The position numbers were made by a program, and so were the translations under genes. A stretch of 64,000 nt of DNA. It comes from Salinibacter grassmerensis (GTDB lineage Bacteria > Bacteroidota > Rhodothermia > Rhodothermales > Salinibacteraceae). Shown in pieces: positions 1 through 64,000 of the stretch. Numbering within the stretch: the first letter of the stretch is position 1; each line of letters opens with the position of its first letter. The stretch is from the NCBI RefSeq assembly GCF_947077765.1, contig NZ_CAMTTF010000002.1, positions 372,001-436,000 on the forward strand. The letters are read 5' to 3'. Under the pieces are notes generated by a model. That model saw nothing but the letters and a program-made list of their open reading frames with translations. It had not been told where the DNA came from and searched no databases.

Positions 1-4
1 GATC

Positions 5-40
5 AAGGGGTTCGAGGAGTTCATCTCCTCGAACCCCTTT
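5..40 (+). terminator. Rho-independent terminator-like hairpin
   Basis: A perfect 15-bp inverted repeat (5-19 pairing with 25-39) with a 5-nt loop ends in three T residues. It lies 50 bp before the first gene and most likely ends transcription of a plus-strand gene left of the window. The short T-run makes termination strength uncertain. Confidence 0.65.
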
Positions 41-88
41 GGTCCTTAGGGGCAAGATCGCTGTAATTGTACTCAGCCTTCATCCTTC

Positions 89-1777
89 ATGATCACGATG
101 AGCGACCGATTCCTGATCGCGCCACTGGGTTTGATCCTCGTCTTCCTCGCCGGGATCGCGCCTTTACAGTCATGGGCACAGTCAGGCATTTCTGTGACCG
201 TTCCTGAGGTGAATCCAGCTCCGGGGCAGGTTACCACTCTCAGCATTGAGGCGGATCTTGACGGAAAGAGTGTGGAAGAATACTCGAACATGAAGTTTGC
301 ATTTGATGATGATGTACTCGAAATAGAAGAGGTTGAAGATGGTCGTGAACTTAGTTTTGGGTCAAGTAATCTTACAGCCAACAATTCTAAGGAGGATACT
401 CTACGGGTCTCAAACGTATCAAGCGGATCAGTGTCGGGAAGTGGAGAATTTCTTCAGGTAGACGTAAAGCTAAAAACTGGTTCTCAAAGTCCAGGAACTT
501 TTTTCAGGCTTACTCCGAGTGTGAAAGAGATAGGAGAGCCCTTTGTGGGCACATTCGGAGAGGCGGGTTCTGGGTCGGTGTTTGAAGTTGAGACCATCGA
601 TCAGGGGAAAGTCGGCGATCTTACGGTTCAGAATGGTCGTCAGGAAGGATTCGGCAACACGGCGACGGTGACGGGCACCGTCACGCGAGCGTATGGCTCG
701 TACGTGCGATTTCAGGACGACACCGGTCCTACGGGGGTAAGCGGTTTGACCGTCGGTCCCGTGAGCGGGGACATTCAACAGGACATTGCCGACGGCAACA
801 TCGAGAAGGGGACTCGGCTTTACGTGCGAGGAACGCTCTCGGACACCGACGAGCTCCTTCGAATCGATAACACGGGCCTTGAAAACTACGTCATTCTGGA
901 CCAGGGGATACTGCCGGCTCCTCAAGAGGTCTCCCTGAGCACACTGCAGTCCGGCGGTGAAGACTACGAAAGCGAACTCCTTCGTGTGGACGGACTCTCA
1001 TTCTCAAACACGAGCGGGACGTTCAATGCGAACACGACGTACACGGTTGGAGACGAGACCGCGAGCCTCAACTACCGCGTCGAGTCGAGCAATCAGACTG
1101 AGCTCATGGGCGAGCCCATCCCCATCGGGACGTTTACCTATGAGGGCGTGCTTGGAGAGTCGGGCACGGAATACCAGTTGGTTCCTATTCGCCCGGCGAC
1201 GGCCTTACCCGTCGACTTGACGCGCCTCACGGCGGTCCAGAGTGAGGAGGTTGTGGTGCTGACCTGGCGGACCGCCAGCGAAACCAACAATGCGGGTTTC
1301 CGCGTCCAGTACGAGCAGAACGCCGGCTGGCAAGAGCTCGGTTTCGTCTCGAGCAAGGTGGAGGACGGGACCACCGGTGAGGCCCAGTCCTATCGCTTTA
1401 CGGTCGACCGACGGCTCGGGCCGGGCACCCATCGCTTTCGGCTCGAGCAGGTCGACCTCGACCGGACGACAGCCCTCAGCGATACGGTGCAGGTGGAGGT
1501 TGGCATGGACGGGGCGCTGCACCTGAGCGCGCCGGCCCCGAACCCGGCGTCCACCCGGGCGACTCTTTCCTTTGCGGTGCAGGAGAGGACGAGGGCGGAA
1601 GTCGCGATGTACAACGTGCTGGGTCAACGGGTGCGGACCCTGTACGAGGGACGGCCGCCAGGAGAAGAGGGGCGACGGCTGACGGTGGAGACGGAGACGT
1701 TGTCCAGCGGAGTATACGTGGTGCGGCTCCGGGCCGGGGGGCGGACGAAGACCCGGCGTCTTACCGTCGTGCGGTAG
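89..1777 (+). CDS. Secreted multidomain protein with T9SS-type C-terminal sorting domain
   Basis: Predicted exported protein of 562 residues with no enzymatic motif that I recognise. Residues 1-30 form a signal peptide ending near SWAQS. Residues about 32-170 resemble a cohesin-like beta domain (starts ISVTVPEV, then a FDDDVLEIEEV stretch). Residues about 185-370 look like an OB-type beta domain of surface proteins. Residues about 378-470 resemble an Fn3-like module (LTWRTASETNNAGF), and the last 80 or so residues are a Por/FlgD-type sorting domain (APNPAS, YNVLGQRV, LSSGVYVVRL). The C-terminus implies secretion by the type IX system and surface attachment (family knowledge). An alternative ATG lies at 98. 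The 5' third is visibly poorer in G+C than the remainder, suggesting a composite gene. Confidence 0.85.
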   Translation: MITMSDRFLIAPLGLILVFLAGIAPLQSWAQSGISVTVPEVNPAPGQVTTLSIEADLDGKSVEEYSNMKFAFDDDVLEIEEVEDGRELSFGSSNLTANNSKEDTLRVSNVSSGSVSGSGEFLQVDVKLKTGSQSPGTFFRLTPSVKEIGEPFVGTFGEAGSGSVFEVETIDQGKVGDLTVQNGRQEGFGNTATVTGTVTRAYGSYVRFQDDTGPTGVSGLTVGPVSGDIQQDIADGNIEKGTRLYVRGTLSDTDELLRIDNTGLENYVILDQGILPAPQEVSLSTLQSGGEDYESELLRVDGLSFSNTSGTFNANTTYTVGDETASLNYRVESSNQTELMGEPIPIGTFTYEGVLGESGTEYQLVPIRPATALPVDLTRLTAVQSEEVVVLTWRTASETNNAGFRVQYEQNAGWQELGFVSSKVEDGTTGEAQSYRFTVDRRLGPGTHRFRLEQVDLDRTTALSDTVQVEVGMDGALHLSAPAPNPASTRATLSFAVQERTRAEVAMYNVLGQRVRTLYEGRPPGEEGRRLTVETETLSSGVYVVRLRAGGRTKTRRLTVVR

Positions 1778-1794
1778 GAAGACCGACCTGAGCG

Positions 1795-2532
1795 CTACAC
1801 CTCTTCGCTGAACGACTCGCCCGCCGCCGATTCGTCGAGGGGGGGGAGGTCCGGGGCATCGGGATCGTCTTGAAGGCCCCGATGCCGGAGATCCCGACCC
1901 TCCACCATAAAGACGATGCTCTGGGCGATGTTCTTTGCGTGGTCGGAGATGCGCTCCAGTGCTTTGCTCACCGTTAGCAGGTGGGCAATGATCTCGGACT
2001 GTTCGTGCCCGTCCTCGCACATTTCCACGAGGGTCGCGAAGGTCTCCTCGTGCAGCCGGTTCACCTGGAGGTCCCGAGCGATCACCTTGCGTGCCTTCAG
2101 CCGGTCGTTCTCCAGAAACGCCATCTCGGCCTCCCGCAGCATCGTGCGGGACATGTCGGCCATCTTGGGCAGGCGCGTGTCGGCGAGCAGGCCGGGGGCG
2201 TCGGCCAGGTAGCGGGCGTTGCGGGACAGGTTGCGGCAGTGGTCCCCGATGCGCTCGAAGTCGGTATTGATCTTCACCGCCATGATGAGCATGCGCAGGT
2301 CGACCGCCACGGGCGAGTGGAGGGCGAGGATGCGTTCACACTGCTCGTCGATGCGTAACTCCAGGGCGTCGACGGCGTCGTCCCCGGCCACGACCTCCTC
2401 CGCGAGGTCCATGTCCCCCTGCAGAAGGGCATTCATCGCGTTCGCGAATTGCTCGTCGACGCGGTTCGCCATGTCGGCGATCAGGCCGCGCAGGGATGCC
2501 AGCTCTTGGTCGAGGGACGAACGGTTGGGCAT
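1795..2532 (-). CDS. phoU: Phosphate transport system regulator PhoU
   Basis: PhoU, a cytoplasmic negative regulator of Pst transport and PhoR/PhoB signalling. The 245-residue length fits the family. The two three-helix repeats show the typical metal-site motifs ERIGDH (about residues 93-98) and ERISDH (about 193-198), and the protein is strongly acidic at its C-terminus. It is the last gene of the phoB-pstSCAB-phoU operon, 47 bp downstream of pstB, and its end faces the end of the preceding plus-strand gene with only 17 bp between. Confidence 0.95.
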   Translation of the reverse strand: MPNRSSLDQELASLRGLIADMANRVDEQFANAMNALLQGDMDLAEEVVAGDDAVDALELRIDEQCERILALHSPVAVDLRMLIMAVKINTDFERIGDHCRNLSRNARYLADAPGLLADTRLPKMADMSRTMLREAEMAFLENDRLKARKVIARDLQVNRLHEETFATLVEMCEDGHEQSEIIAHLLTVSKALERISDHAKNIAQSIVFMVEGRDLRHRGLQDDPDAPDLPPLDESAAGESFSEEV

Positions 2533-2579
2533 GTCCGAAGAGGGGAAGAACGGCAGTGGGAGATGAAGGGCGCCCGATG

Positions 2580-3461
2580 CTACCCGAAGCGTCCGGTCAC
2601 GTACGCCTCGGTGCGGTCCTTCTCGGGGCGGGTGAAGAGCTGATCGGTCGGGCTCATTTCGATGAGCCGGCCCATGTAGAGGAAGGCCGTCTCGTCACTG
2701 ATTCGGGAGGCCTGCTGCATGTTGTGGGTAACGATCACAATCGTATAGTCCTTTTTCAGCTCCGTGATCGTTTCCTCGATTTTCGATGTCGCGATGGGGT
2801 CCAGGGCACTGGCCGGCTCGTCCATGAGCACCACGTCGGGTTGGACGGCGAGCGTCCGGGCGATGCAGAGGCGCTGTTGCTGGCCCCCGCTCAGATCGAG
2901 CGCACTGCTGTGCAGCTGGTCCTTCACCTCGTCCCATAGGGCAGCTTGTCGTAGAGAACGCTCCACGAGTGCATCGAGGTCCCCGGTGTAGCCGTTGATT
3001 TCGGCGCCCCACGCCACATTTTTGTAAATGGTCTTCGGGAAGGGATTCGGCTTCTGAAAGACCATTCCGACGCGCCGGCGCACCATGACCGGGTCGGTGT
3101 CCTCCGCGTACACGTCCTGGCCGTCCACGTGGATGGTCCCTTCGAGCGTCGTGCCCTGAATCAGCTCGTTCATCCGGTTCAGGCACCGGAGCAGTGTGGA
3201 CTTCCCGCAGCCGGAGGGCCCGATCAGGGCCGTCACCCGGTTGGGCTGAACGTCCATGCTGATGCCCTGGAGGGCATGGTTTTCATCGTACCAGAAGTGC
3301 AGGTCTTCAATCTGTAGCTTCGGCTGCACCGACGGAGCGGCAGACGTAGACGAGGATGCTTCCGCCTGTGGCTCGGGGGAGCCCGGACGGCCGTTGGGCG
3401 TCGGCGCGTCGGGGGAGGCGGGCGAGGTGGGGGTGTCGTCGGTGGATTCGTCGGTAGGCAT
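2580..3461 (-). CDS. pstB: Phosphate ABC transporter ATP-binding protein PstB
   Basis: ATPase of the PstSCAB high-affinity phosphate importer. Walker [10 protein letters not shown] lies at about residues 81-89, the signature is LSGGQQQR, and Walker B is [14 protein letters not shown] chose the ATG at 3461 (MPTDEST): the frame is open further upstream to 3524, but that would overlap the end of pstA. The first 48 residues are a Pro/Ser/Asp-rich tail not seen in typical PstB (about 250-260 residues); the core begins at [11 protein letters not shown] low-complexity acidic tail is plausible in a halophile. Confidence 0.95.
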
Positions 3462-3510
3462 GGGGGGGCACAATCGGTCGTGCGAGCAGGGCGGGAGCGT
3501 GGCGGCGGAC

Positions 3511-4398
3511 TTAGGAGCCGGCACGACGCTCTTCGAAGTAGTTGCGTAGCAGGATGGCCGTCAGGTTCATCGTGAACAAGAGAATCATAAGCACCACGAT
3601 GGCGGCGGCCGCCAGGCCCTCAAACTCGGCCTGGGGGCGGGCCGTCCAGTTAAAGATCTGAATCGGAAGCGCGGTGAACTGATCCAGGGCCCCGCGGGGA
3701 AGGAACGGAACGAAGGTGAGTGCCCCGATGAGGATGAGGGGCGCCGTTTCCCCGATGGCCCGGCTGAGCGCGAGAATGACCCCGGTGAAGATGCCGGGGG
3801 CGGCCATCGGCAGGACGTGGCTCCAGATGACCTGCGAGCGCGTGGCACCGAGGGCATAGGCATTCTCGCGGATGCCGCTCGGAATGCTTCGGAGGGCCTC
3901 CTGGGTGCTGATAATGATGATGGGCAGGATGAGCAGGCTAAGCGTCAGGGCCCCGGCCAGGAGGCTCTGTTCCAGCGCCGCGAAACGCACGAAGAGGGCG
4001 AGTCCCAGAATGCCGTATACCACCGAGGGGACCCCGGCGAGGTTGGCAATGTTGATCTGAATCAGGCGCAGAAGCCAGCCGTCCCGCGCGTATTCTTCGA
4101 GGTACACGGCGGAGGCCACCCCCAGCGGTACCGAAATGAGAGCGGTAAGCCCCATCAGCCAGAGCGAGCCGACCAGGGCAGACTTGATGCCCGCCTCCTG
4201 CGCCTTTCGGGACGGAAAGCTACTGAGAAACTGCACGTCGAGCCAGGGCACGCCCGAGGTGACGACGTCCACCAGAAGCGTCACGAGCACGACCACGCCG
4301 AAGATCGTGGCCAGGAAGAGGACGCCGGCCAGGATGATCCCGATGCGCTTGCGGCGAGAACGGTGGGTCTGAAATGATCCGTCTTCGGAAGGCTCCAT
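3511..4398 (-). CDS. pstA: Phosphate ABC transporter permease PstA
   Basis: Inner-membrane permease subunit of the phosphate importer. The 295-residue product has six predicted TM segments and the ABC-importer EAA-type loop ([20 protein letters not shown]) that contacts PstB. The start at 4398 (MEPSEDG) follows the Arg-rich stretch THRSRRKR before TM1. An ATG at 4521 would overlap pstC and add an unconvincing Thr/Arg-rich leader. It lies 82 bp after pstC and 49 bp before pstB in one transcription unit. Confidence 0.93.
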
Positions 4399-4480
4399 CG
4401 AGGTGCGCGGATTGGATGCTCGGGTGTTCGAACGGGTAGCAGCGAGGGCGTGTGTGGTCGACGCCCACAAGCACAACGCC

Positions 4481-5443
4481 TCAGTACTCCTCCTGGTAGT
4501 GAAGGGTGATGCGGTTGGCAAAGATGTTTAGGGCAAGGGTGATCAGGAAGAGCATCAGGCCGACGGCAAAGATGCTCTGGTAGACGATCGTCCCCTGTGG
4601 CGTGTCCCCCTTGCTCACCTGCACGATAAAGGCTGTCATGGTCTGAATGGACTGCGTAGGGTCGAGGGTCGCCTTCGGGGTCGCTCCCGCCGCCAGGGTC
4701 ACGATCATGGTCTCCCCGATGGCTCGGCTTACCGCCAGAATAAAGCTCGCCATGATGCCGCTGAAGGCAGCAGGCACGTTCACGCGCACCACCGTCTCGT
4801 ACTTCGTGGCCCCGAGGGCGTAGGCCGCCTGCGAGAGGCTATCGGGGACGGCCTGAAGGGCATCTTCGCTGAGGGAGGCCACCATCGGAATAATCATAAT
4901 TCCGACGACAACGCCTGCGCTGAGAGCGTTATAGACGCCGAGGCCTGGAACGACCGTCTGCAGGAGTGGGGTGACGAAGGTGAGGGCAAAGTACCCGTAC
5001 ACGACGGTCGGCACGCCGGCCAGCAACTCCAGGCTCGGCTTCAGAACCTTCCGGACCCATTTGGAGGCGTATTCCGAAATGAAGATGGCACTGGCAAGGC
5101 CCACGGGAAGGGCCACCACCGCCGAAATTACGGTTACGAGCAACGTGCCTGCCAGCAGGGCCCAGATGCCGAAGTGCTTCTCCGAAAACTGAGGCGTCCA
5201 TTGGGTGTCCCCAAAGAATTCCGTCAGGGCCACCGTCTGGAAAAATGGAATCGACTCGATGACCAGGACGGCCGCAATCCCGAGCGTCGTGAGCACACTG
5301 ACGAGGGCGCACGCCCCGAGCACGTACTCAATGAGCTTTTCTTTCGGGCTATCGTAGACCTGCTGGCGCAGATCCTGGGCCGGCCGGTCGGCCGTCGTCT
5401 CGTCGTTCGCGGGTTTTGGGGGGGAAGAAGTGGGCGTGCTCAT
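4481..5443 (-). CDS. pstC: Phosphate ABC transporter permease PstC
   Basis: Second permease subunit of the Pst importer, 320 residues. A hydrophilic N-terminus of about 35 residues is followed by six TM segments. The family signature [21 protein letters not shown] is the cytoplasmic coupling loop for PstB, and [10 protein letters not shown] follows in a TM segment as in other PstC proteins. It lies directly downstream of pstS (42 bp) and upstream of pstA. Confidence 0.95.
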
Positions 5444-5485
5444 AGAGGCAAAGCCTGTTCAGGATGCTCGCGACCGGGCAGGGAC

Positions 5486-6553
5486 TTACTCGGCGGCCAT
5501 CGTGTCGGATGGTGCTGTGCCTTCAGCTGCCTTACGGAGCATCTCCTCCACCTGCGTGCCCGTCGCGTCCACGCCCTCCGCCCCGAAGACCGTTCCGCTC
5601 GTTCGGTCCTGAAAGCGCTGGAGGGCCAGGTCGTACGCGTCGTCGGGCATCGACACGTAGCCCACGTCGGAGGCCAGCTCGCCGGCGTTCTGTAGGTAGA
5701 ACGTGACGAACTTCTCGACGGTCGGGGTGACCTTCGCGGGGTTGACGTAGATGAAGAGTGGACGTGAGAGCGGACGGTAATTCCCGTTCTTGACGGTCTC
5801 CGCACTCGGAGACACACAGGACGTCCCGCCGTCCCGGTCGTCCGGATCGATGCCCAGGGCCTTCAGCTGGTCGGCGTTGTTTTCGTAGTAGGCCAGCCCG
5901 AAGTATCCGAGTGCCGTTTCCGTGCCCGTGATGCCCTGAACGAGCACGTTGTCGTCCTCACTTGCCGTGAAGTCGGAGCGGCTGGCCTCCGCCTCCCCCA
6001 CGATTGCCTCCGTAAAGTAGTCGTAGGTGCCACTGGCCGTGCCGGGCCCGTACAGCTCTATGGGCCGGTCCGGATAGGAGTCGCGAATCTGGTTCCAGCG
6101 GTCGATCGAACTGTTTGGCTTCCAAATCTCGCGAAGCTCGCCGGCGGTCAGGCAGCTGGCCCAATCGTTTTCGGGGTGCACCACGACGGCCAGCCCGTCG
6201 TAGGCGACCGGGATTTCAATGAACTCGATGCCGTTCGCCTCCGCCTTCTCAATCTCGTTTGGGGCAATGGGGCGGGAGGCATCGTTGATGGCCGTCTCCC
6301 CCCGCAGAAATTTTGAGAACCCGCCGCCGGTGCCGCTCACCCCCACGTTCACCCGGGCGCCCTGACTATCTTCCATGAACTCCTCCGCGACGGCCTCCGT
6401 GAGGGGGAAGACGGTGCTGGAGCCGTCGATGCTTACCGAGTCAACCGACGAGCCGCCACAGCCAACGAGCACGACTGCCAGCACAATGATTCCGGTCAGG
6501 GCCGATGCGGAGGCCGGAGAGCATCGCGAGAGAAGAAGTTGCAACCTAGGCAT
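5486..6553 (-). CDS. pstS: Phosphate-binding lipoprotein PstS
   Basis: Periplasmic phosphate-binding component of the Pst system. The chosen start (MPRLQLL, 6553) gives a lipoprotein signal with a lipobox LVGC and lipidated Cys at about residue 32; an upstream ATG at 6604 would add 17 residues before it. Phosphate-binding loops typical of PstS are visible: DGSSTVFPLTEA, SGTGGGFSKF with NDASRPI, and GPGTASGTYDYF. Lipid anchoring fits a Gram-negative lineage lacking the soluble E. coli-type form. First of the transport genes, 102 bp downstream of phoB. Confidence 0.95.
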   Translation of the reverse strand: MPRLQLLLSRCSPASASALTGIIVLAVVLVGCGGSSVDSVSIDGSSTVFPLTEAVAEEFMEDSQGARVNVGVSGTGGGFSKFLRGETAINDASRPIAPNEIEKAEANGIEFIEIPVAYDGLAVVVHPENDWASCLTAGELREIWKPNSSIDRWNQIRDSYPDRPIELYGPGTASGTYDYFTEAIVGEAEASRSDFTASEDDNVLVQGITGTETALGYFGLAYYENNADQLKALGIDPDDRDGGTSCVSPSAETVKNGNYRPLSRPLFIYVNPAKVTPTVEKFVTFYLQNAGELASDVGYVSMPDDAYDLALQRFQDRTSGTVFGAEGVDATGTQVEEMLRKAAEGTAPSDTMAAE

Positions 6554-6655
6554 TGTAGCAGAGAAGACGTAAAGAAGAGGACGACGGTGGGTGTGTCGAA
6601 TCAATCATAATGCTCATTCGGGCCAAGAGAAAGCCCTGTTCGTCGCGCTGAGCCC

Positions 6656-7381
6656 CTATTCCTTCATCCGGTACCCAACGCCCTTGACGGTTTCAATGTA
6701 TTCGCTGCCGATCTTCTCACGGATTTTGCGGATGTGGACATCCACGGTCCGGTCAACGACGTAGACGTCGCGTCCCCACACCTCATCGAGGATCTCTTGG
6801 CGGGAGAACACGCGGCCGGGATGTGAGGCCAGAAAGTAGAGCAGCTCGAACTCTTTTCGGGGAAAGCGCATCTCCGTCTCGCCGTCTCCGTTCTCCTGGT
6901 AGACGAGGTAACGGTCCCGATCCACCCGCAGATTGTGTACCTCAATTTGATCGGGAGGGTCCTCGTAGCGGTGGGCGCTGCGCAGTAGGGCCCTGGTCTG
7001 GCTGACGATGACGGAGACAGAGACCGGCTTTCCGAGGTAGATATCGGCGCCCACGTCGAGCCCCTGCACCTTGTCGTCCTCCTCATTGCGGGCGGTCAGC
7101 ATCATGATCGGGATGGTACGGAGGTGGGCATCTTTGCGGAGCTTTTCGCACACCTCAATGCCGTCCATCTTGGGCATCATGATGTCGAGAATGATGAGGT
7201 CCGGGTCATGCTCGCGTGCCTGTTCAAGTGCCTCTACCCCATCTCGGGCGAGCACGACGCCAAAACCCTCCTGATCCAGATTGTACTCCACGAGGCTAAG
7301 CAAGTCTTCCTCGTCGTCGACGACGAGGATAGTGGACTCTTTCGTTCCGAGCTGCTGTTCCGTCACAGTGTATGAAGCCAA
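6656..7381 (-). CDS. phoB: Phosphate regulon response regulator PhoB (OmpR family)
   Basis: Two-component response regulator, 241 residues. The receiver domain (about 18-130) has the acidic pair D22/D23, phospho-acceptor D66 in LIILDIMMPKMDG and K118 in the LGKP motif. The C-terminal winged helix (about 140-240) contains the REILDEVWG and VDRTVDVHIRKIREKIG elements of PhoB/OmpR proteins. Heading the pst operon makes PhoB the best assignment. No phoR lies next to it, so its kinase is elsewhere. I could not recognise a Pho box in the upstream region. Confidence 0.9.
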   Translation of the reverse strand: MASYTVTEQQLGTKESTILVVDDEEDLLSLVEYNLDQEGFGVVLARDGVEALEQAREHDPDLIILDIMMPKMDGIEVCEKLRKDAHLRTIPIMMLTARNEEDDKVQGLDVGADIYLGKPVSVSVIVSQTRALLRSAHRYEDPPDQIEVHNLRVDRDRYLVYQENGDGETEMRFPRKEFELLYFLASHPGRVFSRQEILDEVWGRDVYVVDRTVDVHIRKIREKIGSEYIETVKGVGYRMKE

Positions 7382-7893
7382 TCATCCTGAAGACTGTGAG
7401 ACGTTCGATCCTACCTTCAGGTCCGCGTCGCTGTTGTTATCGAACTATTATCATCCGCCCCCAGCCTCCCCTTTCGCCGGTTTTTCGAAGGTGGCGAGGC
7501 TCGCAGCGCAGCAAAATGGCCCTGGTGCAAAATAAAAGCGCTCTCCACTGGACGAAAGAGGCCGGGGGCGGAAAGCTTTCGGACTGAAACCAAATGTGGG
7601 GGCTCTGGACAGGTGGCCGGACCTGACCCGAAAAAGCCATCCTGCATACGCAGAATCGAAGTAAGCACGTCCGGCATACCGAAAGCGCTCTCGAGTGTAT
7701 TTCTTTCGATGAGGCCCCAGCGCCTTTCCCGTGCAACCCGTCCGGGCTACAAAAAACGCCGTACATCACTTCTGGTCAAAGCGCCTCGTGCCTGTCGGAT
7801 GTCTCTGGCACAGTGGAGACTGTATAGCCCCTCAGTGAATTCCGAGGGACGGGCGAGGGCCCGGGGCACGAATGAATCTATCGGCGGTGGGAG
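7382..7893. other. Intergenic region between divergent phoB and MATE genes
   Basis: About 510 bp between two divergently transcribed genes. It must carry the phoB promoter and the promoter of the MATE exporter. Short open frames on both strands have no recognisable features, and no conserved RNA or clear operator was seen. An AT-rich patch near 7436-7455 is a reasonable place for the phoB promoter. Confidence 0.5.
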
Positions 7894-9264
7894 TTGAAGA
7901 ACAGTGTGGCTTCGTCGTCCAGTCGAACGTGTGTGAGGTCGGTACACTTGGTCCTTTCGAGTCCGTACGATCGTGATATTTTGGACCTAGCGGTGCCGGC
8001 CCTCGCAGGGCTCGCTGCCGGACCGCTCGTCTCGCTGGTCGACACCGCGTTCGTGGGACAGCTGGGACGCGTCCCCCTGGGGGCCCTCGGGGTGAACACG
8101 TCGATCTTTTCGATGACGTTCGTCGTCTTCAATTTCCTCGCGTACGGCACCACGCCGCGCGTGGGCCGGGCCGTGGGCAACGACGAGCGAGAAGAGGCGG
8201 GGCGGGTGGTCGTTCGGGCGCTCGTGCTTGCCGTCGCGGTCGGCATCGTGGCCCTCATCGCCCTGCAGGCCCTGGCCCGTCCCATCTTGACCGTAATGGG
8301 GGCGAGCGAGGAATTGATGGCCCCGGCCCTGTCCTACCTGCGCATTCGCGCCCTGGCCGGTCCGGCGGTGCTCCTCATTACGGCCAGCCATGGGGCCTTT
8401 CGGGGGTACCAGGACACCCGCACCCCCATGGTGGTGACGCTCGGCTTCAACGTCGTGAATGGGGGGCTCGACCCGGTCCTCATTTTCGTCTTCGACTGGG
8501 GGCTGGCGGGGGCTGCGGCGGCGACGGCCATTGGGCAGTGGGTGGGCGCACTTACGTTTCTGTACCTGCTCCTCTACACGCGGCGAGACGAACTCGGGAT
8601 CACGCTGCGGTGGCCGGCCCCCCACACGCTCGTGCCATTCTTGAAGGTGGGGCGCGACCTGTTCCTGCGTACGGCCTCGCTCGTGGGCACCATGACGCTG
8701 GCGACGGCCATGGCGGCCCGCGTGGGCGTGACGGCCGTGGCGGCGCATCAAGTTGCGGCTCAACTCTGGACCTTCCTCGCCCTTCTGGTCGACGCACTGG
8801 CCGTGGCGGCACAGGCCCTCGTATCGAAGCACCTCGGCTCGGATGACCCGGAATCGGCTCGCGAGGTCGCCAACCGGCTGGTGCAGTGGGGGCTGGCCGT
8901 GGGCGTGGGGCTTGGGCTCGGGTTCTGGGCCCTGCGGCCCATCCTGCCCACCTTTTTCACCGACGACCCCGATACAGTCGCGGCGCTTCTCGACGTGTAC
9001 TTCTTCGTGGTGGTGCTCCAGCCCCTGAACGGCCTCGTCTTCGTCGGGGACGGCATCTACATGGGGGCGGAGGCGTTTCCGTACCTGGCCAAGGCCATGA
9101 TTGGAACGGCCCTGGCGGCGGCCGTCGTGCTGCTTCTGGTGAACCCGATGGGCTGGGGCCTCGTCGGGGTGTGGTGGGGCATCACGACGCTGATGGTGGG
9201 CCGCATCCTTACACTGGCGGGGCCGTACGTGCGAGGAACCCTGCTCGCGCCCGAGTCCGAGTAG
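7894..9264 (+). CDS. MATE family multidrug/Na+ antiporter
   Basis: Inner-membrane multidrug and toxin extrusion transporter of the DinF/NorM type, about 450 residues with 12 predicted TM segments in two repeats. Family landmarks are LAVPALAGLAAGPLVSLVDTAFVGQLG at the start of TM1, cut here to its first part, and the second-half repeat beginning LFLRTASLVGTMTLATAMAARVG. There is no ATG near the start: the frame can begin at TTG (7894) or at a GTG/TTG shortly after (about 7930-7951), just before LVLSSPYDRDIL. The substrate cannot be told from sequence; halophile MATE pumps commonly use Na+ or H+. Confidence 0.88.
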   Translation: MKNSVASSSSRTCVRSVHLVLSSPYDRDILDLAVPALAGLAAGPLVSLVDTAFVGQLGRVPLGALGVNTSIFSMTFVVFNFLAYGTTPRVGRAVGNDEREEAGRVVVRALVLAVAVGIVALIALQALARPILTVMGASEELMAPALSYLRIRALAGPAVLLITASHGAFRGYQDTRTPMVVTLGFNVVNGGLDPVLIFVFDWGLAGAAAATAIGQWVGALTFLYLLLYTRRDELGITLRWPAPHTLVPFLKVGRDLFLRTASLVGTMTLATAMAARVGVTAVAAHQVAAQLWTFLALLVDALAVAAQALVSKHLGSDDPESAREVANRLVQWGLAVGVGLGLGFWALRPILPTFFTDDPDTVAALLDVYFFVVVLQPLNGLVFVGDGIYMGAEAFPYLAKAMIGTALAAAVVLLLVNPMGWGLVGVWWGITTLMVGRILTLAGPYVRGTLLAPESE

Positions 9265-9280
9265 GGCGGCGCCGGCCCTG

Positions 9281-10057
9281 CTAAAAGAGTTGCAGGGGCA
9301 CGGTGTACGTGAGGCTGGCGGTGACCACGTCGTGACGGAGCGTGGACGGGGGGGAGGACAGCGGAAATGCCTCCGCGTCCGTCGAGGGGCCCAAAGCATC
9401 TTCGGACCCGGCAAAAACCGAGCGGAGGCCTGGGTTGTACCGGAGCTCAAGGCCCAGGCGCCCAGTGGCACCAATGCCGTACCCGAACCCTGCCCCCACG
9501 ACAATCCCCACGTCCCAGCGTCGAAGATCGTCGTCGGCGAGGAGGTCGATACGGTCTTCGAAGACTCCCCGGGCGGAGCGCGCATTGCGCTGCACGGTGC
9601 CCCCGAGTGCCACGTCTACGGAGAGCCCCGCCACGGCGTGAGCGGACAGACGGCCCCGAACCGGGAGGGCGCGCCGCCCGAGCATCGAGCCCTGGATGTA
9701 CGATAGGCGGTACCGCTCCACGGAGTACCGCTCAGACAAAGGCTCAGAGAAGTGGCCGCCCTTCCGGATGTAAAGCAGTTCCGGCTGGAGCGCGTAGGAG
9801 TCGGTGAGCGGGGCGACCAGGAAGGCCCCGGCATGCAGGTCGAGCCGCGGGTTTGCATTGGTTGTGCGCCGTCCCCCGGTGAAGGGGACTTTGCCGTCGC
9901 TCAGAAACCCGAAGGTGGGCCCTGTGCGGAGGCCCACCCGTACATCCTGTGCCGCTGCGCCGGGGACCATGCCTCCCTCAACCGTAAGGCACGCTCCAAC
10001 CAAGAGGACGACAAAGAGGGTCTGTGCGGGGGACCGAAACGAAGAGGATGGCAGCAT
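9281..10057 (-). CDS. Outer-membrane beta-barrel protein (PorT/OmpA-barrel-like)
   Basis: Predicted outer-membrane protein of 258 residues. A signal peptide (residues 1-36, ending GAAAQD) is followed by alternating amphipathic strands starting VRVGLRTGPTFGF and ending with the aromatic-terminated strand SLTYTVPLQLF, as in Bacteroidota small beta-barrels (outer membrane protein beta-barrel domain). The final Phe is typical for recognition by the barrel assembly machinery. Function unknown. It converges with the MATE gene and lies 99 bp downstream of the helicase gene on the same strand. Confidence 0.8.
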   Translation of the reverse strand: MLPSSSFRSPAQTLFVVLLVGACLTVEGGMVPGAAAQDVRVGLRTGPTFGFLSDGKVPFTGGRRTTNANPRLDLHAGAFLVAPLTDSYALQPELLYIRKGGHFSEPLSERYSVERYRLSYIQGSMLGRRALPVRGRLSAHAVAGLSVDVALGGTVQRNARSARGVFEDRIDLLADDDLRRWDVGIVVGAGFGYGIGATGRLGLELRYNPGLRSVFAGSEDALGPSTDAEAFPLSSPPSTLRHDVVTASLTYTVPLQLF

Positions 10058-10156
10058 CCGCGCTACGGGGCGGAATGAAACGAGTGACGGTCTTCGACGA
10101 GGGGGCGTGGAGCAGTGCTCCCGCGAGCGCAGAAGGACGGCCGGCGCCGTCCAGGG

Positions 10157-12412
10157 TTAGGACGAGAAGGGATCGCCCCAGTCTACGTCGTCGGCCCTCC
10201 ACGCATCCTCCGAGGACTCCTCGCTTGTCTGGTTGGGGTTCGGAGAGGATGCAGTGTCCGGGTCTTCCGGGGCATCGCTCCCAATGGCATCGCCGATGTG
10301 CGCGAGCACGGCGTCCCGGATTTCGGGGACGTTCTCCTTTGCCGTCTTCAGGGCGGCCAGGGGCCACGCGTTGCGGCCTTTTGCCTCGTCGTCGCGGCCC
10401 ACCGCGGCGTTCACGCGCCGGTGCAGCATGCGAATCACAACCTCGACGTTGTTCTCCTCGTCGCCCTGGCCCACGACACCGACGAGGGCCTCGTCCGAAG
10501 ACGGGTTGAGCCGATGCAAGACGGTGCCCGCGGCGCTGCGAATGGCGTGATTCAACATCGTGCGGTAGGCGTGCCGCTCGCGGGCCGGGCGGTTGGGCGG
10601 GGGCGGCAGGTCTTCGTCGCCGAGCGGATGATTGCGGTCTACGATCTCCTGTTTGATCTCGTCGGCGTCCGGCACGTTGAGCCCTTGCTCTTCGAGGGCG
10701 TCGAGGGCCTGTTCCACATCGTCGAGGTGCTCTCGGGTGGCCTCGGCCTCGGGCCCGTCCACGGGGAGATAGGCGTCCACGTCGAAGCCCTCAATCTCCT
10801 CGCTTTTTACCTCCGCGGGGTCGCTCGCGCCTCGGCTTTGAGACTCGTCCGCGTCCGTCCCCTGGGTCTCGTCTTCGTCGTCGTGGGCCCGGGCCCAATC
10901 GTCGAGGTCGGCCAGCACCTGTGCCTCCTCGGTTTCATGCTTAAAGTACTGCCAGTGATCGTCCTGGTTGAGGCCCGTGTGGGCCACCACGTGCGCGAGG
11001 TTGTCGGTGTCGTTGCCGTCGGGCAGGGCGCGGAGGGCCCGGCCCACGAACTGGGTGTAGGGGGCGACAGAACGAAATGGACGGAAAAGGGCCGCGACGG
11101 AGATGTTTTTGTTATCGTAGCCCTCCCCCAGAATGCCGACGTGGACCATGGCGTCAAGGTCGCCGTGCTCGTAGGCGCGGAGGCGGCGTTCACGCTCCTC
11201 GGTCGTCATGCCGCGGCTTGCTACGAAGGAGGCTTTGGCGCCGCGGCTCTGGTAGAGGGCCGCTACCTGCTCGGCGTGGCGAATGGAGCAGGCCGCGGCG
11301 AGAATCTGGTGCTGCTCGGTGCCGCGCCGGTTCTTGGCCTGGAGGAGCTGCACGCTGCGGTCCACGATCGTCTCGTTGCAAATGTCCGACAGCGCCACGC
11401 CCCGCGAAAACCACGTCTCCTCGCGCAGGTCCATGATCTCCTGGCGGGTGAACGACTGTTCGTCGCCCTCCACGGTAAATGTCATTTCGGACGCCACCGC
11501 GTCGACCCGGACGATGTTTTTGACGTACCCGGCGTTGATGGCGTCGGCCAGGGAGTAGCGATAGACTGGCTCGGCACGGATGGGACGCTCGTCGCTCCGA
11601 AATGGGGTGGCCGTGCAGTAGATCTTCTTTGCGTCGGGGAACGCCTGATTGACGTTCTGCCACGAGTCGGCAGGGGCGTGGTGCGCCTCGTCCACCAGAA
11701 CGAGGTCGAAGAAATCGGAGGGGAAAAGAGGCAGCCAGCCCTGCAGCTGTTGCACGTTCGCCACGATCACGTCCGCCCGGCGGCAGTCTTCCTCGTTCAC
11801 GCGGCCCCGCTCCAACGCCACCACGCGGGGCAGGCGTGCATCTGGTGGCAGTACGTCGCAGAAATGGTAGAAGCTGCCGGCGCCGCCGAAGGTGCCTTCC
11901 GCCAGGCCGTCTTTGATCGTCAGGTTCGGCGCGACCACCAGGACGCGACCCTCCGCGATCCCGAATGGAGCGCAGGCGATAAGGCCCGACTTCCCACAGC
12001 CCGTGGGCAAGACGACCATGGCCGGAGGCTGCGTCGCGCATTCCGCACCGAAGTGATCGCGCAGCGCCAGGTACCCTTCTTCCTGTGGCGTTCGCAGTTG
12101 GTTGTTGCCCACGATGTGGGCATCGGTGTCCTGGAAGTACTCCTGGATTTTCGCGCGCTCCCGGTCGTGCTGTGCTCGGAGGGCCCTCGTCCGTTCGGTT
12201 GGTTCGTCCCCCTTTGCCCGGTTGCACTCGTGGCACAGCGGGTCGAGGTTGAAAACGGCGTGCTCCCCGCCGTCCGAGAAGGCCTCCCGGTGGTCGAGGT
12301 GCTTCCGCAGAGACGCGCCATCGATCGTGCGTCCGCACTCCCGACACGTCTGCCCGTCGAAGTACTCGACTCGTCGCCGAACGGCCTCGGGGATGTGGCG
12401 GGGGCGGCTCAT
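10157..12412 (-). CDS. HNH endonuclease-SF2 (DEAD/DEAH) helicase fusion protein
   Basis: A 751-residue fusion. Residues about 10-75 are an HNH domain with zinc knuckles C23xxC26 and C60xxC63, the catalytic-type HLDH (38-41) and N55. Residues about 105-475 are a superfamily 2 helicase with motif I PTGCGKS (136-142), motif II DEAH (241-244), motif III TATP (267-270) and motif VI QFVGRALR (454-461). The C-terminal 250 residues are very acidic, include coiled-coil-like stretches, and have no domain that I recognise. The start at 12412 puts a good Met just before RPRHIPEAV; an ATG at 12463 is also in frame. HNH-helicase fusions are often considered part of anti-phage or DNA-repair functions. There is no methyltransferase beside it, so it is not an obvious restriction-modification subunit. 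Confidence 0.88.
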   Translation of the reverse strand: MSRPRHIPEAVRRRVEYFDGQTCRECGRTIDGASLRKHLDHREAFSDGGEHAVFNLDPLCHECNRAKGDEPTERTRALRAQHDRERAKIQEYFQDTDAHIVGNNQLRTPQEEGYLALRDHFGAECATQPPAMVVLPTGCGKSGLIACAPFGIAEGRVLVVAPNLTIKDGLAEGTFGGAGSFYHFCDVLPPDARLPRVVALERGRVNEEDCRRADVIVANVQQLQGWLPLFPSDFFDLVLVDEAHHAPADSWQNVNQAFPDAKKIYCTATPFRSDERPIRAEPVYRYSLADAINAGYVKNIVRVDAVASEMTFTVEGDEQSFTRQEIMDLREETWFSRGVALSDICNETIVDRSVQLLQAKNRRGTEQHQILAAACSIRHAEQVAALYQSRGAKASFVASRGMTTEERERRLRAYEHGDLDAMVHVGILGEGYDNKNISVAALFRPFRSVAPYTQFVGRALRALPDGNDTDNLAHVVAHTGLNQDDHWQYFKHETEEAQVLADLDDWARAHDDEDETQGTDADESQSRGASDPAEVKSEEIEGFDVDAYLPVDGPEAEATREHLDDVEQALDALEEQGLNVPDADEIKQEIVDRNHPLGDEDLPPPPNRPARERHAYRTMLNHAIRSAAGTVLHRLNPSSDEALVGVVGQGDEENNVEVVIRMLHRRVNAAVGRDDEAKGRNAWPLAALKTAKENVPEIRDAVLAHIGDAIGSDAPEDPDTASSPNPNQTSEESSEDAWRADDVDWGDPFSS

Positions 12413-12525
12413 GATGGGCAGGGTCGGATCGACAGGTCCATCGGCGGTACGCACAAACAACATGGCCGCCCGGACAATGGGTTCGGGGCCGGGACAGGGG
12501 GCACGAGGGCGTCCCGGGCGAGGAG

Positions 12526-12810
12526 CTACATCCCGATGGGCTCGGCTTCTCCTCCGTCGCCGTCCTCATCGTGGCTGCCGTCGGAGGCAGGGGTGCGGTC
12601 GCCCACGGACAGCGGCTCGGTGTGGAGGTTTGACTCGTCCTCAATGTCGGCGGAGCGTACGTGGACGCGCCCGTCGGTCTGGTCGACTGAGTAGGTCTCA
12701 AAGTGTTCGTCGGACCAGTCAAGAATGCGGTAGATCTCGTGGCCGAGCTGATCGGCGTCGAGCACAAACCCGACCACCTGATTCTGGGGATCCTGTAGGC
12801 AGTAGTGCAT
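12526..12810 (-). CDS. Small acidic protein of unknown function
   Basis: A 94-residue acidic protein if translated from MHYCLQDPQNQ at 12810. The first 50 residues look folded (QVVGFVLDADQLGHEIYRIL, then WSDEHFETYSVD), while the C-terminal 35 are low-complexity Asp/Glu/Gly. No family is recognised. It lies 113 bp upstream of the HNH-helicase gene on the same strand and could be co-transcribed; a functional link is only a guess. Acidic codon choice and lack of stops on this strand favour a real gene. Confidence 0.55.
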   Translation of the reverse strand: MHYCLQDPQNQVVGFVLDADQLGHEIYRILDWSDEHFETYSVDQTDGRVHVRSADIEDESNLHTEPLSVGDRTPASDGSHDEDGDGGEAEPIGM

Positions 12811-13179
12811 AGAGGGAAGAGCTTGTTCAGAAAGCAATGGCAAACGACAATCCGTGTGTTCGGCAACATCTACACCAGCCGTGCACAACTGGACCAGGGG
12901 CTGTCACTTCGGCATAGGCCGTCGAGAGCGTGGAAGAGCCTGACACCATCCAGGCAAGTCCGGAAGGACGGCCCGACAATCCGTCGCATTCGGCCTTCAC
13001 CGTGAGAGGTTGCCTTAGAACCGGAGGACACGGTATATGGGGCGCCTCAGAGCAGTGTGTTCCCGGAGCGAGTAAGGCGCCATGGTATGAATGCGTACTC
13101 TGGTTAGGTCAGTCAAGGGTCTATTGCTACTCGATCGCGCCCGAGGCGTTTTTACGAACGAAAAACAAGTGAGCGTCGG
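12811..13179. other. Intergenic region, no gene recognised
   Basis: About 370 bp between the end of the threonine deaminase gene and the start of the small acidic ORF. Open frames here are short and lack protein-like composition. Near 13149-13167 an AT-rich inverted repeat (GTTTTT and AAAAAC arms) lies just beyond the threonine deaminase stop and might aid termination, but it is not a classical terminator. Confidence 0.4.
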
Positions 13180-14394
13180 TTAGTTGACTCGTTCTACCTC
13201 GTAGCCGTCGTCCTCGATGGTCGCGATGGTGTTTTCGGCCTGGCCCCGACCGCTGGTAATGACCTCGAACACGAGATACGCCTCCCCCACGTCAAGGCCG
13301 TGTACCGCTCGTTCGTGGCGCACATGCCGGATGTTTGCGCCCTGACCGGCGATGCGCTGGGAAATATCGGCCATCTTCCCCGGCTGGTCGTCGATGCGAA
13401 CCCGAAGACGGAGGAGTTGGATGCGGTCGGCCATGGCGTGGTCCAGGACCTCCTGCAGTCGCGCCGGATCGATGTTGCCGCCACACAGGAGGGGGACGAC
13501 CGTCTCGCCCGTCACGTCAAGCTTGTCGGACAACAGTGCGGCCACCGGAGCGGCCCCTGCGCCTTCCACCAACTGCTTCGCCCGTTCGAGCAACAGCAGG
13601 ATGGCGCCCGCAATTTCGCCGTCGGTGACGGTGAGAACCTCGTCGACGTGATTGTCAATGAGGTCCAGGGTGAGCTCGGACACCCCGCCAGTGGCGATGC
13701 CGTCCGCAATGGTATCGGGGTGGTCGATGGGCACCGGAACGCCCTTCGCGAGGCTTTGAGGAACGGTTGCGGCGCCCTCGGCCTGAACGCCCACCACCCG
13801 CACGTCCGGGGCAATGTCCGCGAGAGCCGTGCTGATGCCGCCGATGAGCCCCCCGCCCCCGATCGGCGCAATTACAGTATCGACGTCGGGCACCTGTTCG
13901 TGGAGTTCGAACCCGAGAGTGCCCTGCCCCGCGACGATGTCCGGGTCGTCGTACGCGTGGACGAAGAGCACGTCGTCGCCCTGGGCCAACTGCCGAGCGC
14001 GGGTCATCGCCTCCTGAAACGTGTCGCCCGTCAGCTCCACGTCCGCCCCGTAGCTGCGCGTCGCGTCAACCTTTGCCTGGGGCGCATTCCGGGGCATGAC
14101 GATGGTCGACGGCAGATCGACTGTCGTCGCCGCCAGGGCAACCCCCTGGGCATGGTTGCCGGCACTGGCGGCCACTACCCGCTCGACGGTCCCCGATGCC
14201 ACCTGTGCGAGCTTGTTGTAGGCCCCTCGCGTCTTGAACGACCCCGTACGCTGCAGGTGCTCCATCTTGAGGATGGCAACGGCCCCGGACAGCTCCGAGA
14301 GCGAGTGACAGGAGTCGATCGGCGTCTTGCGGACGACAGACGGATCGTCCAGGCGCTCACGGGCAGCACGAACGTCGTCGATGGTGACGGACAT
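13180..14394 (-). CDS. ilvA: Threonine ammonia-lyase (threonine deaminase) with C-terminal ACT domain
   Basis: PLP enzyme converting threonine to 2-oxobutyrate, the first step towards isoleucine. In the 404-residue product the PLP lysine is K54 in GSFKTRGAYNK, the phosphate-binding glycine loop is IGGGGLIGGI, and residues about 325-404 form one ACT domain (LRLRVRIDDQPGKMADISQ). The single ACT and short length resemble the TdcB/short IlvA type more than the two-ACT E. coli IlvA, so biosynthetic versus catabolic use is open. The start at 14394 (MSVTIDD) is preferred: the upstream 64 codons are unlike an enzyme N-terminus. Confidence 0.92.
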   Translation of the reverse strand: MSVTIDDVRAARERLDDPSVVRKTPIDSCHSLSELSGAVAILKMEHLQRTGSFKTRGAYNKLAQVASGTVERVVAASAGNHAQGVALAATTVDLPSTIVMPRNAPQAKVDATRSYGADVELTGDTFQEAMTRARQLAQGDDVLFVHAYDDPDIVAGQGTLGFELHEQVPDVDTVIAPIGGGGLIGGISTALADIAPDVRVVGVQAEGAATVPQSLAKGVPVPIDHPDTIADGIATGGVSELTLDLIDNHVDEVLTVTDGEIAGAILLLLERAKQLVEGAGAAPVAALLSDKLDVTGETVVPLLCGGNIDPARLQEVLDHAMADRIQLLRLRVRIDDQPGKMADISQRIAGQGANIRHVRHERAVHGLDVGEAYLVFEVITSGRGQAENTIATIEDDGYEVERVN

Positions 14395-14607
14395 GGACGG
14401 AATTGAAGAGATGGAAAAGGGTGAGTCCTGAAGAGGAGAGAGTCGCCCGTTCGGAATCTCGGCGCCAGCGAACGACCAAAAAAAGAATTTCGCCGAGAAT
14501 GATGTAGGCAATACCAAAACAAAGATAGGAGTCGGGGGCCGTTCGTCCAAACGCCCCAGGCAGGCCCTCAACACCTCGGCCCCCAAAGGCCCTGCTGAAC
14601 ATCTAGT

Positions 14608-14623
14608 TGAAACGACCGTTTCA
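14608..14623. promoter_or_regulatory. Candidate TetR operator upstream of the tetR gene
   Basis: A perfect palindrome TGAAACGACCGTTTCA (6-bp arms, 4-bp centre, extendable to 7-bp arms) sits 40 bp before the regulator start. The same TGRAAC-N4-GTTYCA pattern recurs twice before the neighbouring nitroreductase gene, which supports auto-regulation and control of that gene by this regulator. Confidence 0.65.
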
Positions 14624-14663
14624 TAAAATAGAATTTACTCTCCATCATGGCTCTACCCTCCTC

Positions 14664-15263
14664 ATGCCCCGATCCCCGACGTTCGACCGCGACGCTAAGG
14701 TTGAGCAGGCGATGCAGCTCTTCTGGGAAAAGGGGTACGAATCGACCAGCGTCCAGGACCTGGTCGATCACCTAGGCCTCAACCGCAGTAGTCTGTACAA
14801 TGCCTTCGGGGGCAAGCATGACCTGTACCTCGAGGCACTTGACCGCTACCGCCAGGAGGACATTGAGTGGCTGCAAGGGCAGCTTCAAGAGGCGCCCACG
14901 GCGGTAGAGGGCATTCGGCAGGCCTTCGTGGCGGTGGCGGAGCGGGCGACGGAGAGCTGCTGCGGGTGCTTTACGACCAACGCGGCGGTGGAGTGTGCCC
15001 CGCGCGACGCGTCGACCCAGGAGCGGGCGCAGAAAAGCTTTGCGAAAATGCGCTCCCTGTTCCGGACGGCCGTAGAGCAGGCCCAGGCGGAGGGGGCGAT
15101 CGACTCGTCCCGAGACGCAGAGGCGCTTGGCTGCCATCTCACAAACGTCTACAACGGCATCCATCTGACCGCCAAGACGGACCCACCCGATGAGGTTGTG
15201 CAGGACATCGTTGAGGAGACCCTCCGGGGACTGACGTGTTCGTCGCCCAATTCGACGCCGTGA
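14664..15263 (+). CDS. TetR/AcrR family transcriptional regulator (NemR-like)
   Basis: A 199-residue one-component repressor. The helix-turn-helix is in residues about 10-55 (AMQLFWEKGYESTSVQDLVD followed by LGLNRSSLYNAFGGK), which matches the TetR N-terminal domain. The ligand domain carries a Cys-rich CCGCFTTNAAVE stretch where NemR-like regulators have GCxxxN, hinting at electrophile or thiol-reactive sensing (inference). The ATG at 14664 fits the HTH spacing; 14607 would place translation through the operator. The next gene is a nitroreductase on the same strand, as is common for NemR-type repressors that control flavoenzymes. Confidence 0.88.
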   Translation: MPRSPTFDRDAKVEQAMQLFWEKGYESTSVQDLVDHLGLNRSSLYNAFGGKHDLYLEALDRYRQEDIEWLQGQLQEAPTAVEGIRQAFVAVAERATESCCGCFTTNAAVECAPRDASTQERAQKSFAKMRSLFRTAVEQAQAEGAIDSSRDAEALGCHLTNVYNGIHLTAKTDPPDEVVQDIVEETLRGLTCSSPNSTP

Positions 15264-15318
15264 CCCCCAGCGGCCTTGCCCAGATTAGACTGCGTCACAA
15301 GAACGTGATGACCGAATC

Positions 15319-15334
15319 TGGAACACTCGTTCCA
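15319..15334. promoter_or_regulatory. Candidate TetR operator 1 upstream of the nitroreductase gene
   Basis: Palindrome TGGAACACTCGTTCCA with perfect 6-bp arms and a 4-bp centre, in the same TGRAAC-N4-GTTYCA format as the site before tetR. It is about 100 bp before the nitroreductase start. Confidence 0.6.
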
Positions 15335-15358
15335 AAAAGGGTTTTGAGGCAGCGAGGT

Positions 15359-15374
15359 TGAAACAGACGGTCCA
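15359..15374. promoter_or_regulatory. Candidate TetR operator 2 upstream of the nitroreductase gene
   Basis: TGAAACAGACGGTCCA matches TGRAAC-N4-GTTYCA with one mismatch in the right arm. It begins exactly 40 bp after the previous site, close to four helical turns, so two dimers could bind the same face of the DNA. Confidence 0.5.
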
Positions 15375-15434
15375 GAACGACGGGCTACTCGTCCACACCG
15401 ATTTTCACTATCCCACGCTCGCCCACTCGATTCC

Positions 15435-16079
15435 ATGGCACCCTCTTCGACCGCGCAGCATCCGAAGACGGCCGATCCCGACCACGACATCCTCCCTCTC
15501 TTCCGCGAGCGGTGGAGTCCCCGTGCGTTCGCCGATCAACGTGTGGAGCCGGAGAAGATCCGGCGCATGTTGGAGGCGGCGCGGTGGACGATGTCCTCCT
15601 ACAACGAGCAGCCGTGGCGGTACGTCATTGCGTCGCAACATGACGATCCGGAGGCGCACGAACGGCTCCTCGACTGCCTCATCGACGCAAATCAGGCCTG
15701 GGCCCAGGATGCGCCGGTGCTGATGATGTCCTTCTACAGGGAGACGTTTGCGGGGAACGGCCGCCCAAACCGGTGCGCGCCCCACGACGTGGGTGCTGCC
15801 TCCGCCGCGCTCACATTTCAGGCGACGGAGATGGACCTCTACGTTCACCAGATGGCTGGCATTCACAAGGACGTGGCCCGCGAGACCTACGACGTGCCGG
15901 ACGACTTCGAGCCGATGGCGGGCCTTGCGGTGGGATACCTGGGGGATCCCGAGACGCTGAGCGAGGACAAGCAGACGACCGAACAGTCGCCCCGCTCCCG
16001 CCGGTCGCTCGACGAGTTCGTGTTCGAGGATGAGTGGGAGACCTCGGCGGATATCGTCGCGAACGGGTCGTCCGACTAA
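15435..16079 (+). CDS. Nitroreductase family flavoprotein
   Basis: FMN-dependent nitro/quinone reductase family protein, 214 residues. The family start motif RWSPRAFADQRVEPEKIRRM is followed by AARWTMSSYNEQPWRYVIA, the FMN-contacting region, and a later GLAVGYLGDPE segment near the C-terminus contacts the flavin phosphate. Such enzymes reduce nitroaromatics, quinones or other electrophiles with NAD(P)H. Its location behind a TetR gene with shared palindromes suggests inducible detoxification. Confidence 0.9.
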   Translation: MAPSSTAQHPKTADPDHDILPLFRERWSPRAFADQRVEPEKIRRMLEAARWTMSSYNEQPWRYVIASQHDDPEAHERLLDCLIDANQAWAQDAPVLMMSFYRETFAGNGRPNRCAPHDVGAASAALTFQATEMDLYVHQMAGIHKDVARETYDVPDDFEPMAGLAVGYLGDPETLSEDKQTTEQSPRSRRSLDEFVFEDEWETSADIVANGSSD

Positions 16080-16479
16080 GTGGAGGCTTTTGGCCAGGTG
16101 CGCACAAAGTGCCTCTACTGGGGATCCACTGGGCTCGTGGATCCCGTCATGGCCGTCTCGAGAACACTCTGCCTCGTCACCGACGGCACGGCGGCCATGC
16201 TCGGTCGGCTTGGCTTTCTCGATCACCTCCGGGTTGAACCTGGAGTGGCTGTGCTCGCGAGCGCGAACGTACTGGTCACCCCGCCGCCGCGCGCCCTGAA
16301 AGGATCGGGCTCACGCCGGCTTCACGATTAGCTTTGTTTCTGCCGTCGTCGCACACGCAGCGCTTGGAGATCTTTTGTCCGACCTCATCCTGCCAGCGGC
16401 GGCATTTGCGCTTCTGATGACCTCATACGTACTCTACCACCGGCAATACCGAACCGAAGAGGCTCCCGGTAAGGCGTGA
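16080..16479 (+). pseudogene. Possible decayed small membrane-protein gene
   Basis: No intact gene fits. One frame, starting at the ATG of 16150, reads a protein-like stretch (SRTLCLVTDGTAAMLGRLGF, later VAVLASANVLV) and stops at 16331. A different frame from about 16318 to 16479 reads a good membrane-type C-terminus (SAVVAHAALGDLL, then PAAAFALLMTSYVLYHRQYR) but has no start codon of its own. This looks like one small multi-TM protein broken by a frameshift. The family is not recognised, and the possibility that neither part was ever coding remains. Confidence 0.3.
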
Positions 16480-16505
16480 GAGCCCCACGGCCGCTGAGTT
16501 GACAT

Positions 16506-16811
16506 ATGCCGTCCCCAAAACCGACCTTCAAGTCCATGACTGTTCAGTCTCCCCTTCGCGACTTTTTTGAGCAAGAGCTCGGTGCCTCCAATCAGGGGCG
16601 TCGTTTTGGAACGGGGGTGCAGGTGTCCACCGAGCATCTCGTTAGCCACCTGGTGGAGCAGACGGCACACCGCGCCGCGCTGGACGCCGCCACGCACCGG
16701 CAGGAGTCTGCGACGTCCTCGGGGGAGACGGCCGGGGTGTCCTGGAAGCACGTGCTGATGGTGGCCGCTCTGACCGAATTGCGGCCCGTGAAACTCCTAT
16801 CGAAAAACTGA
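16506..16811 (+). CDS. Hypothetical small protein
   Basis: A 101-residue frame (or 91 from MTVQSPLR at 16536). It has no recognised domain. Helical, charged segments (PLRDFFEQELGA, VSTEHLVSHLVEQTAHRAAL) give it a protein-like look, but the composition is less acidic than neighbours. It stands alone between the remnant and the ABC exporter. It could be a genuine small gene or a chance frame. Confidence 0.4.
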   Translation: MPSPKPTFKSMTVQSPLRDFFEQELGASNQGRRFGTGVQVSTEHLVSHLVEQTAHRAALDAATHRQESATSSGETAGVSWKHVLMVAALTELRPVKLLSKN

Positions 16812-16916
16812 ATCGCCCGGAGAGCGTCAGAACGCTGACAAGCACAGGGCCCTACGTCACGTGCCGGATCGCCGCTGACCCACCTACACCTTTGTCTTTT
16901 CTTCCGTTGTACGTCT

Positions 16917-18758
16917 ATGGCTACTCCTGACCGCGACGACCGCGAGTCTACCCTCGCCATCCTGAGCCGCCTCTGGGGAGTACTGTCCCCGTACAAGGCC
17001 CGCGTAATTGGGGTTGCGTTGCTAATTAGCTTCTCGGCGGCGCTGGAGGCGGCGGGGCCCCAGTTTGTGCGCTACGCGTTCGACGTGGTGATTCCCGGTG
17101 GACGCAGTACACTGTTTCTGTGGTTTGGGCTTGCCTTCGCCGGGTTCTACCTCTTTCGGGCGATTGTGGAGTACGGGGGCATGTACTGGAGCTTTGCCCT
17201 CACGCAGCAGGTGGTGAGCGACGTGCGCATGCAGGCCTATGATCACCTGCTGACGCTCCCAGTCTCTCGTTTCTCGAGTGAGCAGTCCGGCTCCCTCAGT
17301 TCGCGCGTCGTGAGCGACCCGAACGCGTTAAAGGGGATGATCCAGGCGGCCGCGTCTCGCCTCTCCGGTCAGCTCGTGGCCATTCTGGTGGTGGCCGGCC
17401 TTCTGGTGTGGATGAACTGGAAGCTGGCCCTGGTGAACCTAGTGGTTCTGCCCATTTTGGCCTTCGTCACCTACTACTACCAGGAGCCCCTCCGCACCGC
17501 CTCCCGCAGCATCCGCGAGACGGTCGCACGCCTCACGGCAACCTCCACCGAGGCGATCTCCAACATCCGGGTCGTGAAGGCCTTCGTCGGGGAGGGGCAG
17601 GAGCGCGAGCGCTTCGGCAAGCACAATCAGAGGTACGTCGACATCAACCTCGACCGCCGTAAGGATGTCGGCAAGATGGAAGGCCTCATCAACATCACGT
17701 CCAACTACGGGACCGGGGCCCTCCTGCTCGTCGGGGGCTGGATGGTGGTGACCGGCAGCCTCTCGCTCGGTGAACTCACGGCCTTCATCATGTACCAGCG
17801 CCAGCTCCAGGGGCCGGTGCAGTCGGTCATGTTCTTCAACGACAAACTGCAGGCCGGCATGGCGGCCCTGGAGCGGCTCTCTGAACTCGTCGATACCGAT
17901 CCTGAGACCGGGGGCGACCGTGAGGAGGTGCCCGTGGGGCCGGTGGAGCTGGAGGAGGTGCGCTTCTCGTACCCGGATGCCGAGGAGCCGGCGCTTCGGG
18001 ATCTTTCGCTGCGCATTGAGCCGGGGGAGACAGCGGCGCTCGTGGGATCGTCCGGGGCCGGCAAAAGCACAGTGGCCAACCTCATCGGTCGCTTCTGGGA
18101 CCCACAGGAGGGGCGCGTGACCGTCGACGGCATTGACCTTCGGTCGTTCGACCTGCAAACGCTTCGGGAGCAGGTGGCTCTCGTGCCCCAAGACCCGACC
18201 CTCTTCTCGGGCACAGTGGCGGACAACATTCGGTACGCCGAGCCTGACGCCTCCGACGAAGCGGTCCGCCGCGCCGCGCAGATGGCGAACGCGCACGGCT
18301 TTATCGAGCAGTTGGTCGAGGGCTACGACACGCAAATTGGAGAGCGGGGGGTGCGACTGTCCGGTGGGCAGAAGCAGCGCGTCGCCATTGCCCGTGCCAT
18401 TCTCACCGATGCCCGCATCCTCCTGCTCGACGAGGCAACCTCCGACCTCGACAGCGAGTCCGAGGCGGTCATTCAGGACGCCCTCGATGGGCTTTTTGCG
18501 CGCGGCGATCGGCTCACGTCCATCGTCATCGCGCACCGTCTCAGCACCATCGAGAACGCAGACACGATTTACGTGATGGAAGACGGGGGACTGGTGGAAC
18601 AGGGCCCGCACGACGAGCTGCTGGCCGAAGGGGGGCGCTACGCGGAGCTCTGGGCGCTGCAGCGACGGGACGCGGATCGACCCGCTCAGCCCAATGTTGT
18701 GGAGCCGCCGGCCATGACGTCCTCTCCCGTGGATGAGCCGTCGTCGACACGCTCGTAG
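16917..18758 (+). CDS. ABC transporter, fused permease and ATPase (MsbA/MDR-like exporter)
   Basis: Half-size ABC exporter, 613 residues, expected to act as a homodimer. Residues about 15-330 hold six TM segments of the type I exporter fold. Residues about 345-590 are the nucleotide-binding domain, with Walker A GSSGAGKST, Q-loop LVPQDPTLFSG, signature LSGGQKQR, Walker B ILLLDEATSDLD and the H-loop IAHRLST. The substrate is unknown: the MsbA/LmrA branch covers lipids and drugs. The acidic C-terminal tail of about 30 residues is additional. It stands as a single gene. Confidence 0.92.
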   Translation: MATPDRDDRESTLAILSRLWGVLSPYKARVIGVALLISFSAALEAAGPQFVRYAFDVVIPGGRSTLFLWFGLAFAGFYLFRAIVEYGGMYWSFALTQQVVSDVRMQAYDHLLTLPVSRFSSEQSGSLSSRVVSDPNALKGMIQAAASRLSGQLVAILVVAGLLVWMNWKLALVNLVVLPILAFVTYYYQEPLRTASRSIRETVARLTATSTEAISNIRVVKAFVGEGQERERFGKHNQRYVDINLDRRKDVGKMEGLINITSNYGTGALLLVGGWMVVTGSLSLGELTAFIMYQRQLQGPVQSVMFFNDKLQAGMAALERLSELVDTDPETGGDREEVPVGPVELEEVRFSYPDAEEPALRDLSLRIEPGETAALVGSSGAGKSTVANLIGRFWDPQEGRVTVDGIDLRSFDLQTLREQVALVPQDPTLFSGTVADNIRYAEPDASDEAVRRAAQMANAHGFIEQLVEGYDTQIGERGVRLSGGQKQRVAIARAILTDARILLLDEATSDLDSESEAVIQDALDGLFARGDRLTSIVIAHRLSTIENADTIYVMEDGGLVEQGPHDELLAEGGRYAELWALQRRDADRPAQPNVVEPPAMTSSPVDEPSSTRS

Positions 18759-18926
18759 CCCCTCCGGCACGGGGCTCCAGTTCCTCTGGGCCCCGACGCC
18801 GGCACGGCCGATCTGCATTGACCCGGAATGCCCGCAGCAGGACTGGTAGTGGGGGGGCACCTTCGATCCCCTGTTAGCGGGCTTCGACTCTGCATCGGCG
18901 GGGTTGACGTGGGTCCCAGGAAGGTG

Positions 18927-19409
18927 CTATTCAGCGTACGTCCCCGTGACGTACTGGCGAAGCCGGCTGGTCTCTCTCTGGGCCGTCTCGATAATCTGCT
19001 TTACGCCGTCCCCGATCGAGACAATGCCGATTAGATCCCCGTCCTCGTCAACCACCGGAAGGTGGCGGCATCGGAGCTTGGTCATCAGACGCAAGCATTC
19101 CTCGAGCGGCATGTCGGGACGGACGATCGCTACGTCCTCGGTCATTACCTCCCGGACCTCTGTCTCGTCTGAACTCCGGCCTTCCAGAGCGATGCTCTGC
19201 ATGTAATTTCGCTCGGTGAAGAGGCCGGCGATGATGTCGTCTTCCATCACCACGATGGATCCAACGTCGCGGTCGACCATCCGACCGATGCACTCGAACA
19301 CTGTCGACGAAGGGCTCGTGGTGAGGACGTTGCCGTCGTCGGCCAGGGCGGACTTGGACTGAATAATGTCTTTCACTCGGGTGTCAAGAAGGCCATCTCG
19401 TGGGTTCAT
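18927..19409 (-). CDS. CBS-domain pair protein
   Basis: A 160-residue protein made almost wholly of two CBS motifs: the first contains SIVVMEDDIIAGLFTERN, the second CRHLPVVDEDGDLIGIVSIG. CBS pairs bind adenosine nucleotides and usually sense energy charge or ionic strength (family knowledge). Translation from MNPRDG at 19409 is preferred over the upstream ATG at 19484. The ends fit stand-alone bacterial CBS proteins; the partner is unknown. It is divergent from the SDR gene. Confidence 0.9.
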   Translation of the reverse strand: MNPRDGLLDTRVKDIIQSKSALADDGNVLTTSPSSTVFECIGRMVDRDVGSIVVMEDDIIAGLFTERNYMQSIALEGRSSDETEVREVMTEDVAIVRPDMPLEECLRLMTKLRCRHLPVVDEDGDLIGIVSIGDGVKQIIETAQRETSRLRQYVTGTYAE

Positions 19410-19705
19410 GGTACCGGTGTGGGCTGGTTTCGGGGAGCGGTGAAAGACGTGCGTTGGGGCCGCTGGCTCACCAACGCTTAACATAAGTTTTGTTTAATGG
19501 GCGTAAAGTTCGTCGTGACCCGCGAGTCCGTTCCCCGATTCTCGAAAATATAACACTTTATGCAAAATTAAAGGGATCGGTCCCATACATAGAGAGGTGG
19601 ACTTTCTGTCTTTGCGCCGAGGACGCAAGAAGTCTCCCGAACGTGGGTTCTTGCGTCCCATTCGTACCGGACACGTTTTCTGCAACTCAACACGCTTTTG
19701 ACCAG
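19410..19705. promoter_or_regulatory. AT-rich divergent promoter region (CBS protein and SDR)
   Basis: Nearly 300 bp between divergent starts. It contains clear AT-rich tracts at about 19481-19500 and 19545-19572 that stand out from the GC-rich surroundings and probably contain the two promoters. Exact -33/-7 elements could not be fixed. Confidence 0.4.
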
Positions 19706-20410
19706 ATGGATACCAGCCGAACGGCCCTCGTCACGGGGGGCAACCGGGGAATTGGGCTCGCGATCTGCGAAGGCCTTGCCGACCGGGGCCTGCGCGTTGT
19801 CATGGGTTCCCGCGATGAGAAGGAGGGGGAGGACGCCGCGGCCCCTATTCGGGAGCGCGGCGGATCGGTGCGTGTGGAGCAGCTCGACGTGATTGAGACC
19901 GCCTCGATCGAGGCCTGCAAGGAGCGTTTGGACGCGGACGACGTGGCGGTCGACGTGCTCGTCAACAATGCGGGCGTCTACCTGGACGGCGACGCGCTGG
20001 AGGTCTCGATTGACCAGCTCGACCAGGCGTGGACGGTCAATACGCGCGGTCCATGGTTGCTGGTGAAGGCCTTCGTGCCCGACATGATCGAGCGGGGCTA
20101 CGGCCGCGTCGTGAACGTGTCGTCCGGATCGGGGTCCTTCGGGGAGGGGCTCGACACGAATCACGCCGCCTACTCGGCCGCAAAGGCGGGCCTAAACGCC
20201 CTGACGATGACCCTCGACGACACGCTGCCCGACGGGCCCGACGTCAAGGTCAATTCGATGGGGCCGGGATGGGTGCACACCCGCATGGGCGGCGAGGCGG
20301 CCCCGCGGACGCCCGAGGAAGGGGCCGACACGGCCCTCTGGCTGGCGACGCTTTCGGCAGACGGCCCGAGCGGGGGCTTTTTCCGCGACCGGGAGCGCAT
20401 TCCGTGGTAG
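19706..20410 (+). CDS. Short-chain dehydrogenase/reductase (SDR family)
   Basis: Classical SDR oxidoreductase, 234 residues. The cofactor motif TGGNRGIG lies at residues 10-17, NNAG near 93, the catalytic Ser in NVSSGSGS, and the YSAAK catalytic Tyr/Lys follows. The Rossmann fold appears complete. The Arg after TGGN and in GSRDEK suggests NADPH preference (inference). Substrate unknown. The start at 19706 places the glycine motif at its normal distance; 72 upstream codons of the open frame cross the AT-rich region and are not protein-like. Confidence 0.92.
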   Translation: MDTSRTALVTGGNRGIGLAICEGLADRGLRVVMGSRDEKEGEDAAAPIRERGGSVRVEQLDVIETASIEACKERLDADDVAVDVLVNNAGVYLDGDALEVSIDQLDQAWTVNTRGPWLLVKAFVPDMIERGYGRVVNVSSGSGSFGEGLDTNHAAYSAAKAGLNALTMTLDDTLPDGPDVKVNSMGPGWVHTRMGGEAAPRTPEEGADTALWLATLSADGPSGGFFRDRERIPW

Positions 20411-20456
20411 GGGCGCGGCCGCACGTTACAATTGCAGGGGGGCACGTGTCTGGCAA

Positions 20457-20954
20457 ATGAGGACTGTTTGTCTCATCCGTCGTCTCGTCCTCATGGCCTT
20501 CCTACGCCGAATGTCTGTCCTCGGGCTCCTCGGCCTGTTGGTGCTCCGGCCGACCGCCGCGCAGCCGCAGACCGACACGACCCTCACGTGGCGCAGCTAC
20601 AGCCGGACCGGGACGGTGCAGGTGCGGGTCTATCCCGGCCCGCCGGACGACGAGGAAGAGCACACCATCGTGCTTCGGGAACTGGCGGAGAACGAGGGGC
20701 CGTCGACGGTCAACGACCTTCAGTATCTGGCCGACCTCCTGGGGCGTCAACTTGGCGTGGACCCTACACGGGCCTACTGGGTGCTCCACTGGGGCGGCTT
20801 TTCGTTTCGGGGAGCGGACCCCGACGCCGACAAGACCCTTTTCCTCCGCGCCACCTTCAACCGCACGGAAAGCGACAACCTGAGCAGCCCGTACTGGAGC
20901 GTGATTTCGGAAACGGACGTGCGCGAACTCACCGATCGGCGGTGGCAAGAATAG
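20457..20954 (+). CDS. Hypothetical exported protein
   Basis: A 165-residue protein whose N-terminus is a signal peptide (hydrophobic core SVLGLLGLLVL, cleavage likely near TAAQPQ). Starts at 20457, 20493 or 20511 are all possible; the last gives the most compact signal peptide. The mature part (YSRTGTVQVRVYPGPPDDEEEHTIVLRELAEN, shown here in part only, and a closing WSVISETDVRELTDRRWQE) has no recognised family. It is 47 bp behind the SDR gene, perhaps in one operon. Confidence 0.65.
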   Translation: MRTVCLIRRLVLMAFLRRMSVLGLLGLLVLRPTAAQPQTDTTLTWRSYSRTGTVQVRVYPGPPDDEEEHTIVLRELAENEGPSTVNDLQYLADLLGRQLGVDPTRAYWVLHWGGFSFRGADPDADKTLFLRATFNRTESDNLSSPYWSVISETDVRELTDRRWQE

Positions 20955-21063
20955 AAGTGGGGGGAGCGGAGCGCCGGCCGCGATGAATCCGACGCGAGTG
21001 CTCTCCGTTTCGGGCGTGTCTCTGTTGGCTCCCTCAATCATCCAACCAGCTCACTGCGACCCG

Positions 21064-21486
21064 ATGGTTCAAATCAACACAGACTACGTTGGCGACTTGC
21101 GCTCCGAGGCCGAGCATGGGCCGTCCGGCGTGACTCTCACCACCGACGCGCCGGAAGACAACCACGGCGAGGGACGCTCCTTCTCGCCGACCGACCTCGT
21201 GGCCACGGCGCTGGGGACCTGCATTGCGACCATTCTTGGCATCCAGGCCGACAAACATGACCTGGACCTCGAAGGCATCGAGATTTCCGTCGAGAAAGAG
21301 ATGGCGTCCAATCCGCGTCGCATCGCGTCGCTCCGGACCGACGTGACGATGCCGGTCGCCCTCGATGAGCAAACCCGCGAGCGTGTAGAGCGGGCCGCCC
21401 GCCATTGTCCGGTTGACGAGAGCATTCACTCAGACATCGATGTCCCGATCACCTTCCACTGGCCGAGTGAAGCCCCGGCGTCCTGA
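21064..21486 (+). CDS. OsmC/Ohr family peroxiredoxin-like protein
   Basis: OsmC family hydroperoxide reductase, 140 residues from the ATG at 21064. The two family cysteines are present: C53 in LGTCIATIL and C114 in HCPVDESI, as is the conserved Glu/Arg setting of the fold. OsmC/Ohr proteins detoxify organic hydroperoxides with lipoyl or thiol reductants and often respond to osmotic stress. The frame is open upstream to 20983, but the additional 27 residues do not belong to the family. Confidence 0.9.
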   Translation: MVQINTDYVGDLRSEAEHGPSGVTLTTDAPEDNHGEGRSFSPTDLVATALGTCIATILGIQADKHDLDLEGIEISVEKEMASNPRRIASLRTDVTMPVALDEQTRERVERAARHCPVDESIHSDIDVPITFHWPSEAPAS

Positions 21487-21544
21487 AACCGAACAGAACG
21501 GTGGTGCCTCTCATGGTGCGAGCGGAGGCGGGCAGAACGAGAAA

Positions 21545-21931
21545 CTAGGATGAAGCTGCGTCACGGTTCACCTCAAGGCCGACGTGGTCGGGCCGGTCGC
21601 TCAGGTAGTTGCGCATCGCGCTGAGGAAGGCGTCGAGAAGGTCGGCCCGGTCGTCGGGGGACAGCGGCGTGTCCGCGTCGGGGCGGTCCAGCACGGCCAG
21701 TTGCACCGTGTCGGGCGCAGTCTCCACGAATCCCAGATCGACGTAGTGGGAGCGGTCGGCGCGGTGGCGGAGGATGAGGCCTGGGGTGTCCTTCAAGTCC
21801 GAGTAGTACTGTGAGTCCTCTTCCAGGTAGCTCCAGCTGGTCTGCACGTCCGCGAAGTCGCGGAGTACTTCCAGCGGGACCACCTTCGCGTCGTCGGCGG
21901 GGCGGAGAGAGAGACGAATGGCGGTACCCAT
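21545..21931 (-). CDS. Hypothetical acidic protein
   Basis: A 128-residue protein from MGTAIRLSLRPAD at 21931. It is acidic and looks soluble with alternating strands and helices (VPLEVLRDFADVQ, ADLLDAFLSAMRNYLS). No family is recognised. It is convergent with the osmC gene and lies downstream of aroE on the same strand, separated by 166 bp. Confidence 0.65.
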   Translation of the reverse strand: MGTAIRLSLRPADDAKVVPLEVLRDFADVQTSWSYLEEDSQYYSDLKDTPGLILRHRADRSHYVDLGFVETAPDTVQLAVLDRPDADTPLSPDDRADLLDAFLSAMRNYLSDRPDHVGLEVNRDAASS

Positions 21932-22097
21932 AGGAGAGAAGCATTTTCGAGAGAAAAAACGGGCAGAGTAGAGCCACCGGACCACAAGCGGAAGGCGGTC
22001 CCACTCGTGCAGAAAGCGCTGGGGTGCGTCGACCAGAGGAGGGCCTTATTGCCCGAGAGAGACAAAGGCGGCGGACCGGTGGTAGAGCCGCTCCGCT

Positions 22098-23033
22098 CTA
22101 ATCGGCACGAAGCGCGTCGTGCACCGCCGGCCGGGGCATATCGCGAGTAGTCCACTGCCGATAGGCCGCGGCGGCCTGCTCCACGAGCATGTCCAGTCCC
22201 GCAATGGGAGTCGCCCCTTCGGCGGCAGCCTCGCGCAAGAGCCGGGTCTCCCTGGGGGTGTACACGAGGTCGTAGACGACATGATCGGCACTGAAGTCCA
22301 CGGGGTTCGGCCACGGGGTTTGCTCGCGGCGGTCCGGGGCCATGCCCAGTGGGGTGGCGTTCACGACGAGCCGGCTCGTCCGGACCGACAGCGCCGCCTC
22401 CTCGAACGAAGATACGCGGAGAGCCTCGTCGGGATCATGGTCGGCCAGATCGGCGGCCAGCCCCTCGGCCTGTTCGGGGCGGCGGGCCACGATCGTAAGG
22501 CGTTCCGGGCCGTAGTGACTCAAGAGCCCGTAGACGACCGCCCGGGCGGCGCCACCGGCCCCGAACACAAGCATCGATGCGCCCTCAAGTGCGTCATCCC
22601 CGCGGTCCGTCAGGGGGTGCAGGAAGCCCGCAACGTCCGTGTTGTCGCCGTGCAGGCGGTCGTCCTCCCGGACGATCGTATTGACGGCCCCCAGGGCCCG
22701 CGCGCGCTCCGTCACCTCGTCGAGGAAGGGAAGCACGGCCTCTTTGTGGGGCGTTGTCACGTTGGCCCCAAGAAACTGAAGCGCCCGGAGGCCGGCCACG
22801 GCGTCTTCGAGGGCCTCCGGCCGCACTGGCGTGGCGACGTAAGCGGCGTTTACGTCCTGCGCCCGGAAGGCCGTATTGTGGATGCGGGGCGAGAGGGAGT
22901 GCTCGACTGGGTGGCCGAGTAGGGTTACGAGTTGGGTCGTGGCGTCGAGGGGCACGGAGAGGGCCGGTTGATTCAAGGCACAGAGGGCAGAGGCCGGTCG
23001 CGATGAGGGCGGTAGGTTCTGAAGAATGCGCAT
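22098..23033 (-). CDS. aroE: Shikimate dehydrogenase
   Basis: NADP-dependent shikimate dehydrogenase of aromatic amino acid synthesis. Visible landmarks: substrate-binding SLSPRIHN, catalytic Lys in NVTTPHKEAV, catalytic Asp in GDNTDVAGF and the nucleotide-binding GAGGAARAV. From the ATG at 23033 the product has 311 residues, about 35 longer at the N-terminus than usual; a GTG just before PLDATTQLV would give a standard length. It follows the sensor kinase by 85 bp on the same strand but the functions are unrelated. Confidence 0.93.
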   Translation of the reverse strand: MRILQNLPPSSRPASALCALNQPALSVPLDATTQLVTLLGHPVEHSLSPRIHNTAFRAQDVNAAYVATPVRPEALEDAVAGLRALQFLGANVTTPHKEAVLPFLDEVTERARALGAVNTIVREDDRLHGDNTDVAGFLHPLTDRGDDALEGASMLVFGAGGAARAVVYGLLSHYGPERLTIVARRPEQAEGLAADLADHDPDEALRVSSFEEAALSVRTSRLVVNATPLGMAPDRREQTPWPNPVDFSADHVVYDLVYTPRETRLLREAAAEGATPIAGLDMLVEQAAAAYRQWTTRDMPRPAVHDALRAD

Positions 23034-23118
23034 TTGGACGGAAAAGTCAATCCGGCGGGCGTCCGGTCTTCGCAGAAGCCGCAGACGCTCCTCCTCCAAC
23101 GAGCCGCGTCCGATCGGG

Positions 23119-26100
23119 TCAGGAAGACAGATTGGAGGGAGGGTGTGCAGTCGGAAAGCGGACAACGAAAAGCGTGCCGGCGCCCTCTTCCGTCTCCACA
23201 TCGATGGAGCCGTTCATGTGATCGACCGCCTGTTTGGTGACGGCGAGTCCCAGGCCCGTACCCTCGTATTCGCGGCCGAGTCCCTCGGAGGCCTGTCGGA
23301 ATGCCTTGAACAGGTCCGTGACCTGCTCGGGGTGCATGCCGATGCCGGTGTCCTCTACCGCCAGCACGGCCGCCTCTGCGGCGTCGCGCACTCGTACCTC
23401 CACGTCGCCTCCCTCGTTGGTGTACTTGATGGCGTTGGAAATGAGGTTGCGCAGCACGATGTGCACCGCCCCCTCGTCGGCCCGAGCCCACACCGGAGTG
23501 TCGTCGATGTCCGTGTGGAGGGAAATTCCGGAATTCTGGGCCTGCGGGGCAAACTGATCGGCGGTCTCCTCGGCCTGCGCGGTGAGGTTGACGGGCTCGA
23601 TCGTGAGGTCCATCTCGTCCGCCTCGAGCTTCGAGAGGTTGAGGACCCCGTCGAGGGTCTCGAGCAACCGGTTCCCGCTTTTCTCGATGAGCTGCGCAAA
23701 CCGCAGGACCGGCCCCGCCGCTCCGTCCCCGAGTTCGTCCCCGATGGCCTCTGCGAAGCCAATGATCGAGGTGAGGGGCGTCCGGATCTCGTGGCTCATG
23801 TTGGCCAGGAAGACGGACTTCATTCGGTTTGCGTTCTCCGCCTCCTCCTTGGCCGCCAGCATCTCCTTCTCCGCCGTCTTTCGCTGGAGGGCGTTGGAGA
23901 TGGCGTCGGCGAGCACGCGAAGCAGCATCACCGTGTCCGCGTCCCAGTCGCGTTGCCGCTGCACGGCGTCGAACCCGACGAAGCCGACCAGGTCCTGGTC
24001 GTTCTGCATCGGCAGCACGAGCAGGGACTGCACGTTCCCGGCCTCCAGGCGCTGCTGCAAGCCGGAGGCCTTGGGGGGAAGGTCGTCGATCCGCGGCACC
24101 CGCAGGGGCCCCTCCCGGCGGCGCATGCGGTCCATGAACCAGGGCGTCTCCGTGTACGGAATGTTTTGGAGGCGGGACTGCGTGGAGGCCGTCGACTCGG
24201 TCCGCCACTCGTGGGTGTTGCTCATGGTGGCCGCTTCGTCATCGAACAGGAAGACATAGCTCCGGTCGGCGTCCACGAAGGCGCCGATGGCCTGAAGGGC
24301 GGCCTCAATCTCCCGGTCCAGGTCGTCGATGGGCGTATTGATGAAGCGGGTGGAGATGTCGACAATCTTGCTCTCGAGGTCGGAGCGGTAGGTGAGAGTC
24401 TCCTCCAGTCGGGTCCGCTCAGTGATGTCGGTGTAGATGGCGTGGATCTCCGGCGGAGCGTCCCCGCGGGTCCGTCCGGTCGCCTGGAGCTGAAAGTCAC
24501 GAGGGCCGTCGTCGGTGAGACGGCGCACTTCCGTCTTCAGTGCCCCCTCCTGCACCGCGCGGCGATTGAGAGCGTTGGCCCCGTGCTCGGCGTCCTCTGG
24601 TATGATGGCGGCGTCGATATTCGCGCCCTCCACCGCTTCGGTGTCCACGCCAAAGGTGTCCGCAAAGGCCTCGTTGATCGTCGATACGTAGCTCGTGCCG
24701 TCCTCCACCGTGCAGCGCATGATGGGCGTGGGCAGGCTCTCAAAGAGACTCTGGAAGCGGTCACGCTCGTCCCGGAGCGCGCGCTCGGCCGCCTTGCGCT
24801 CGGTGATGTCGATCATGACACCGTTGAACACGAGCTCTCCATTCCGCCGTTCAGGGGTGGCGGTGTCGAGGAGCCAGATGCGGTCGCCGGAGGGCCGGTC
24901 GAACGGCAGTTCGATCCGCCAGGGAATCTCCTGCTCGATGGCGTTCTCGATCTCATTCTGCGAGCGGACCCGGTGAGGCGTGGGGATGCGCTCGTCGAAC
25001 TGTTCGTAGAATGCCTCCGGATCGGCGGGAAGCCCGAGTACGTCCTCGGCGTGTTCGCTGATAAAGTGACACCCCCGTGTCCCATCCGGGCGGGCATAGA
25101 ACTGGTAGGTGACGCCGGGGATGCTGTTAGCCATTCCTCGCAGGCGGCTCCGTTGCTCGCGGAGGCGCTCCTCCATCTCGCGTCGATCCGTGACGTCCCG
25201 CTGAATGGAGGCGCGGTACTCGACCTCCGCCTCCTTAGCCTGCACGGAGGTCGTGTTCCAGTGGGCGACATACGGCGTGCCGTCCTTCTGGTAGTTGACC
25301 GTCTCCCCCTCCCATGCCCGCTCTTCCCTGTCGGCGTCCTGGAGGGCACCGATAACTGACGGATCGGTCTCGGGGCCCTTCAGCATCTCGACGGTGCGCC
25401 CGAGCAACTCCTCCTCCCGGTAGCCAGTCATCTTCTCGAACGCCTGGTTGGCGTACACGATGGGCGGGTTCGCATCGTCCCCCGAGGATCCGTTTTTTTG
25501 GACGAGGGCGTCGGGCTTGCCGTTGGCGAAGGCGAGGTCCCCAAACGTTGGGGTTCCATTTTTGGGCAGGGCGGTCACCATAATCCCGTCGTCGGCCTGT
25601 TCCACGACCTCCGACAACACGCGGAGCCGCCGCTCGCGCTGCTTTCGCTCGGTGATGTCCGTGACGGCCCCGTCGTAATACTGCGGCTTCCCGTCCGCGT
25701 CACGCACCACGGTGCTGCTGACGAGCCCGATGAATGGCGTTCCGTCCTTTCGACAGAATCGAATCTCCATCTGATCGAGCCCGTCGGTCTTGTGCTCTTC
25801 CTCCAGCAGGCGCTGGCGGTCGGACGGGTTGGCGTAAAACGACGCAGAGTCGGCCTGCAGGATGGCCTCGGGACTCTCGTACCCGAATAGCTCCGCAAAC
25901 GCCTGGTTGGCGTAAACGAGCCCATCCTCGGGGGTTGACCGGTAGATGCCTTCCGAGACATTGCCGGTAATGACGTGGAGTTGTTTCTCCCGGTTGCGCA
26001 GGGCCTGCCGTGTTGAGAGCAGCCGATGGATGGCAACGCCTTCCGCGAGGGAGATGCCCGCTATGCCCGCCAACAGAATAAGCGGACTGATTTTGGGGCC

Positions 26101-26586
26101 GGGGCCCGTGACGTAAGACACGCCGACACCACCCGCCACCAGAAGGAGGCTGAACGCCGAGAACCAGGCGACCGGTCGCCCGGACTGTGCGCTTATCCCC
26201 ACGAAGGCAACGATGATCGTGTACCCCAGCAGAAGGCCAACGGCAAACTCCGCGGCGAAGTGGTTGAGGGTGGTGGTGGCCACCAGCCAGACCATCACGG
26301 CGAAGAGAGCCCCGCGCAGCCACTGGGCAAAATGGTGACGCACAGAACGAGACAGGGCGGAGGTCAGAACGAGTCCCCCTAGTAGTCCAGAGACCCCGAG
26401 ACGGGCCCACAGCGGGTCGATAGCCCCCGGGTTGGTGGCCGCGTAGAGCGGGCCGAAGAGGAGCACGAAAATAGCTCCGAGGAGGGTCAGCAGGCGGAAG
26501 TCCTGGATCCGGGATCGTTCATTCTGAGAGAGGCCTGTATCGTCGACACGAAAGACGGAAGCAACCTGTTGCCAGAGGTCATCCAC
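23119..26586 (-). CDS. Membrane-bound PAS/GAF sensor histidine kinase
   Basis: A 1155-residue kinase. Residues about 30-190 contain six or seven TM helices. Four PAS domains follow at about 200-315, 320-465, 470-597 and 605-725 (each closing with a DITERK-like PAC motif), then a GAF domain at about 735-900, HisKA with phospho-His H932 in MSHEIRTPLT, and a HATPase domain at about 1010-1145 (N-box NLISNAIKYTNEG, G-boxes DTGIGM and GTGLGL). There is no receiver domain and no response regulator next to it, so it is an orphan. The second PAS contains a LOV-like GRTVEMLKGPETD (396-408) lacking the photoactive Cys. Confidence 0.93.
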   Translation of the reverse strand: MDDLWQQVASVFRVDDTGLSQNERSRIQDFRLLTLLGAIFVLLFGPLYAATNPGAIDPLWARLGVSGLLGGLVLTSALSRSVRHHFAQWLRGALFAVMVWLVATTTLNHFAAEFAVGLLLGYTIIVAFVGISAQSGRPVAWFSAFSLLLVAGGVGVSYVTGPGPKISPLILLAGIAGISLAEGVAIHRLLSTRQALRNREKQLHVITGNVSEGIYRSTPEDGLVYANQAFAELFGYESPEAILQADSASFYANPSDRQRLLEEEHKTDGLDQMEIRFCRKDGTPFIGLVSSTVVRDADGKPQYYDGAVTDITERKQRERRLRVLSEVVEQADDGIMVTALPKNGTPTFGDLAFANGKPDALVQKNGSSGDDANPPIVYANQAFEKMTGYREEELLGRTVEMLKGPETDPSVIGALQDADREERAWEGETVNYQKDGTPYVAHWNTTSVQAKEAEVEYRASIQRDVTDRREMEERLREQRSRLRGMANSIPGVTYQFYARPDGTRGCHFISEHAEDVLGLPADPEAFYEQFDERIPTPHRVRSQNEIENAIEQEIPWRIELPFDRPSGDRIWLLDTATPERRNGELVFNGVMIDITERKAAERALRDERDRFQSLFESLPTPIMRCTVEDGTSYVSTINEAFADTFGVDTEAVEGANIDAAIIPEDAEHGANALNRRAVQEGALKTEVRRLTDDGPRDFQLQATGRTRGDAPPEIHAIYTDITERTRLEETLTYRSDLESKIVDISTRFINTPIDDLDREIEAALQAIGAFVDADRSYVFLFDDEAATMSNTHEWRTESTASTQSRLQNIPYTETPWFMDRMRRREGPLRVPRIDDLPPKASGLQQRLEAGNVQSLLVLPMQNDQDLVGFVGFDAVQRQRDWDADTVMLLRVLADAISNALQRKTAEKEMLAAKEEAENANRMKSVFLANMSHEIRTPLTSIIGFAEAIGDELGDGAAGPVLRFAQLIEKSGNRLLETLDGVLNLSKLEADEMDLTIEPVNLTAQAEETADQFAPQAQNSGISLHTDIDDTPVWARADEGAVHIVLRNLISNAIKYTNEGGDVEVRVRDAAEAAVLAVEDTGIGMHPEQVTDLFKAFRQASEGLGREYEGTGLGLAVTKQAVDHMNGSIDVETEEGAGTLFVVRFPTAHPPSNLSS

Positions 26587-27079
26587 GGGAAACGCGAATC
26601 GAAATCAAAGAATCAGTCTCTACCCAACGATGTCGTATGGCGCCAGAAGCCTCCGCCGTCTCCCCATCCCAAGCCCGTCGGTGGACCCAGGGGACCACAG
26701 ACCATGCTGGAGGCGAGTGGGCATGGAGCGGGCGGACTTAGGCTGGCATCCAAAAGATTCAAAATCTCCTTTATGACTGGACCAGCAACACGATCAAAAA
26801 ATGTGCCTGGTGAATCAAGCCGGAACTTAACGAAAATGTCGAACCTGAAGGAAGAGAGGCGTACCGCCGTTCTATACCACATTCTTCATCATTGTGTACA
26901 AAAGAAATTGGAGGAAAACACGGGCATTGGCGACGGGAGGTGTGGAGAAAGATCAGCGCCCGAGAGAAGATGGTCTACGAGCGATCCTACGCACACCCCC
27001 GAGTGGGTCCAGGCAGGACTGCACGCACGCAGACGAGAATCCCGAGGCCCCTGCTCAGCCGCGAGGCCGAGGCTGACGA
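26587..27079. other. Intergenic region, no gene recognised
   Basis: About 490 bp between the stop of the APC-EIIA-RCK gene and the start of the kinase gene. Plus-strand open frames are Arg/Pro-rich and not protein-like. The AT-rich stretch near 26750-26920 is lower in GC than the neighbourhood and probably supplies the kinase promoter on the minus strand. No RNA motif or terminator is evident. Confidence 0.4.
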
Positions 27080-29215
27080 CTACTGGACGACGCCTTCCTG
27101 CTCGCCCGCACGGTACAGCTCATAGAGCCGGTCGATGCCGGCCGGATTGCCGATAATGGTCACGCGGTCCCCTTCCTCCAGGCGCGTGGTGCCGGAGGGC
27201 ACGGTAATCTGTCCGTCACGCCGCACAAGAGCCACCAGCACGCCCGCTGGTAGATTCAGGTCGGCCACGGTCCGGCCGATGAACTCGTCCGTGTTGGTCC
27301 CGGAAAGGAGGTTGAGCGTGAGGTAGCGCTCGTGGTGGAGCAGGCTCTCCTTGACCTCCTGCTCGTCGGTTGCCGCGCGCCACTCCACGAGAAATTGCTC
27401 CTCGTCGGTCCGGTTGGCGAGGGTGGCCAGCGTACGAAGGTGCTCGCCCTCGTCGTCCTTCGGGCTGACGAGGAAGAAGAAGGCGTACACCGGCTCGGAG
27501 CGGTCCAGCTCCTCGATCTCGTCCTCCAGGTCGACGCAGATTCCGGACTGGCAGTGTACCATCACCATCTTCGACTCGCTGATCCCGTCGAGGCGACAGT
27601 ACGGCAGGGCGGCCCCGTGAGAGACGGAAACGGCACTGTAAGGGGCTCCTTCCAAAAACCCATGTTCAAGGGTTGCGGTGGAGACGCCAAGCTCCTCAGC
27701 GAGTCGGTTCGACACGTCCTCCACCACGCCCGAGTAGGGGACCGGGTCGTCGAGGTGAATAACGTCCGACTCGGCCACGAGCCGGTCAAACTCGGTGTCG
27801 TGCCCCACGCCCTTCTCTTCGAGAATGGTCTGCAGCTCCCGGTCGAGGCCGTCGTAGCGCTGCTTGCCGAGGCGGGCAAAGAGGTGAAAGATCGCGCCCT
27901 CACGGGGGACGTCGGAGGCATAGTAGAAGTACCAGCCCACGCCGACGAGCACCACCGCGCCCGTGAAGAGGATGGCCAGCGTTCCCATCTCCGAGATGAG
28001 GAAGAAGGGAATGGCGATGCCCGCCACCTGCATCCACGGGTAGAACGGCGACCGGTAGCCCGGCGCATAGGACGGGATTTCGCTCTCCCGCATCACGATG
28101 ACCGCGAAGTTGAGGAGCGCAAAGATCAGGAGCTGGAATGCACTGGCCAGCTTGGCCACGCCCTGTTCAGAGAGCGCGAAGATAATGATGAGCATCAGCC
28201 CCACCGTCACCACGACCGAGCGGGTGGGCGTGTTGAAACGACCGATCCGGGCGAAGCCGTCGGGCAGCAGGCGATCGCGGGCCATGGCCAGTGGGTAGCG
28301 CGAGGCCGACATGATGCCGGCGTTGCCGGTGGAGGCGAACGCCGCGACGGCCGCGACGACGATCAGGATCGGCCCCAGGGTGTACGGGAGCCAGTTGAAG
28401 AAGACCTCACCGGAGGTGTACACGGGCGTCAGGTCGGCCTGAAGGTCCGTGGCCGGCAGGATGGCTACCATAATCGCCACGCCCACCACGTAAATGCCCG
28501 TGGCTGTGAGTAGCGACAGGCCCATGCCCAGGGGAATGTTGCGGTCCGGATTCTTGACCTCTTCGGCCACGCTGGCCACCTTCGTAAGGCCGGCGTACGA
28601 GACGAAGACGATCCCGATGGTGGCGAGAAAGCCGCGCGCCCCGTCCGTAAAGAAGGGCGTGAACTCGCCGGCCGCGCCGCCGACCGCACTCTGCCCGCCC
28701 CAGACCGACAGGACGCCCTGCGCGGCGTAGAACCCAAGCACGGCCACCAGTATTGTCACCAGCACCCGCTGCAGCAGGCTGCTTTCCTTGGCCCCAACCA
28801 CGTTGAGCACCCCGAAGGCCAGCGTGAGCGCCGCCGCCAGGGGCTTGATGGGCACGTCTGCGTAGATCGCAAGGTAGGCGCCCATTCCAATCAGGGCGAA
28901 CGCGCTCTTGAAGACGAGCGCGAGCCAGGTGCCCAGGCCGCCCACCGTGCCCGCGAGGGGGCCGAGGGCCCGGTCGAGAAAGTAGTACGTGCCCCCCGCC
29001 TTGGGCATGGCCGTGGACAGCTCCGCCATGCTGTACATGGATGGCAGGATGAGCAGGCCCGCCACCAGGTACGCGAGGATTACCGAAGGCCCCGTCTCCG
29101 CCGCCGCGATGCCGGGCAGCAGAAAGAACCCGGAGCTAAACATCGCCCCTGTACTGATCGAGTAGACGTCATAGAGAGACAGGGTTTTCTGAAGGTCCGA
29201 GGAGCCCGAAGCCAT
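27080..29215 (-). CDS. APC-superfamily permease fused to PTS EIIA-like and RCK_C domains
   Basis: A 711-residue fusion. Residues 1-435 form a 12-TM APC permease core (STGAMFSSGFFLLPGI, TM1 with the unwound Gly motif; MPKAGGTYYFLDRALGP; EEVKNPDRNIPLG). Residues about 455-628 match the fructose-type PTS EIIA fold: H533 in VSVSHGAALPYCRL aligns with the phosphorylatable His, and HL at 592-593 lies where EIIA has HLxxLA. Residues about 632-702 are an RCK_C (TrkA-C) domain (GRTVADLNLPAGVLVALVRR). The substrate may be amino acids or K+; the K+ island setting and RCK_C favour cation or counter-ion flux (inference). It follows the USP gene by 111 bp and is last in the trkA-trkH-usp direction. Confidence 0.9.
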   Translation of the reverse strand: MASGSSDLQKTLSLYDVYSISTGAMFSSGFFLLPGIAAAETGPSVILAYLVAGLLILPSMYSMAELSTAMPKAGGTYYFLDRALGPLAGTVGGLGTWLALVFKSAFALIGMGAYLAIYADVPIKPLAAALTLAFGVLNVVGAKESSLLQRVLVTILVAVLGFYAAQGVLSVWGGQSAVGGAAGEFTPFFTDGARGFLATIGIVFVSYAGLTKVASVAEEVKNPDRNIPLGMGLSLLTATGIYVVGVAIMVAILPATDLQADLTPVYTSGEVFFNWLPYTLGPILIVVAAVAAFASTGNAGIMSASRYPLAMARDRLLPDGFARIGRFNTPTRSVVVTVGLMLIIIFALSEQGVAKLASAFQLLIFALLNFAVIVMRESEIPSYAPGYRSPFYPWMQVAGIAIPFFLISEMGTLAILFTGAVVLVGVGWYFYYASDVPREGAIFHLFARLGKQRYDGLDRELQTILEEKGVGHDTEFDRLVAESDVIHLDDPVPYSGVVEDVSNRLAEELGVSTATLEHGFLEGAPYSAVSVSHGAALPYCRLDGISESKMVMVHCQSGICVDLEDEIEELDRSEPVYAFFFLVSPKDDEGEHLRTLATLANRTDEEQFLVEWRAATDEQEVKESLLHHERYLTLNLLSGTNTDEFIGRTVADLNLPAGVLVALVRRDGQITVPSGTTRLEEGDRVTIIGNPAGIDRLYELYRAGEQEGVVQ

Positions 29216-29326
29216 ATTTTAGTAGCGGGCAAATCAGGGGAAAATGAATAAGTATAAAGGAGCGAGACGGGGGGCACGGTTCCCCGCCTCCTCAAAACTT
29301 GACGAGTCTCTCCCAAGGGCGCCTGT

Positions 29327-29812
29327 TCACGATCCCGCGATGGAGGCCCCGCCGAAGGCGCCCACAATGCGCTGCGGTTCCCGACGGCCCAGGAGGCGTG
29401 CTCGCCAGGCCTCGTCGCTCTCGACGACGACAAGGTCGGCGGAGCAGCAGTGGCGCGAGATCCAGTTCAGGTCGCGCTCGTCCAGCCAGGGTTGGTCGGC
29501 GAAGAGGGCCCGCCCCAGCACCAGAAGGGCCACCTCGTGGTGCCGGACAAAGTTGACCACCGCGAGGCGTGCGTCGTGGCTGACGACCCGCCCGTACTCG
29601 AACGGCCCGTCGACCGACGCCCCAAAGCGATCCATCCGGGTCTCGAAGTCTACGTCGTCCGGCGATTGCACCTCGGCGGTGGAGTCGAGCGGCAACTGGT
29701 CGAGCACCGCATCGAAGCACACCGGGACCTCGCCGCCGAGGCTGCTGCCCACGAACCACGCCGTGGCTGCCGGTAGCACCAGCACCCCGGCCACGGGAGG
29801 AACTGCACGCAT
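29327..29812 (-). CDS. Universal-stress-protein-like protein
   Basis: A 161-residue protein whose central part (VVSHDARLAVVNFVRHHEVALLVLG) reads like the C-terminal half of a USP domain, with a closing CSADLVVVE strand, but the ATP-binding G-2x-G-9x-G motif is not intact. The N-terminus (MRAVPPVAGVLVLPAATAWF) is hydrophobic and might be a membrane anchor or a poor first strand. It starts 40 bp after the trkH stop, and is thus probably co-transcribed with trkA and trkH. Confidence 0.6.
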   Translation of the reverse strand: MRAVPPVAGVLVLPAATAWFVGSSLGGEVPVCFDAVLDQLPLDSTAEVQSPDDVDFETRMDRFGASVDGPFEYGRVVSHDARLAVVNFVRHHEVALLVLGRALFADQPWLDERDLNWISRHCCSADLVVVESDEAWRARLLGRREPQRIVGAFGGASIAGS

Positions 29813-29851
29813 CGGTTTGGGCAGCAGCAGCGGCCGTGTGCCGGTCCCGGG

Positions 29852-31351
29852 CTATCCGCGCCAGTAACTGGGACTCAGGACCACCAGGAACGTCATCACC
29901 TCCAGCCGGCCCGCCACCATGAGGAGGCACATGAAGAGCTTTGTCGGAACCGGCAGGGCCTCGAACCCGCCCATGGGCCCGACGGCGCCGAAGCCCGGGC
30001 CGATGTTGCCCAGCACCACCAGCGTGCCGGAAAAGGCCTCGTTCAGGGCAAGGTCGATCCCCACCCGGTGGGCATCCACGGCAATAAAGCCGGTGCCGCC
30101 GACCACCAGGAGGAGATACGTTAGGATCACGATGAGAATGCCCCGCACCACCGGCTCCTTCACCGCGCGGCGCCCCAGCCACATCGGGCGGACGGACGAC
30201 GGATGAATCATCTGGAAGAGTTCGCGGCCGATCACCTTGAAGCCGACGGTCCACCGCATGAGCTTGAGGCCGCCGGACGTGCTGCCGACACACCCGCTGG
30301 CAAACATGAGGAGGAGCAGGACCACGAGAATCTCCTCGCTCCATACCGCAAAGTCAGTGCTTGCGTAGCCCGTGGTGGTAAGCAGGGTTGCCGTCTGGAA
30401 GGTGCCGTGCCGGAGCGTTTCTTCGAGGCCCCCGAACTGTCCGTTGCTCCACAGCATGGTGCTCACCAGGAGGCTTCCGACGGCAAAGACCGAGAGGTAG
30501 ACCCGAAACTCCGCGTCGCGGGCGGGGGCCGTCGGGTCGGATATGATCGCCTGCCAGAGCAGCGTAAAATTCATCGCCGCCACGAACATGAACGGGATGA
30601 TGATCCACTGCACCGTGGGGGCGAAGGCCTCGACGCTCCGGGCCTGCGGCGAGAAGCCGCCGGAGGGAATCGTGGTAAAGACGTGTGCGAGGGCCTGGTA
30701 CGGCGTCATGCGGGGGGCGAGCCCGGCGTAGTGCACGGCGAGGAGCAGCGCCAGGAGCACCACCGAACACCCAATGTACAGCAGCCACAGGCGCCGGGCC
30801 GTCTCGGCGATGTGTGGGGTCAGCCGCTCTAGGCGCGGGCCGGGCACCTCCGCGTCAAGAAACTGGGCGCCCCCGGCCGACAGGCGTGGCAGAACGGCGA
30901 CCGCCAGCGCGAGAATGCCCATGCCGGCAATCCACTGCGTGAGCTGGCGCCACATCATGAGCGCCGCCCCGTGCTTCGCGATCGAGATGTCGAGCAGGAC
31001 CGTCGACCCGGTCGCCGAAAAGCCGCTGAAGCTCTCGAAGACGGCGTTGATGGGCGTGGCGAAGCTGCCCGTGCCGCTGAGGAGGTAGGGAATGCTCCCG
31101 AGGAGCGAGACCAGAATCCAGGTGAGGGTCACGAGCAGGAAGCCGTCCTGGACCGTGAGCTCGCTGTCGCCCCCAATCCATTCCGCGAGGGCGCCCGTTC
31201 CGAACGAGACCCCGAGCGGCACTAGGAAGGGCACCACGGTGGTGTCGTGGTACAGAGCCACGGCGACCGGCACCAGAAAAACAGCCGAGAACCATTTGAG
31301 GACCGGCCCCAACACACTGCTAACCCGACGGAGTCGACGACCTACAATCAT
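29852..31351 (-). CDS. trkH: Trk-type K+ uptake translocation subunit TrkH (copy 1)
   Basis: Membrane subunit of a Trk K+ uptake system, 499 residues. The four pore loops with selectivity-filter glycines are visible: FSATGST (about 112-118), TTIPSGGFSP, TTTGYASTDF and NIGPGFGAVGP. This pattern is TrkH-type rather than KtrB-type. Its start overlaps the stop of trkA in an ATGA, a sign of translational coupling of the pore with its NAD(H)/nucleotide-sensing partner. Confidence 0.95.
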   Translation of the reverse strand: MIVGRRLRRVSSVLGPVLKWFSAVFLVPVAVALYHDTTVVPFLVPLGVSFGTGALAEWIGGDSELTVQDGFLLVTLTWILVSLLGSIPYLLSGTGSFATPINAVFESFSGFSATGSTVLLDISIAKHGAALMMWRQLTQWIAGMGILALAVAVLPRLSAGGAQFLDAEVPGPRLERLTPHIAETARRLWLLYIGCSVVLLALLLAVHYAGLAPRMTPYQALAHVFTTIPSGGFSPQARSVEAFAPTVQWIIIPFMFVAAMNFTLLWQAIISDPTAPARDAEFRVYLSVFAVGSLLVSTMLWSNGQFGGLEETLRHGTFQTATLLTTTGYASTDFAVWSEEILVVLLLLMFASGCVGSTSGGLKLMRWTVGFKVIGRELFQMIHPSSVRPMWLGRRAVKEPVVRGILIVILTYLLLVVGGTGFIAVDAHRVGIDLALNEAFSGTLVVLGNIGPGFGAVGPMGGFEALPVPTKLFMCLLMVAGRLEVMTFLVVLSPSYWRG

Positions 31352-32688
31352 AATGCCTCCAACACTTCAGCCGAAACGTCGGTCTCGACGAACATCACGA
31401 GGTGATCCCGGGACTTCAGAACGGTCTGGCCCCGCGGGATGAGGACCTCCCCGTCCCGGATGACCGCCCCCAACACGAAGTTGTGGGGCACCGTCTCAAC
31501 CGCCTCCTCAATCGGGTGCCCCACGAGAGGGCTCTCCGCCGTGAGCTCCACCTCGACGACCTCTCCGCGATCGCGCTCGACGAACGTGATCTTCTCGATG
31601 CCGCGCACGCGAGTGTGCCGCAGGATTTCCTCGATGACTTCCCGGCGCGGGTTGACCGTGGTGTCGATGCCGCTGCTCGTGAAGACCGACTCATACACGT
31701 CGCGATGGACCACGGACAGCACCCGACCGGCCCCGAGGTCGCGGCTCAGGGTCGATGTGAGGAGGTTTCGCTCGTCGGGCGTGAGGGCCGAGACCACGAG
31801 GTCGGTGTCCGCCACCCCTTGCCGGCGCAAAAACTTCGGGTCTGTCGCGTCGTCCTGGAGGACGAGTGTGTCCGGCAGCTCCTGAGCCAAGGCGTGAGCC
31901 CGGTCGGGGTCTTTCTCGACGAGGCGCGGCTGAAGGCCGCGCTGTTCAAGCATCCGGGCCGTCTGGTACCCGATCTCGCCCCCGCCCAGAATCATGATCC
32001 GGCGTGCCGACTGCACGCTGGTCTTTGGGGTTAGGGTGCCTGCGAACTCCTCAACTTGGCGCGGCCGCCCAATTACCAGCAGGCGAATGCCGGGCCGGAG
32101 GCAGGTGGTCCCCCGTACAATCTCCATGTGCTCGTCGTCGAACACCGCCACGAAGTTGACCCCATCGGTGAGGCGAAGGTCCTCTACGGTTTTCCCGGCG
32201 ATCGGGCTCGCCTCCGGCACAGTGAATTCGGCCATGACGACCCGGCCCTGCCCGAAATGCTCGACGTTGCGGGCCGTAGGGAGCCCCACGACCTCGACAA
32301 TGTTGCGGGCCGTGAGGTGGTCGGCCCCCACCATGAAATCGACGTTGAAGGCCTCTCGAAGCTGCGACCAGGTGGCAAGGTACTCTGTTTCGGCCACACG
32401 GGCGATGGTGAAGGCGCCCCTGTTCATCGCGCGGGCCGTGCTGCAGATCAGGATGTTGCTCCGGTCGTCGCTCGTGCTCCCAATCACCAGATCGGCGTCC
32501 TGTACCTCCGCGGATTCGAGCACATCTACCCGAGCCCCATTGCCCTCGTACGTAAGTACATCGGTTTCAGACCGGATTTTCTCGAGGCGGTCGGCGTTCT
32601 TGTCGACCGCGATCACCTCGTGCTCTCCGGCCAGCGCGTGGGCCACGCTGCTACCAACCTGTCCGACGCCGATGACGACGACCTTCAT
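31348..32688 (-). CDS. trkA: Trk system regulatory NAD-binding protein TrkA (copy 1)
   Basis: Cytoplasmic gating subunit with two RCK units, 446 residues. The first Rossmann motif is GVGQVG near the N-terminus (VVVIGVGQVGSSVAHAL) and the second is GGGEIG in the middle; each is followed by a TrkA-C subdomain (for example AVFDDEHMEIVRGTTCL and VIRDGEVLIPRGQTVL). The start at 32688 is right before the Rossmann strand; the 43 codons upstream lack any family match. It is first in an operon with trkH and divergent from ktrB. Confidence 0.95.
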   Translation of the reverse strand: MKVVVIGVGQVGSSVAHALAGEHEVIAVDKNADRLEKIRSETDVLTYEGNGARVDVLESAEVQDADLVIGSTSDDRSNILICSTARAMNRGAFTIARVAETEYLATWSQLREAFNVDFMVGADHLTARNIVEVVGLPTARNVEHFGQGRVVMAEFTVPEASPIAGKTVEDLRLTDGVNFVAVFDDEHMEIVRGTTCLRPGIRLLVIGRPRQVEEFAGTLTPKTSVQSARRIMILGGGEIGYQTARMLEQRGLQPRLVEKDPDRAHALAQELPDTLVLQDDATDPKFLRRQGVADTDLVVSALTPDERNLLTSTLSRDLGAGRVLSVVHRDVYESVFTSSGIDTTVNPRREVIEEILRHTRVRGIEKITFVERDRGEVVEVELTAESPLVGHPIEEAVETVPHNFVLGAVIRDGEVLIPRGQTVLKSRDHLVMFVETDVSAEVLEAL

Positions 32689-32917
32689 GAGATGAGGGAA
32701 GGTCCTTCTTGAGAGTTTATTTGAGACCGGGACGTCACGCGGAAGAAGGGTCTGGGACGGCGGAGGTCCATGGTTTGTTTTTGGCGATTTATTTTTGGCC
32801 AGCTGAGGGCGCCCCAAATGTGACTACTAAGCAGAGCAATCGCAACAGTACGGTCGTCCTGCCCGTGGAGGCTCGCAGGCACCGTCCCCCACGAGAGAAT
32901 GGGGTTATGGCGAAGGG

Positions 32918-34465
32918 ATGACCAAAGACCGCCCGGACGCACATTGGATTTCCGTTGGCGCGTTCCCGAACTCTCACAGTCAGGGCGTGTTGTTCGGTCT
33001 CGAAGTACAGACCAAATCGTCAAGGTCGGTTCCACCTGTGAACACATCATACCAACAACAGCCTCCGTCCGGTCGCAGGGGCGTCCTGTGGCGGCTCTGG
33101 TCGTGGTGGCGGTCGCTGAGTCCGCCCCAGCTGTTCGTGGGGGCCTTCCTCACGCTGATTGTGGCGGGCACGGTCGGGTTCATGACCCTGCCGGGCCTCT
33201 ACACCGGGCCGCCACTGAACTGGGTCGACGCTCTTTTCACCGCCACGAGCGCGGTCTGTGTGACCGGGCTCATCGTGGTCGACACCGCCGAGTATTTTAC
33301 CACATGGGGCCAGGCCTACATCCTGCTGCTCATTCAACTTGGCGGGTTGGGCATTATCTCGTTCACGTCCGTCATCCTGGCCGCTCTCGGGCAGCGCCTG
33401 TCTCTGCGGCAGGAACAAATGGCCGTAAGCGGGGCGAATCTCGTGGACGACATCGATTACCGGGAGCTCACGTGGGCGATCCTCCGGTTCACGTTCGTGG
33501 CCGAGCTGGCCGGGGGCGTTCTCCTCTACGCGTCCTGGGTGCCCCGATTTGGGTGGGGCGGGGCCGTGTGGCACTCCGTCTTCCACACGGTGAGTGCGTT
33601 CTGCAACGCCGGGTTTTCGACGTTCACGACCTCGCTGGAGGCCTTCCAGGGCAATCTGCCGCTCCTGACGGCCGTGATGGGGCTCGTCGTGGTGGGCGGG
33701 CTCGGTTTTCTGACCCTGGAGGAGCTGAACGTGTGGCGGCGGACGCGCCGAGCCGAAGGCCGTTTCCGCCTGTCCGTGCACTCCCAGATCGTGCTGGGCA
33801 CCACGGCGTTTCTGATTGTGGCCGGCTGGGTGGCCTTTACGGCGTTCGAGTGGCACAACACGCTGGCGGGGATGTCCATCGGGGAGCGCCTCGTCAATGG
33901 CCTCTTCGCCAGCATTACCCCGCGCACCGCGGGGTTCAACACCATCGACTACGCGCAGGTGGAAACGGAGACGAATTTTCTCACGATCGTCTTTATGATG
34001 GTCGGCGGCTCGCCCGGCTCCACGGCGGGGGGCATCAAGACGACCACGTTTGCGCTGCTCGGCCTCCTGGCCTGGTCGCGCCTGCAGGGCAGCCCCACCA
34101 CGAGCGTCTCCGGCCGCACCATTCCGGAGGCAACCCTTCAGAAGGCCATGAGCCTCTTCGTCGTGGCCTTCGGCATCGTGACGGTCGGCATCTTCGTCTT
34201 CAGCGTGACCGAGTTCGGGAACGGCGTGGCGGCCTCGGCCGCCCCCTTCCTCAGCTACATGTTTGAAGCGTTCAGTGCCTTTAACACAGTGGGGCTCTCG
34301 ATGGGCGCCACGGGCGACTTGACCACGCCCGGGCGCCTCTGCACCATTGTTCTGATGTTCATCGGCCGCGTGGGTACACTCACGTTTGTGGCGGCGATGG
34401 CCCGCGAGCCGACACGCATTAAGGGCGGCTTCCGGTACGCCTACGAAGACGTGTCGATCGGGTAG
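32918..34465 (+). CDS. ktrB: KtrB/TrkH-family K+ translocator (copy 2)
   Basis: K+ channel-like transporter, 515 residues from ATG 32918. The TM part starts near residue 60, so translation from GTG at 33038 (VNTSYQQQ) would give a more normal length and is a serious alternative. Filters: TSAVCVTGL, FHTVSAFCNAGFS, SITPRTAGFNT and FSAFNTVGLSMG, the KtrB-type set. It is paired with the following single-RCK ktrA gene (38 bp apart), the arrangement of Na+-dependent Ktr systems. Confidence 0.93.
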   Translation: MTKDRPDAHWISVGAFPNSHSQGVLFGLEVQTKSSRSVPPVNTSYQQQPPSGRRGVLWRLWSWWRSLSPPQLFVGAFLTLIVAGTVGFMTLPGLYTGPPLNWVDALFTATSAVCVTGLIVVDTAEYFTTWGQAYILLLIQLGGLGIISFTSVILAALGQRLSLRQEQMAVSGANLVDDIDYRELTWAILRFTFVAELAGGVLLYASWVPRFGWGGAVWHSVFHTVSAFCNAGFSTFTTSLEAFQGNLPLLTAVMGLVVVGGLGFLTLEELNVWRRTRRAEGRFRLSVHSQIVLGTTAFLIVAGWVAFTAFEWHNTLAGMSIGERLVNGLFASITPRTAGFNTIDYAQVETETNFLTIVFMMVGGSPGSTAGGIKTTTFALLGLLAWSRLQGSPTTSVSGRTIPEATLQKAMSLFVVAFGIVTVGIFVFSVTEFGNGVAASAAPFLSYMFEAFSAFNTVGLSMGATGDLTTPGRLCTIVLMFIGRVGTLTFVAAMAREPTRIKGGFRYAYEDVSIG

Positions 34466-34503
34466 CTCCCCCTTCTACATATACATCCAATCCCAACACT
34501 CTT

Positions 34504-35184
34504 ATGCATCGATTTGTCATTGTAGGACTCGGCAACTTCGGGTCCAGCGTCGCGGAGGCGCTCTACAGTCACGGGCACGACGTTATTGCCGTGGACGTCG
34601 ACGAGCAGGCCGTGGACGACATTGCCCCCCATTGCTCCCGGGCGGCGGTGGGCGACGGGCGAGAGGCCGCCATGCTGGAGGAGATTGGGGCGGAGGACGC
34701 GGACGCCGCGGTCGTGAGCACCGGCGACGACATTACCGCGAGTATCCTGGCCACGATGGCGTTGCAGGATCTGGGCGTCGAGACCGTTTATGTGAAGGTC
34801 ATTTCGGACAACCACGCCCGCATTATGCGGCAGCTCGGCGCAACCGAGGCGGTCTTTCCCGAGCGTGACTCGGGCTTCAACCTGGCCAGTCGCATTTCGG
34901 AGAAGGGGGTCGTCAACTACGTGCGGATGGGGCGCAACCTGAGCATCCAAGAGTTGGTAGTGCCGGAGGAGTGGCGGGGCCACACGCTCCGCGAACTCAA
35001 TGTGCGGGCCGAGTACGACGTATCGGTCGTGGGCCTCCACGAGACGACGATTGACGATATGGTCGTCCCCCCCGATCCCGACGATACGCTTCAGCACACC
35101 GACACCCTCATTCTAGCGGGGACGGATGAGGCCATTGAGAAGGTCGCCGAACTGGCCAGTGCAACGGCGGAGGAGGCGGAATAG
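34504..35184 (+). CDS. ktrA: Ktr/Trk system RCK protein KtrA
   Basis: A 226-residue single-RCK gating protein. The Rossmann motif GLGNFG lies at residues 8-13 and the acidic strand end DVD follows; RCK_C occupies about 140-220 (VPEEWRGHTLREL, then DTLILAGTDEAIEKV). KtrA octamers gate KtrB in response to ATP/ADP and, in some lineages, c-di-AMP through RCK_C. It is directly behind ktrB, so the two form a complete Ktr system. Confidence 0.94.
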   Translation: MHRFVIVGLGNFGSSVAEALYSHGHDVIAVDVDEQAVDDIAPHCSRAAVGDGREAAMLEEIGAEDADAAVVSTGDDITASILATMALQDLGVETVYVKVISDNHARIMRQLGATEAVFPERDSGFNLASRISEKGVVNYVRMGRNLSIQELVVPEEWRGHTLRELNVRAEYDVSVVGLHETTIDDMVVPPDPDDTLQHTDTLILAGTDEAIEKVAELASATAEEAE

Positions 35185-35435
35185 TCTGGGGGCGCTTGCA
35201 TACAACAACGGGCACGGCATCCGGAATAGAGACACGCTCCAATCGTCGTCGGGCTTCGAATCGACCGGGCTGCATCACGAGCCGGGCCGATCAAGGGGCG
35301 TAGAGGCGTCTGGGGCGTCACGGTCTCACGTCCCCGCCGGAGCCGGCTGGCCGTCCCGCCTACGCGGCGCCCCTCATCTTTTCCCCCGCTGGTTCGCAGG
35401 CGCACCGTGGGGCCCAACGTTATTTCGACGAACAC

Positions 35436-37070
35436 ATGAACGACTGGCAGCGACGTGTTACGGGGACGATCGGCATTGTGGTGACGACGCTCCTGTCCTA
35501 CGCCCTCATCTACCAGTGGGGCATGCAGGCGTATGAGAACGAGTCGGTGCTCTACGTTCAGGCGCTACAGGTGGTGATTGAGGCGATCACCACGGCGGGG
35601 TTCGGGGGACATGCGCCCTGGTCCAGCCCGCAGATGAACGCAATGGTTCTCTTCATGAATCTGACGGGTGTGCTGTTTGTCTTTCTCGCCGTGCCCCTGT
35701 TTGCCGTCCCGGTGCTTCGAGACGCCTTCGAACAGCGTCCCCCGGAGTCTTTCTCAGGGGAGGGCCACATCGTGCTTGCGCCCCACACCTCGCGGGTGGA
35801 GGCCCTCATCGGTGAGCTCGAGGCACAGGACCGGCCGTACGTGATCCTCGAGCCGGATCGGGATCGGGCCAAGGCCCTCTACATGGACGGCTACCCGGTC
35901 GTCCACGGCGATCCGGAGTCGGTCTCCGCCCTCCGCGGGGTGGGCCTCGAGGCCGCCTCCGCACTGGTGGTCGACGGGCGGGACGAGGTGGACACGAGCG
36001 TGATCCTCTCGGCGCGCGAAATCAGCGACGAGATCAAAACCGTGGCCGTCATCGAAGACAGGGCGCTCGCACCCTACCACCGGATGGCCGGAACCGACCA
36101 CGTCCTCTCTCCACGCCAGCTGCTTGGCGAGGGGCTGGCCGGAGAAATTCCGTTTCTTCTCCGGATGGCCGAGGACGCAACGATCGGCATCGGGGAAGAC
36201 CTGGAGGTCGCCGAGCTCGACGTCGAGCCCGGAAGCCCGCTCTGTGACCAGACGATCGGGCACCTCCGGCTGCGCGAGCGCTTCGGAATTGACGTGATCG
36301 GGGCCTGGTTCGACGGCACGTTCGAGAGCCCCGTCGGTCCGGAGACGACTGTCGATTGTCGGGCGCGGCTTCTCGTGTCCGGGGCGCCCGAACGCATTCA
36401 GGCGCTGCGGCGTGAGGACAGCTCGACGCTTCAGATGCGGAAGCGCCAGCGGGTCATCGTCGTCGGGTACGGCCAATCCGGACAGGCGGCGGTCGACGTG
36501 CTCGCCGATACGGAAGCGCAGTTGACCATCATCGACGCGAAGGATCTCCCGAACGTCGATGTCGTGGGCGACGCGCGGGACCCCAGTGTGTATGAGGAGG
36601 CCGACGTGGGGGCCGCGGATGCCATTGTCATAGACCTTGATGACGACACGACGACACTGCTTGCGACGCTCATCGCGCGGGACGCCAATCCCGAGGCGCA
36701 CATTGTCGCCCGCGCAAACAAAGAGGAAAACGAGCGGAAGATCTATCGAGCCGGTGCGGACTACGTACAGTCACTCGCGACCATCAGCGGGCGCATGATG
36801 GCCGCGACCGTCCTCGACAGGGAAGAGGTGCTTTCGTTCCGGACGAAGATCGACGTGGTACGGTTTAAGGCGGAGGGGCTTGCCGGACGCACGCTCGCAG
36901 GGGCCGACGTTCGGGCCGAGACCGGCTGCACCGTGGTGGCGGCGGTCCGCAACGGCGATGTGGTCACGTCACTCGATCCGGAGGCGTTTACGTTTCGGGA
37001 CGACGACCAGCTCGTCGTGGTGGGCACCGACGAGGGAGTCCACCGCTTCGAAGACTCCTTCCTTCGGTAA
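35436..37070 (+). CDS. Two-TM K+-channel-like protein with two RCK domains
   Basis: A 544-residue protein with TM1 (about 10-28), a re-entrant loop (about 45-62), TM2 (about 70-93) and two cytoplasmic RCK units (about 108-325 and 340-544). The second has an intact GYGQSG motif; the first has lost the glycine pattern (VLAPHTSR). The pore loop reads TTAGFGGHAPW, a variation on TVGYGD, so ion selectivity may be altered. The gene lies 251 bp after ktrA and precedes an APC permease. Architecture is that of MthK or Kch-type ligand-gated channels but with both RCKs in one chain. Confidence 0.88.
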   Translation: MNDWQRRVTGTIGIVVTTLLSYALIYQWGMQAYENESVLYVQALQVVIEAITTAGFGGHAPWSSPQMNAMVLFMNLTGVLFVFLAVPLFAVPVLRDAFEQRPPESFSGEGHIVLAPHTSRVEALIGELEAQDRPYVILEPDRDRAKALYMDGYPVVHGDPESVSALRGVGLEAASALVVDGRDEVDTSVILSAREISDEIKTVAVIEDRALAPYHRMAGTDHVLSPRQLLGEGLAGEIPFLLRMAEDATIGIGEDLEVAELDVEPGSPLCDQTIGHLRLRERFGIDVIGAWFDGTFESPVGPETTVDCRARLLVSGAPERIQALRREDSSTLQMRKRQRVIVVGYGQSGQAAVDVLADTEAQLTIIDAKDLPNVDVVGDARDPSVYEEADVGAADAIVIDLDDDTTTLLATLIARDANPEAHIVARANKEENERKIYRAGADYVQSLATISGRMMAATVLDREEVLSFRTKIDVVRFKAEGLAGRTLAGADVRAETGCTVVAAVRNGDVVTSLDPEAFTFRDDDQLVVVGTDEGVHRFEDSFLR

Positions 37071-37440
37071 AGGGGCCGGCTACTCCCGAATGGGTGTCTG
37101 TGCGTTCTCTTGGGGTGTTTGGGGAGTGGCCCCGCGGATGCTTCGGAACGGGCGTAGTGTTGTCTCTCGCACTCCCTAACTCATCGACGACGGCCCCCGG
37201 ACGGACTGTGTCGAGGCCTGCGCCCACAAGACGATCCTGGAAGAAGGTGGCCGCAAGACCTCCTCCATTCTTCGCCGTCAACGATCGTTCGTGGGCAACG
37301 ACCGAGAGTTCGCGGGGGGGCTGGCCTCGGTGGTCACCGGAATGACGATCCCGTTACGGGCGCACGGTGTGCAGGCCAAACCGCTCCGGCGTGCCGCCGT
37401 TGGCCAAAGTCCATTCTACAGTGCAAAACAAGCATCAACC
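37071..37440. other. Intergenic region, no gene recognised
   Basis: About 370 bp between the channel gene and the APC permease. Open frames read Arg/Pro/Ser-rich and are not convincing. No hairpin with a T-run was found, so whether the downstream genes have their own promoter is unknown. Confidence 0.4.
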
Positions 37441-38802
37441 ATGGCCCAGGCAGGAGATCGATCTCCAGCCGCACGCCTCGGCCTCCTCGACGCCACCATG
37501 GTCGGCATGGGGGCAATGATCGGGGCCGGTATTTTCGTCCTCACGGGACTGGCCGCAGAGATTGCCGGCCCGGCGGCCATCCTGGTCTTTGCGCTCAACG
37601 GAGTCGTGACGGTGCTCACCGGCATCTCGTACGCGGAGCTTGCGAGTGCCATCCCGAAAAGCGGAGGCGGGTATGTGTTTGTGCGGGAGGTGTTTTCGGG
37701 GCCGACCTCCTTCCTCATGGGATGGATGCTGTCGTTCGCCTACATGATTGCGGGGGCGCTCTACGCGCTCGGGTTCTCGTCGAACTTCGTCGAGTTTGTC
37801 CACCTCTACTGGGCAGGCCTGCCCACCGGGCCGGTGTGGCACATCCTATACGCCCTGACGGTGGTGGGCCTCTTTGCCCTGCTCAACGCCGTCTCCACGG
37901 AGGCAAGTGGTGGGGCGGAGACCGTCGTCACGATCATCAAGATTATCATCCTGCTCATCTTCGCCGGGTTTGGCGCCTTTGCCGTGCAGGGCAGCAACTT
38001 TGAGCCGTTCTTCGCGAAGGAGGGCTCCTCCGTCGCGATACTGAAGGCGATGGGGCTCACGTTTATCGCCTTTGAGGGATACGACCTCATTGCCACCGTG
38101 ACCGAAGAGGTCGAAAACCCTCGGGAAAACATTCCGAAGGCCATCTTTATCAGCCTCATCGCGACCGTGGCCATTTACCTGATCGTCGTGTGGGTGGCCA
38201 TCGGCACGCTCGGGGCCGAGAAGCTTGGGCAGGCCGGCGAGACGGGCATTGCGGAGGCCGCGACGAGCTTCATGCCGACGATCCCGCTGCTGGGGGAGGG
38301 CGCCGCGCTCATCGTCTTCGGTGCCGTGTTTTCGACGGTGAGTGCCCTCAACGCCGTTGTCATTGCGTCCAGTCGGGTCGTATTCGCAATGGGGCGTGAG
38401 GACCAGCTCCCGAACCCCCTTGGCCAGATCAGCGCACGGTTCGGCACGCCCCTGGCGGCCGTCATGGTGAGCGCCGCCGTCATGCTTGGGAGCGTGGTTC
38501 TCCTGCCCATCGAGCAGGTCGGGCGCGTATCCAGTCTCTTCTTTCTCGTCTCGTTCGTGGTGGTCAACTGGAGCGTCATTCGCCTGCGCAACCGGCGCCC
38601 CAACATGCGCCGTCCCTTCGAGATGCCGTTCTACCCGGCCATCCCCCTCCTCGCCATCGCGTTGAACCTCGTGCTCGCCTATTTCCTGCTCCGCGACGAC
38701 CCGTACACGCTGGTGCTGGGGCTCGGGTGGATCGCCATCGGCGGTCTCGTGTACGCGGGACTGCAGTGGCGCCGATCGAGCCCGGAACCGGCCGAGGCGT
38801 GA
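37441..38802 (+). CDS. APC-superfamily permease
   Basis: Twelve-TM amino acid/polyamine/organocation permease, 453 residues from MAQAGD at 37441. Landmarks: MVGMGAMIGAGIFVLTGL (TM1 with Gly-rich unwound region), AIPKSGGGYVFVREVF and EEVENPRENIPKAI. It is a core permease with no additional cytosolic domain; the RCK protein encoded 37 bp downstream may serve it in trans. Amino acid transport is the default family role. Within a K+ island, K+ transport like the APC-type KimA is possible (inference). Confidence 0.92.
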   Translation: MAQAGDRSPAARLGLLDATMVGMGAMIGAGIFVLTGLAAEIAGPAAILVFALNGVVTVLTGISYAELASAIPKSGGGYVFVREVFSGPTSFLMGWMLSFAYMIAGALYALGFSSNFVEFVHLYWAGLPTGPVWHILYALTVVGLFALLNAVSTEASGGAETVVTIIKIIILLIFAGFGAFAVQGSNFEPFFAKEGSSVAILKAMGLTFIAFEGYDLIATVTEEVENPRENIPKAIFISLIATVAIYLIVVWVAIGTLGAEKLGQAGETGIAEAATSFMPTIPLLGEGAALIVFGAVFSTVSALNAVVIASSRVVFAMGREDQLPNPLGQISARFGTPLAAVMVSAAVMLGSVVLLPIEQVGRVSSLFFLVSFVVVNWSVIRLRNRRPNMRRPFEMPFYPAIPLLAIALNLVLAYFLLRDDPYTLVLGLGWIAIGGLVYAGLQWRRSSPEPAEA

Positions 38803-38839
38803 CGCTTCACCTCTGCTCTCATCGATTCTCACCTGTCCC

Positions 38840-39502
38840 ATGAGCGTTTCCGGAAAGGACCTTCGCATCATCATTGCCGGCGGCGGCCAGGTCGGCTTCC
38901 GCACGGCGGAATTTCTCGACGAGCGCGGCCACGACGTCGTCGTCATCGAACGCGACCCCGACCGGTGCCAAGAAATTGCCGACGAGTACGTGGCGACGAT
39001 CATCGAGGGCGACGCGACGCTGCCCGACGTTTTCCAACAGGCCGGGCCGGAACGGGCCGACGTGCTGGCGGCGATGTCGGACAACCCGCTGACCAACCTC
39101 GCCGTGTGCATGATTGGTCAACGGATGAACCCGGACCTCCACACCGTGATGCGGACCGACGCCGAGACGGGCGACGCCCACGCGGAGCTCGTCGACGCGG
39201 TGGTCTATCCGCGGCGCGCCAGCGCGCTGCTGGCGGTCAACGCCATTCTGTCCGGCAGTGTGCGGTCGCTGGAGCACGCCATGGGGGCGCTTGACATCGC
39301 GGAGGTGCGCATCGGGCAGGACGCTCCGGTGGTAGGGAAGGTGCTGGACGAGATTAGTTTTCCGGAGGGCAGTCTCGTGGTGAGCGACGTGGACGGCGCG
39401 CGGGTGGCCCGGGCCGATACGGTGATGAAGGCGGGGCAGCGGTACATCGTGGCCGCCGAGCCGGAGGTTATCGAGGAGGTGATGCAGCTGCTCCGGGGCT
39501 GA
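38840..39502 (+). CDS. Single-RCK (TrkA-family) regulatory protein
   Basis: A 220-residue TrkA-N plus TrkA-C protein. The Rossmann motif GGGQVG occurs at residues 14-19, with acidic ERD at the end of strand two, favouring NAD(H) or another adenosine nucleotide. RCK_C covers about 150-220 (EISFPEGSLVVSDVDGARVA). It lies 37 bp behind the APC permease and not next to a TrkH on the same strand. It may control the permease, the upstream Ktr or channel, or the convergent TrkH. Confidence 0.9.
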   Translation: MSVSGKDLRIIIAGGGQVGFRTAEFLDERGHDVVVIERDPDRCQEIADEYVATIIEGDATLPDVFQQAGPERADVLAAMSDNPLTNLAVCMIGQRMNPDLHTVMRTDAETGDAHAELVDAVVYPRRASALLAVNAILSGSVRSLEHAMGALDIAEVRIGQDAPVVGKVLDEISFPEGSLVVSDVDGARVARADTVMKAGQRYIVAAEPEVIEEVMQLLRG

Positions 39503-39528
39503 AGGAAGAGCGGCGCCCTCGCTCTCGT

Positions 39529-41019
39529 TCAGGAGGTCCAGTACGCCGGCGTGAGAAGGATCAGTACGGTGAAAATCTCTAGGCGCCCGGCCCACATGAG
39601 CAGCGCCAAGAGCACGGTGGTGGGGTTGGAATAGGCGAGGTAGTTTTCCATCGGCCCGATCTGGTGGAAGCCGGGCCCAATGTTGCCGATCGAGGCCGCG
39701 ACGGTGCTGAGCACGCTGAGCGTGTCGGTTTCGAGCCCGATCCGGACGTTTTCGGCCTCGATGACGGCGGTGCTCGTCAGCGTGAGGAAGAAGTAGGCGA
39801 CGATCATCAAGACGATCTGGCGGACGACGCGGTTCTCAACGACGTGCTGGCCCACGTGAATGGGGCGCACGGCGCTCGGGTGGATGCTCACGAAGAGCTC
39901 GCGGAGGACGGCCTTCGTGCTCACGATCCAGCGCATCACCTTGATGCCCCCGCCGGTGCTCCCCGTAGATCCCCCGATGAACATGGCCACGAACAGGACG
40001 GTGGTGGCGATGCCGAGCCACGTGTCGAAGTCGGTCGACGCGTAGCCGGTGGTTGTGATCATCGTGAGGGCCTGAAAGAGCGCGTGGCGGGCGGTCTCCT
40101 CGATGGAGCCGGTGGTCTGCTCGAAGACGAGCGCGGCGCTCAGAAGAAGCGTTACGGCCCCGATGGCGAGGGCGTACGTCCGAAACTCCTCGTCGGCCTG
40201 CGGGCGACGGACCGCACCGGTCACGACGCGCCACGTGAGGGCGAAGCTCGTGCCGGCCAGAAACATGAACGGAATGATGGTCCACTGCACGAGGGGCACG
40301 AAGGCCTCGATACTGCGCGCCTCCGGCGAAAAGCCGCCCGTGGGCATGGTTGTGAGGCCGTGGGCGACCGCGTTGTACAGCGTCATGTTGGGGGCCCAGC
40401 CGGCAAGGTGCCACCCGTAGAGCAGCACGATCTCCAGGACCGTCAGGCCCGCGTACAGGATCCAGAGCCGGCGGGCGGTGTCGGTGATGCGGGGGACGAG
40501 ACGGCTGAACCGGGGCCCGGGGGCCTCCGCTTCTAGCAGCTGGGCCCCGCCCACGGCGAGCCGGGGCAGGATGGCCACGGCGAGCACGATGATGCCCATC
40601 CCGCCGAGCCACTGCGTGAGCTGCCGCCACATCATGAGGGCGGGCGAATGGAAATCCACCGAGATGTTCTTCATAACGGTGGCGCCGGTGGTGGTGAACC
40701 CGCTCATGCTTTCGAAGAAGGCGTTCACCGGCATCGCCACGGTGCCGCGTCCGGCGAGCACATAAGGCATGGCCCCAACCAGGGCGGCCAGCAGCCACGT
40801 GAGGGCGACCAGCAGAAATCCCTCCCGCGTCCCGAGGTCCGGGTCGGACTTCAGTTGTTCGAGGGCCCATCCCCCGACCAGTGCAGCGCCCATGGTCGCC
40901 GCAAAGATGCCCAGATCCTGCCCGTCGACGAGGGCGATGAAGAGCGGCACCAGAAGGGGCACCGCGAGCCACTTTACGATGGTGCCGGCCAGGCTGGAGG
41001 CACTTCGCCAATCCGTCAT
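39529..41019 (-). CDS. trkH: Trk-type K+ uptake translocation subunit TrkH (copy 3)
   Basis: A 496-residue Trk pore protein. Filters: GFTTTGAT (about 107-114), TTMPTGGFSP, TTTGYASTDF and NIGPGFHQIGP. It is clearly a close paralogue of the copy at 29.9 kb, including the LMMWRQLTQW segment shared by both. It follows trkA copy 2 by 59 bp and converges on the RCK gene with 26 bp between stops. Confidence 0.95.
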   Translation of the reverse strand: MTDWRSASSLAGTIVKWLAVPLLVPLFIALVDGQDLGIFAATMGAALVGGWALEQLKSDPDLGTREGFLLVALTWLLAALVGAMPYVLAGRGTVAMPVNAFFESMSGFTTTGATVMKNISVDFHSPALMMWRQLTQWLGGMGIIVLAVAILPRLAVGGAQLLEAEAPGPRFSRLVPRITDTARRLWILYAGLTVLEIVLLYGWHLAGWAPNMTLYNAVAHGLTTMPTGGFSPEARSIEAFVPLVQWTIIPFMFLAGTSFALTWRVVTGAVRRPQADEEFRTYALAIGAVTLLLSAALVFEQTTGSIEETARHALFQALTMITTTGYASTDFDTWLGIATTVLFVAMFIGGSTGSTGGGIKVMRWIVSTKAVLRELFVSIHPSAVRPIHVGQHVVENRVVRQIVLMIVAYFFLTLTSTAVIEAENVRIGLETDTLSVLSTVAASIGNIGPGFHQIGPMENYLAYSNPTTVLLALLMWAGRLEIFTVLILLTPAYWTS

Positions 41020-41078
41020 ACGGTCAGAAACGCGGCAGAATCAGAGACGAACGGTCCAAATCAGAGTGGGAAACAACC

Positions 41079-42425
41079 TCAGAGCCCATCGGCGATGGCC
41101 TCGGCGTGCTCCGCCCGGGCAATCACGACGACCCGATCCCCCTCCCGAAGGTGTGTCTCGCCGCGGGGAACGAGGACCCGCCCCTGCCGCACGGCGGCCC
41201 CGACGACGCAGGGCCCTGGCAGGTCGGCGATGGCCTCTTCGATTCGGTGATCGGTGAGGCGTCCCTCCGCCGTCAGCGTCATCTCGAATACCTCGGCCCG
41301 CTCGTGTTCGATGCGGGCCACCGCGTCGGCGTAGCTCTCCTGCACGTGCTGGCTGACGTAGGCGGCCGTTTCCTCCCGTGGATGCACCACCCCGTCGAGG
41401 GCGCTCATCTCGCCGAGGTCGACGTACTGCTCCTCCCGGATCACCCCGAAGACGCGCGGCACGCCGAGCTGTTTGGCGAGCAGGCCGGCCAGCAGCACGC
41501 GCTCGTCGGGCTGGAGGGCCACGAGACAGAGATCCGACTGGTGGAGCCGCTCGGCCTCCCAGAAGGCGCGGTCGGTCGCGTCGGCCTGAAGGACCAGTGT
41601 CTCGGGGAGGGCCTCGGCAATGCGCTCGGCCCGAACGGGGTCCTGCTCCACGAGTTGCACGGAGAGCCCCCGCTGCCGGAGCAGGCGTGCGGCCTGTACC
41701 CCAATTTCGCCGCCGCCGAGAACCGCAATCCGACGAATGTCTTCGCCGGCCGTCGACGGGTTCAGTTGAACCCCGAAGGCCTTCACGTCGTCCGGATTGC
41801 CGACGGCGACGAGGCGGTCATTCGCCCGCAGACGGGTCGGTCCCTGAGGAATGATCATGTCCTCGTCGCGGAGGAGGATCGCGAAGGTGATGCCCCCGAA
41901 CCGATCGGCCTGCTCAACGGTCTCGCCCGCCAGCGGGCTGTTACGCTCCACTTCAAACTCTGCCATTTCGATGCGCCCATCGGCAAAAAAGCGCTCTTCG
42001 AACGCCGTCTCCTCAGCTGACTGGAACCCGACGAGACGCGCGATGGACCGGGCCGTTAGGGCCGAGCGCCCGACCATCAAATCGACGCCAAAGGCTTTCC
42101 GCGAGTGATGCCACGTGTCCAAGAACTGCGTATGGGCCACCCGCGCAATCGCAAAGGGATCGGCCTCCAGCTTGGCCGTGCTACAGGTCAGGATGTTGGT
42201 GCGGTCGTCGTCGGTGCAGGCGATGAGGACGTCCGCCTCATCGAGGCCTGCCTCCTGTAGGACGCCCAGTTGCACGCCGTCGCCCTGAACGACGCGGACG
42301 GTCCCGGGCATCTGTTCGAGGGCGTTGTAGCGCCGGTCGACGGCCGCGACGGTGTGATCGGGGGTCAGTTCCTGGGCGACGGTTTGTCCGACCTGCCCGG
42401 CCCCGACGATAAGAGTCTTCATCAA
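41079..42425 (-). CDS. trkA: Trk system regulatory protein TrkA (copy 2)
   Basis: Two-RCK gating subunit, 448 residues. GAGQVG at residues 8-13 and GGGEIG in the middle begin the two Rossmann units. The C-terminal RCK_C reads CVVGAAVRQGRVLVPRGETHL, only partly quoted. It closely matches the TrkA at 31.3 kb, so the trkA-trkH pair has been duplicated in inverted context. ATG codons at 42425 and 42422 both fit. It lies 66 bp after the USP gene. Confidence 0.95.
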   Translation of the reverse strand: MMKTLIVGAGQVGQTVAQELTPDHTVAAVDRRYNALEQMPGTVRVVQGDGVQLGVLQEAGLDEADVLIACTDDDRTNILTCSTAKLEADPFAIARVAHTQFLDTWHHSRKAFGVDLMVGRSALTARSIARLVGFQSAEETAFEERFFADGRIEMAEFEVERNSPLAGETVEQADRFGGITFAILLRDEDMIIPQGPTRLRANDRLVAVGNPDDVKAFGVQLNPSTAGEDIRRIAVLGGGEIGVQAARLLRQRGLSVQLVEQDPVRAERIAEALPETLVLQADATDRAFWEAERLHQSDLCLVALQPDERVLLAGLLAKQLGVPRVFGVIREEQYVDLGEMSALDGVVHPREETAAYVSQHVQESYADAVARIEHERAEVFEMTLTAEGRLTDHRIEEAIADLPGPCVVGAAVRQGRVLVPRGETHLREGDRVVVIARAEHAEAIADGL

Positions 42426-42491
42426 AATTCAGTCCTTGATGGAAAAATCCGGGGCCCCGATTCGAGAAATAGGGGTGAACGCGAAGACGAA

Positions 42492-43259
42492 TCAGGCGGC
42501 CTGGGTGGCCCTTTCGGCGGCATCGACGTCTTCGTCTTCGTGGCGGACGACGATCACGGGAATGTTGACGCTCGTCACGATCCGCTCCGGCATCGTGCCG
42601 AGGAGAACCTCCCGCACCGACGGCTTGCTCTCGCCCAGGACGGCGAGGTCGTGCTCCCCGGCCCACTCGACGATGGTGTCGGCCGGGTCGTCGGCGGCGA
42701 TCGACTCAAGCTCGATCAGGCCGGCCTCAATGCCGTGATCGCGCATCATCTCTGCGGCCGGTTCGAGCACGTCCTCCCGCGAGGACGCGACCGTTTCCTC
42801 GTCCTCGAGAATGTGGAGGAGCGTCACGTCGGCCGTGCCGTCCTGACAGAGATCGGCGACGAAGGGCGCGATTTCCCGGACGTTCTGGATGCCGCGCAGC
42901 GGCACGAGGACGCGGCGCAGCTGCTCTACGGGGCCGGGGATCAGCACAGCGTCGCAGGACTCCTCCATGCTCACCCGACTCATGGTGTCGAGCTCATCGC
43001 CCGTAAACACGAGGCGCGTGGTGACGTCGGCCCCGGCCTCTTCAAACCGCCGGGCGGCCGCGTCGAGCATGTCCTCGGCCTCGGCGCCGAACTGGTCGCG
43101 GGCCTGGGCCGGGCTCGTCTGCTCCGGCACCGAAAACCACCCGAGGAGCACCACCCGGAGTGAGGACAAGACGCGGACGAGCGCTGACGGCAGCGGCTCG
43201 GGGTCCGGCAGCTCGATGTCGACGAGAATGGACGAGGGGGCCGAGGAGGAGTCCATCAT
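42492..43259 (-). CDS. Tandem universal stress protein (two USP domains)
   Basis: A 256-residue protein with two USP-like halves. The first (about 10-120) is divergent. The second (about 125-240) has the typical RVLVPLRGIQNVREIAPFVA beginning and a LGESKPSVREVLLGTMPERI segment near the ATP loop. Its start overlaps the stop of the upstream permease gene in an ATGA, so it is probably translationally coupled to that APC transporter. USP proteins often bind ATP or other nucleotides and regulate transporters. Confidence 0.88.
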   Translation of the reverse strand: MMDSSSAPSSILVDIELPDPEPLPSALVRVLSSLRVVLLGWFSVPEQTSPAQARDQFGAEAEDMLDAAARRFEEAGADVTTRLVFTGDELDTMSRVSMEESCDAVLIPGPVEQLRRVLVPLRGIQNVREIAPFVADLCQDGTADVTLLHILEDEETVASSREDVLEPAAEMMRDHGIEAGLIELESIAADDPADTIVEWAGEHDLAVLGESKPSVREVLLGTMPERIVTSVNIPVIVVRHEDEDVDAAERATQAA

Positions 43260-44617
43260 GACGTGATTTCGGAAATCGTGACGGTGCGTGCGTAGTAGAA
43301 GTACCATCCCGCGGTGGCGAGCAGGATCCCCCCGCCGATCACAATCGAAAGCAGATTCATGAAGGCCACGAGCCCGAAGCTGGTAAGGGCCCCAAGGAGG
43401 GGGACGACCGGGTAGCCGGGGCATCGGAAGGTCGGCTGGTACCCGTCGGGGGGCGACTGCCGAAGGACGAGAAGGGCCACGCAGATGAGGCCGTACATGA
43501 AGAGGTGCAGCAGCGAGGCCACCTCGGCCAGCACCTCGACGCGCCCGAAGAGGATGAGCGCCACGATGGGGCCGCCGGCGAGCAGGAGGGCGACGTGGGG
43601 CGTGCGGTACCGCGTGTTGATCCGCTCCACCTGAGGGGGCACGAGGTCGTCCCGACTCAGGGCGTAGATGGACCGGGAGGCGCTCAGGATCGACGCGTTG
43701 GCGCTGGAGAGTGTCGCGAGCAGCCCGCCCCCCAGCAGGGCGGCGGCGCCAAACGTGCCGGCGATGCTACGCCCCACGTTTACGACGGCCGTCTCGCCCA
43801 GCTCGGAAAGCTGGGTGCTGCCCAGCAGGCTGGTGCTAATAAAGATTGTAAGCACGTAGAGGGTCCCCACCAGCAGCACGCTTCCGATCATGGATCGGGG
43901 CAGGTTCCGGCTCGGCGACTTGATCTCCCCCGCCACGGTGGCGATCTGCACGAAGCCAAGATAGGAGGTAAAGACCAGCGCCGCGGTCGTAAAGACCGGC
44001 ATCGTGCCGTACGGGAAGAATGCCTCTGGGGTCTGTTGGCGCCCGAGGAATCCCATCGCGTCCAGCCCGCCGTGGCCGAGGAAGCCCGCGAGGATGGTCA
44101 GGAGGCTTCCCACGATCCAGTTCTGCAGGTCGCCCGTGTTCTCCGTGCCCGTGACGCTGATCCCTGTGAGAAGGATGGCCATGCCGAGGGCGAGCCCCAC
44201 GACCGAGACGGGCAGGCCGATCCCGAGCTCACGGACGAGATCCGACAGGTAGTGCCCGAAGCCCACCAGGTAGAACGCCGAGGCAAAGACGAGGCCCAGC
44301 CACTGCCCGATGCCCACCATGCAGCCGAGGAGGGTGCCGAGGGCGCGCGAGACGAAGAAATATCCGCCCCCACTTTCGGGCATGGCCGTGGCGAGCTCGG
44401 AGGTCGGCAGGGCCACGAGCAGGGCGATGACGGCCCCAATGGCGAACGAGAGCATGGCCGCGGGGCCGGCCTTGCCGGCCGCCAGCCCCGGGAAGACGAA
44501 GATGCCTGCTCCCACCATGGTCCCGGTGCCGATGGCCAGCGCCGGAAGAAGGCCGAGCGTCCGCTCAAGCTCTTGGGGGTCCGTCTCCGTCACGGAAGAA
44601 GAACTGGGTGTGCTCAT
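43256..44617 (-). CDS. APC-superfamily permease
   Basis: Twelve-TM APC permease, 453 residues from MSTPSSSS at 44617. TM1 contains GTGTMVGAGIFVFPGL, followed by AMPESGGGYFFVSRALG, GEIKSPSRNLPRSM and SANASILSASRSIYALSR. It has no fused regulatory domain, but the coupled USP gene (ATGA overlap) provides one in trans. Its TM segment AGGPIVALILFGRVEVLAE is strikingly similar to the decayed copy near 47.8 kb. Family substrate is amino acids; K+ or another cation is possible by context. Confidence 0.92.
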   Translation of the reverse strand: MSTPSSSSVTETDPQELERTLGLLPALAIGTGTMVGAGIFVFPGLAAGKAGPAAMLSFAIGAVIALLVALPTSELATAMPESGGGYFFVSRALGTLLGCMVGIGQWLGLVFASAFYLVGFGHYLSDLVRELGIGLPVSVVGLALGMAILLTGISVTGTENTGDLQNWIVGSLLTILAGFLGHGGLDAMGFLGRQQTPEAFFPYGTMPVFTTAALVFTSYLGFVQIATVAGEIKSPSRNLPRSMIGSVLLVGTLYVLTIFISTSLLGSTQLSELGETAVVNVGRSIAGTFGAAALLGGGLLATLSSANASILSASRSIYALSRDDLVPPQVERINTRYRTPHVALLLAGGPIVALILFGRVEVLAEVASLLHLFMYGLICVALLVLRQSPPDGYQPTFRCPGYPVVPLLGALTSFGLVAFMNLLSIVIGGGILLATAGWYFYYARTVTISEITS

Positions 44618-44705
44618 TCTACTTGCAATTGGGAGATATATACCTGAGCCGACGTGAAGTGCGCACCGGCGGAGAGTGGGCCTCGGTTCCCGGAGTAGGG
44701 ATGGG

Positions 44706-46976
44706 CTACGTGGACAAGACATCCACCACCCCCTGCGTGACGGACCGGGGCTTGTAGAGCGCCCCGCGGGCGAGGGCCACGGTGCCCTCACTCTTCTCGC
44801 CGATCTCCTCCGGCACCGACCCGAAGAGTGCCTGGGCCACGGCCGTGCTCCGGGTGGCGCCCACGCAGATGGTGTCGTAGTCCTGTACCGCGTTGAGCAG
44901 GGTCTCCCGCACGTCGCCGTCCGTGACGATCACCTCTTCCGTGTGGTCCTGCTCGATCCCGGCCTCCTTGACCACGGACTCGATCAGCGCGCGCCCCTCT
45001 TCCTCCGGATCGTACTCGCCGTTCTCCGACGGGCCCTGCACGTTGAGGAGGGTGAGGTCGGACTCTGGATCGCTCTGCGCAAACTCGCTCGCCCGCTGTG
45101 CCCCCAGCCGGGTGTACGGCCCCTCCCCCACGAGGGCGACGACATCCCCGACCGTCTCTTCCGGGCCCTTCTTGACGAGCGTGAGCTCGCAGGCGGTCTC
45201 CTCGACGATCGGGTCAATGTTGGTCCCCAAAATGTGCTCGACGCGCTTGCGCTGGCCGCTCCACCCGAGCACGACGTGGGAGGCCCGTTCCTCCTGGACC
45301 ACGTTTAGCACCGCGTCGCCGACGCTGCGCCCGACGATGGCGCGGGTGCGGATGCCCACGCCCAGGTCCTCGGCCATCGTCCGGGCGTTCTCGAGCAGTT
45401 CCCGCTGGCGCTCCACGCGCTCCTCCTCAAACTGGATGCCCTGCTGCAGGGACGTTTGCTGCGGGACCTCAATGACGCTGACGGCGATGAGCTCGGCTTC
45501 CTGCCCGTTCTTGTCGGCGTGCCCGGACGCAATGGCGGCGCCGAGCCGAAGTAGGAACCGCTCGGTGTTGGGGTTGGCCACCGGAATGACCACGCGGTAG
45601 CGGCCGCTCGGCGGCGCCCGGCGCCCCCCCTCCGCCGCGATCGCCTCGCCCACGAGGCTGGGCTTTTCGGCACGAGTGCGGGCGTACGCCAGGTACCACA
45701 CGACGCCGATGAGGACAATCACGCCCCCGATCATGAGCACGAGCGGGCGCATCTGGGCGACGATGACGATGCACGAGATGAACCCGAGGATCGGGATGAT
45801 GGGATAGGCGAGGCCCGGAAGCCGGAAGTCCGGGTCGTACCCCTCGGGCTCGGCGCGCCGCATCACGAAGACGGACACGTGGACGAGGGCGTACGTGACT
45901 AGGTAGGCAAAGCTCGCCACGTCGGCGAGCGTCTCGATCCCGACGCCGAGGGCGATGAGCCCGAGAATGACGGCCCCGGTCACGAGAATGGCCCGGTAGG
46001 GCGTACGGTAGTCCGGGTGGATGTTGTTGAGCCAGGGCGTGAGGATCTTGTCCCGGCCCATCGCGAAGTTGACGCGGGCCGCCGACAGGATGGAGGCATT
46101 CGCGCTGGAGACGGTTGCCAGGACGGCCCCTACCACCATCATGAGGGCGCCAAACGTGCCCAGGTACGTGCCGGCCACGTCCGACACCGGAATGTAGGAG
46201 TTGGCCAATTCCGGCACGGGCAGGACGCCGGTGGAGATCAGCATCACGAGCACGTAGAAGACCGTCGGCGTGAGCACCGACGCGATCATCGAGAGAGGAA
46301 GGTTGCGCCCTGGGTTCTTGATCTCTTCGGCACTGGTGGCGATCACCTCGAAGCCGATGAAGGTGACGTACACCGTCGCGGCGGTCGAGGCCACGGCGCC
46401 CCAGCCCTGCGGGTTGAAAGGGCGGAAGGTGTCCCAGTCGATGTTAAACACGCCGAACGCCAGGAAGACCAGGATAAACCCGATCAGTAGAATCACGATC
46501 AGGTTTTGAAGGGAGCCGGTCTCCTTGACCCCGCGGTAGTTGACCCCCACGAGCAGGGCCGCCATGATGAGGGCGGCGATGGCGACCCCGGTGCTCCCGA
46601 GGGGCATGAAGTAAGTAAGGTACTGCCCGAAGCCGAGCATGTAGAAGGCCGTGGCGAACATGAGGCCGCCCCACATGCTCCAGCCCACCACGCTGCCGAA
46701 GAAGCTGCCGAGGGCCGTGTTGACGTAGTAGTAGCTGCCGCCTGCCTTCGGCATGCCGGTGGCCAGCTCCGACAGGGACAGGGCTGTAAGCAGCGACACC
46801 GCCCCGCCGATGAGAAACGAAATCATGCCGGCGGGCCCGGCGTTCTCGGCGACGATGCCGGGGAGGACAAAGATGCCCGCTCCAATCATGGTCCCGACGC
46901 CGATGGTGTAGGCCTCCAAGAACCCGAGATCCCGGGCAAGTTCTTGTTCGGGGGCGGCAGAAGAATCGTCGGCCAT
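44706..46976 (-). CDS. APC-superfamily permease fused to two USP domains
   Basis: A 756-residue fusion from MADDSS at 46976. Residues about 1-440 are a 12-TM APC core (GVGTMIGAGIFVLPGIVAE; MPKAGGSYYYVNTALG; EEIKNPGRNLPLSM). Residues about 455-600 form a USP domain with a canonical ATP motif G-2x-G-9x-G-T (GWSG then HILGT). Residues about 605-745 form a second USP domain with a partly degenerate motif (GATR then LFGS). This parallels the APC plus separate USP gene immediately downstream (89 bp). The architecture suggests ATP- or nucleotide-gated permease activity. Confidence 0.92.
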   Translation of the reverse strand: MADDSSAAPEQELARDLGFLEAYTIGVGTMIGAGIFVLPGIVAENAGPAGMISFLIGGAVSLLTALSLSELATGMPKAGGSYYYVNTALGSFFGSVVGWSMWGGLMFATAFYMLGFGQYLTYFMPLGSTGVAIAALIMAALLVGVNYRGVKETGSLQNLIVILLIGFILVFLAFGVFNIDWDTFRPFNPQGWGAVASTAATVYVTFIGFEVIATSAEEIKNPGRNLPLSMIASVLTPTVFYVLVMLISTGVLPVPELANSYIPVSDVAGTYLGTFGALMMVVGAVLATVSSANASILSAARVNFAMGRDKILTPWLNNIHPDYRTPYRAILVTGAVILGLIALGVGIETLADVASFAYLVTYALVHVSVFVMRRAEPEGYDPDFRLPGLAYPIIPILGFISCIVIVAQMRPLVLMIGGVIVLIGVVWYLAYARTRAEKPSLVGEAIAAEGGRRAPPSGRYRVVIPVANPNTERFLLRLGAAIASGHADKNGQEAELIAVSVIEVPQQTSLQQGIQFEEERVERQRELLENARTMAEDLGVGIRTRAIVGRSVGDAVLNVVQEERASHVVLGWSGQRKRVEHILGTNIDPIVEETACELTLVKKGPEETVGDVVALVGEGPYTRLGAQRASEFAQSDPESDLTLLNVQGPSENGEYDPEEEGRALIESVVKEAGIEQDHTEEVIVTDGDVRETLLNAVQDYDTICVGATRSTAVAQALFGSVPEEIGEKSEGTVALARGALYKPRSVTQGVVDVLST

Positions 46977-47259
46977 AGGTAGGGAAAAGAGATCGGGACG
47001 AAAATAGAGGCGAATGGCAGGGGAGAGCACAGACCAGATCACGGGTGTTCTCCCTCAGATCCAAGTCGTATGCTCGTCCGTGCCTCACGCTGGATGCGTC
47101 TCAGGGCCTGGAGACGACGGGGCCGTGGTGAGAGAAGGCGACTGGAAAACGGACGATGTGCCGAAAACGGCACGGGCCCACTCGAACACGGAAGCGTCTC
47201 CAGACAGAAATTTTAGGGCCCGAGTTGTGACCATTAACAACGCATGAGTGTGGTCGCGG

Positions 47260-47913
47260 GGTTCTCGTATCTTCCACAGGGCATGAGACACAAGCATACG
47301 AGACAGTGCGACTGCCATCAACCGAATTTGCGCACGAACGCCGGCCGTTCGAGACAGCCCGAAGCTGCTGAAGTCCGCCTGTGGAGCGCCAGCCACGTGC
47401 TTTTCAAAATTGCCTGCTTCGGTTGCGATCCCCGATCCGTCATGTGGGCCAAGTCGGGGCCCCGGTCGCTGATCCAGACGTTGATCTGTTCGCGCGGGCC
47501 GATGCACATGCCGGGCAACACAGGGGACGATGCCCATCCGTTCTCCCAAGAAATCGGAGAGGACAGTTCGGTAGTCTCGATCCCGCTCCGCGGTGTCGGG
47601 CGGGGTCAGAAAGAGCACGCTTGGTCGAAAGACGGCGCCGCCCTCCACAACCGTCGAGGGGGCAAAGACGCCCCGTTTTCGAAAGGTCCGAGGCTCTTGG
47701 TTTGGTCGCCAGGGTGCTCCAGAGGGCGGCCGGGGGACTTCATTCGCTTCACTGAGCCCTTCGAGACCGCGGTGCCTCGGAGGGGGGCACGCAGACAAGG
47801 TCGTGCATGAAAAGATGTGGCAGGGAGCCCTCCTCCGCCAGCACCTCTGTGCGCCCACAGAGGACGAGGGCCACGATGAAGCCGCCAGCCAGGAGGGGAA
47901 GGAGGCAGGCCGC
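47260..47913 (-). pseudogene. Decayed APC/SLC12-type transporter remnant
   Basis: Frameshifted and deleted transporter gene. At 47913-47749 one frame reads a TM block (AGGFIVALVLCGRTEVLAEE) nearly matching the APC permease of 43-44.6 kb (AGGPIVALILFGRVEVLAEV) and then stops. At about 47675-47508 another frame matches the cytosolic domain of the SLC12 protein next door: FRKRGVFAPSTVVEGG versus FRERDIFASATIIDAGG, and ERDRDYRTVLSD versus DREKDYRHVIAE. The match continues in a shifted frame at 47494-47429 (QINVWISDRGPD versus TINVWIRDRSPD) and returns at 47390-47352 (APQADFSSFGL versus APQADLNIFGL). The intervening segments are missing. The 5' half of the original gene is absent. Confidence 0.85.
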
Positions 47914-47930
47914 TTCAAGCTACGGGCCGC

Positions 47931-50234
47931 TTATGCCAATGCCGACTCCCGCCCCGAGTCGCGCACGAACATGCACGTAGAGTCCGTCTGGTCGACGAGG
48001 CGGCGGATGGTGTCGAAGTCCGGTTCGGGCTGAAGGCCGAAGATGTTCAGGTCGGCCTGAGGCGCCGACGTGATGTACGTGTTGAACGGCTCGGTGCCCA
48101 CCACCGCGGTGCTGTTCGGAAAGCGCCCCAGGTCGATCATCTTCTCCAAGAAGTCTTGTGCCTTGGCCTGCTGCTCGGGGTCCCCAACGGCGGTGACGAG
48201 CCGCATCTGTGCGTCCCAGTTCTGCGACAGCTTATAGCCCGTAAGCAGGGCAAGATCGAGGTTTCCAATCTCCATCGAGATGCGCCAGTCCGGGCTCCGG
48301 TCGCGGATCCAGACGTTGATGGTCTGGCGCTGGCCCAGCGCGGCCCGCGGGTGTGGCGCGTAGAGGAGTGTGCCCACGTTCTCGCGATCCGCCTCCGCAA
48401 TGACGTGTCGGTAGTCCTTCTCCCGGTCCGGCGAGTCGGGCATTCGGAGGAATACGATGTTTGGATGGAAGAAGGCCCCGCGCAAGGCCTGCATCCCCGC
48501 TCGCAGCCCCTCGGCAAAGCCGCCCGCATCGATGATCGTGGCGGAGGCAAAGATGTCCCGCTCCCGAAAGGCCGCCGTCAGCGTGTCGAGCTGTTCGTTT
48601 AGCACATCGGGGCGTCCGTTTGGGCTCAAGCCCACAATCTTGACCGAGCCCTGCGGTGCGGTGAGGTCCTCGATAGTGAGAAAAGAGCCGCGAAGGTCGC
48701 TGCTTTGCTCCACCGGAATCAGCAGGTTGGGCTTCCAGGCCCGCTCCTGCATGGTGGGCAGCTCGGTCACCTTCTTGGCCGCCCACTCCGCGAGCGCCAC
48801 GAACATGCCGCTACGCACGTCCTCGAAGGGAGCGTCCAGCTGCCGACGCGCCAGAATCACGTAGAAGCCGAGGGTCACGACCAGCGCGACGAAGCTCACC
48901 GTAGGGTTGATGATGAACATGGCCAGCAAGGAGCCGGCGAGGCCGAGGAAAGATACCCAGATGGGGATGCGGAGGCGCGGACGAAAGCTCACGAGGCCGA
49001 GGCTCTGTTCGATAAGCACCGCCGCGCAGATCATGGCGTAGGTGACCAGGAAGAACATCGTAATGAGCGGCGCGATGGCGTTCAGGTCGCGCACCATGAG
49101 GGAGGCAAAGATGATGCCCCCCGTCACCATCATCGCGTGGCGCGGCTCGCCGTCGGGCGCGAGATGGGCGAGCCAGTCCGACTTGGGCACGACCTGGTGC
49201 GCGCCCATGGCCTGCAGGATGCGCCCCGCCCCCACCAGGGAGGCGAGGGCCGAGGAGAACGTCGCCCCCAGCAGCCCCCCCAGCACCGCCGGCGGCCAAT
49301 AGGCTTTGTCCACCATGACCGCGTAATTGCTCACCATCTCCTCGGGCGTGGCCGACATGGCGAGCCAGATGGCCAGCAGGACGTAGATCACGAACGACAC
49401 GGCGATGGCCGCCAGGGTGCCCACGGGGATGCTCCGCTTTGGGTCTTTGAGGTCCCCGCTCATGTTGGCCCCGGCCATGATGCCCGTCGTGGCGGGGAAG
49501 AAGACCGCGAAGACGACCCAGAACGAATTCGGCTGTGTGGGGGCCTCGGGGGCGCCCACGAAGTCGCCCCAGAGCTGGATCTCGCCGAGGCCGTACTGCA
49601 TCGAGCCGGTGGCGGCCGCCGCGGCGATGGAGACGAGCGAGGCGCCGATGAGCGCCATGATGAGATACTGCACGCGGATGGCAAAGTCGGCGCTTACGTA
49701 GGCGATGCCGTATAGGACCGCAAACGTAGCAATGTCGACCAGGAGGGCCGGATGACTCGGAAAGACGAACAGCCAGCCCTCGCGGAAGCCGAAAATGTAC
49801 ATCGTCACCGCGAGGGCCTGGGAGAGGTAGCGCGGGATGCCCACGCTGCCGCCCACCTCCAGCCCCAGCGACTGGGCAATCACCGCGTACGCCCCGCCCG
49901 CCCCGATGCGGATGTTCGTCGTGATCGACGACATGGCGAGGGCAGTGCAGAGGGTGATCGCAAATCCGACCGTGATGATCAGCAGCCCACCCAGCAGCCC
50001 CGCGTTGCCGATGATCCATCCTTCTCGGAGGTACATGATGACCCCGAGGATCGTGAGCACCGTGGGGGTAAAGACGCCGCCGAACGTGCCGAACTGCTTG
50101 CGTCCCGAGATGGGAGCCTCCTCCGGCGTCATACTCACGTCCATCTCGGCGGTGTCTTCGAGGGCCGGTTGAGCATCCGGGTCGGACGGAGCGGTGGGCT
50201 TTTTTTTACCGTTTTCCGGCTGGGGGGCGGTCAT
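47931..50234 (-). CDS. SLC12-type cation-chloride cotransporter
   Basis: A 767-residue protein from MTAPQPENG at 50234. Residues about 45-480 contain the 12-TM APC-fold core with SLC12 hallmarks: FGGVFTPTVLTILGVIMYLR, the SSITTNIRIGAGGAYAVIAQ region, and FFPATTGIMAGANMSGDLKDP. The cytosolic C-terminal half (about 490-767) is the SLC12_C-like domain, with VWIRDRSPDW. Eukaryotic relatives (NKCC, KCC, NCC) carry Na+, K+ and Cl- together; bacterial members have been little studied. K+-coupled chloride handling suits salt-in osmoadaptation. The pseudogene of a related transporter lies just downstream. Confidence 0.92.
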   Translation of the reverse strand: MTAPQPENGKKKPTAPSDPDAQPALEDTAEMDVSMTPEEAPISGRKQFGTFGGVFTPTVLTILGVIMYLREGWIIGNAGLLGGLLIITVGFAITLCTALAMSSITTNIRIGAGGAYAVIAQSLGLEVGGSVGIPRYLSQALAVTMYIFGFREGWLFVFPSHPALLVDIATFAVLYGIAYVSADFAIRVQYLIMALIGASLVSIAAAAATGSMQYGLGEIQLWGDFVGAPEAPTQPNSFWVVFAVFFPATTGIMAGANMSGDLKDPKRSIPVGTLAAIAVSFVIYVLLAIWLAMSATPEEMVSNYAVMVDKAYWPPAVLGGLLGATFSSALASLVGAGRILQAMGAHQVVPKSDWLAHLAPDGEPRHAMMVTGGIIFASLMVRDLNAIAPLITMFFLVTYAMICAAVLIEQSLGLVSFRPRLRIPIWVSFLGLAGSLLAMFIINPTVSFVALVVTLGFYVILARRQLDAPFEDVRSGMFVALAEWAAKKVTELPTMQERAWKPNLLIPVEQSSDLRGSFLTIEDLTAPQGSVKIVGLSPNGRPDVLNEQLDTLTAAFRERDIFASATIIDAGGFAEGLRAGMQALRGAFFHPNIVFLRMPDSPDREKDYRHVIAEADRENVGTLLYAPHPRAALGQRQTINVWIRDRSPDWRISMEIGNLDLALLTGYKLSQNWDAQMRLVTAVGDPEQQAKAQDFLEKMIDLGRFPNSTAVVGTEPFNTYITSAPQADLNIFGLQPEPDFDTIRRLVDQTDSTCMFVRDSGRESALA

Positions 50235-50481
50235 GGCTGTGGCGGCGATCGGCTGGTTCGCAAAACAATGACGCCGGGCGGCGTCCCGTGTCCCCATCGC
50301 GAATTGCGCTCATCGGGCCGACAGTTACCGGAAGAGGGCGAAGCCGGGAGGAGCGCCCCAGTATTCGCATGAGGCCAAGGAAGCACAGGGAGCGGCAAGG
50401 GGCGGTCCGGGACCCACGCTGGTTGTCCCCGGAGAGTCAGGTGCCGCCGCACACAGGTGCCGGAACCGTTCCCGGTCTCCG

Positions 50482-52455
50482 TCAGCCCGTCTCCGGCGTG
50501 TCGGTGGTTTCCTCATCGGGCGTCTCCGGGGACGTCTCCTCGACCTCCAGAAGTCCATCCCCTTCCGCCTGCTTGACCTCCGGGGTCTTGTGCTCCTGAT
50601 CCCGCGTGTCCATGCCTGCTCCGACGAGGGCAACGAACTGGTCTTCGGGCCGCAGCCGAAACTGGTTCATCTCCGACACAATCTCCAACGTGTCGTTGTC
50701 GCGCAGGATGAAGAGCGGAATAACGGTTTCGTTCTCGTATTCCTTCGATAGGTCCTCGTAGCTGTAATACTCCTGCGTCTCGTCCGACGCGTCGTCGTTC
50801 ACCGAGAGCACCTTAATGGTGTCGCCCCGCTTCAGGTGGGCCTTCAGCGACTGGTAGCTGGTGTCCTCCCCGAAGAGGGGGCGGCCGCGAAGGTGGCCGG
50901 GCATTACGCCCTCCCCTCCGTGCCGGCTGTCGGGCTGGGCGGCGAGCTGGAAGATGTTGGTGGTCTCGAAGATTTCGGAGAAGTGGAGGGCCGTCAGAGA
51001 GGCGACCTCATCGTTTGGGATCGTGATGAGCAGGTCCCCAATGCCGCTGAGGGTGATCTCGTCGAGAATGTTCTCCGACAGCGCGTTGCCCCGGTGCGCC
51101 GTCAGGCCCTCCTCGCGGGCCGACCGGACGTGAACCGGGTTGTTATCGAGCAGGGCAACGGAGTAGCCCAACTCCTGGACGTGCTGGGCCACCGTGCGCA
51201 CCCAGGGTGCCGCCCCCACGAAGAGGAGGCCATTCGGGTTTGGCTCGGCCAGGTCGAGCCAGCGGGCGAGGGGGGCCAGCGTGAGGCCGTAGATGGCCAC
51301 CGTGCCAACGATCACGGCAAAAATGACCGGCACCATCCCGTCCACCGCTCCAGGATAGATGGGGCGCAGCTGGTACGCAAAGAGGGAGGCGACGGCCGCG
51401 GCCACGATACCGCGCGGGGCCAGCCACGACAGGAACGCCTTTTCCTCCCACTCCAGGTTCGACCCGAACGAGGACACAAAGACGGCGAGGGGCCGCACGA
51501 TCACGACCAGAATGCCCAGGAAAATGAGCACCCGCAGGTCAATGTATTCCAGGGCGCTCATCTCCAGGCGGGCGCTCAGGAGCACGAAGAGCGACCCGAT
51601 GAGCAGCACCTGAAGGTTCTCCTTAAACTCGATGATGCGCTGTACCGACACGTACGGCTGGTTCGCCAGGGCGATGCCCATGAGCGTCGTGGCGAGCAGG
51701 CCGGACTCGTGCTGGAGCACATTGGCGACGACAAAAGCCACGACCACCACCATCAAGGTGACCGGATTTCGGAGAAAATCGGGGACCATGCGCCGCCGCA
51801 GGATGACCACGAGCAGTATGGTGGCCACCACGCTGATGCCCAGGGCCACGAAGATCTCGAGGCCCAGCCCGATGGCGACGTGCTCGGCGGCGGCCGAGGT
51901 CCCGACGCCCGCCCGTGCCGGGTCGTTCAGCAGAATCAAGGTCTCGAGAACCAGTACGGCCAGGATGGCCCCCACCGGATCGATCGTGATGCCCTCCCAC
52001 TTGGCGATGGTGCTGACGCGGCCCTTCGGCCGAACGTGGCGTAGAAGGGGAATGACGACGGTCGGCCCCGTCACCGTCAGGATTGCGCCGATAAGCACGG
52101 CCAGTCCCACATCGAACTCGAGGATGTAGTAGGCCCCGGCCGCCCCGAGGCCCCATGTGAGCAGAACCCCGATCGTGATGAGGTTGAAGACCGTACTCCC
52201 CACCTCCCGCAGCTCAGAAAGCCGGAGGCTCAGCCCTCCCTCGAACAAAATGATCCCGATGGACAGGGAGACGAAGGCGAACAGCCAGTCCCCACGGAGG
52301 GACTGCGGGTCGAGCACCCCTAAAACCGGACCGGCGAGGAAGCCCACCAGAAGGAGCAGGAGAATGGAGGGCAGCCGAAACCGCCACGCGGCCCACTGCG
52401 CCCCGATGCCCAACATGACGACGACGGTGATGTTGAGAAGAATAGATTCAGGCAC
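50482..52455 (-). CDS. NhaP/CPA1-type Na+(K+)/H+ antiporter with cytosolic regulatory tail
   Basis: A 657-residue antiporter. Residues 1-400 form about 12 TM segments with CPA1/NhaP motifs: FEGGLSLRLSEL, TVTGPTVVIPLLRHV and WEGITIDPVGAILAV, whose Asp is the proposed ion-binding residue. Residues about 405-520 form a Rossmann-like TrkA-N domain (NGLLFVGAAPWVRTVAQHV) and about 530-640 hold an RCK_C-like or cyclic-nucleotide-type regulatory segment; the last 30 residues are acidic and unstructured. Expected role: Na+ or K+ extrusion in exchange for protons, gated by a nucleotide. It is divergent from gdhA. Confidence 0.92.
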   Translation of the reverse strand: MPESILLNITVVVMLGIGAQWAAWRFRLPSILLLLLVGFLAGPVLGVLDPQSLRGDWLFAFVSLSIGIILFEGGLSLRLSELREVGSTVFNLITIGVLLTWGLGAAGAYYILEFDVGLAVLIGAILTVTGPTVVIPLLRHVRPKGRVSTIAKWEGITIDPVGAILAVLVLETLILLNDPARAGVGTSAAAEHVAIGLGLEIFVALGISVVATILLVVILRRRMVPDFLRNPVTLMVVVVAFVVANVLQHESGLLATTLMGIALANQPYVSVQRIIEFKENLQVLLIGSLFVLLSARLEMSALEYIDLRVLIFLGILVVIVRPLAVFVSSFGSNLEWEEKAFLSWLAPRGIVAAAVASLFAYQLRPIYPGAVDGMVPVIFAVIVGTVAIYGLTLAPLARWLDLAEPNPNGLLFVGAAPWVRTVAQHVQELGYSVALLDNNPVHVRSAREEGLTAHRGNALSENILDEITLSGIGDLLITIPNDEVASLTALHFSEIFETTNIFQLAAQPDSRHGGEGVMPGHLRGRPLFGEDTSYQSLKAHLKRGDTIKVLSVNDDASDETQEYYSYEDLSKEYENETVIPLFILRDNDTLEIVSEMNQFRLRPEDQFVALVGAGMDTRDQEHKTPEVKQAEGDGLLEVEETSPETPDEETTDTPETG

Positions 52456-52815
52456 GGCCTGGAGAGCGTCGGCGAGAAAAACACGAGCCCGGAATGGCCG
52501 GGAGAGAGAGTCTAATGAATCCCATTGATCAGTCGTCCCCCGATGCCCCGACCGTCCGGATCAGAACGTTGAGGGTGGTCGCTGACTTGGCGCCAGTGGC
52601 TTGACGGGAATAAAAAGGATGGACATACTCATTACTGACGAGACGCGAGTGTGTCCCGTCCGCTGGCCGTCTGTTAGGGAAACGCCGGGGCAAACGCCAC
52701 AGAGCCTCCGAAGAAATTTCGCAGCGAACGGACGTGGAAGCGCTTGCGGTTCGGTGTGGTGCCCGCTTTCATGAGCGTACCGCGTCCCTTTTTACAAGCT
52801 GTCTCTTCTTTTCCC
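52456..52815. promoter_or_regulatory. Divergent promoter region of the antiporter and gdhA, with candidate -35/-10
   Basis: About 360 bp with no gene. On the plus strand TTGACG (52601-52606) is followed after 17 bp by CATACT (52624-52629), a reasonable primary-sigma-type promoter for gdhA with a leader of about 180 nt. The Bacteroidota -33/-7 consensus differs, so this is only a candidate. The leader shows no recognised RNA motif. Confidence 0.35.
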
Positions 52816-54276
52816 ATGGAAGGCTCGAACTCAACCCCGCAGCCGAATGGTCAGGCCGAATCGTCCGACGGCTTCTTCGGTGAGGTCAACCAGATGTTTG
52901 ACGAAGCCGCGGCTCAGACGGACCACGCACGCGGCGTTCTCCACCAGATTCGGGCCTGTGACAACATTATCCGGTTCGAGTTTCCGATCGAGCGGGATGA
53001 CGGCAGCATTCAGGTCATCCGCGGCTACCGGGGGGAGCACAGCCACCACATGCAGCCCACGAAGGGGGGCATCCGCTACGCCCCGAGTGTAAACGTGGAC
53101 GAGGTGATGGCCCTCTCGGCGCTCATGAGCTACAAGTGCGCCATCGTGGACGTCCCGTTTGGGGGGGCCAAAGGTGGGGTGTGCATTGATGCACGCAATT
53201 ATTCGACGACGGAGCTGAAGCGCATCACGCGCCGGTACACCTTCGAACTCGAGCGAAAGGACTTCATCGGTCCCGGGACGGACGTGCCGGCCCCCGACTA
53301 CGGCACGGGCCCGCAGGAAATGGCGTGGATCATGGACACGTACAACCAGATCGGCGACGAGGACCTCAACGCCCTGGCGTGCGTCACCGGGAAGCCGGTG
53401 GGGCAGGGCGGCGTGCGGGGCCGCACGGAGGCGACTGGCCGCGGCGTCTACTACGGCATCCGAGAGGCGTGCGGCTACCCGAAGGACATGGAGCGCCTCG
53501 GCCTGGAGCCGGGCCTGGCGGGAAAAAGCGTCGTCATCCAGGGGCTTGGCAACGTCGGGTACTACGCCGCGAAGTTCCTGGAGGAGGGGGGAGCCAACAT
53601 CGTGGGCATCGCCGAAATTGAGGGGGCGATTCACGATCCCGATGGCCTCGACGTAGACGACGTGGTGGACCACCGCGAGGAGACGGGGTCGATCCTGGGC
53701 TTCGCCGACGCCGAGAATGTCGAGACCTCCGCGAAGGCGCTCGAACTGCCCTGCGACATCCTCATTCCGGCGGCGCTGGAGGGCGTGATTACCGCCGACA
53801 ACGCCTCGGACATCCAGGCGAGCATCATTGCGGAGGCGGCCAACGGGCCCGTCACCTCGAAGGCCGACGAGATTCTCCAGGAGAAGAACGCCATGATCAT
53901 TCCGGACGTCTACCTCAACGCGGGCGGTGTCACGGTGTCGTACTTCGAGTGGCTCCGAAATCTCTCTCACGTCCGGCATGGGCGCATGAGCCGTCGGTTT
54001 GAAGAGCGCAACGCTGAGCGCATCCTCCGGGCCGTCGATGAACTGACCGCGGAGGACTTCAATGAGGACCTTCTGGAGTTGCTCATCGAGCAGGTCGGCT
54101 TCGGGGCCGGCGAGCGGGACCTCGTGCACTCGGGGCTCGAAGACACCATGAGCCACGCCTACGACGAGATTCGGGCCATCCGCGAGAAGAAGGGGGTCGA
54201 CATGCGCACGGCGGCCTTCGTGAGCGCCATCGATAAGATAGCGGGCTCCTACGAGCAGATGGGAATCTTTCCGTAG
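52816..54276 (+). CDS. gdhA: Glutamate dehydrogenase (Glu/Leu/Phe/Val dehydrogenase family)
   Basis: NAD(P)-dependent enzyme interconverting glutamate with 2-oxoglutarate and ammonia. In the 486-residue product KGGIRYAP and VPFGGAKGGV hold the substrate and catalytic Lys residues, FIGPGTDVPAPDYGTGPQEM is the family core, and GLGNVGYYAAKFL is the dinucleotide motif. The ATG at 52816 is close to the usual start, preceded by a serine-rich pocket of unlikely coding sequence. It resembles the GdhB/RocG class of about 420-450 residues with a slightly longer N-terminus. Its position beside the K+ island fits supply of glutamate as counter-ion (inference). Confidence 0.95.
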   Translation: MEGSNSTPQPNGQAESSDGFFGEVNQMFDEAAAQTDHARGVLHQIRACDNIIRFEFPIERDDGSIQVIRGYRGEHSHHMQPTKGGIRYAPSVNVDEVMALSALMSYKCAIVDVPFGGAKGGVCIDARNYSTTELKRITRRYTFELERKDFIGPGTDVPAPDYGTGPQEMAWIMDTYNQIGDEDLNALACVTGKPVGQGGVRGRTEATGRGVYYGIREACGYPKDMERLGLEPGLAGKSVVIQGLGNVGYYAAKFLEEGGANIVGIAEIEGAIHDPDGLDVDDVVDHREETGSILGFADAENVETSAKALELPCDILIPAALEGVITADNASDIQASIIAEAANGPVTSKADEILQEKNAMIIPDVYLNAGGVTVSYFEWLRNLSHVRHGRMSRRFEERNAERILRAVDELTAEDFNEDLLELLIEQVGFGAGERDLVHSGLEDTMSHAYDEIRAIREKKGVDMRTAAFVSAIDKIAGSYEQMGIFP

Positions 54277-54277
54277 C

Positions 54278-54293
54278 GGGGGTCTCGACCCCC
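54278..54293 (+). terminator. Weak hairpin after gdhA
   Basis: A GGGGGT/ACCCCC stem with a CTCG tetraloop starts 2 bp after the gdhA stop codon. It is very stable but lacks a T-run, so it may protect the transcript end or aid factor-dependent termination instead. Confidence 0.35.
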
Positions 54294-54331
54294 TCCACTG
54301 CGCCGACGAGGGGCATTGAGTTAAGGTTTGG

Positions 54332-54362
54332 TTGATAAACAATGACAATCGCGTTACATTGG
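54332..54362 (+). promoter_or_regulatory. Candidate Bacteroidota-type promoter
   Basis: TTG (54332-54334) is separated by 20 bp from TACATTGG (54355-54362), close to the Bacteroidota consensus TTG-N19/21-TAnnTTTG with one mismatch. It lies about 45 bp before the exported protein gene at 54409, in an AT-rich window. Confidence 0.4.
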
Positions 54363-54408
54363 CAAAACACTCCCGCAACGGCCTTCCGAACCTACGGAGT
54401 CTTTTGCC

Positions 54409-54912
54409 ATGCACACGGTTCAGCGTCTCGTCGGTCTCCTCGTCGCAGTCGTGCTTGTCGGTGCAACCGGGGCCTGGGCCCAGCTCCCGTCCAACGAGCT
54501 GGAGGGCACGTGGAGAATGGTGTCGCAGGAGCTGGTCTACCCCGACTCGGTCGTTGATCAGAGCGACAGCTGGGGGGCCAACGTCAAGATCATAAACTCG
54601 ACGCACTTCGCCTGGGGGCGAGAGATGGAAGATGGCGAGTCGGTACTCGCAGGGGGTGGGCGCTACGAGTATTACCCGGAGCGGGACGTGTACATCGAGC
54701 ACATTCAGTACCACTCGGACCCCTCAATGAACGGGGTGACGCTTCGCTTTGAGGCCCGGATCGAGGACGACACATGGTACCACATCGGAGAAGTGGGCGA
54801 CTACAAGCTCCGCGAGGTGTGGAAGCGGGTCGATCCGGAGCAGGTCCAGGCCGAGCTTCAGAACGGCACGATGACGGGTGAGCGCCAGGCCGACAGCTCT
54901 GAGAATCCGTAG
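54409..54912 (+). CDS. Exported lipocalin-like protein of unknown function
   Basis: A 167-residue secreted protein. The signal peptide (LVGLLVAVVLVGATGAWAQ) is cleaved near AWAQL. The mature part (NELEGTWRMVSQELVYPDS at its start, then HFAWGREMEDG, and RFEARIEDDTWYHIGEVGDY) resembles the lipocalin-like family in which EGTWxxVS opens the barrel. The ligand is unknown. The gene stands alone behind a plausible promoter. Confidence 0.75.
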   Translation: MHTVQRLVGLLVAVVLVGATGAWAQLPSNELEGTWRMVSQELVYPDSVVDQSDSWGANVKIINSTHFAWGREMEDGESVLAGGGRYEYYPERDVYIEHIQYHSDPSMNGVTLRFEARIEDDTWYHIGEVGDYKLREVWKRVDPEQVQAELQNGTMTGERQADSSENP

Positions 54913-54931
54913 GACAGGGACGCTACGCCGT

Positions 54932-55183
54932 TCAGATTGGGGCGTGCACCTCGATGCGCAAGACGGCCGTGCCCACGTCGTCCGTGAGCGTGAGGCGGTT
55001 TTCACAGCACCGAGCCTCATCCGTTGCGACGAAGAAGTCGGTCCGTATCAGGCGTTGGGCCAGCCGGGCCACCTGTCGGTAGGGGGCGGCATCGCGTTCG
55101 AGCTGATGGCCGCCCATGGTGCCGACCAGGCGTCGATCGGCCTTCGCATCGGTAGACAAGAGGCCGCACTCGTAGCCGTCCAT
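54932..55183 (-). CDS. Small hypothetical protein
   Basis: An 83-residue frame with some secondary-structure character (YRQVARLAQRLIRTDFFVAT, closing TAVLRIEVHAPI). It has no recognised family; the balance of acidic residues and strand pattern favours coding over the overlapping plus-strand frame. It converges with the lipocalin-like gene, 19 bp apart. Its true start might be upstream at a GTG near 55269. Confidence 0.5.
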   Translation of the reverse strand: MDGYECGLLSTDAKADRRLVGTMGGHQLERDAAPYRQVARLAQRLIRTDFFVATDEARCCENRLTLTDDVGTAVLRIEVHAPI

Positions 55184-55726
55184 CGGTTCGGCGGGGGGTA
55201 AAGCGAATACCGGTGGGGGCGAGAGGACACTCCGAGGAAGCGGAGAAGGATCATCCCGTCACCCACCACTCTTGCGGATGTTGGTGTTCGGTGGCTCCGG
55301 AGAGGTCGTGTCGGAAGCAGGCGTCCTCGGCCGACACGGGAATCAGGGCGGTCTCGACGTTCGTGGGGGTCAGGTCAACGTCCTGTGGCGGTGTTTCGCG
55401 GAGAGGGGTCCCGCTCGACGTGCTGCGGGAAGGTCTCTGCGGACTCAGGTTCCGCGAGGTTGTGAGGGCAGCAGCCGTACGTGGGCCGAGGGGCAGAACA
55501 GGGAAGAACGGGTGGATTCCTCGTTGCCCAGGTGAGTTGGGCGTCACAGGACGTCACGTCTCTGGAGGGCGCCGCGGTGGAGAGGCGCCCCGAAAAAGCA
55601 CACGGGACGGGCCTTTGGGGTTTTCTCTTCGCGGGCTGTATCCTGCGAAGCATATGCTAGAAAAATAAAGGGCTATTGGGGGTATAGGGGGCGTCCACGT
55701 ACTCCACGCCACTTTTAACCGTTGTG
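55184..55726. other. Intergenic region with a leader hairpin before the GH97 gene
   Basis: About 540 bp without a convincing gene. A minus-strand frame at 55251-55547 has a fairly protein-like C-terminus (TPTNVETALIPVSAED) but a poor N-terminus, so it may be a remnant. At 55627-55650 a 9-bp hairpin (CTTCGCGGG, 6-nt loop, CCTGCGAAG) is followed by an AT-rich run and precedes the GH97 start by about 75 bp. It may be a 5'-leader element; there is no T-run. Confidence 0.4.
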
Positions 55727-57853
55727 ATGTCCATCCGATTTGCGTCCAGTTTCGTCGTCGCGCTCGTCCTGTCCCTGACTGCCTGCTCGCCCGACGCGTC
55801 CATGACCACCACCTCTCCCGACGGCGCCCTCACCATTGGCGTCGAGCTGCAAGACGGGCGTCCTCACTACCACGTGGAGGCCGGCGGCGAATCTCTCGTT
55901 GCCCCGTCGCCCCTCGGCTTCGAATTGGAGGGCGGCCCGCCCCTGCGCGATGGGTTTGAGGTGGTGAAGACGGCCCAGCGAACGGTGGACACCTCGTGGA
56001 CGCCCGTGTGGGGCACTCAGGATGCCGTGCGCAACCACTTCTCCGAGCGCACGATCCGGCTTCAAGAGACGGACGGGCGGGAGCGGCAACTCGATCTCGT
56101 CCTGCGGGCGTACAACGACGGAGTGGCGTTCCGCTACCGCTGGCCCGAGCAGGCTAACCTCGACACGCTCCGCATCGCGTCGGAGGATACGCAGTTTCGT
56201 CTCACGGCGGACCACACTGCCTGGTGGATTCCCGACGACTACGACAACTACGAGTGGGTCTACCGCGAGACGCCGCTCAGTGCCATCCGCGACAGTGCCG
56301 CCGCGATCAGCTATAACTCGTATCTCGAAGAGGTGGACGGGGGGGCGCCCGACACGAGCGAGAAGGAGGCCGCCCCCGGCACCGTCAACCCGCCGCTTAC
56401 GCTGCGCAGCCCGGGCCAGGAGCGGTATCTCGCCCTCCACGAGGCCGCCCTGACCGACTATTCGAGCATGACGCTGCGGGCCGATCCGAAGACGGCCACC
56501 ACGCTCCATACCAACCTTGTGCCCTGGCCCGACGGTGTGAAGGTGAAGGCCCGCGTGCCCCACGAGACGCCCTGGCGCGTGGTTCAAGTCGCGGACCGGC
56601 CCGGTGGGCTCATCGAGTCGCACATCCTGCAGAACCTCAACGAGCCGTCGAAGATCGAGGACCCCTCCTGGATCGAGCCGATGACCTACGTCGGCATCTG
56701 GTGGGGCATGCACATCGACAAGTACACGTGGGACCAGAGCGGCACGCACGGCGCCACCACCGAGCGCACGAAGCGCTACATGGACTTCGCGGCGGAGCAC
56801 GACATTGACGGCGTGCTGGTGGAAGGGTGGAACGAGGGCTGGTCGACGTGGCTGTCCGGCGATAGCTTTTCGTTCACGGAGTCGTACCCGGACTTCGACC
56901 TTCAAGAGGTCGTGGAGTACGGACGGGAGAAGGGCGTGGCGCTCGTCGGGCACCACGAGACCGGAGGCGACATTCCCGCCTACGAGCGTCAACTGGACGA
57001 CGCCTTCGCGCTATACGACTCGGTGGGCGTGCCTGCCATCAAGACCGGCTACGCGGGTCCCATCCGCCCCGAGGGCGTGCATCACCACGGCCAGCAGATG
57101 GTCAACCACTACCGACGGGTCGTGAAAAAAGCCGCCGAGCATGACATCGTGCTGGACGTGCACGAGCCGGTCATGGGAACGGGCATCGAACGCACCTGGC
57201 CCAACATGATGACGCGGGAGGGCGTGCGTGGAATGGAGTACAACGCGTGGGCCGAGCCGAATCCGCCGTCGCACACCGTGACCCTGCCGTTTACGCGCAT
57301 GCTGGCCGGCCCGCTCGACTACACACCCGGCGTCTTCAACCTCACGCCGGAGGAGACGATGCCGGACCACCGCGTGCTCACCACGCTGTCGAAGCAACTG
57401 GCCAACATGGTCGTGCTTTACAGCCCGGTCCAGATGGCGGCCGACCTCGTCGAGAACTACGAGGGCGAAGCGGCCGTCGAGTTTATTGAGCGTGTCCCCG
57501 CAGACTGGGCGGAGAGCCATGTCCTCGACGCCCGCATTGGCGAGTACATTTCCATCGCCCGCCGGGTGGCGGAGGGGGAGGCCTGGTACATTGGAACGAC
57601 CACGGACGAGAAGGCACGAACTGTCGAGATCCCGCTCGATGTCCTCGAGGACGGACGGACCTACGTCGCCCACATTTTCGAGGACACGCCCGACACGGAC
57701 TACCGCGACGCCCCTCATGCCTACCGCATCCGCCGCGGCCTCGTGACGGCGTCCGACACGATCGAGGCCAGTCTGGCGCGGAGCGGGGGGCAGGCGGCAA
57801 TTCTGGAGCCCGCCACCGCGGCCGACGAGGAGAACCACGCGGCGCTGAAGTAG
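55727..57853 (+). CDS. Glycoside hydrolase family 97 lipoprotein (SusB-like alpha-glucosidase/galactosidase)
   Basis: A 708-residue GH97 enzyme from the ATG at 55727. The N-terminus is a lipoprotein signal with lipobox LTAC (Cys at about residue 20). An N-terminal super-beta-sandwich (about 30-290) precedes the catalytic (beta/alpha)8 barrel: YVGIWWGMHIDK, GVLVEGWNEGWSTW, VDVHEPVMGTGI-like LDVHEP, TWPNMMTREGVRGMEYNAW. From memory the Glu residues of HEP and MEYNAW match the base and acid of inverting SusB-type members, so an alpha-glucosidase action is likely. A C-terminal beta domain closes the protein. No SusCD genes are next to it. Confidence 0.92.
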   Translation: MSIRFASSFVVALVLSLTACSPDASMTTTSPDGALTIGVELQDGRPHYHVEAGGESLVAPSPLGFELEGGPPLRDGFEVVKTAQRTVDTSWTPVWGTQDAVRNHFSERTIRLQETDGRERQLDLVLRAYNDGVAFRYRWPEQANLDTLRIASEDTQFRLTADHTAWWIPDDYDNYEWVYRETPLSAIRDSAAAISYNSYLEEVDGGAPDTSEKEAAPGTVNPPLTLRSPGQERYLALHEAALTDYSSMTLRADPKTATTLHTNLVPWPDGVKVKARVPHETPWRVVQVADRPGGLIESHILQNLNEPSKIEDPSWIEPMTYVGIWWGMHIDKYTWDQSGTHGATTERTKRYMDFAAEHDIDGVLVEGWNEGWSTWLSGDSFSFTESYPDFDLQEVVEYGREKGVALVGHHETGGDIPAYERQLDDAFALYDSVGVPAIKTGYAGPIRPEGVHHHGQQMVNHYRRVVKKAAEHDIVLDVHEPVMGTGIERTWPNMMTREGVRGMEYNAWAEPNPPSHTVTLPFTRMLAGPLDYTPGVFNLTPEETMPDHRVLTTLSKQLANMVVLYSPVQMAADLVENYEGEAAVEFIERVPADWAESHVLDARIGEYISIARRVAEGEAWYIGTTTDEKARTVEIPLDVLEDGRTYVAHIFEDTPDTDYRDAPHAYRIRRGLVTASDTIEASLARSGGQAAILEPATAADEENHAALK

Positions 57854-58045
57854 AAGACATGTGACCCGTCTGCGGGTCGTGATCGTCTCGTGTCCCCGCC
57901 GCCCCCGAGCACGAACGGCCGGGGCCGCGCCCACAAAACCCAGGGACGATCCTCGGGAACGATCGTTGATGTGCTCGGCCGCAGGTCCTACTTTTTCTGC
58001 CCTCTCCCTTTCCGCCCACACTTCTGCACGAGCCTCTCTCCGTCA

Positions 58046-59629
58046 ATGAGCAATTCCGATGACCCCGCCGACGCGCCTTCCGGCGAGAGCCGCTACGAAG
58101 ACCTGGAGCGTCGCCGCGAAGAGGCCGCGAAAGGGGGCGGGGAGGAGCGCATCGAGCGCCAGCACGACAAGGACAAGTTGACGGCCCGCGAGCGGCTCGA
58201 TATTCTTCTCGACGACGACTCGTTTGAGGAGCTCGGCACGTTCGTGCGCCACCAGGAGACCAACTTTGGCCTCGACGAGGACCGCCCGCCGGGCGACGGG
58301 GTCGTCACCGGCTACGGCACCATCCACGGCCGCCTCGTTTACGTTTTCAGCCAAGACTTTACCGTCTACGGCGGGTCGCTGGGCCGGGCCCACGCGGACA
58401 AGATCGTGAACGTGATGGAGAAGGCACTGGAGAACGGGGCGCCCGTCATCGGCCTCAACGACTCCGGCGGTGCGCGCATCCAGGAGGGCGTGAAGAGCCT
58501 CGGGGGGTACGCGGACATTTTTAAGCTCAACACCGAGGCCTCGGGGGTCGTCCCGCAGATTTCGGCGATCATGGGGCCGTGTGCTGGGGGGGCGGTCTAC
58601 AGCCCGGCCATCACCGATTTTACGATCATGGTGGAGGACACTAGCTACATGTTCGTGACGGGGCCCAACGTGGTGAAAACCGTTACGCAGGAGGAGGTGA
58701 CGGCGGCCGACCTGGGCGGGGCCCGCACGCACGCGACCAAGAGTGGGGTGAGCCACCTTACGTGTAGCAACGACGTGGACTGCCTCCGCCGCATCCGCGA
58801 ACTGGTGGGCTACCTCCCCCAGAACTGCGAGGAGGACCCGCCGCGCGTGCCGCGGGAGGAGGTAGCAGACGCCCACGACGGCGACGAGCTCGATGCCCTG
58901 GTGCCGGAGGACCCGAACCAGCCCTACGACATGCGCGACGTGATCCGGCACCTCGTCGACGCGGAGGATTTCTTCGAAATCCAGCCCGACTTCGGCGAGA
59001 ACCTCCTCACCGGCTTCTCGCGCATTGGCGGGCGCCCGGTCGGGATCGTGGCGAATCAGCCGGCGGTGCTGGCCGGCACACTCGACATCGACGCGTCGAT
59101 CAAGGGCGCCCGCTTCGTCCGGACCTGCGACGCGTTCAACGTGCCGCTGCTCGTGATGGAGGATGTGCCCGGCTTCCTGCCCGGCACCGACCAGGAGTGG
59201 AACGGCATCATCAAGCACGGGGCCAAACTGCTCTACGCCTTTTGTGAGGCGACCGTCCCCCGCATCACCGTCATCACGCGCAAGGCATACGGCGGGGCCT
59301 ACGACGTCATGAACTCGAAGCACATCGGCGGCGACCTCAACTTTGCCTGGCCCACCGCCGAGGTGGCCGTGATGGGGCCGAAGAGTGCCGTCGAGATCAT
59401 CTACCGCGACGAATTGGACGCGGCGGAGGACCCGGCGGCGGCAAAGGACGACTTCGTGGAGCAGTACCGGGACCGCTTCGCCACGCCCTACGTGGCGGCC
59501 GAGTACGGCTACGTCGACGATGTCATCAAGCCCCGTGAGACCCGCGAGCGCCTCATTCGTGGGTTTGACATGCTGGAGGACAAGGTGGTGAACAATCCGC
59601 GTAAGAAGCACGGCAACATGCCGCTCTAG
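58046..59629 (+). CDS. Acyl-CoA carboxylase carboxyltransferase subunit (PccB/MmdA type)
   Basis: A 527-residue biotin-dependent carboxyltransferase from MSNSDDP at 58046. Family motifs: [40 protein letters not shown] with GGSLG, and [20 protein letters not shown], plus the C-terminal [19 protein letters not shown] and [10 protein letters not shown] acyl-CoA pocket. The best guess is propionyl-CoA carboxylase beta or methylmalonyl-CoA decarboxylase alpha. No biotin carboxylase or biotin carrier gene is next to it, so its partners are elsewhere. Confidence 0.93.
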
Positions 59630-59789
59630 CCTTCCGGGTCGGTCTCCATCCGGAACGGGCACGCCCTCACGACCGCCCCGTCCGGCCCGGGAGGCCCTCA
59701 TTCGTCTCGTGAAGGGCGGAGACGGGGCGCGACATCTCTGAAACAAGATTTTTGCATTCGGATAGGACCCCGCACATATCAGACACCCA

Positions 59790-59886
59790 ACCTGCTGGGG
59801 GCGTCCCGGCACGGCTTATTGCCGCGCCGGGGCTGAGACTGTACCCTTTGAACCTGACCCGGTTCACACCGGCGTAGGAATGGCCC
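59790..59886 (+). promoter_or_regulatory. TPP riboswitch (THI element)
   Basis: The conserved core is unmistakable: GGGGCTGAGA (59829-59838), TACCCTTTGAACCTGA (59842-59857) and CACCGGCGTAGGAA (59866-59880), preceded by a P3-type hairpin (CCGGC ... GCCGG arms around a TTATT loop). It binds thiamin pyrophosphate. A terminator follows 40 bp downstream, before the TonB-dependent receptor gene, so high TPP should stop transcription. Confidence 0.95.
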
Positions 59887-59926
59887 GATACCGGCGACCC
59901 TCCGTGGCCGCCCGTGTATAGCTTGT

Positions 59927-59962
59927 GCCGCCTCCATCAGCACCGATGGGGGCGGCTTTTTT
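59927..59962 (+). terminator. Riboswitch expression-platform terminator
   Basis: A 12-bp stem (59927-59938 with 59945-59956, one G-T pair), 6-nt loop and six T residues (59957-59962). It lies between the TPP aptamer and the receptor start, so it is very likely the TPP-responsive attenuator. Confidence 0.9.
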
Positions 59963-60017
59963 GTGGCCCCCATCAGTGCTCACCGCCCGTTCCCACAAAG
60001 ATTCGGCCCGTTCACTG

Positions 60018-62612
60018 ATGGCTCGTGCTCCACGTGTGCTTTCCTGTGCGACTCTCGTTTTGAGTGTGCTTCTGTGTGGAGGGGGGCTCTCTCCATTACA
60101 AGCCCAATCCGACTCCACCGCAACCGTCTCGGGACGCGTGATGCAGGCAGCGACGGGCGGCCCGCTGCCCGGGGCCAACGTCGTTCTTCGTGATTCGGAA
60201 ACCGGGGCCCGACGCTACGGCACCGCCGCCGACTCGGCAGGGGCCTTCAGCCTGCGTGACGTTGTTTCCGGCCGGTACCGGCTCGTGGTGAGCTTTGTGG
60301 GGCACGCGCGGCACACCGAATCCCTTTTGCTGTCGGCCGGGACCATGATCCGCGACACGGTTCGGCTCCGGGAGCGCGCGCTCTCGCAGAACGAGGTGCT
60401 CGTCACCACGCGACGTGCCCGTTCGCGGGTCGAGCCGGTAACGGTGAGCAACGTGACGGCAGCGGAGGTGGACCAGCGGCTGGGCGTCAAGGACCTGCCC
60501 TCGCTGCTGTCGGAGACTCCGTCTGTCACGTTTCACTCGCAGAACGGGAATGGCATTGGGTACTCCACGCTCCGGCTTCGGGGCTTCAACCAGCGGCGCC
60601 TCGCCGTCTCGATCGATGGCGTGCCGCAAAACGATCCGGAGGACTTCAACGTCTTCTGGGTCAATCTCTACGGCATGGAGCCGTCCGTGGAGGACATACA
60701 GGTTCAGCGTGGGGCCGGCTCGTCCCAGTATGGGTCCGTCGGCATCGGCGGGGCCATCAACATCGTCACCGATCCCTTCGAGACAGAGCCCTATGCCCGG
60801 GTGCGGACCGGCGTCGGCTCGTTCGACACGCGCCGGTTTTCTGTGACGGCCAACAGTGGCCTCCTCGGCGGGCGCTACGTCGTCAATGCCCGCCTCTCCC
60901 GGGCCACGTCGGACGGCTACCGGAAGAATTCGTGGACCGAGTTCACCCGGTTCTTCGGCGGCCTCGTCCGCTATGGCGACCGCTCGACGCTCAAGCTGCA
61001 GGCGTTCGGTGGCATTCAAAAAGACGGGCTCGCCTTTCGCGGTATTCCCAAGTCCGCCAACGACGATGAGGAGGCCCGTCGTCAGAACCCCAGTGCCGTC
61101 TCGGACGCCAACGAGCGCTTCAATCCACCGCAGGTGCACCTCTCGCACGAGTGGCGGTTGTCGCCGACGTGGACCCTCGACCAGACTGCGTTTTGGATTA
61201 AGGGCGAAGGGCACTTCGACTTCGGCGCCGCTTTTCGGACCGCCGACTTTCTCCGGCTGCCCGACGACTTCGCCCCCAACGGCGACGCGCTCACGGAGGC
61301 GGAGCGGACGCGACCACTGTTCACGTTGGGCCTTTCGCCCGACGATGTTGTCGTGCGGAGCGCACTCGACCAGAACCAGTATGGGTGGATTCCAACCCTC
61401 GTCTACGAGGACGGCACCACCAAGACGACGCTGGGCCTGGAGGCGCGCCTGCACCGGTCGCTACGGTGGGGCCGCATTCAAGAGGCGGGATCGCAGATCC
61501 CGGACGCCGTGGTAGGGGCGGATCCCGACCGTCGCCTCTGGCAGTTCCGAAACGAAAAGATCATCGCGTCGGCCTTCGGCTCGCACCTGTTCCGGCCCCT
61601 CGATCGCCTGGCCGTCGAGGCCGACCTGCAGCTTACGTGGCGTCGATACCGCTTTTACGACGAGGAGACGTTCGACCGGGAGGGCGTGCGGGCGCACGAC
61701 TTTACGAAGCCGTACGTCTTCGCAAATCCCCGACTTGGGGCCACCCTCAACCCCGACCGGCCGTGGAGCGCGTACGCGAGTGTGGCGTGGGCCCATCGCG
61801 AGCCGCGACGCACCCAGCTATACGAGGGACAGGAAGGCCCTGCGGGGGCGGTGCCTCAGTTCGCGACCCGGCCGGACGGCACCGTCGATTACGACGCGCC
61901 GCTCATCGAGTCTGAACAACTCCTTGACCTGGAGATGGGAGGCTCGCTCGAGCGCTCCCGGTATCGTGTCTCTGCCAATCTCTTCTGGATGGCGTTCTGG
62001 GACGAAATTGTGCCCAGTGGAGACGTCAACCAGTTCGGCGCCCCCCGTACCGGCAACGCCGACCGCACGCGGCATGTGGGGCTAGAGGTGGAGGGGGCTG
62101 TGCAGCTGCTGCCGGACTGGGCCCTCTCGGGCAACGCCATGCTGGCCCGGACGCGCTTCGCGGACTTCTCCGAGTTTCAGGCGGTCGGCGACACGACGGT
62201 GAAGCTGGACCGGGACGGCAACCCGATTGCGTCCTCCCCTGAGCAGCTGGCCAACCTGCGCACGTCGTACGAGTGGCGAGGGCTTACGGCGTCGCTCACG
62301 ACACAGGTGGTGGGGCGGCAGTACGTCGACAATTCGGAGGGCACGACCGCTACGCTAAGCAGCGACGGAACGGTCGATCTCGAGGAAAACGACGCCCTCA
62401 CGGTCGACCCGTACGCGCTGCTCGATGCGTCGATTTCGTATGAGGCCCCGCCCCGTTCGGCGCTGGGCGGCCTCCGGGTTCAGGTGAAAGCCAACAACCT
62501 GCTCGACGCCCGTGTGCTCCAGCACGGATTCCTAAACGCTGGGGGGGCGGCGCGGTTTTACCCTGCGGCCACGCGAAATGTCTTCGTCGAGTTGCAGTAC
62601 TCGATTCGCTGA
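60018..62612 (+). CDS. TonB-dependent outer-membrane receptor, probable thiamin uptake
   Basis: An 864-residue outer-membrane receptor from the ATG at 60018. The signal peptide ends near LQAQSDS; residues about 37-115 are a carboxypeptidase-regulatory-like domain (VSGRVMQAATGGPLPGANVV), residues about 130-240 are the plug (SLLSETPSVTFHS, then SIDGVPQNDPEDFN, QVQRGAGSSQYGSVGIGGAI), and the rest is a 22-strand barrel ending NVFVELQYSIR. Control by the TPP riboswitch points to thiamin or a precursor as substrate, matching THI-regulated receptors predicted in Bacteroidota. No inner-membrane thiamin transporter lies beside it. The open frame upstream crosses the terminator and is not translated. 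Confidence 0.92.
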   Translation: MARAPRVLSCATLVLSVLLCGGGLSPLQAQSDSTATVSGRVMQAATGGPLPGANVVLRDSETGARRYGTAADSAGAFSLRDVVSGRYRLVVSFVGHARHTESLLLSAGTMIRDTVRLRERALSQNEVLVTTRRARSRVEPVTVSNVTAAEVDQRLGVKDLPSLLSETPSVTFHSQNGNGIGYSTLRLRGFNQRRLAVSIDGVPQNDPEDFNVFWVNLYGMEPSVEDIQVQRGAGSSQYGSVGIGGAINIVTDPFETEPYARVRTGVGSFDTRRFSVTANSGLLGGRYVVNARLSRATSDGYRKNSWTEFTRFFGGLVRYGDRSTLKLQAFGGIQKDGLAFRGIPKSANDDEEARRQNPSAVSDANERFNPPQVHLSHEWRLSPTWTLDQTAFWIKGEGHFDFGAAFRTADFLRLPDDFAPNGDALTEAERTRPLFTLGLSPDDVVVRSALDQNQYGWIPTLVYEDGTTKTTLGLEARLHRSLRWGRIQEAGSQIPDAVVGADPDRRLWQFRNEKIIASAFGSHLFRPLDRLAVEADLQLTWRRYRFYDEETFDREGVRAHDFTKPYVFANPRLGATLNPDRPWSAYASVAWAHREPRRTQLYEGQEGPAGAVPQFATRPDGTVDYDAPLIESEQLLDLEMGGSLERSRYRVSANLFWMAFWDEIVPSGDVNQFGAPRTGNADRTRHVGLEVEGAVQLLPDWALSGNAMLARTRFADFSEFQAVGDTTVKLDRDGNPIASSPEQLANLRTSYEWRGLTASLTTQVVGRQYVDNSEGTTATLSSDGTVDLEENDALTVDPYALLDASISYEAPPRSALGGLRVQVKANNLLDARVLQHGFLNAGGAARFYPAATRNVFVELQYSIR

Positions 62613-62621
62613 GAAAGCATC

Positions 62622-62654
62622 GTGCCGCGGGGGAGGCGCACCCGGGGCACTTTT
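62622..62654 (+). terminator. Terminator after the TonB receptor gene
   Basis: GTGCC and GGCAC arms, with an inner CGGG/CCCG stem and one mismatch, followed by TTTT. It begins 9 bp after the receptor stop codon. Confidence 0.55.
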
Positions 62655-62656
62655 CG

Positions 62657-62953
62657 TCACGCTCCCGCTGGGTCATCGCCGTCGATGAGCTGCTCCTTCT
62701 GTGCCCGACGGAGTTGCTTGATCGCGTACTCCCGCTGCATGGCCGTGGACTGGTTGTCGAACGTCTCCGTGTGGACCAGGGTCACCGGCCGCCGCCCGCG
62801 GGTGTACTTGGCCGCCGTGCCGTCGTTGTGCTCCGTGACCCGCCGGTCCACATCTGTGGTGTAGCCGGTGTAGTAGGTGCCGTCGCGGCACTCAACGATG
62901 TATACGTGATGACCCCCGGAGGGGGCAGTATTGGTCGGGGGGGATGAACTCAT
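62657..62953 (-). CDS. GIY-YIG endonuclease-domain protein (UPF0213/URI type)
   Basis: A 98-residue protein made of one GIY-YIG domain: HVYIVECRDGTYYTGYT holds the two strands with the catalytic Tyr residues, RRVTEHNDG the Arg helix and TAMQREYAIKQLRR the metal-binding Glu. Such small proteins are common and have no proven cellular role; they are related to UvrC nuclease modules. It converges with the receptor gene and is divergent from the Lrp-domain gene. Confidence 0.92.
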   Translation of the reverse strand: MSSSPPTNTAPSGGHHVYIVECRDGTYYTGYTTDVDRRVTEHNDGTAAKYTRGRRPVTLVHTETFDNQSTAMQREYAIKQLRRAQKEQLIDGDDPAGA

Positions 62954-63063
62954 GGAAGAGCCCTGTGATCTCGTAGGGAGCGCTTGGCTGTCTGGACGTT
63001 TGGGTGTATGTTAACTCTGTATATCTTAACGTCCCCTCGCCCTACACAACACGTTTACGCAAT

Positions 63064-63342
63064 ATGGTAACCGCAATCGTTCTGCTCGACACCAAGCGCG
63101 GCAAGGTCAACGACGTAGCCGACGCGCTCGCGGCCCTCGACGGCATCACGGAGGTTCATTCCGTGGCGGGGCGCGTCGATCTCGTCGCCATGTTGCGCGT
63201 CGCCGAAAACGAAGCACTCGCCGACCTCGTCACCAACGAGATCCGTCAGGTGGAGGGCATCACGGACACCGAGACGCTCATCGGCTTTCGTGTGCACTCC
63301 AGCCACGATCTGGAGAACATGTTCGGGGTGGGTATGGACTGA
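63064..63342 (+). CDS. Stand-alone Lrp/AsnC ligand-binding (RAM) domain protein
   Basis: A 92-residue protein from the ATG at 63064 consisting only of an RAM domain (TAIVLLDTKRGKVNDVADAL; ITEVHSVAGRVDLVAMLRV; ITDTETLIGFRVH). No helix-turn-helix precedes it. Such SARD/RAM-only proteins bind amino acids and may modulate full-length Lrp proteins. The upstream region has an AT-rich palindromic stretch near 63010-63031 that could be the promoter. Confidence 0.9.
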   Translation: MVTAIVLLDTKRGKVNDVADALAALDGITEVHSVAGRVDLVAMLRVAENEALADLVTNEIRQVEGITDTETLIGFRVHSSHDLENMFGVGMD

Positions 63343-63382
63343 TGCCCCCCGGAAGGGGCAGAGGGAGCGATGCGCCGCTCCA

Positions 63383-64000
63383 CTACCCGTTTCCGACGAA
63401 GAAGACGGCGTTGCTGAAGAGAACCTGCCCGTTGTACCAGAATCCCCGAAAGAGGGGATTGTCGACGAAGTAAGTCACCTGGCCGTCCCCGAGTGACTGC
63501 GTCCCGAAGAGGAACGTGTCGTCGACCGCCCGCTGCGCCTCGTGGCCCATGAAGCCGCCGACGGGCGTCGGGGTCTCTAGGGCACCCACGGTCTGCCCGT
63601 CGTCAAGGTAGGCAAATGCGTCGTCATTGCGCTTGAGCGTGAAGTACGGCGGCTCGACGCCGAAGCCGAGCGGATGAGAGTCGTCAAGCTGCACACGATG
63701 AATGCTACCCGGCGTGGCCCCGGACAAGCGCTGTCGTGTCTGGGCGCCATAGGACGTGAGTGCATCGTCCTCATCCGTCTCCGAGGCATCGGAGGTCTCC
63801 CGCGTGAGGGCATAGGACGGACGGTCCGCTAAGGCGTCATTGGCGGCGCCCATGGAGATGAGGCGCCCGCCCTGGCGCACCCAGTCCGTGAGGGCTTCGG
63901 CCCGCGCATCTGTGAGCCACTCGGCGTATTCCCCATCCGGAAGCACGAGCACGTCCACGTCGTCTAGCATTGAGGCCTCAAAATCGTCGGCCGGCAGGAG
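63383..64000 (-). CDS. C-terminal part of a probable M14-type zinc carboxypeptidase (5' end outside window)
   Basis: The frame is open to the right edge, so the gene continues beyond the window and only the last 205 or so residues are seen. The visible part (DVDVLVLPDGEYAEWLTDAR, WVRQGGRLISMG, FVDNPLFRGFWYNGQVLFSN) resembles the C-terminal glutamine-amidotransferase-like domain found behind M14 peptidase domains in Bacteroidota proteins. The catalytic part is not in the window, so the assignment is tentative. The internal ATG at 63970 is not the real start. Confidence 0.6.
   Translation of the reverse strand, partial: LLPADDFEASMLDDVDVLVLPDGEYAEWLTDARAEALTDWVRQGGRLISMGAANDALADRPSYALTRETSDASETDEDDALTSYGAQTRQRLSGATPGSIHRVQLDDSHPLGFGVEPPYFTLKRNDDAFAYLDDGQTVGALETPTPVGGFMGHEAQRAVDDTFLFGTQSLGDGQVTYFVDNPLFRGFWYNGQVLFSNAVFFVGNG

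Follow-up and report, generated by a model that had tools for sequence, protein, structure and literature searches.

Whether a single transporter chain could answer both to the PTS and to a nucleotide is the question raised by one gene in a stretch of 64,000 nucleotides of Salinibacter grassmerensis DNA (hereafter the window, meaning that whole stretch). The original prediction, made from the letters of this DNA, held that the gene encodes an APC permease fused to a PTS EIIA-like domain and an RCK_C domain, that the protein could be regulated by PTS/PtsN-type phosphorylation, with H533 as a conserved histidine of the middle domain, and by binding of a nucleotide, possibly c-di-AMP, and that the known regulation of K+ transport by PtsN in enterobacteria makes the link attractive. 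Among the listed titles and abstract openings of the open-licence PMC literature, we found no description of such a fusion.

Architecture and distribution of the fusion

The gene is a single open frame on the minus strand (27080..29215), which begins with ATG and encodes 711 amino acids. A Pfam scan of the protein returned 7 families at E<=1, and each part scored over its curated cut-off: the membrane part as AA_permease (aa 17-415, 158.5 bits vs a cut-off of 24.6) and AA_permease_2 (aa 12-427, 149.3 vs 27), the middle part as PTS_EIIA_2 (aa 498-625, 42.2 vs 27), and the C-terminal part as TrkA_C (aa 642-700, 65.3 vs 27). The triple fusion is therefore real, as had been proposed. Using Pfam, PDB sequence matches, alignment and an AlphaFold model of the full-length protein (mean pLDDT 79.7), we assign aa 12-433 (27917..29182, minus strand) to an APC transmembrane domain of the CAT/GkApcT-like kind. 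The RCK_C/TrkA_C domain, for which we set bounds slightly wider than those of Pfam (aa 628-702; 27110..27334, minus strand), rests on Pfam, a PDB sequence match to 3jxo, and fold matches to 3jxo, 5f29 and 4ys2.

Between them lies an EIIA-Ntr-like domain, with bounds set here at aa 482-626 (27338..27772, minus strand). A phmmer comparison of the tail with E. coli PtsN (1a6j) gave an E-value of 0.00026, and an AlphaFold2 model of the tail (aa 436-711; 49 family sequences as input, mean pLDDT 80.9) had EIIA-Ntr chains as its top fold matches: 2a0j (Z 15.8, 146 residues aligned at 2.3 A) and 1a6j (Z 15.5, 149 residues at 2.5 A), followed by 3urr (Z 15.1) and 4gqx (Z 14.8). Both the domain scan and the predicted structure thus agree with the earlier view that the middle domain is EIIA-like. 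Next came other EIIA chains and scaffolds (Z 11-12) and cytoplasmic domains of SLC4 exchangers (band 3, AE2; Z about 10-12), in which an EIIA-like fold has been noted in a passage of an earlier paper (PMC4664831). Like the fusion, the SLC4 proteins are transporters with a fused EIIA-like domain; they are, however, eukaryotic, carry the domain at the N terminus and belong to another membrane family. They do show that an EIIA-like domain can belong to a transporter outside any PTS.

The original prediction had called for a survey of this architecture, and the survey found it to be widespread. In a phylum sample of 395 genomes searched with aa 438-711 at E<=1e-10, 77 genomes had tail matches, antiporter-length frames included. 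All of the best-match loci (30/30, the window itself being one) carried the complete triple fusion, as did 16 of 20 further regions hand-picked from lower in the same list (21 copies), the other four encoding antiporter-like proteins. Scanning of named genomes with patterns from the membrane part yielded at least 563 related stretches, which may include other APC permeases; at least one full-length fusion was present in 77 of the best 80 of these loci (81 copies), whose record titles name Bacteroidota, Gemmatimonadota, Planctomycetota, Calditrichota, SAR324, Deltaproteobacteria, Hellea and others. The three exceptions were two loci with partial matches only (L147 and L153, to residues 622 and 629) and one locus, L162, with both halves in one frame and a stop between them. 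The closest named relative among these best 80 of at least 563 was an uncultured Rhodothermaceae MAG (L087, 77% identity), and viral contigs contributed one partial APC-like match, to query residues 7-79. Since the full-length order permease-EIIA-RCK_C is kept across many loci, the fusion is not an artefact of assembly or chance.

The tail is not confined to APC permeases. By domain scan, one antiporter (L063) combines Na_H_Exchanger, TrkA_N, PTS_EIIA_2 and TrkA_C; a second (L062) resembles it by sequence as an antiporter with an EIIA-RCK_C tail; and two further antiporter-like ORFs (L064, L065) were recognised from their sequences as carrying an EIIA tail. The occurrence of EIIA-RCK_C or EIIA tails on antiporters as well as on permeases marks the tail as a portable regulatory module. 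Sequence searches of the PDB with two pieces of the tail gave no APC chain among their matches.

Tyrosine at the phospho-acceptor position

The phosphorylation site of EIIA-Ntr is given as His73 in a passage of a published account (PMC5024086). In the phmmer alignment, the E. coli PtsN segment GIAIPH73GK pairs with G534-AALP-Y539-CR of the window protein, which places residue 539 in the His73 column and makes the acceptor position of the window protein a tyrosine. The Tyr539 codon (27599..27601, minus strand) is TAC in the window gene; two genes of the sister clade have CAC there, and the surrounding residues are nearly identical (GAALPYCRL vs GAALPHQRL). The second active-site histidine is present, His592 (27440..27442, minus strand) standing opposite His120 of PtsN. 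H533 (27617..27619, minus strand), the residue named by the original prediction, lies six residues upstream of position 539, opposite an asparagine of PtsN.

To place these residues within the family we aligned 132 full-length rows, query included, of which 128 are distinct in the permease part and some represent genomes that entered twice through two collections. At position 539, His occurs in 101 rows, Tyr in 26, Phe in 4 and Leu in 1; position 592 is His in 115 rows, Gln in 11 and Asp in 6; and both histidines are present together in 98/132. Position 533 is His in 46 rows and otherwise Arg, Glu, Pro, Asn, Gln or others, so the residue is not conserved in the way that had been claimed. In the window's own clade, H533 is kept in 10/10 rows.

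That the permease is nonetheless phosphorylated on H533 by a PTS/PtsN-type chain and thereby regulated could draw on this retention within the clade, on the preserved His592, and on the EI, HPr and HPr kinase genes of the genome (see below); set against these, the alignment to an asparagine, the weak conservation and the tyrosine at the acceptor position rule the residue out as the phospho-site and leave this explanation highly improbable. With Tyr539 in place, the window protein is not expected to be phosphorylated by the PTS at its canonical site.

A quick maximum-likelihood tree of the permease part, carrying single support values, showed that the acceptor histidine is missing in three clades, with Tyr, Phe or Leu at position 539 in 31 of their 34 rows. 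The window's clade comprises 10 rows, all with Tyr539 and His592, on a starred branch; the 7 rows adjoining it are all His539 (supports 83 and 92, not starred). The second clade (Balneolia, Hellea and a Bdellovibrionales MAG; 13 rows) has Tyr, Phe or Leu, and the third (Bacteroidia, 11 rows) has Gln592 throughout, with Tyr or Phe at 539 in 8 rows and His in 3. Position 539 changed at least four times on the tree, a count independent of the root. From the role of this histidine in EIIA domains at large, we infer that His539 is the older state.

The domain that has lost its acceptor in the window's lineage is under constraint. Between the query and four genomes of the same genus, dN/dS was 0.05-0.12 for the EIIA part, 0.055-0.073 for the permease part and 0.037-0.133 for RCK_C, some of the synonymous distances being near saturation; such values for the EIIA part indicate purifying selection, that is, a domain retained without its acceptor and not one in decay. 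Mean pairwise identity within the window's clade was 0.67 for the EIIA part vs 0.84 for the permease, and among six His-type sister rows 0.59 vs 0.78.

Another explanation gives the tail a structural role, in which EIIA and RCK_C hold permease oligomers together and serve assembly or stability without conveying any signal. RCK_C domains are dimerisation domains, and in the Bacteroidia clade 8 of the 11 rows lack both EIIA histidines but have kept the tail. Against a purely structural role, the family preserves more than assembly should need: both histidines in the 98 rows counted above, and Arg666 and Asp683 of RCK_C, which are identical in 132/132. We therefore regard a tail for assembly alone as improbable.

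PTS components in genomes carrying the fusion

The original prediction had made the presence of a phosphoryl donor a point to be checked, and absence of a donor is ruled out. The window's own genome encodes one EI and one HPr, which are adjacent (C4:131700-132443), and one HPr kinase over cut-off. It contains two PTS_EIIA_2 domains in total, that of the fusion and that of a free PtsN-like protein whose LPHAK motif is intact. A search of the genome for PTS_EIIC (PF02378), the one EIIC family looked for, gave no match, which suggests that its PTS is regulatory only.

A further explanation is that the fused EIIA domain is a docking surface for HPr or for free PtsN, whose state reports PTS flux, so that the partner, and not a phosphate on the permease, sets transport. 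Having just these two PTS_EIIA_2 domains in the genome would suit such an arrangement, as would the retained His592 and the constraint on the domain. Mixed oligomers would also be permitted in Balneolia, where two of the eight multi-copy loci (L048 and L103) carry His-type and Tyr/Phe-type copies side by side; the other six multi-copy loci, however, are not mixed, and the domain is also kept in Bacteroidia genomes in which neither EI nor HPr was detected. We consider the docking explanation unlikely.

Across the phylum sample, EI was found in 72 of the 77 genomes with a tail match and in 278 of the 395 genomes overall; because EI is so common anyway, its co-occurrence with the tail is weak evidence. 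The five tail-match genomes without EI (G058, G167, G215, G246 and G270) had only antiporter-length frames of 769-889 aa and no APC fusion. In two of them, G058 and G215, the antiporter-EIIA proteins L064 and L065 carry the acceptor histidine in genomes without a detected EI.

A search for EI was also made among the 80 named loci; it covered 50 of them, namely 16 with a non-His copy and 34 hand-picked others, L103, which has both a non-His and a double-His copy, being counted as non-His. EI was found for 29/31 double-His loci, 0/11 Gln592 loci and 7/8 of the others, and a search of the 11 Gln592 genomes for HPr found none, a pattern in keeping with a PTS function for proteins that have both histidines. 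On raw counts the association of the double-His state with EI is strong (Fisher p 2.6e-5), but with kinship taken into account it is not significant: the tree holds just three independent EI differences, and His follows EI in about one of them (sign test p 1). Also counting against such a function, EI was not found in the genomes of two double-His loci (L107 and L124), nor in those of the two antiporter-EIIA proteins named above. Absence of EI is uncertain in general, as many of the 50 genomes are draft MAGs.

Physical linkage adds little. Among 65 APC-fusion genomes, a set that leaves aside one genome with only a 158-aa fragment (G385) and 11 genomes with antiporter-length frames, 25 have EI no more than 30 kb from the fusion. 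Of these 25, 23 belong to family f16 and two to family f5. In the 7 f16 loci and 2 f5 genomes examined, each family has its own common gene order, and the typed genes between EI and the fusion are unrelated (GatC, YfhO and HisRS; polyprenyl synthase and adenylate kinase). We gave the linkage little weight; the proximity is not present in the window's own lineage.

Substrate, ligand and relation to known systems

The surroundings of the fusion in the window are those of potassium transport, in keeping with the link drawn earlier. A TrkH gene (29852-31351) adjoins it, followed by TrkA (31348-32817), a second TrkH (32918-34465), TrkA_N/TrkA_C proteins (34504-35184 and 35436-37070) and, further on, another pair of TrkH and TrkA (39529-42425). 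The same region holds further APC permeases (37291-38802 and 43256-44791), an APC permease with Usp stretches (44706-47042), a CCC-type transporter (47931-50297), a Na+/H+ exchanger with TrkA_N (50482-52455) and a Glu/Leu/Phe/Val-type dehydrogenase (52744-54276), and a Usp protein is also among the neighbours. Salinibacter ruber has a hypersalinity island in common with haloarchaea, as cited in a passage of PMC5624296.

A comparison of gene neighbourhoods in 98 sources, namely the window and 97 loci whose flanks reached up to about 18 kb, brought out no common partner of the fusion. A neighbour cluster recurring in 14/98 sources is probably the Na+/H+ exchanger, which in the window lies about 21 kb from the fusion, and the other large clusters, judged by one member each, either overlap the fusion gene or are confined to one clade.

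Among solved structures, the nearest sequences to the membrane part are those of cationic amino acid transporters and of GkApcT, with PDB matches to 5oqt (1.1e-24), 6f34 (4.5e-25) and the CAT4 structure 9sqh (1.2e-29). NCBIfam transporter models fell far under their cut-offs, the best being TIGR00909 (191.4 vs 556.8 bits). The likeness to GkApcT/CAT-type APC transporters lies in the membrane domain; differences are a lysine in TM3 (Lys103, identical in 132/132 full-length rows, query included) and a GLTK-like motif in TM6, both family-specific and both places at which the window's own APC paralogues differ. We take the protein to be an APC-superfamily secondary transporter with an amino acid as its probable substrate.

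An APC-fold potassium transporter, moving K+ or K+ together with an amino acid, would give a ready reason for the setting, with its three TrkH genes, TrkA genes, CCC-type transporter and Na+/H+ exchanger, for a tail built of RCK_C and a PtsN-like domain, the usual partners of K+ transporters, and perhaps for the unusual invariant Lys103 and the GLTK-like motif. The best PDB sequence matches of the membrane part speak against it, being cationic amino acid transporters, GkApcT, AdiC and ApcT, with K-Cl cotransporters weaker, and no KUP/KimA membrane profile appeared among the 7 Pfam families at E<=1. A K+ substrate is accordingly doubtful in our judgement, though a shade less so than a tail that serves assembly alone.

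For the RCK_C domain, c-di-AMP or another nucleotide is a candidate ligand. Among the fold matches, 5f29 and 4ys2 are RCK chains titled as holding CDA, and a diadenylate cyclase is encoded in the genome. The conserved RCK_C residues are those of TrkA_C generally, so they do not tell which ligand would be bound. In a passage of one study, the isolated RCK_C of EriC gave no signal, and not every RCK_C does (PMC5919688).

Two systems come closest to the fusion. LacS is a permease-EIIA fusion phosphorylated by HPr, and according to a passage of a 2023 review it is the sole case of direct phosphorylation regulating a transporter in bacteria (PMC10710835). Like the fusion, LacS of streptococci and lactobacilli is a secondary transporter that carries its own EIIA domain, and HPr could in principle act on the fusion as well. 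The two differ in that LacS combines a GPH permease with an EIIA-Glc-like domain, whereas the fusion combines an APC permease with an EIIA of the mannitol/fructose/Ntr type; the GPH membrane and EIIA-Glc profiles of the LacS type are absent from the 7 Pfam families at E<=1. The fusion has, in addition, an RCK_C domain and, in the window protein, a tyrosine in place of the acceptor histidine. The word 'sole' is too strong for LacS, since serine phosphorylation of the KdpFABC pump has reportedly been described, to go by the title of Sweet et al. 2020.

The second system is PtsN of E. coli with YcgO, TrkA and KdpD, which shares with the fusion the EIIA-Ntr fold, the K+ setting and, in YcgO, an RCK_C domain (passages of PMC11808508 and PMC13104625). 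YcgO, a K+/H+ antiporter with RCK and CorC in its tail, is bound and inhibited by PtsN in the unphosphorylated form, the contact being assigned to CorC and not to the RCK domain (PMC11808508); discrepant models of the link between PtsN and K+ transporters exist according to a passage of PMC13104625. PtsN and YcgO are separate proteins with a CPA1 permease and a CorC contact, whereas the fusion is one chain with an APC permease and no CorC match; the place of the contact counts against the reading favoured below. In the antiporter L063, and by sequence in L062, the EIIA-RCK_C module is fused to an antiporter, again unlike the separate PtsN and YcgO. By analogy, the family looks like the ideas of LacS and of PtsN/YcgO combined in one chain.

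On balance, and with moderate confidence, we favour an APC transporter with an EIIA-Ntr-like/RCK_C tail that is probably phosphorylatable by the PTS in the family at large, the window's lineage having a pseudo-EIIA in an unphosphorylated-like state. The cytoplasmic tail would form a two-part regulatory module, the EIIA-Ntr-like domain followed by RCK_C. Across the family, phosphate would pass from PEP through EI and HPr to His539, and the phosphorylation state of this residue may change the action of the tail on the permease, which would reproduce within one chain what PtsN does to K+ transporters in E. coli. In the window's lineage, Tyr539 would take no phosphate at the canonical site, fixing the pseudo-EIIA as unphosphorylated-like, and the transporter would be controlled by the ligand of RCK_C together with contacts of the EIIA surface. 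It is the missing phosphate input at the canonical site that suggests the pseudo-EIIA reading and makes RCK_C the likelier signal input. We infer that the tail regulates the permease, and our views on the direction of its effect, the substrate and the ligand are of the same kind.

The original interpretation thus stands in part: the three domains, the EIIA-Ntr-like fold, EI with HPr, the diadenylate cyclase and the K+ neighbourhood were all borne out, and phosphorylation of H533 was not. As a candidate, judged from the residues present, PTS control of the fused transporter survives for members with both His539 and His592. More tentatively, the family may stand beside LacS as a second, much broader class of bacterial transporters under direct PTS phosphorylation, made up of APC permeases, along with some antiporters, to which an EIIA-Ntr domain is fused, in which PEP/PTS state and an RCK_C nucleotide signal would be integrated and in which whole clades, including that of the window, would have been turned to pseudo-EIIA by change of His to Tyr or Phe.

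These results describe a candidate class that extends, by record titles, across several phyla, and in which homologues with either His or Tyr in the acceptor column provide naturally matched variants for a test of direct PTS phosphorylation. The fusion would thereby offer a one-chain version of the link from PtsN to K+ transporters.

Other features of the window

Between the gene for the 711-aa permease-EIIA-RCK_C fusion (window 27080-29215, minus strand) and the adjoining TrkH gene lies a 161-aa ORF (29327-29812, minus strand), for which a profile search at E<=1 returned no Pfam match. Another permease-regulator fusion is encoded in the same cluster at 44706-47042 (minus strand), where two stretches of a Usp region were matched C-terminal to an APC permease. 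The lone tRNA-like match reported by ARAGORN (11133-11212, plus strand) has a four-base anticodon and is probably spurious.

Copies and related architectures in other genomes

In two of the eight multi-copy loci, both from Balneolia (L048 and L103), tandem copies of the fusion differ at the acceptor position, with His in one copy and Tyr or Phe in the other. At a locus from a deltaproteobacterial MAG (L162), one stop separates the permease part from the EIIA-RCK_C part in the same frame. The two parts could be separate genes or the halves of a fusion that has been split, or the stop could be an error of sequencing.

A PtsN-like domain is also found fused to an antiporter: the domain scan identified antiporter, TrkA_N, EIIA and TrkA_C regions in a single chain (L063:1118-3703, plus strand), with the acceptor His intact. 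Judging by sequence, a protein at locus L062 appears to resemble it.

Signature residues of the membrane part

Alignment of the fusion family revealed a Lys in TM3 (Lys103, query numbering) that is invariant in 132/132 rows, and a GLTK-like motif in TM6 (query residues 209-212). Both are absent from the four aligned APC/CCC paralogues of the window. These features could be the mark of a transporter that is unusual in its substrate or coupling.
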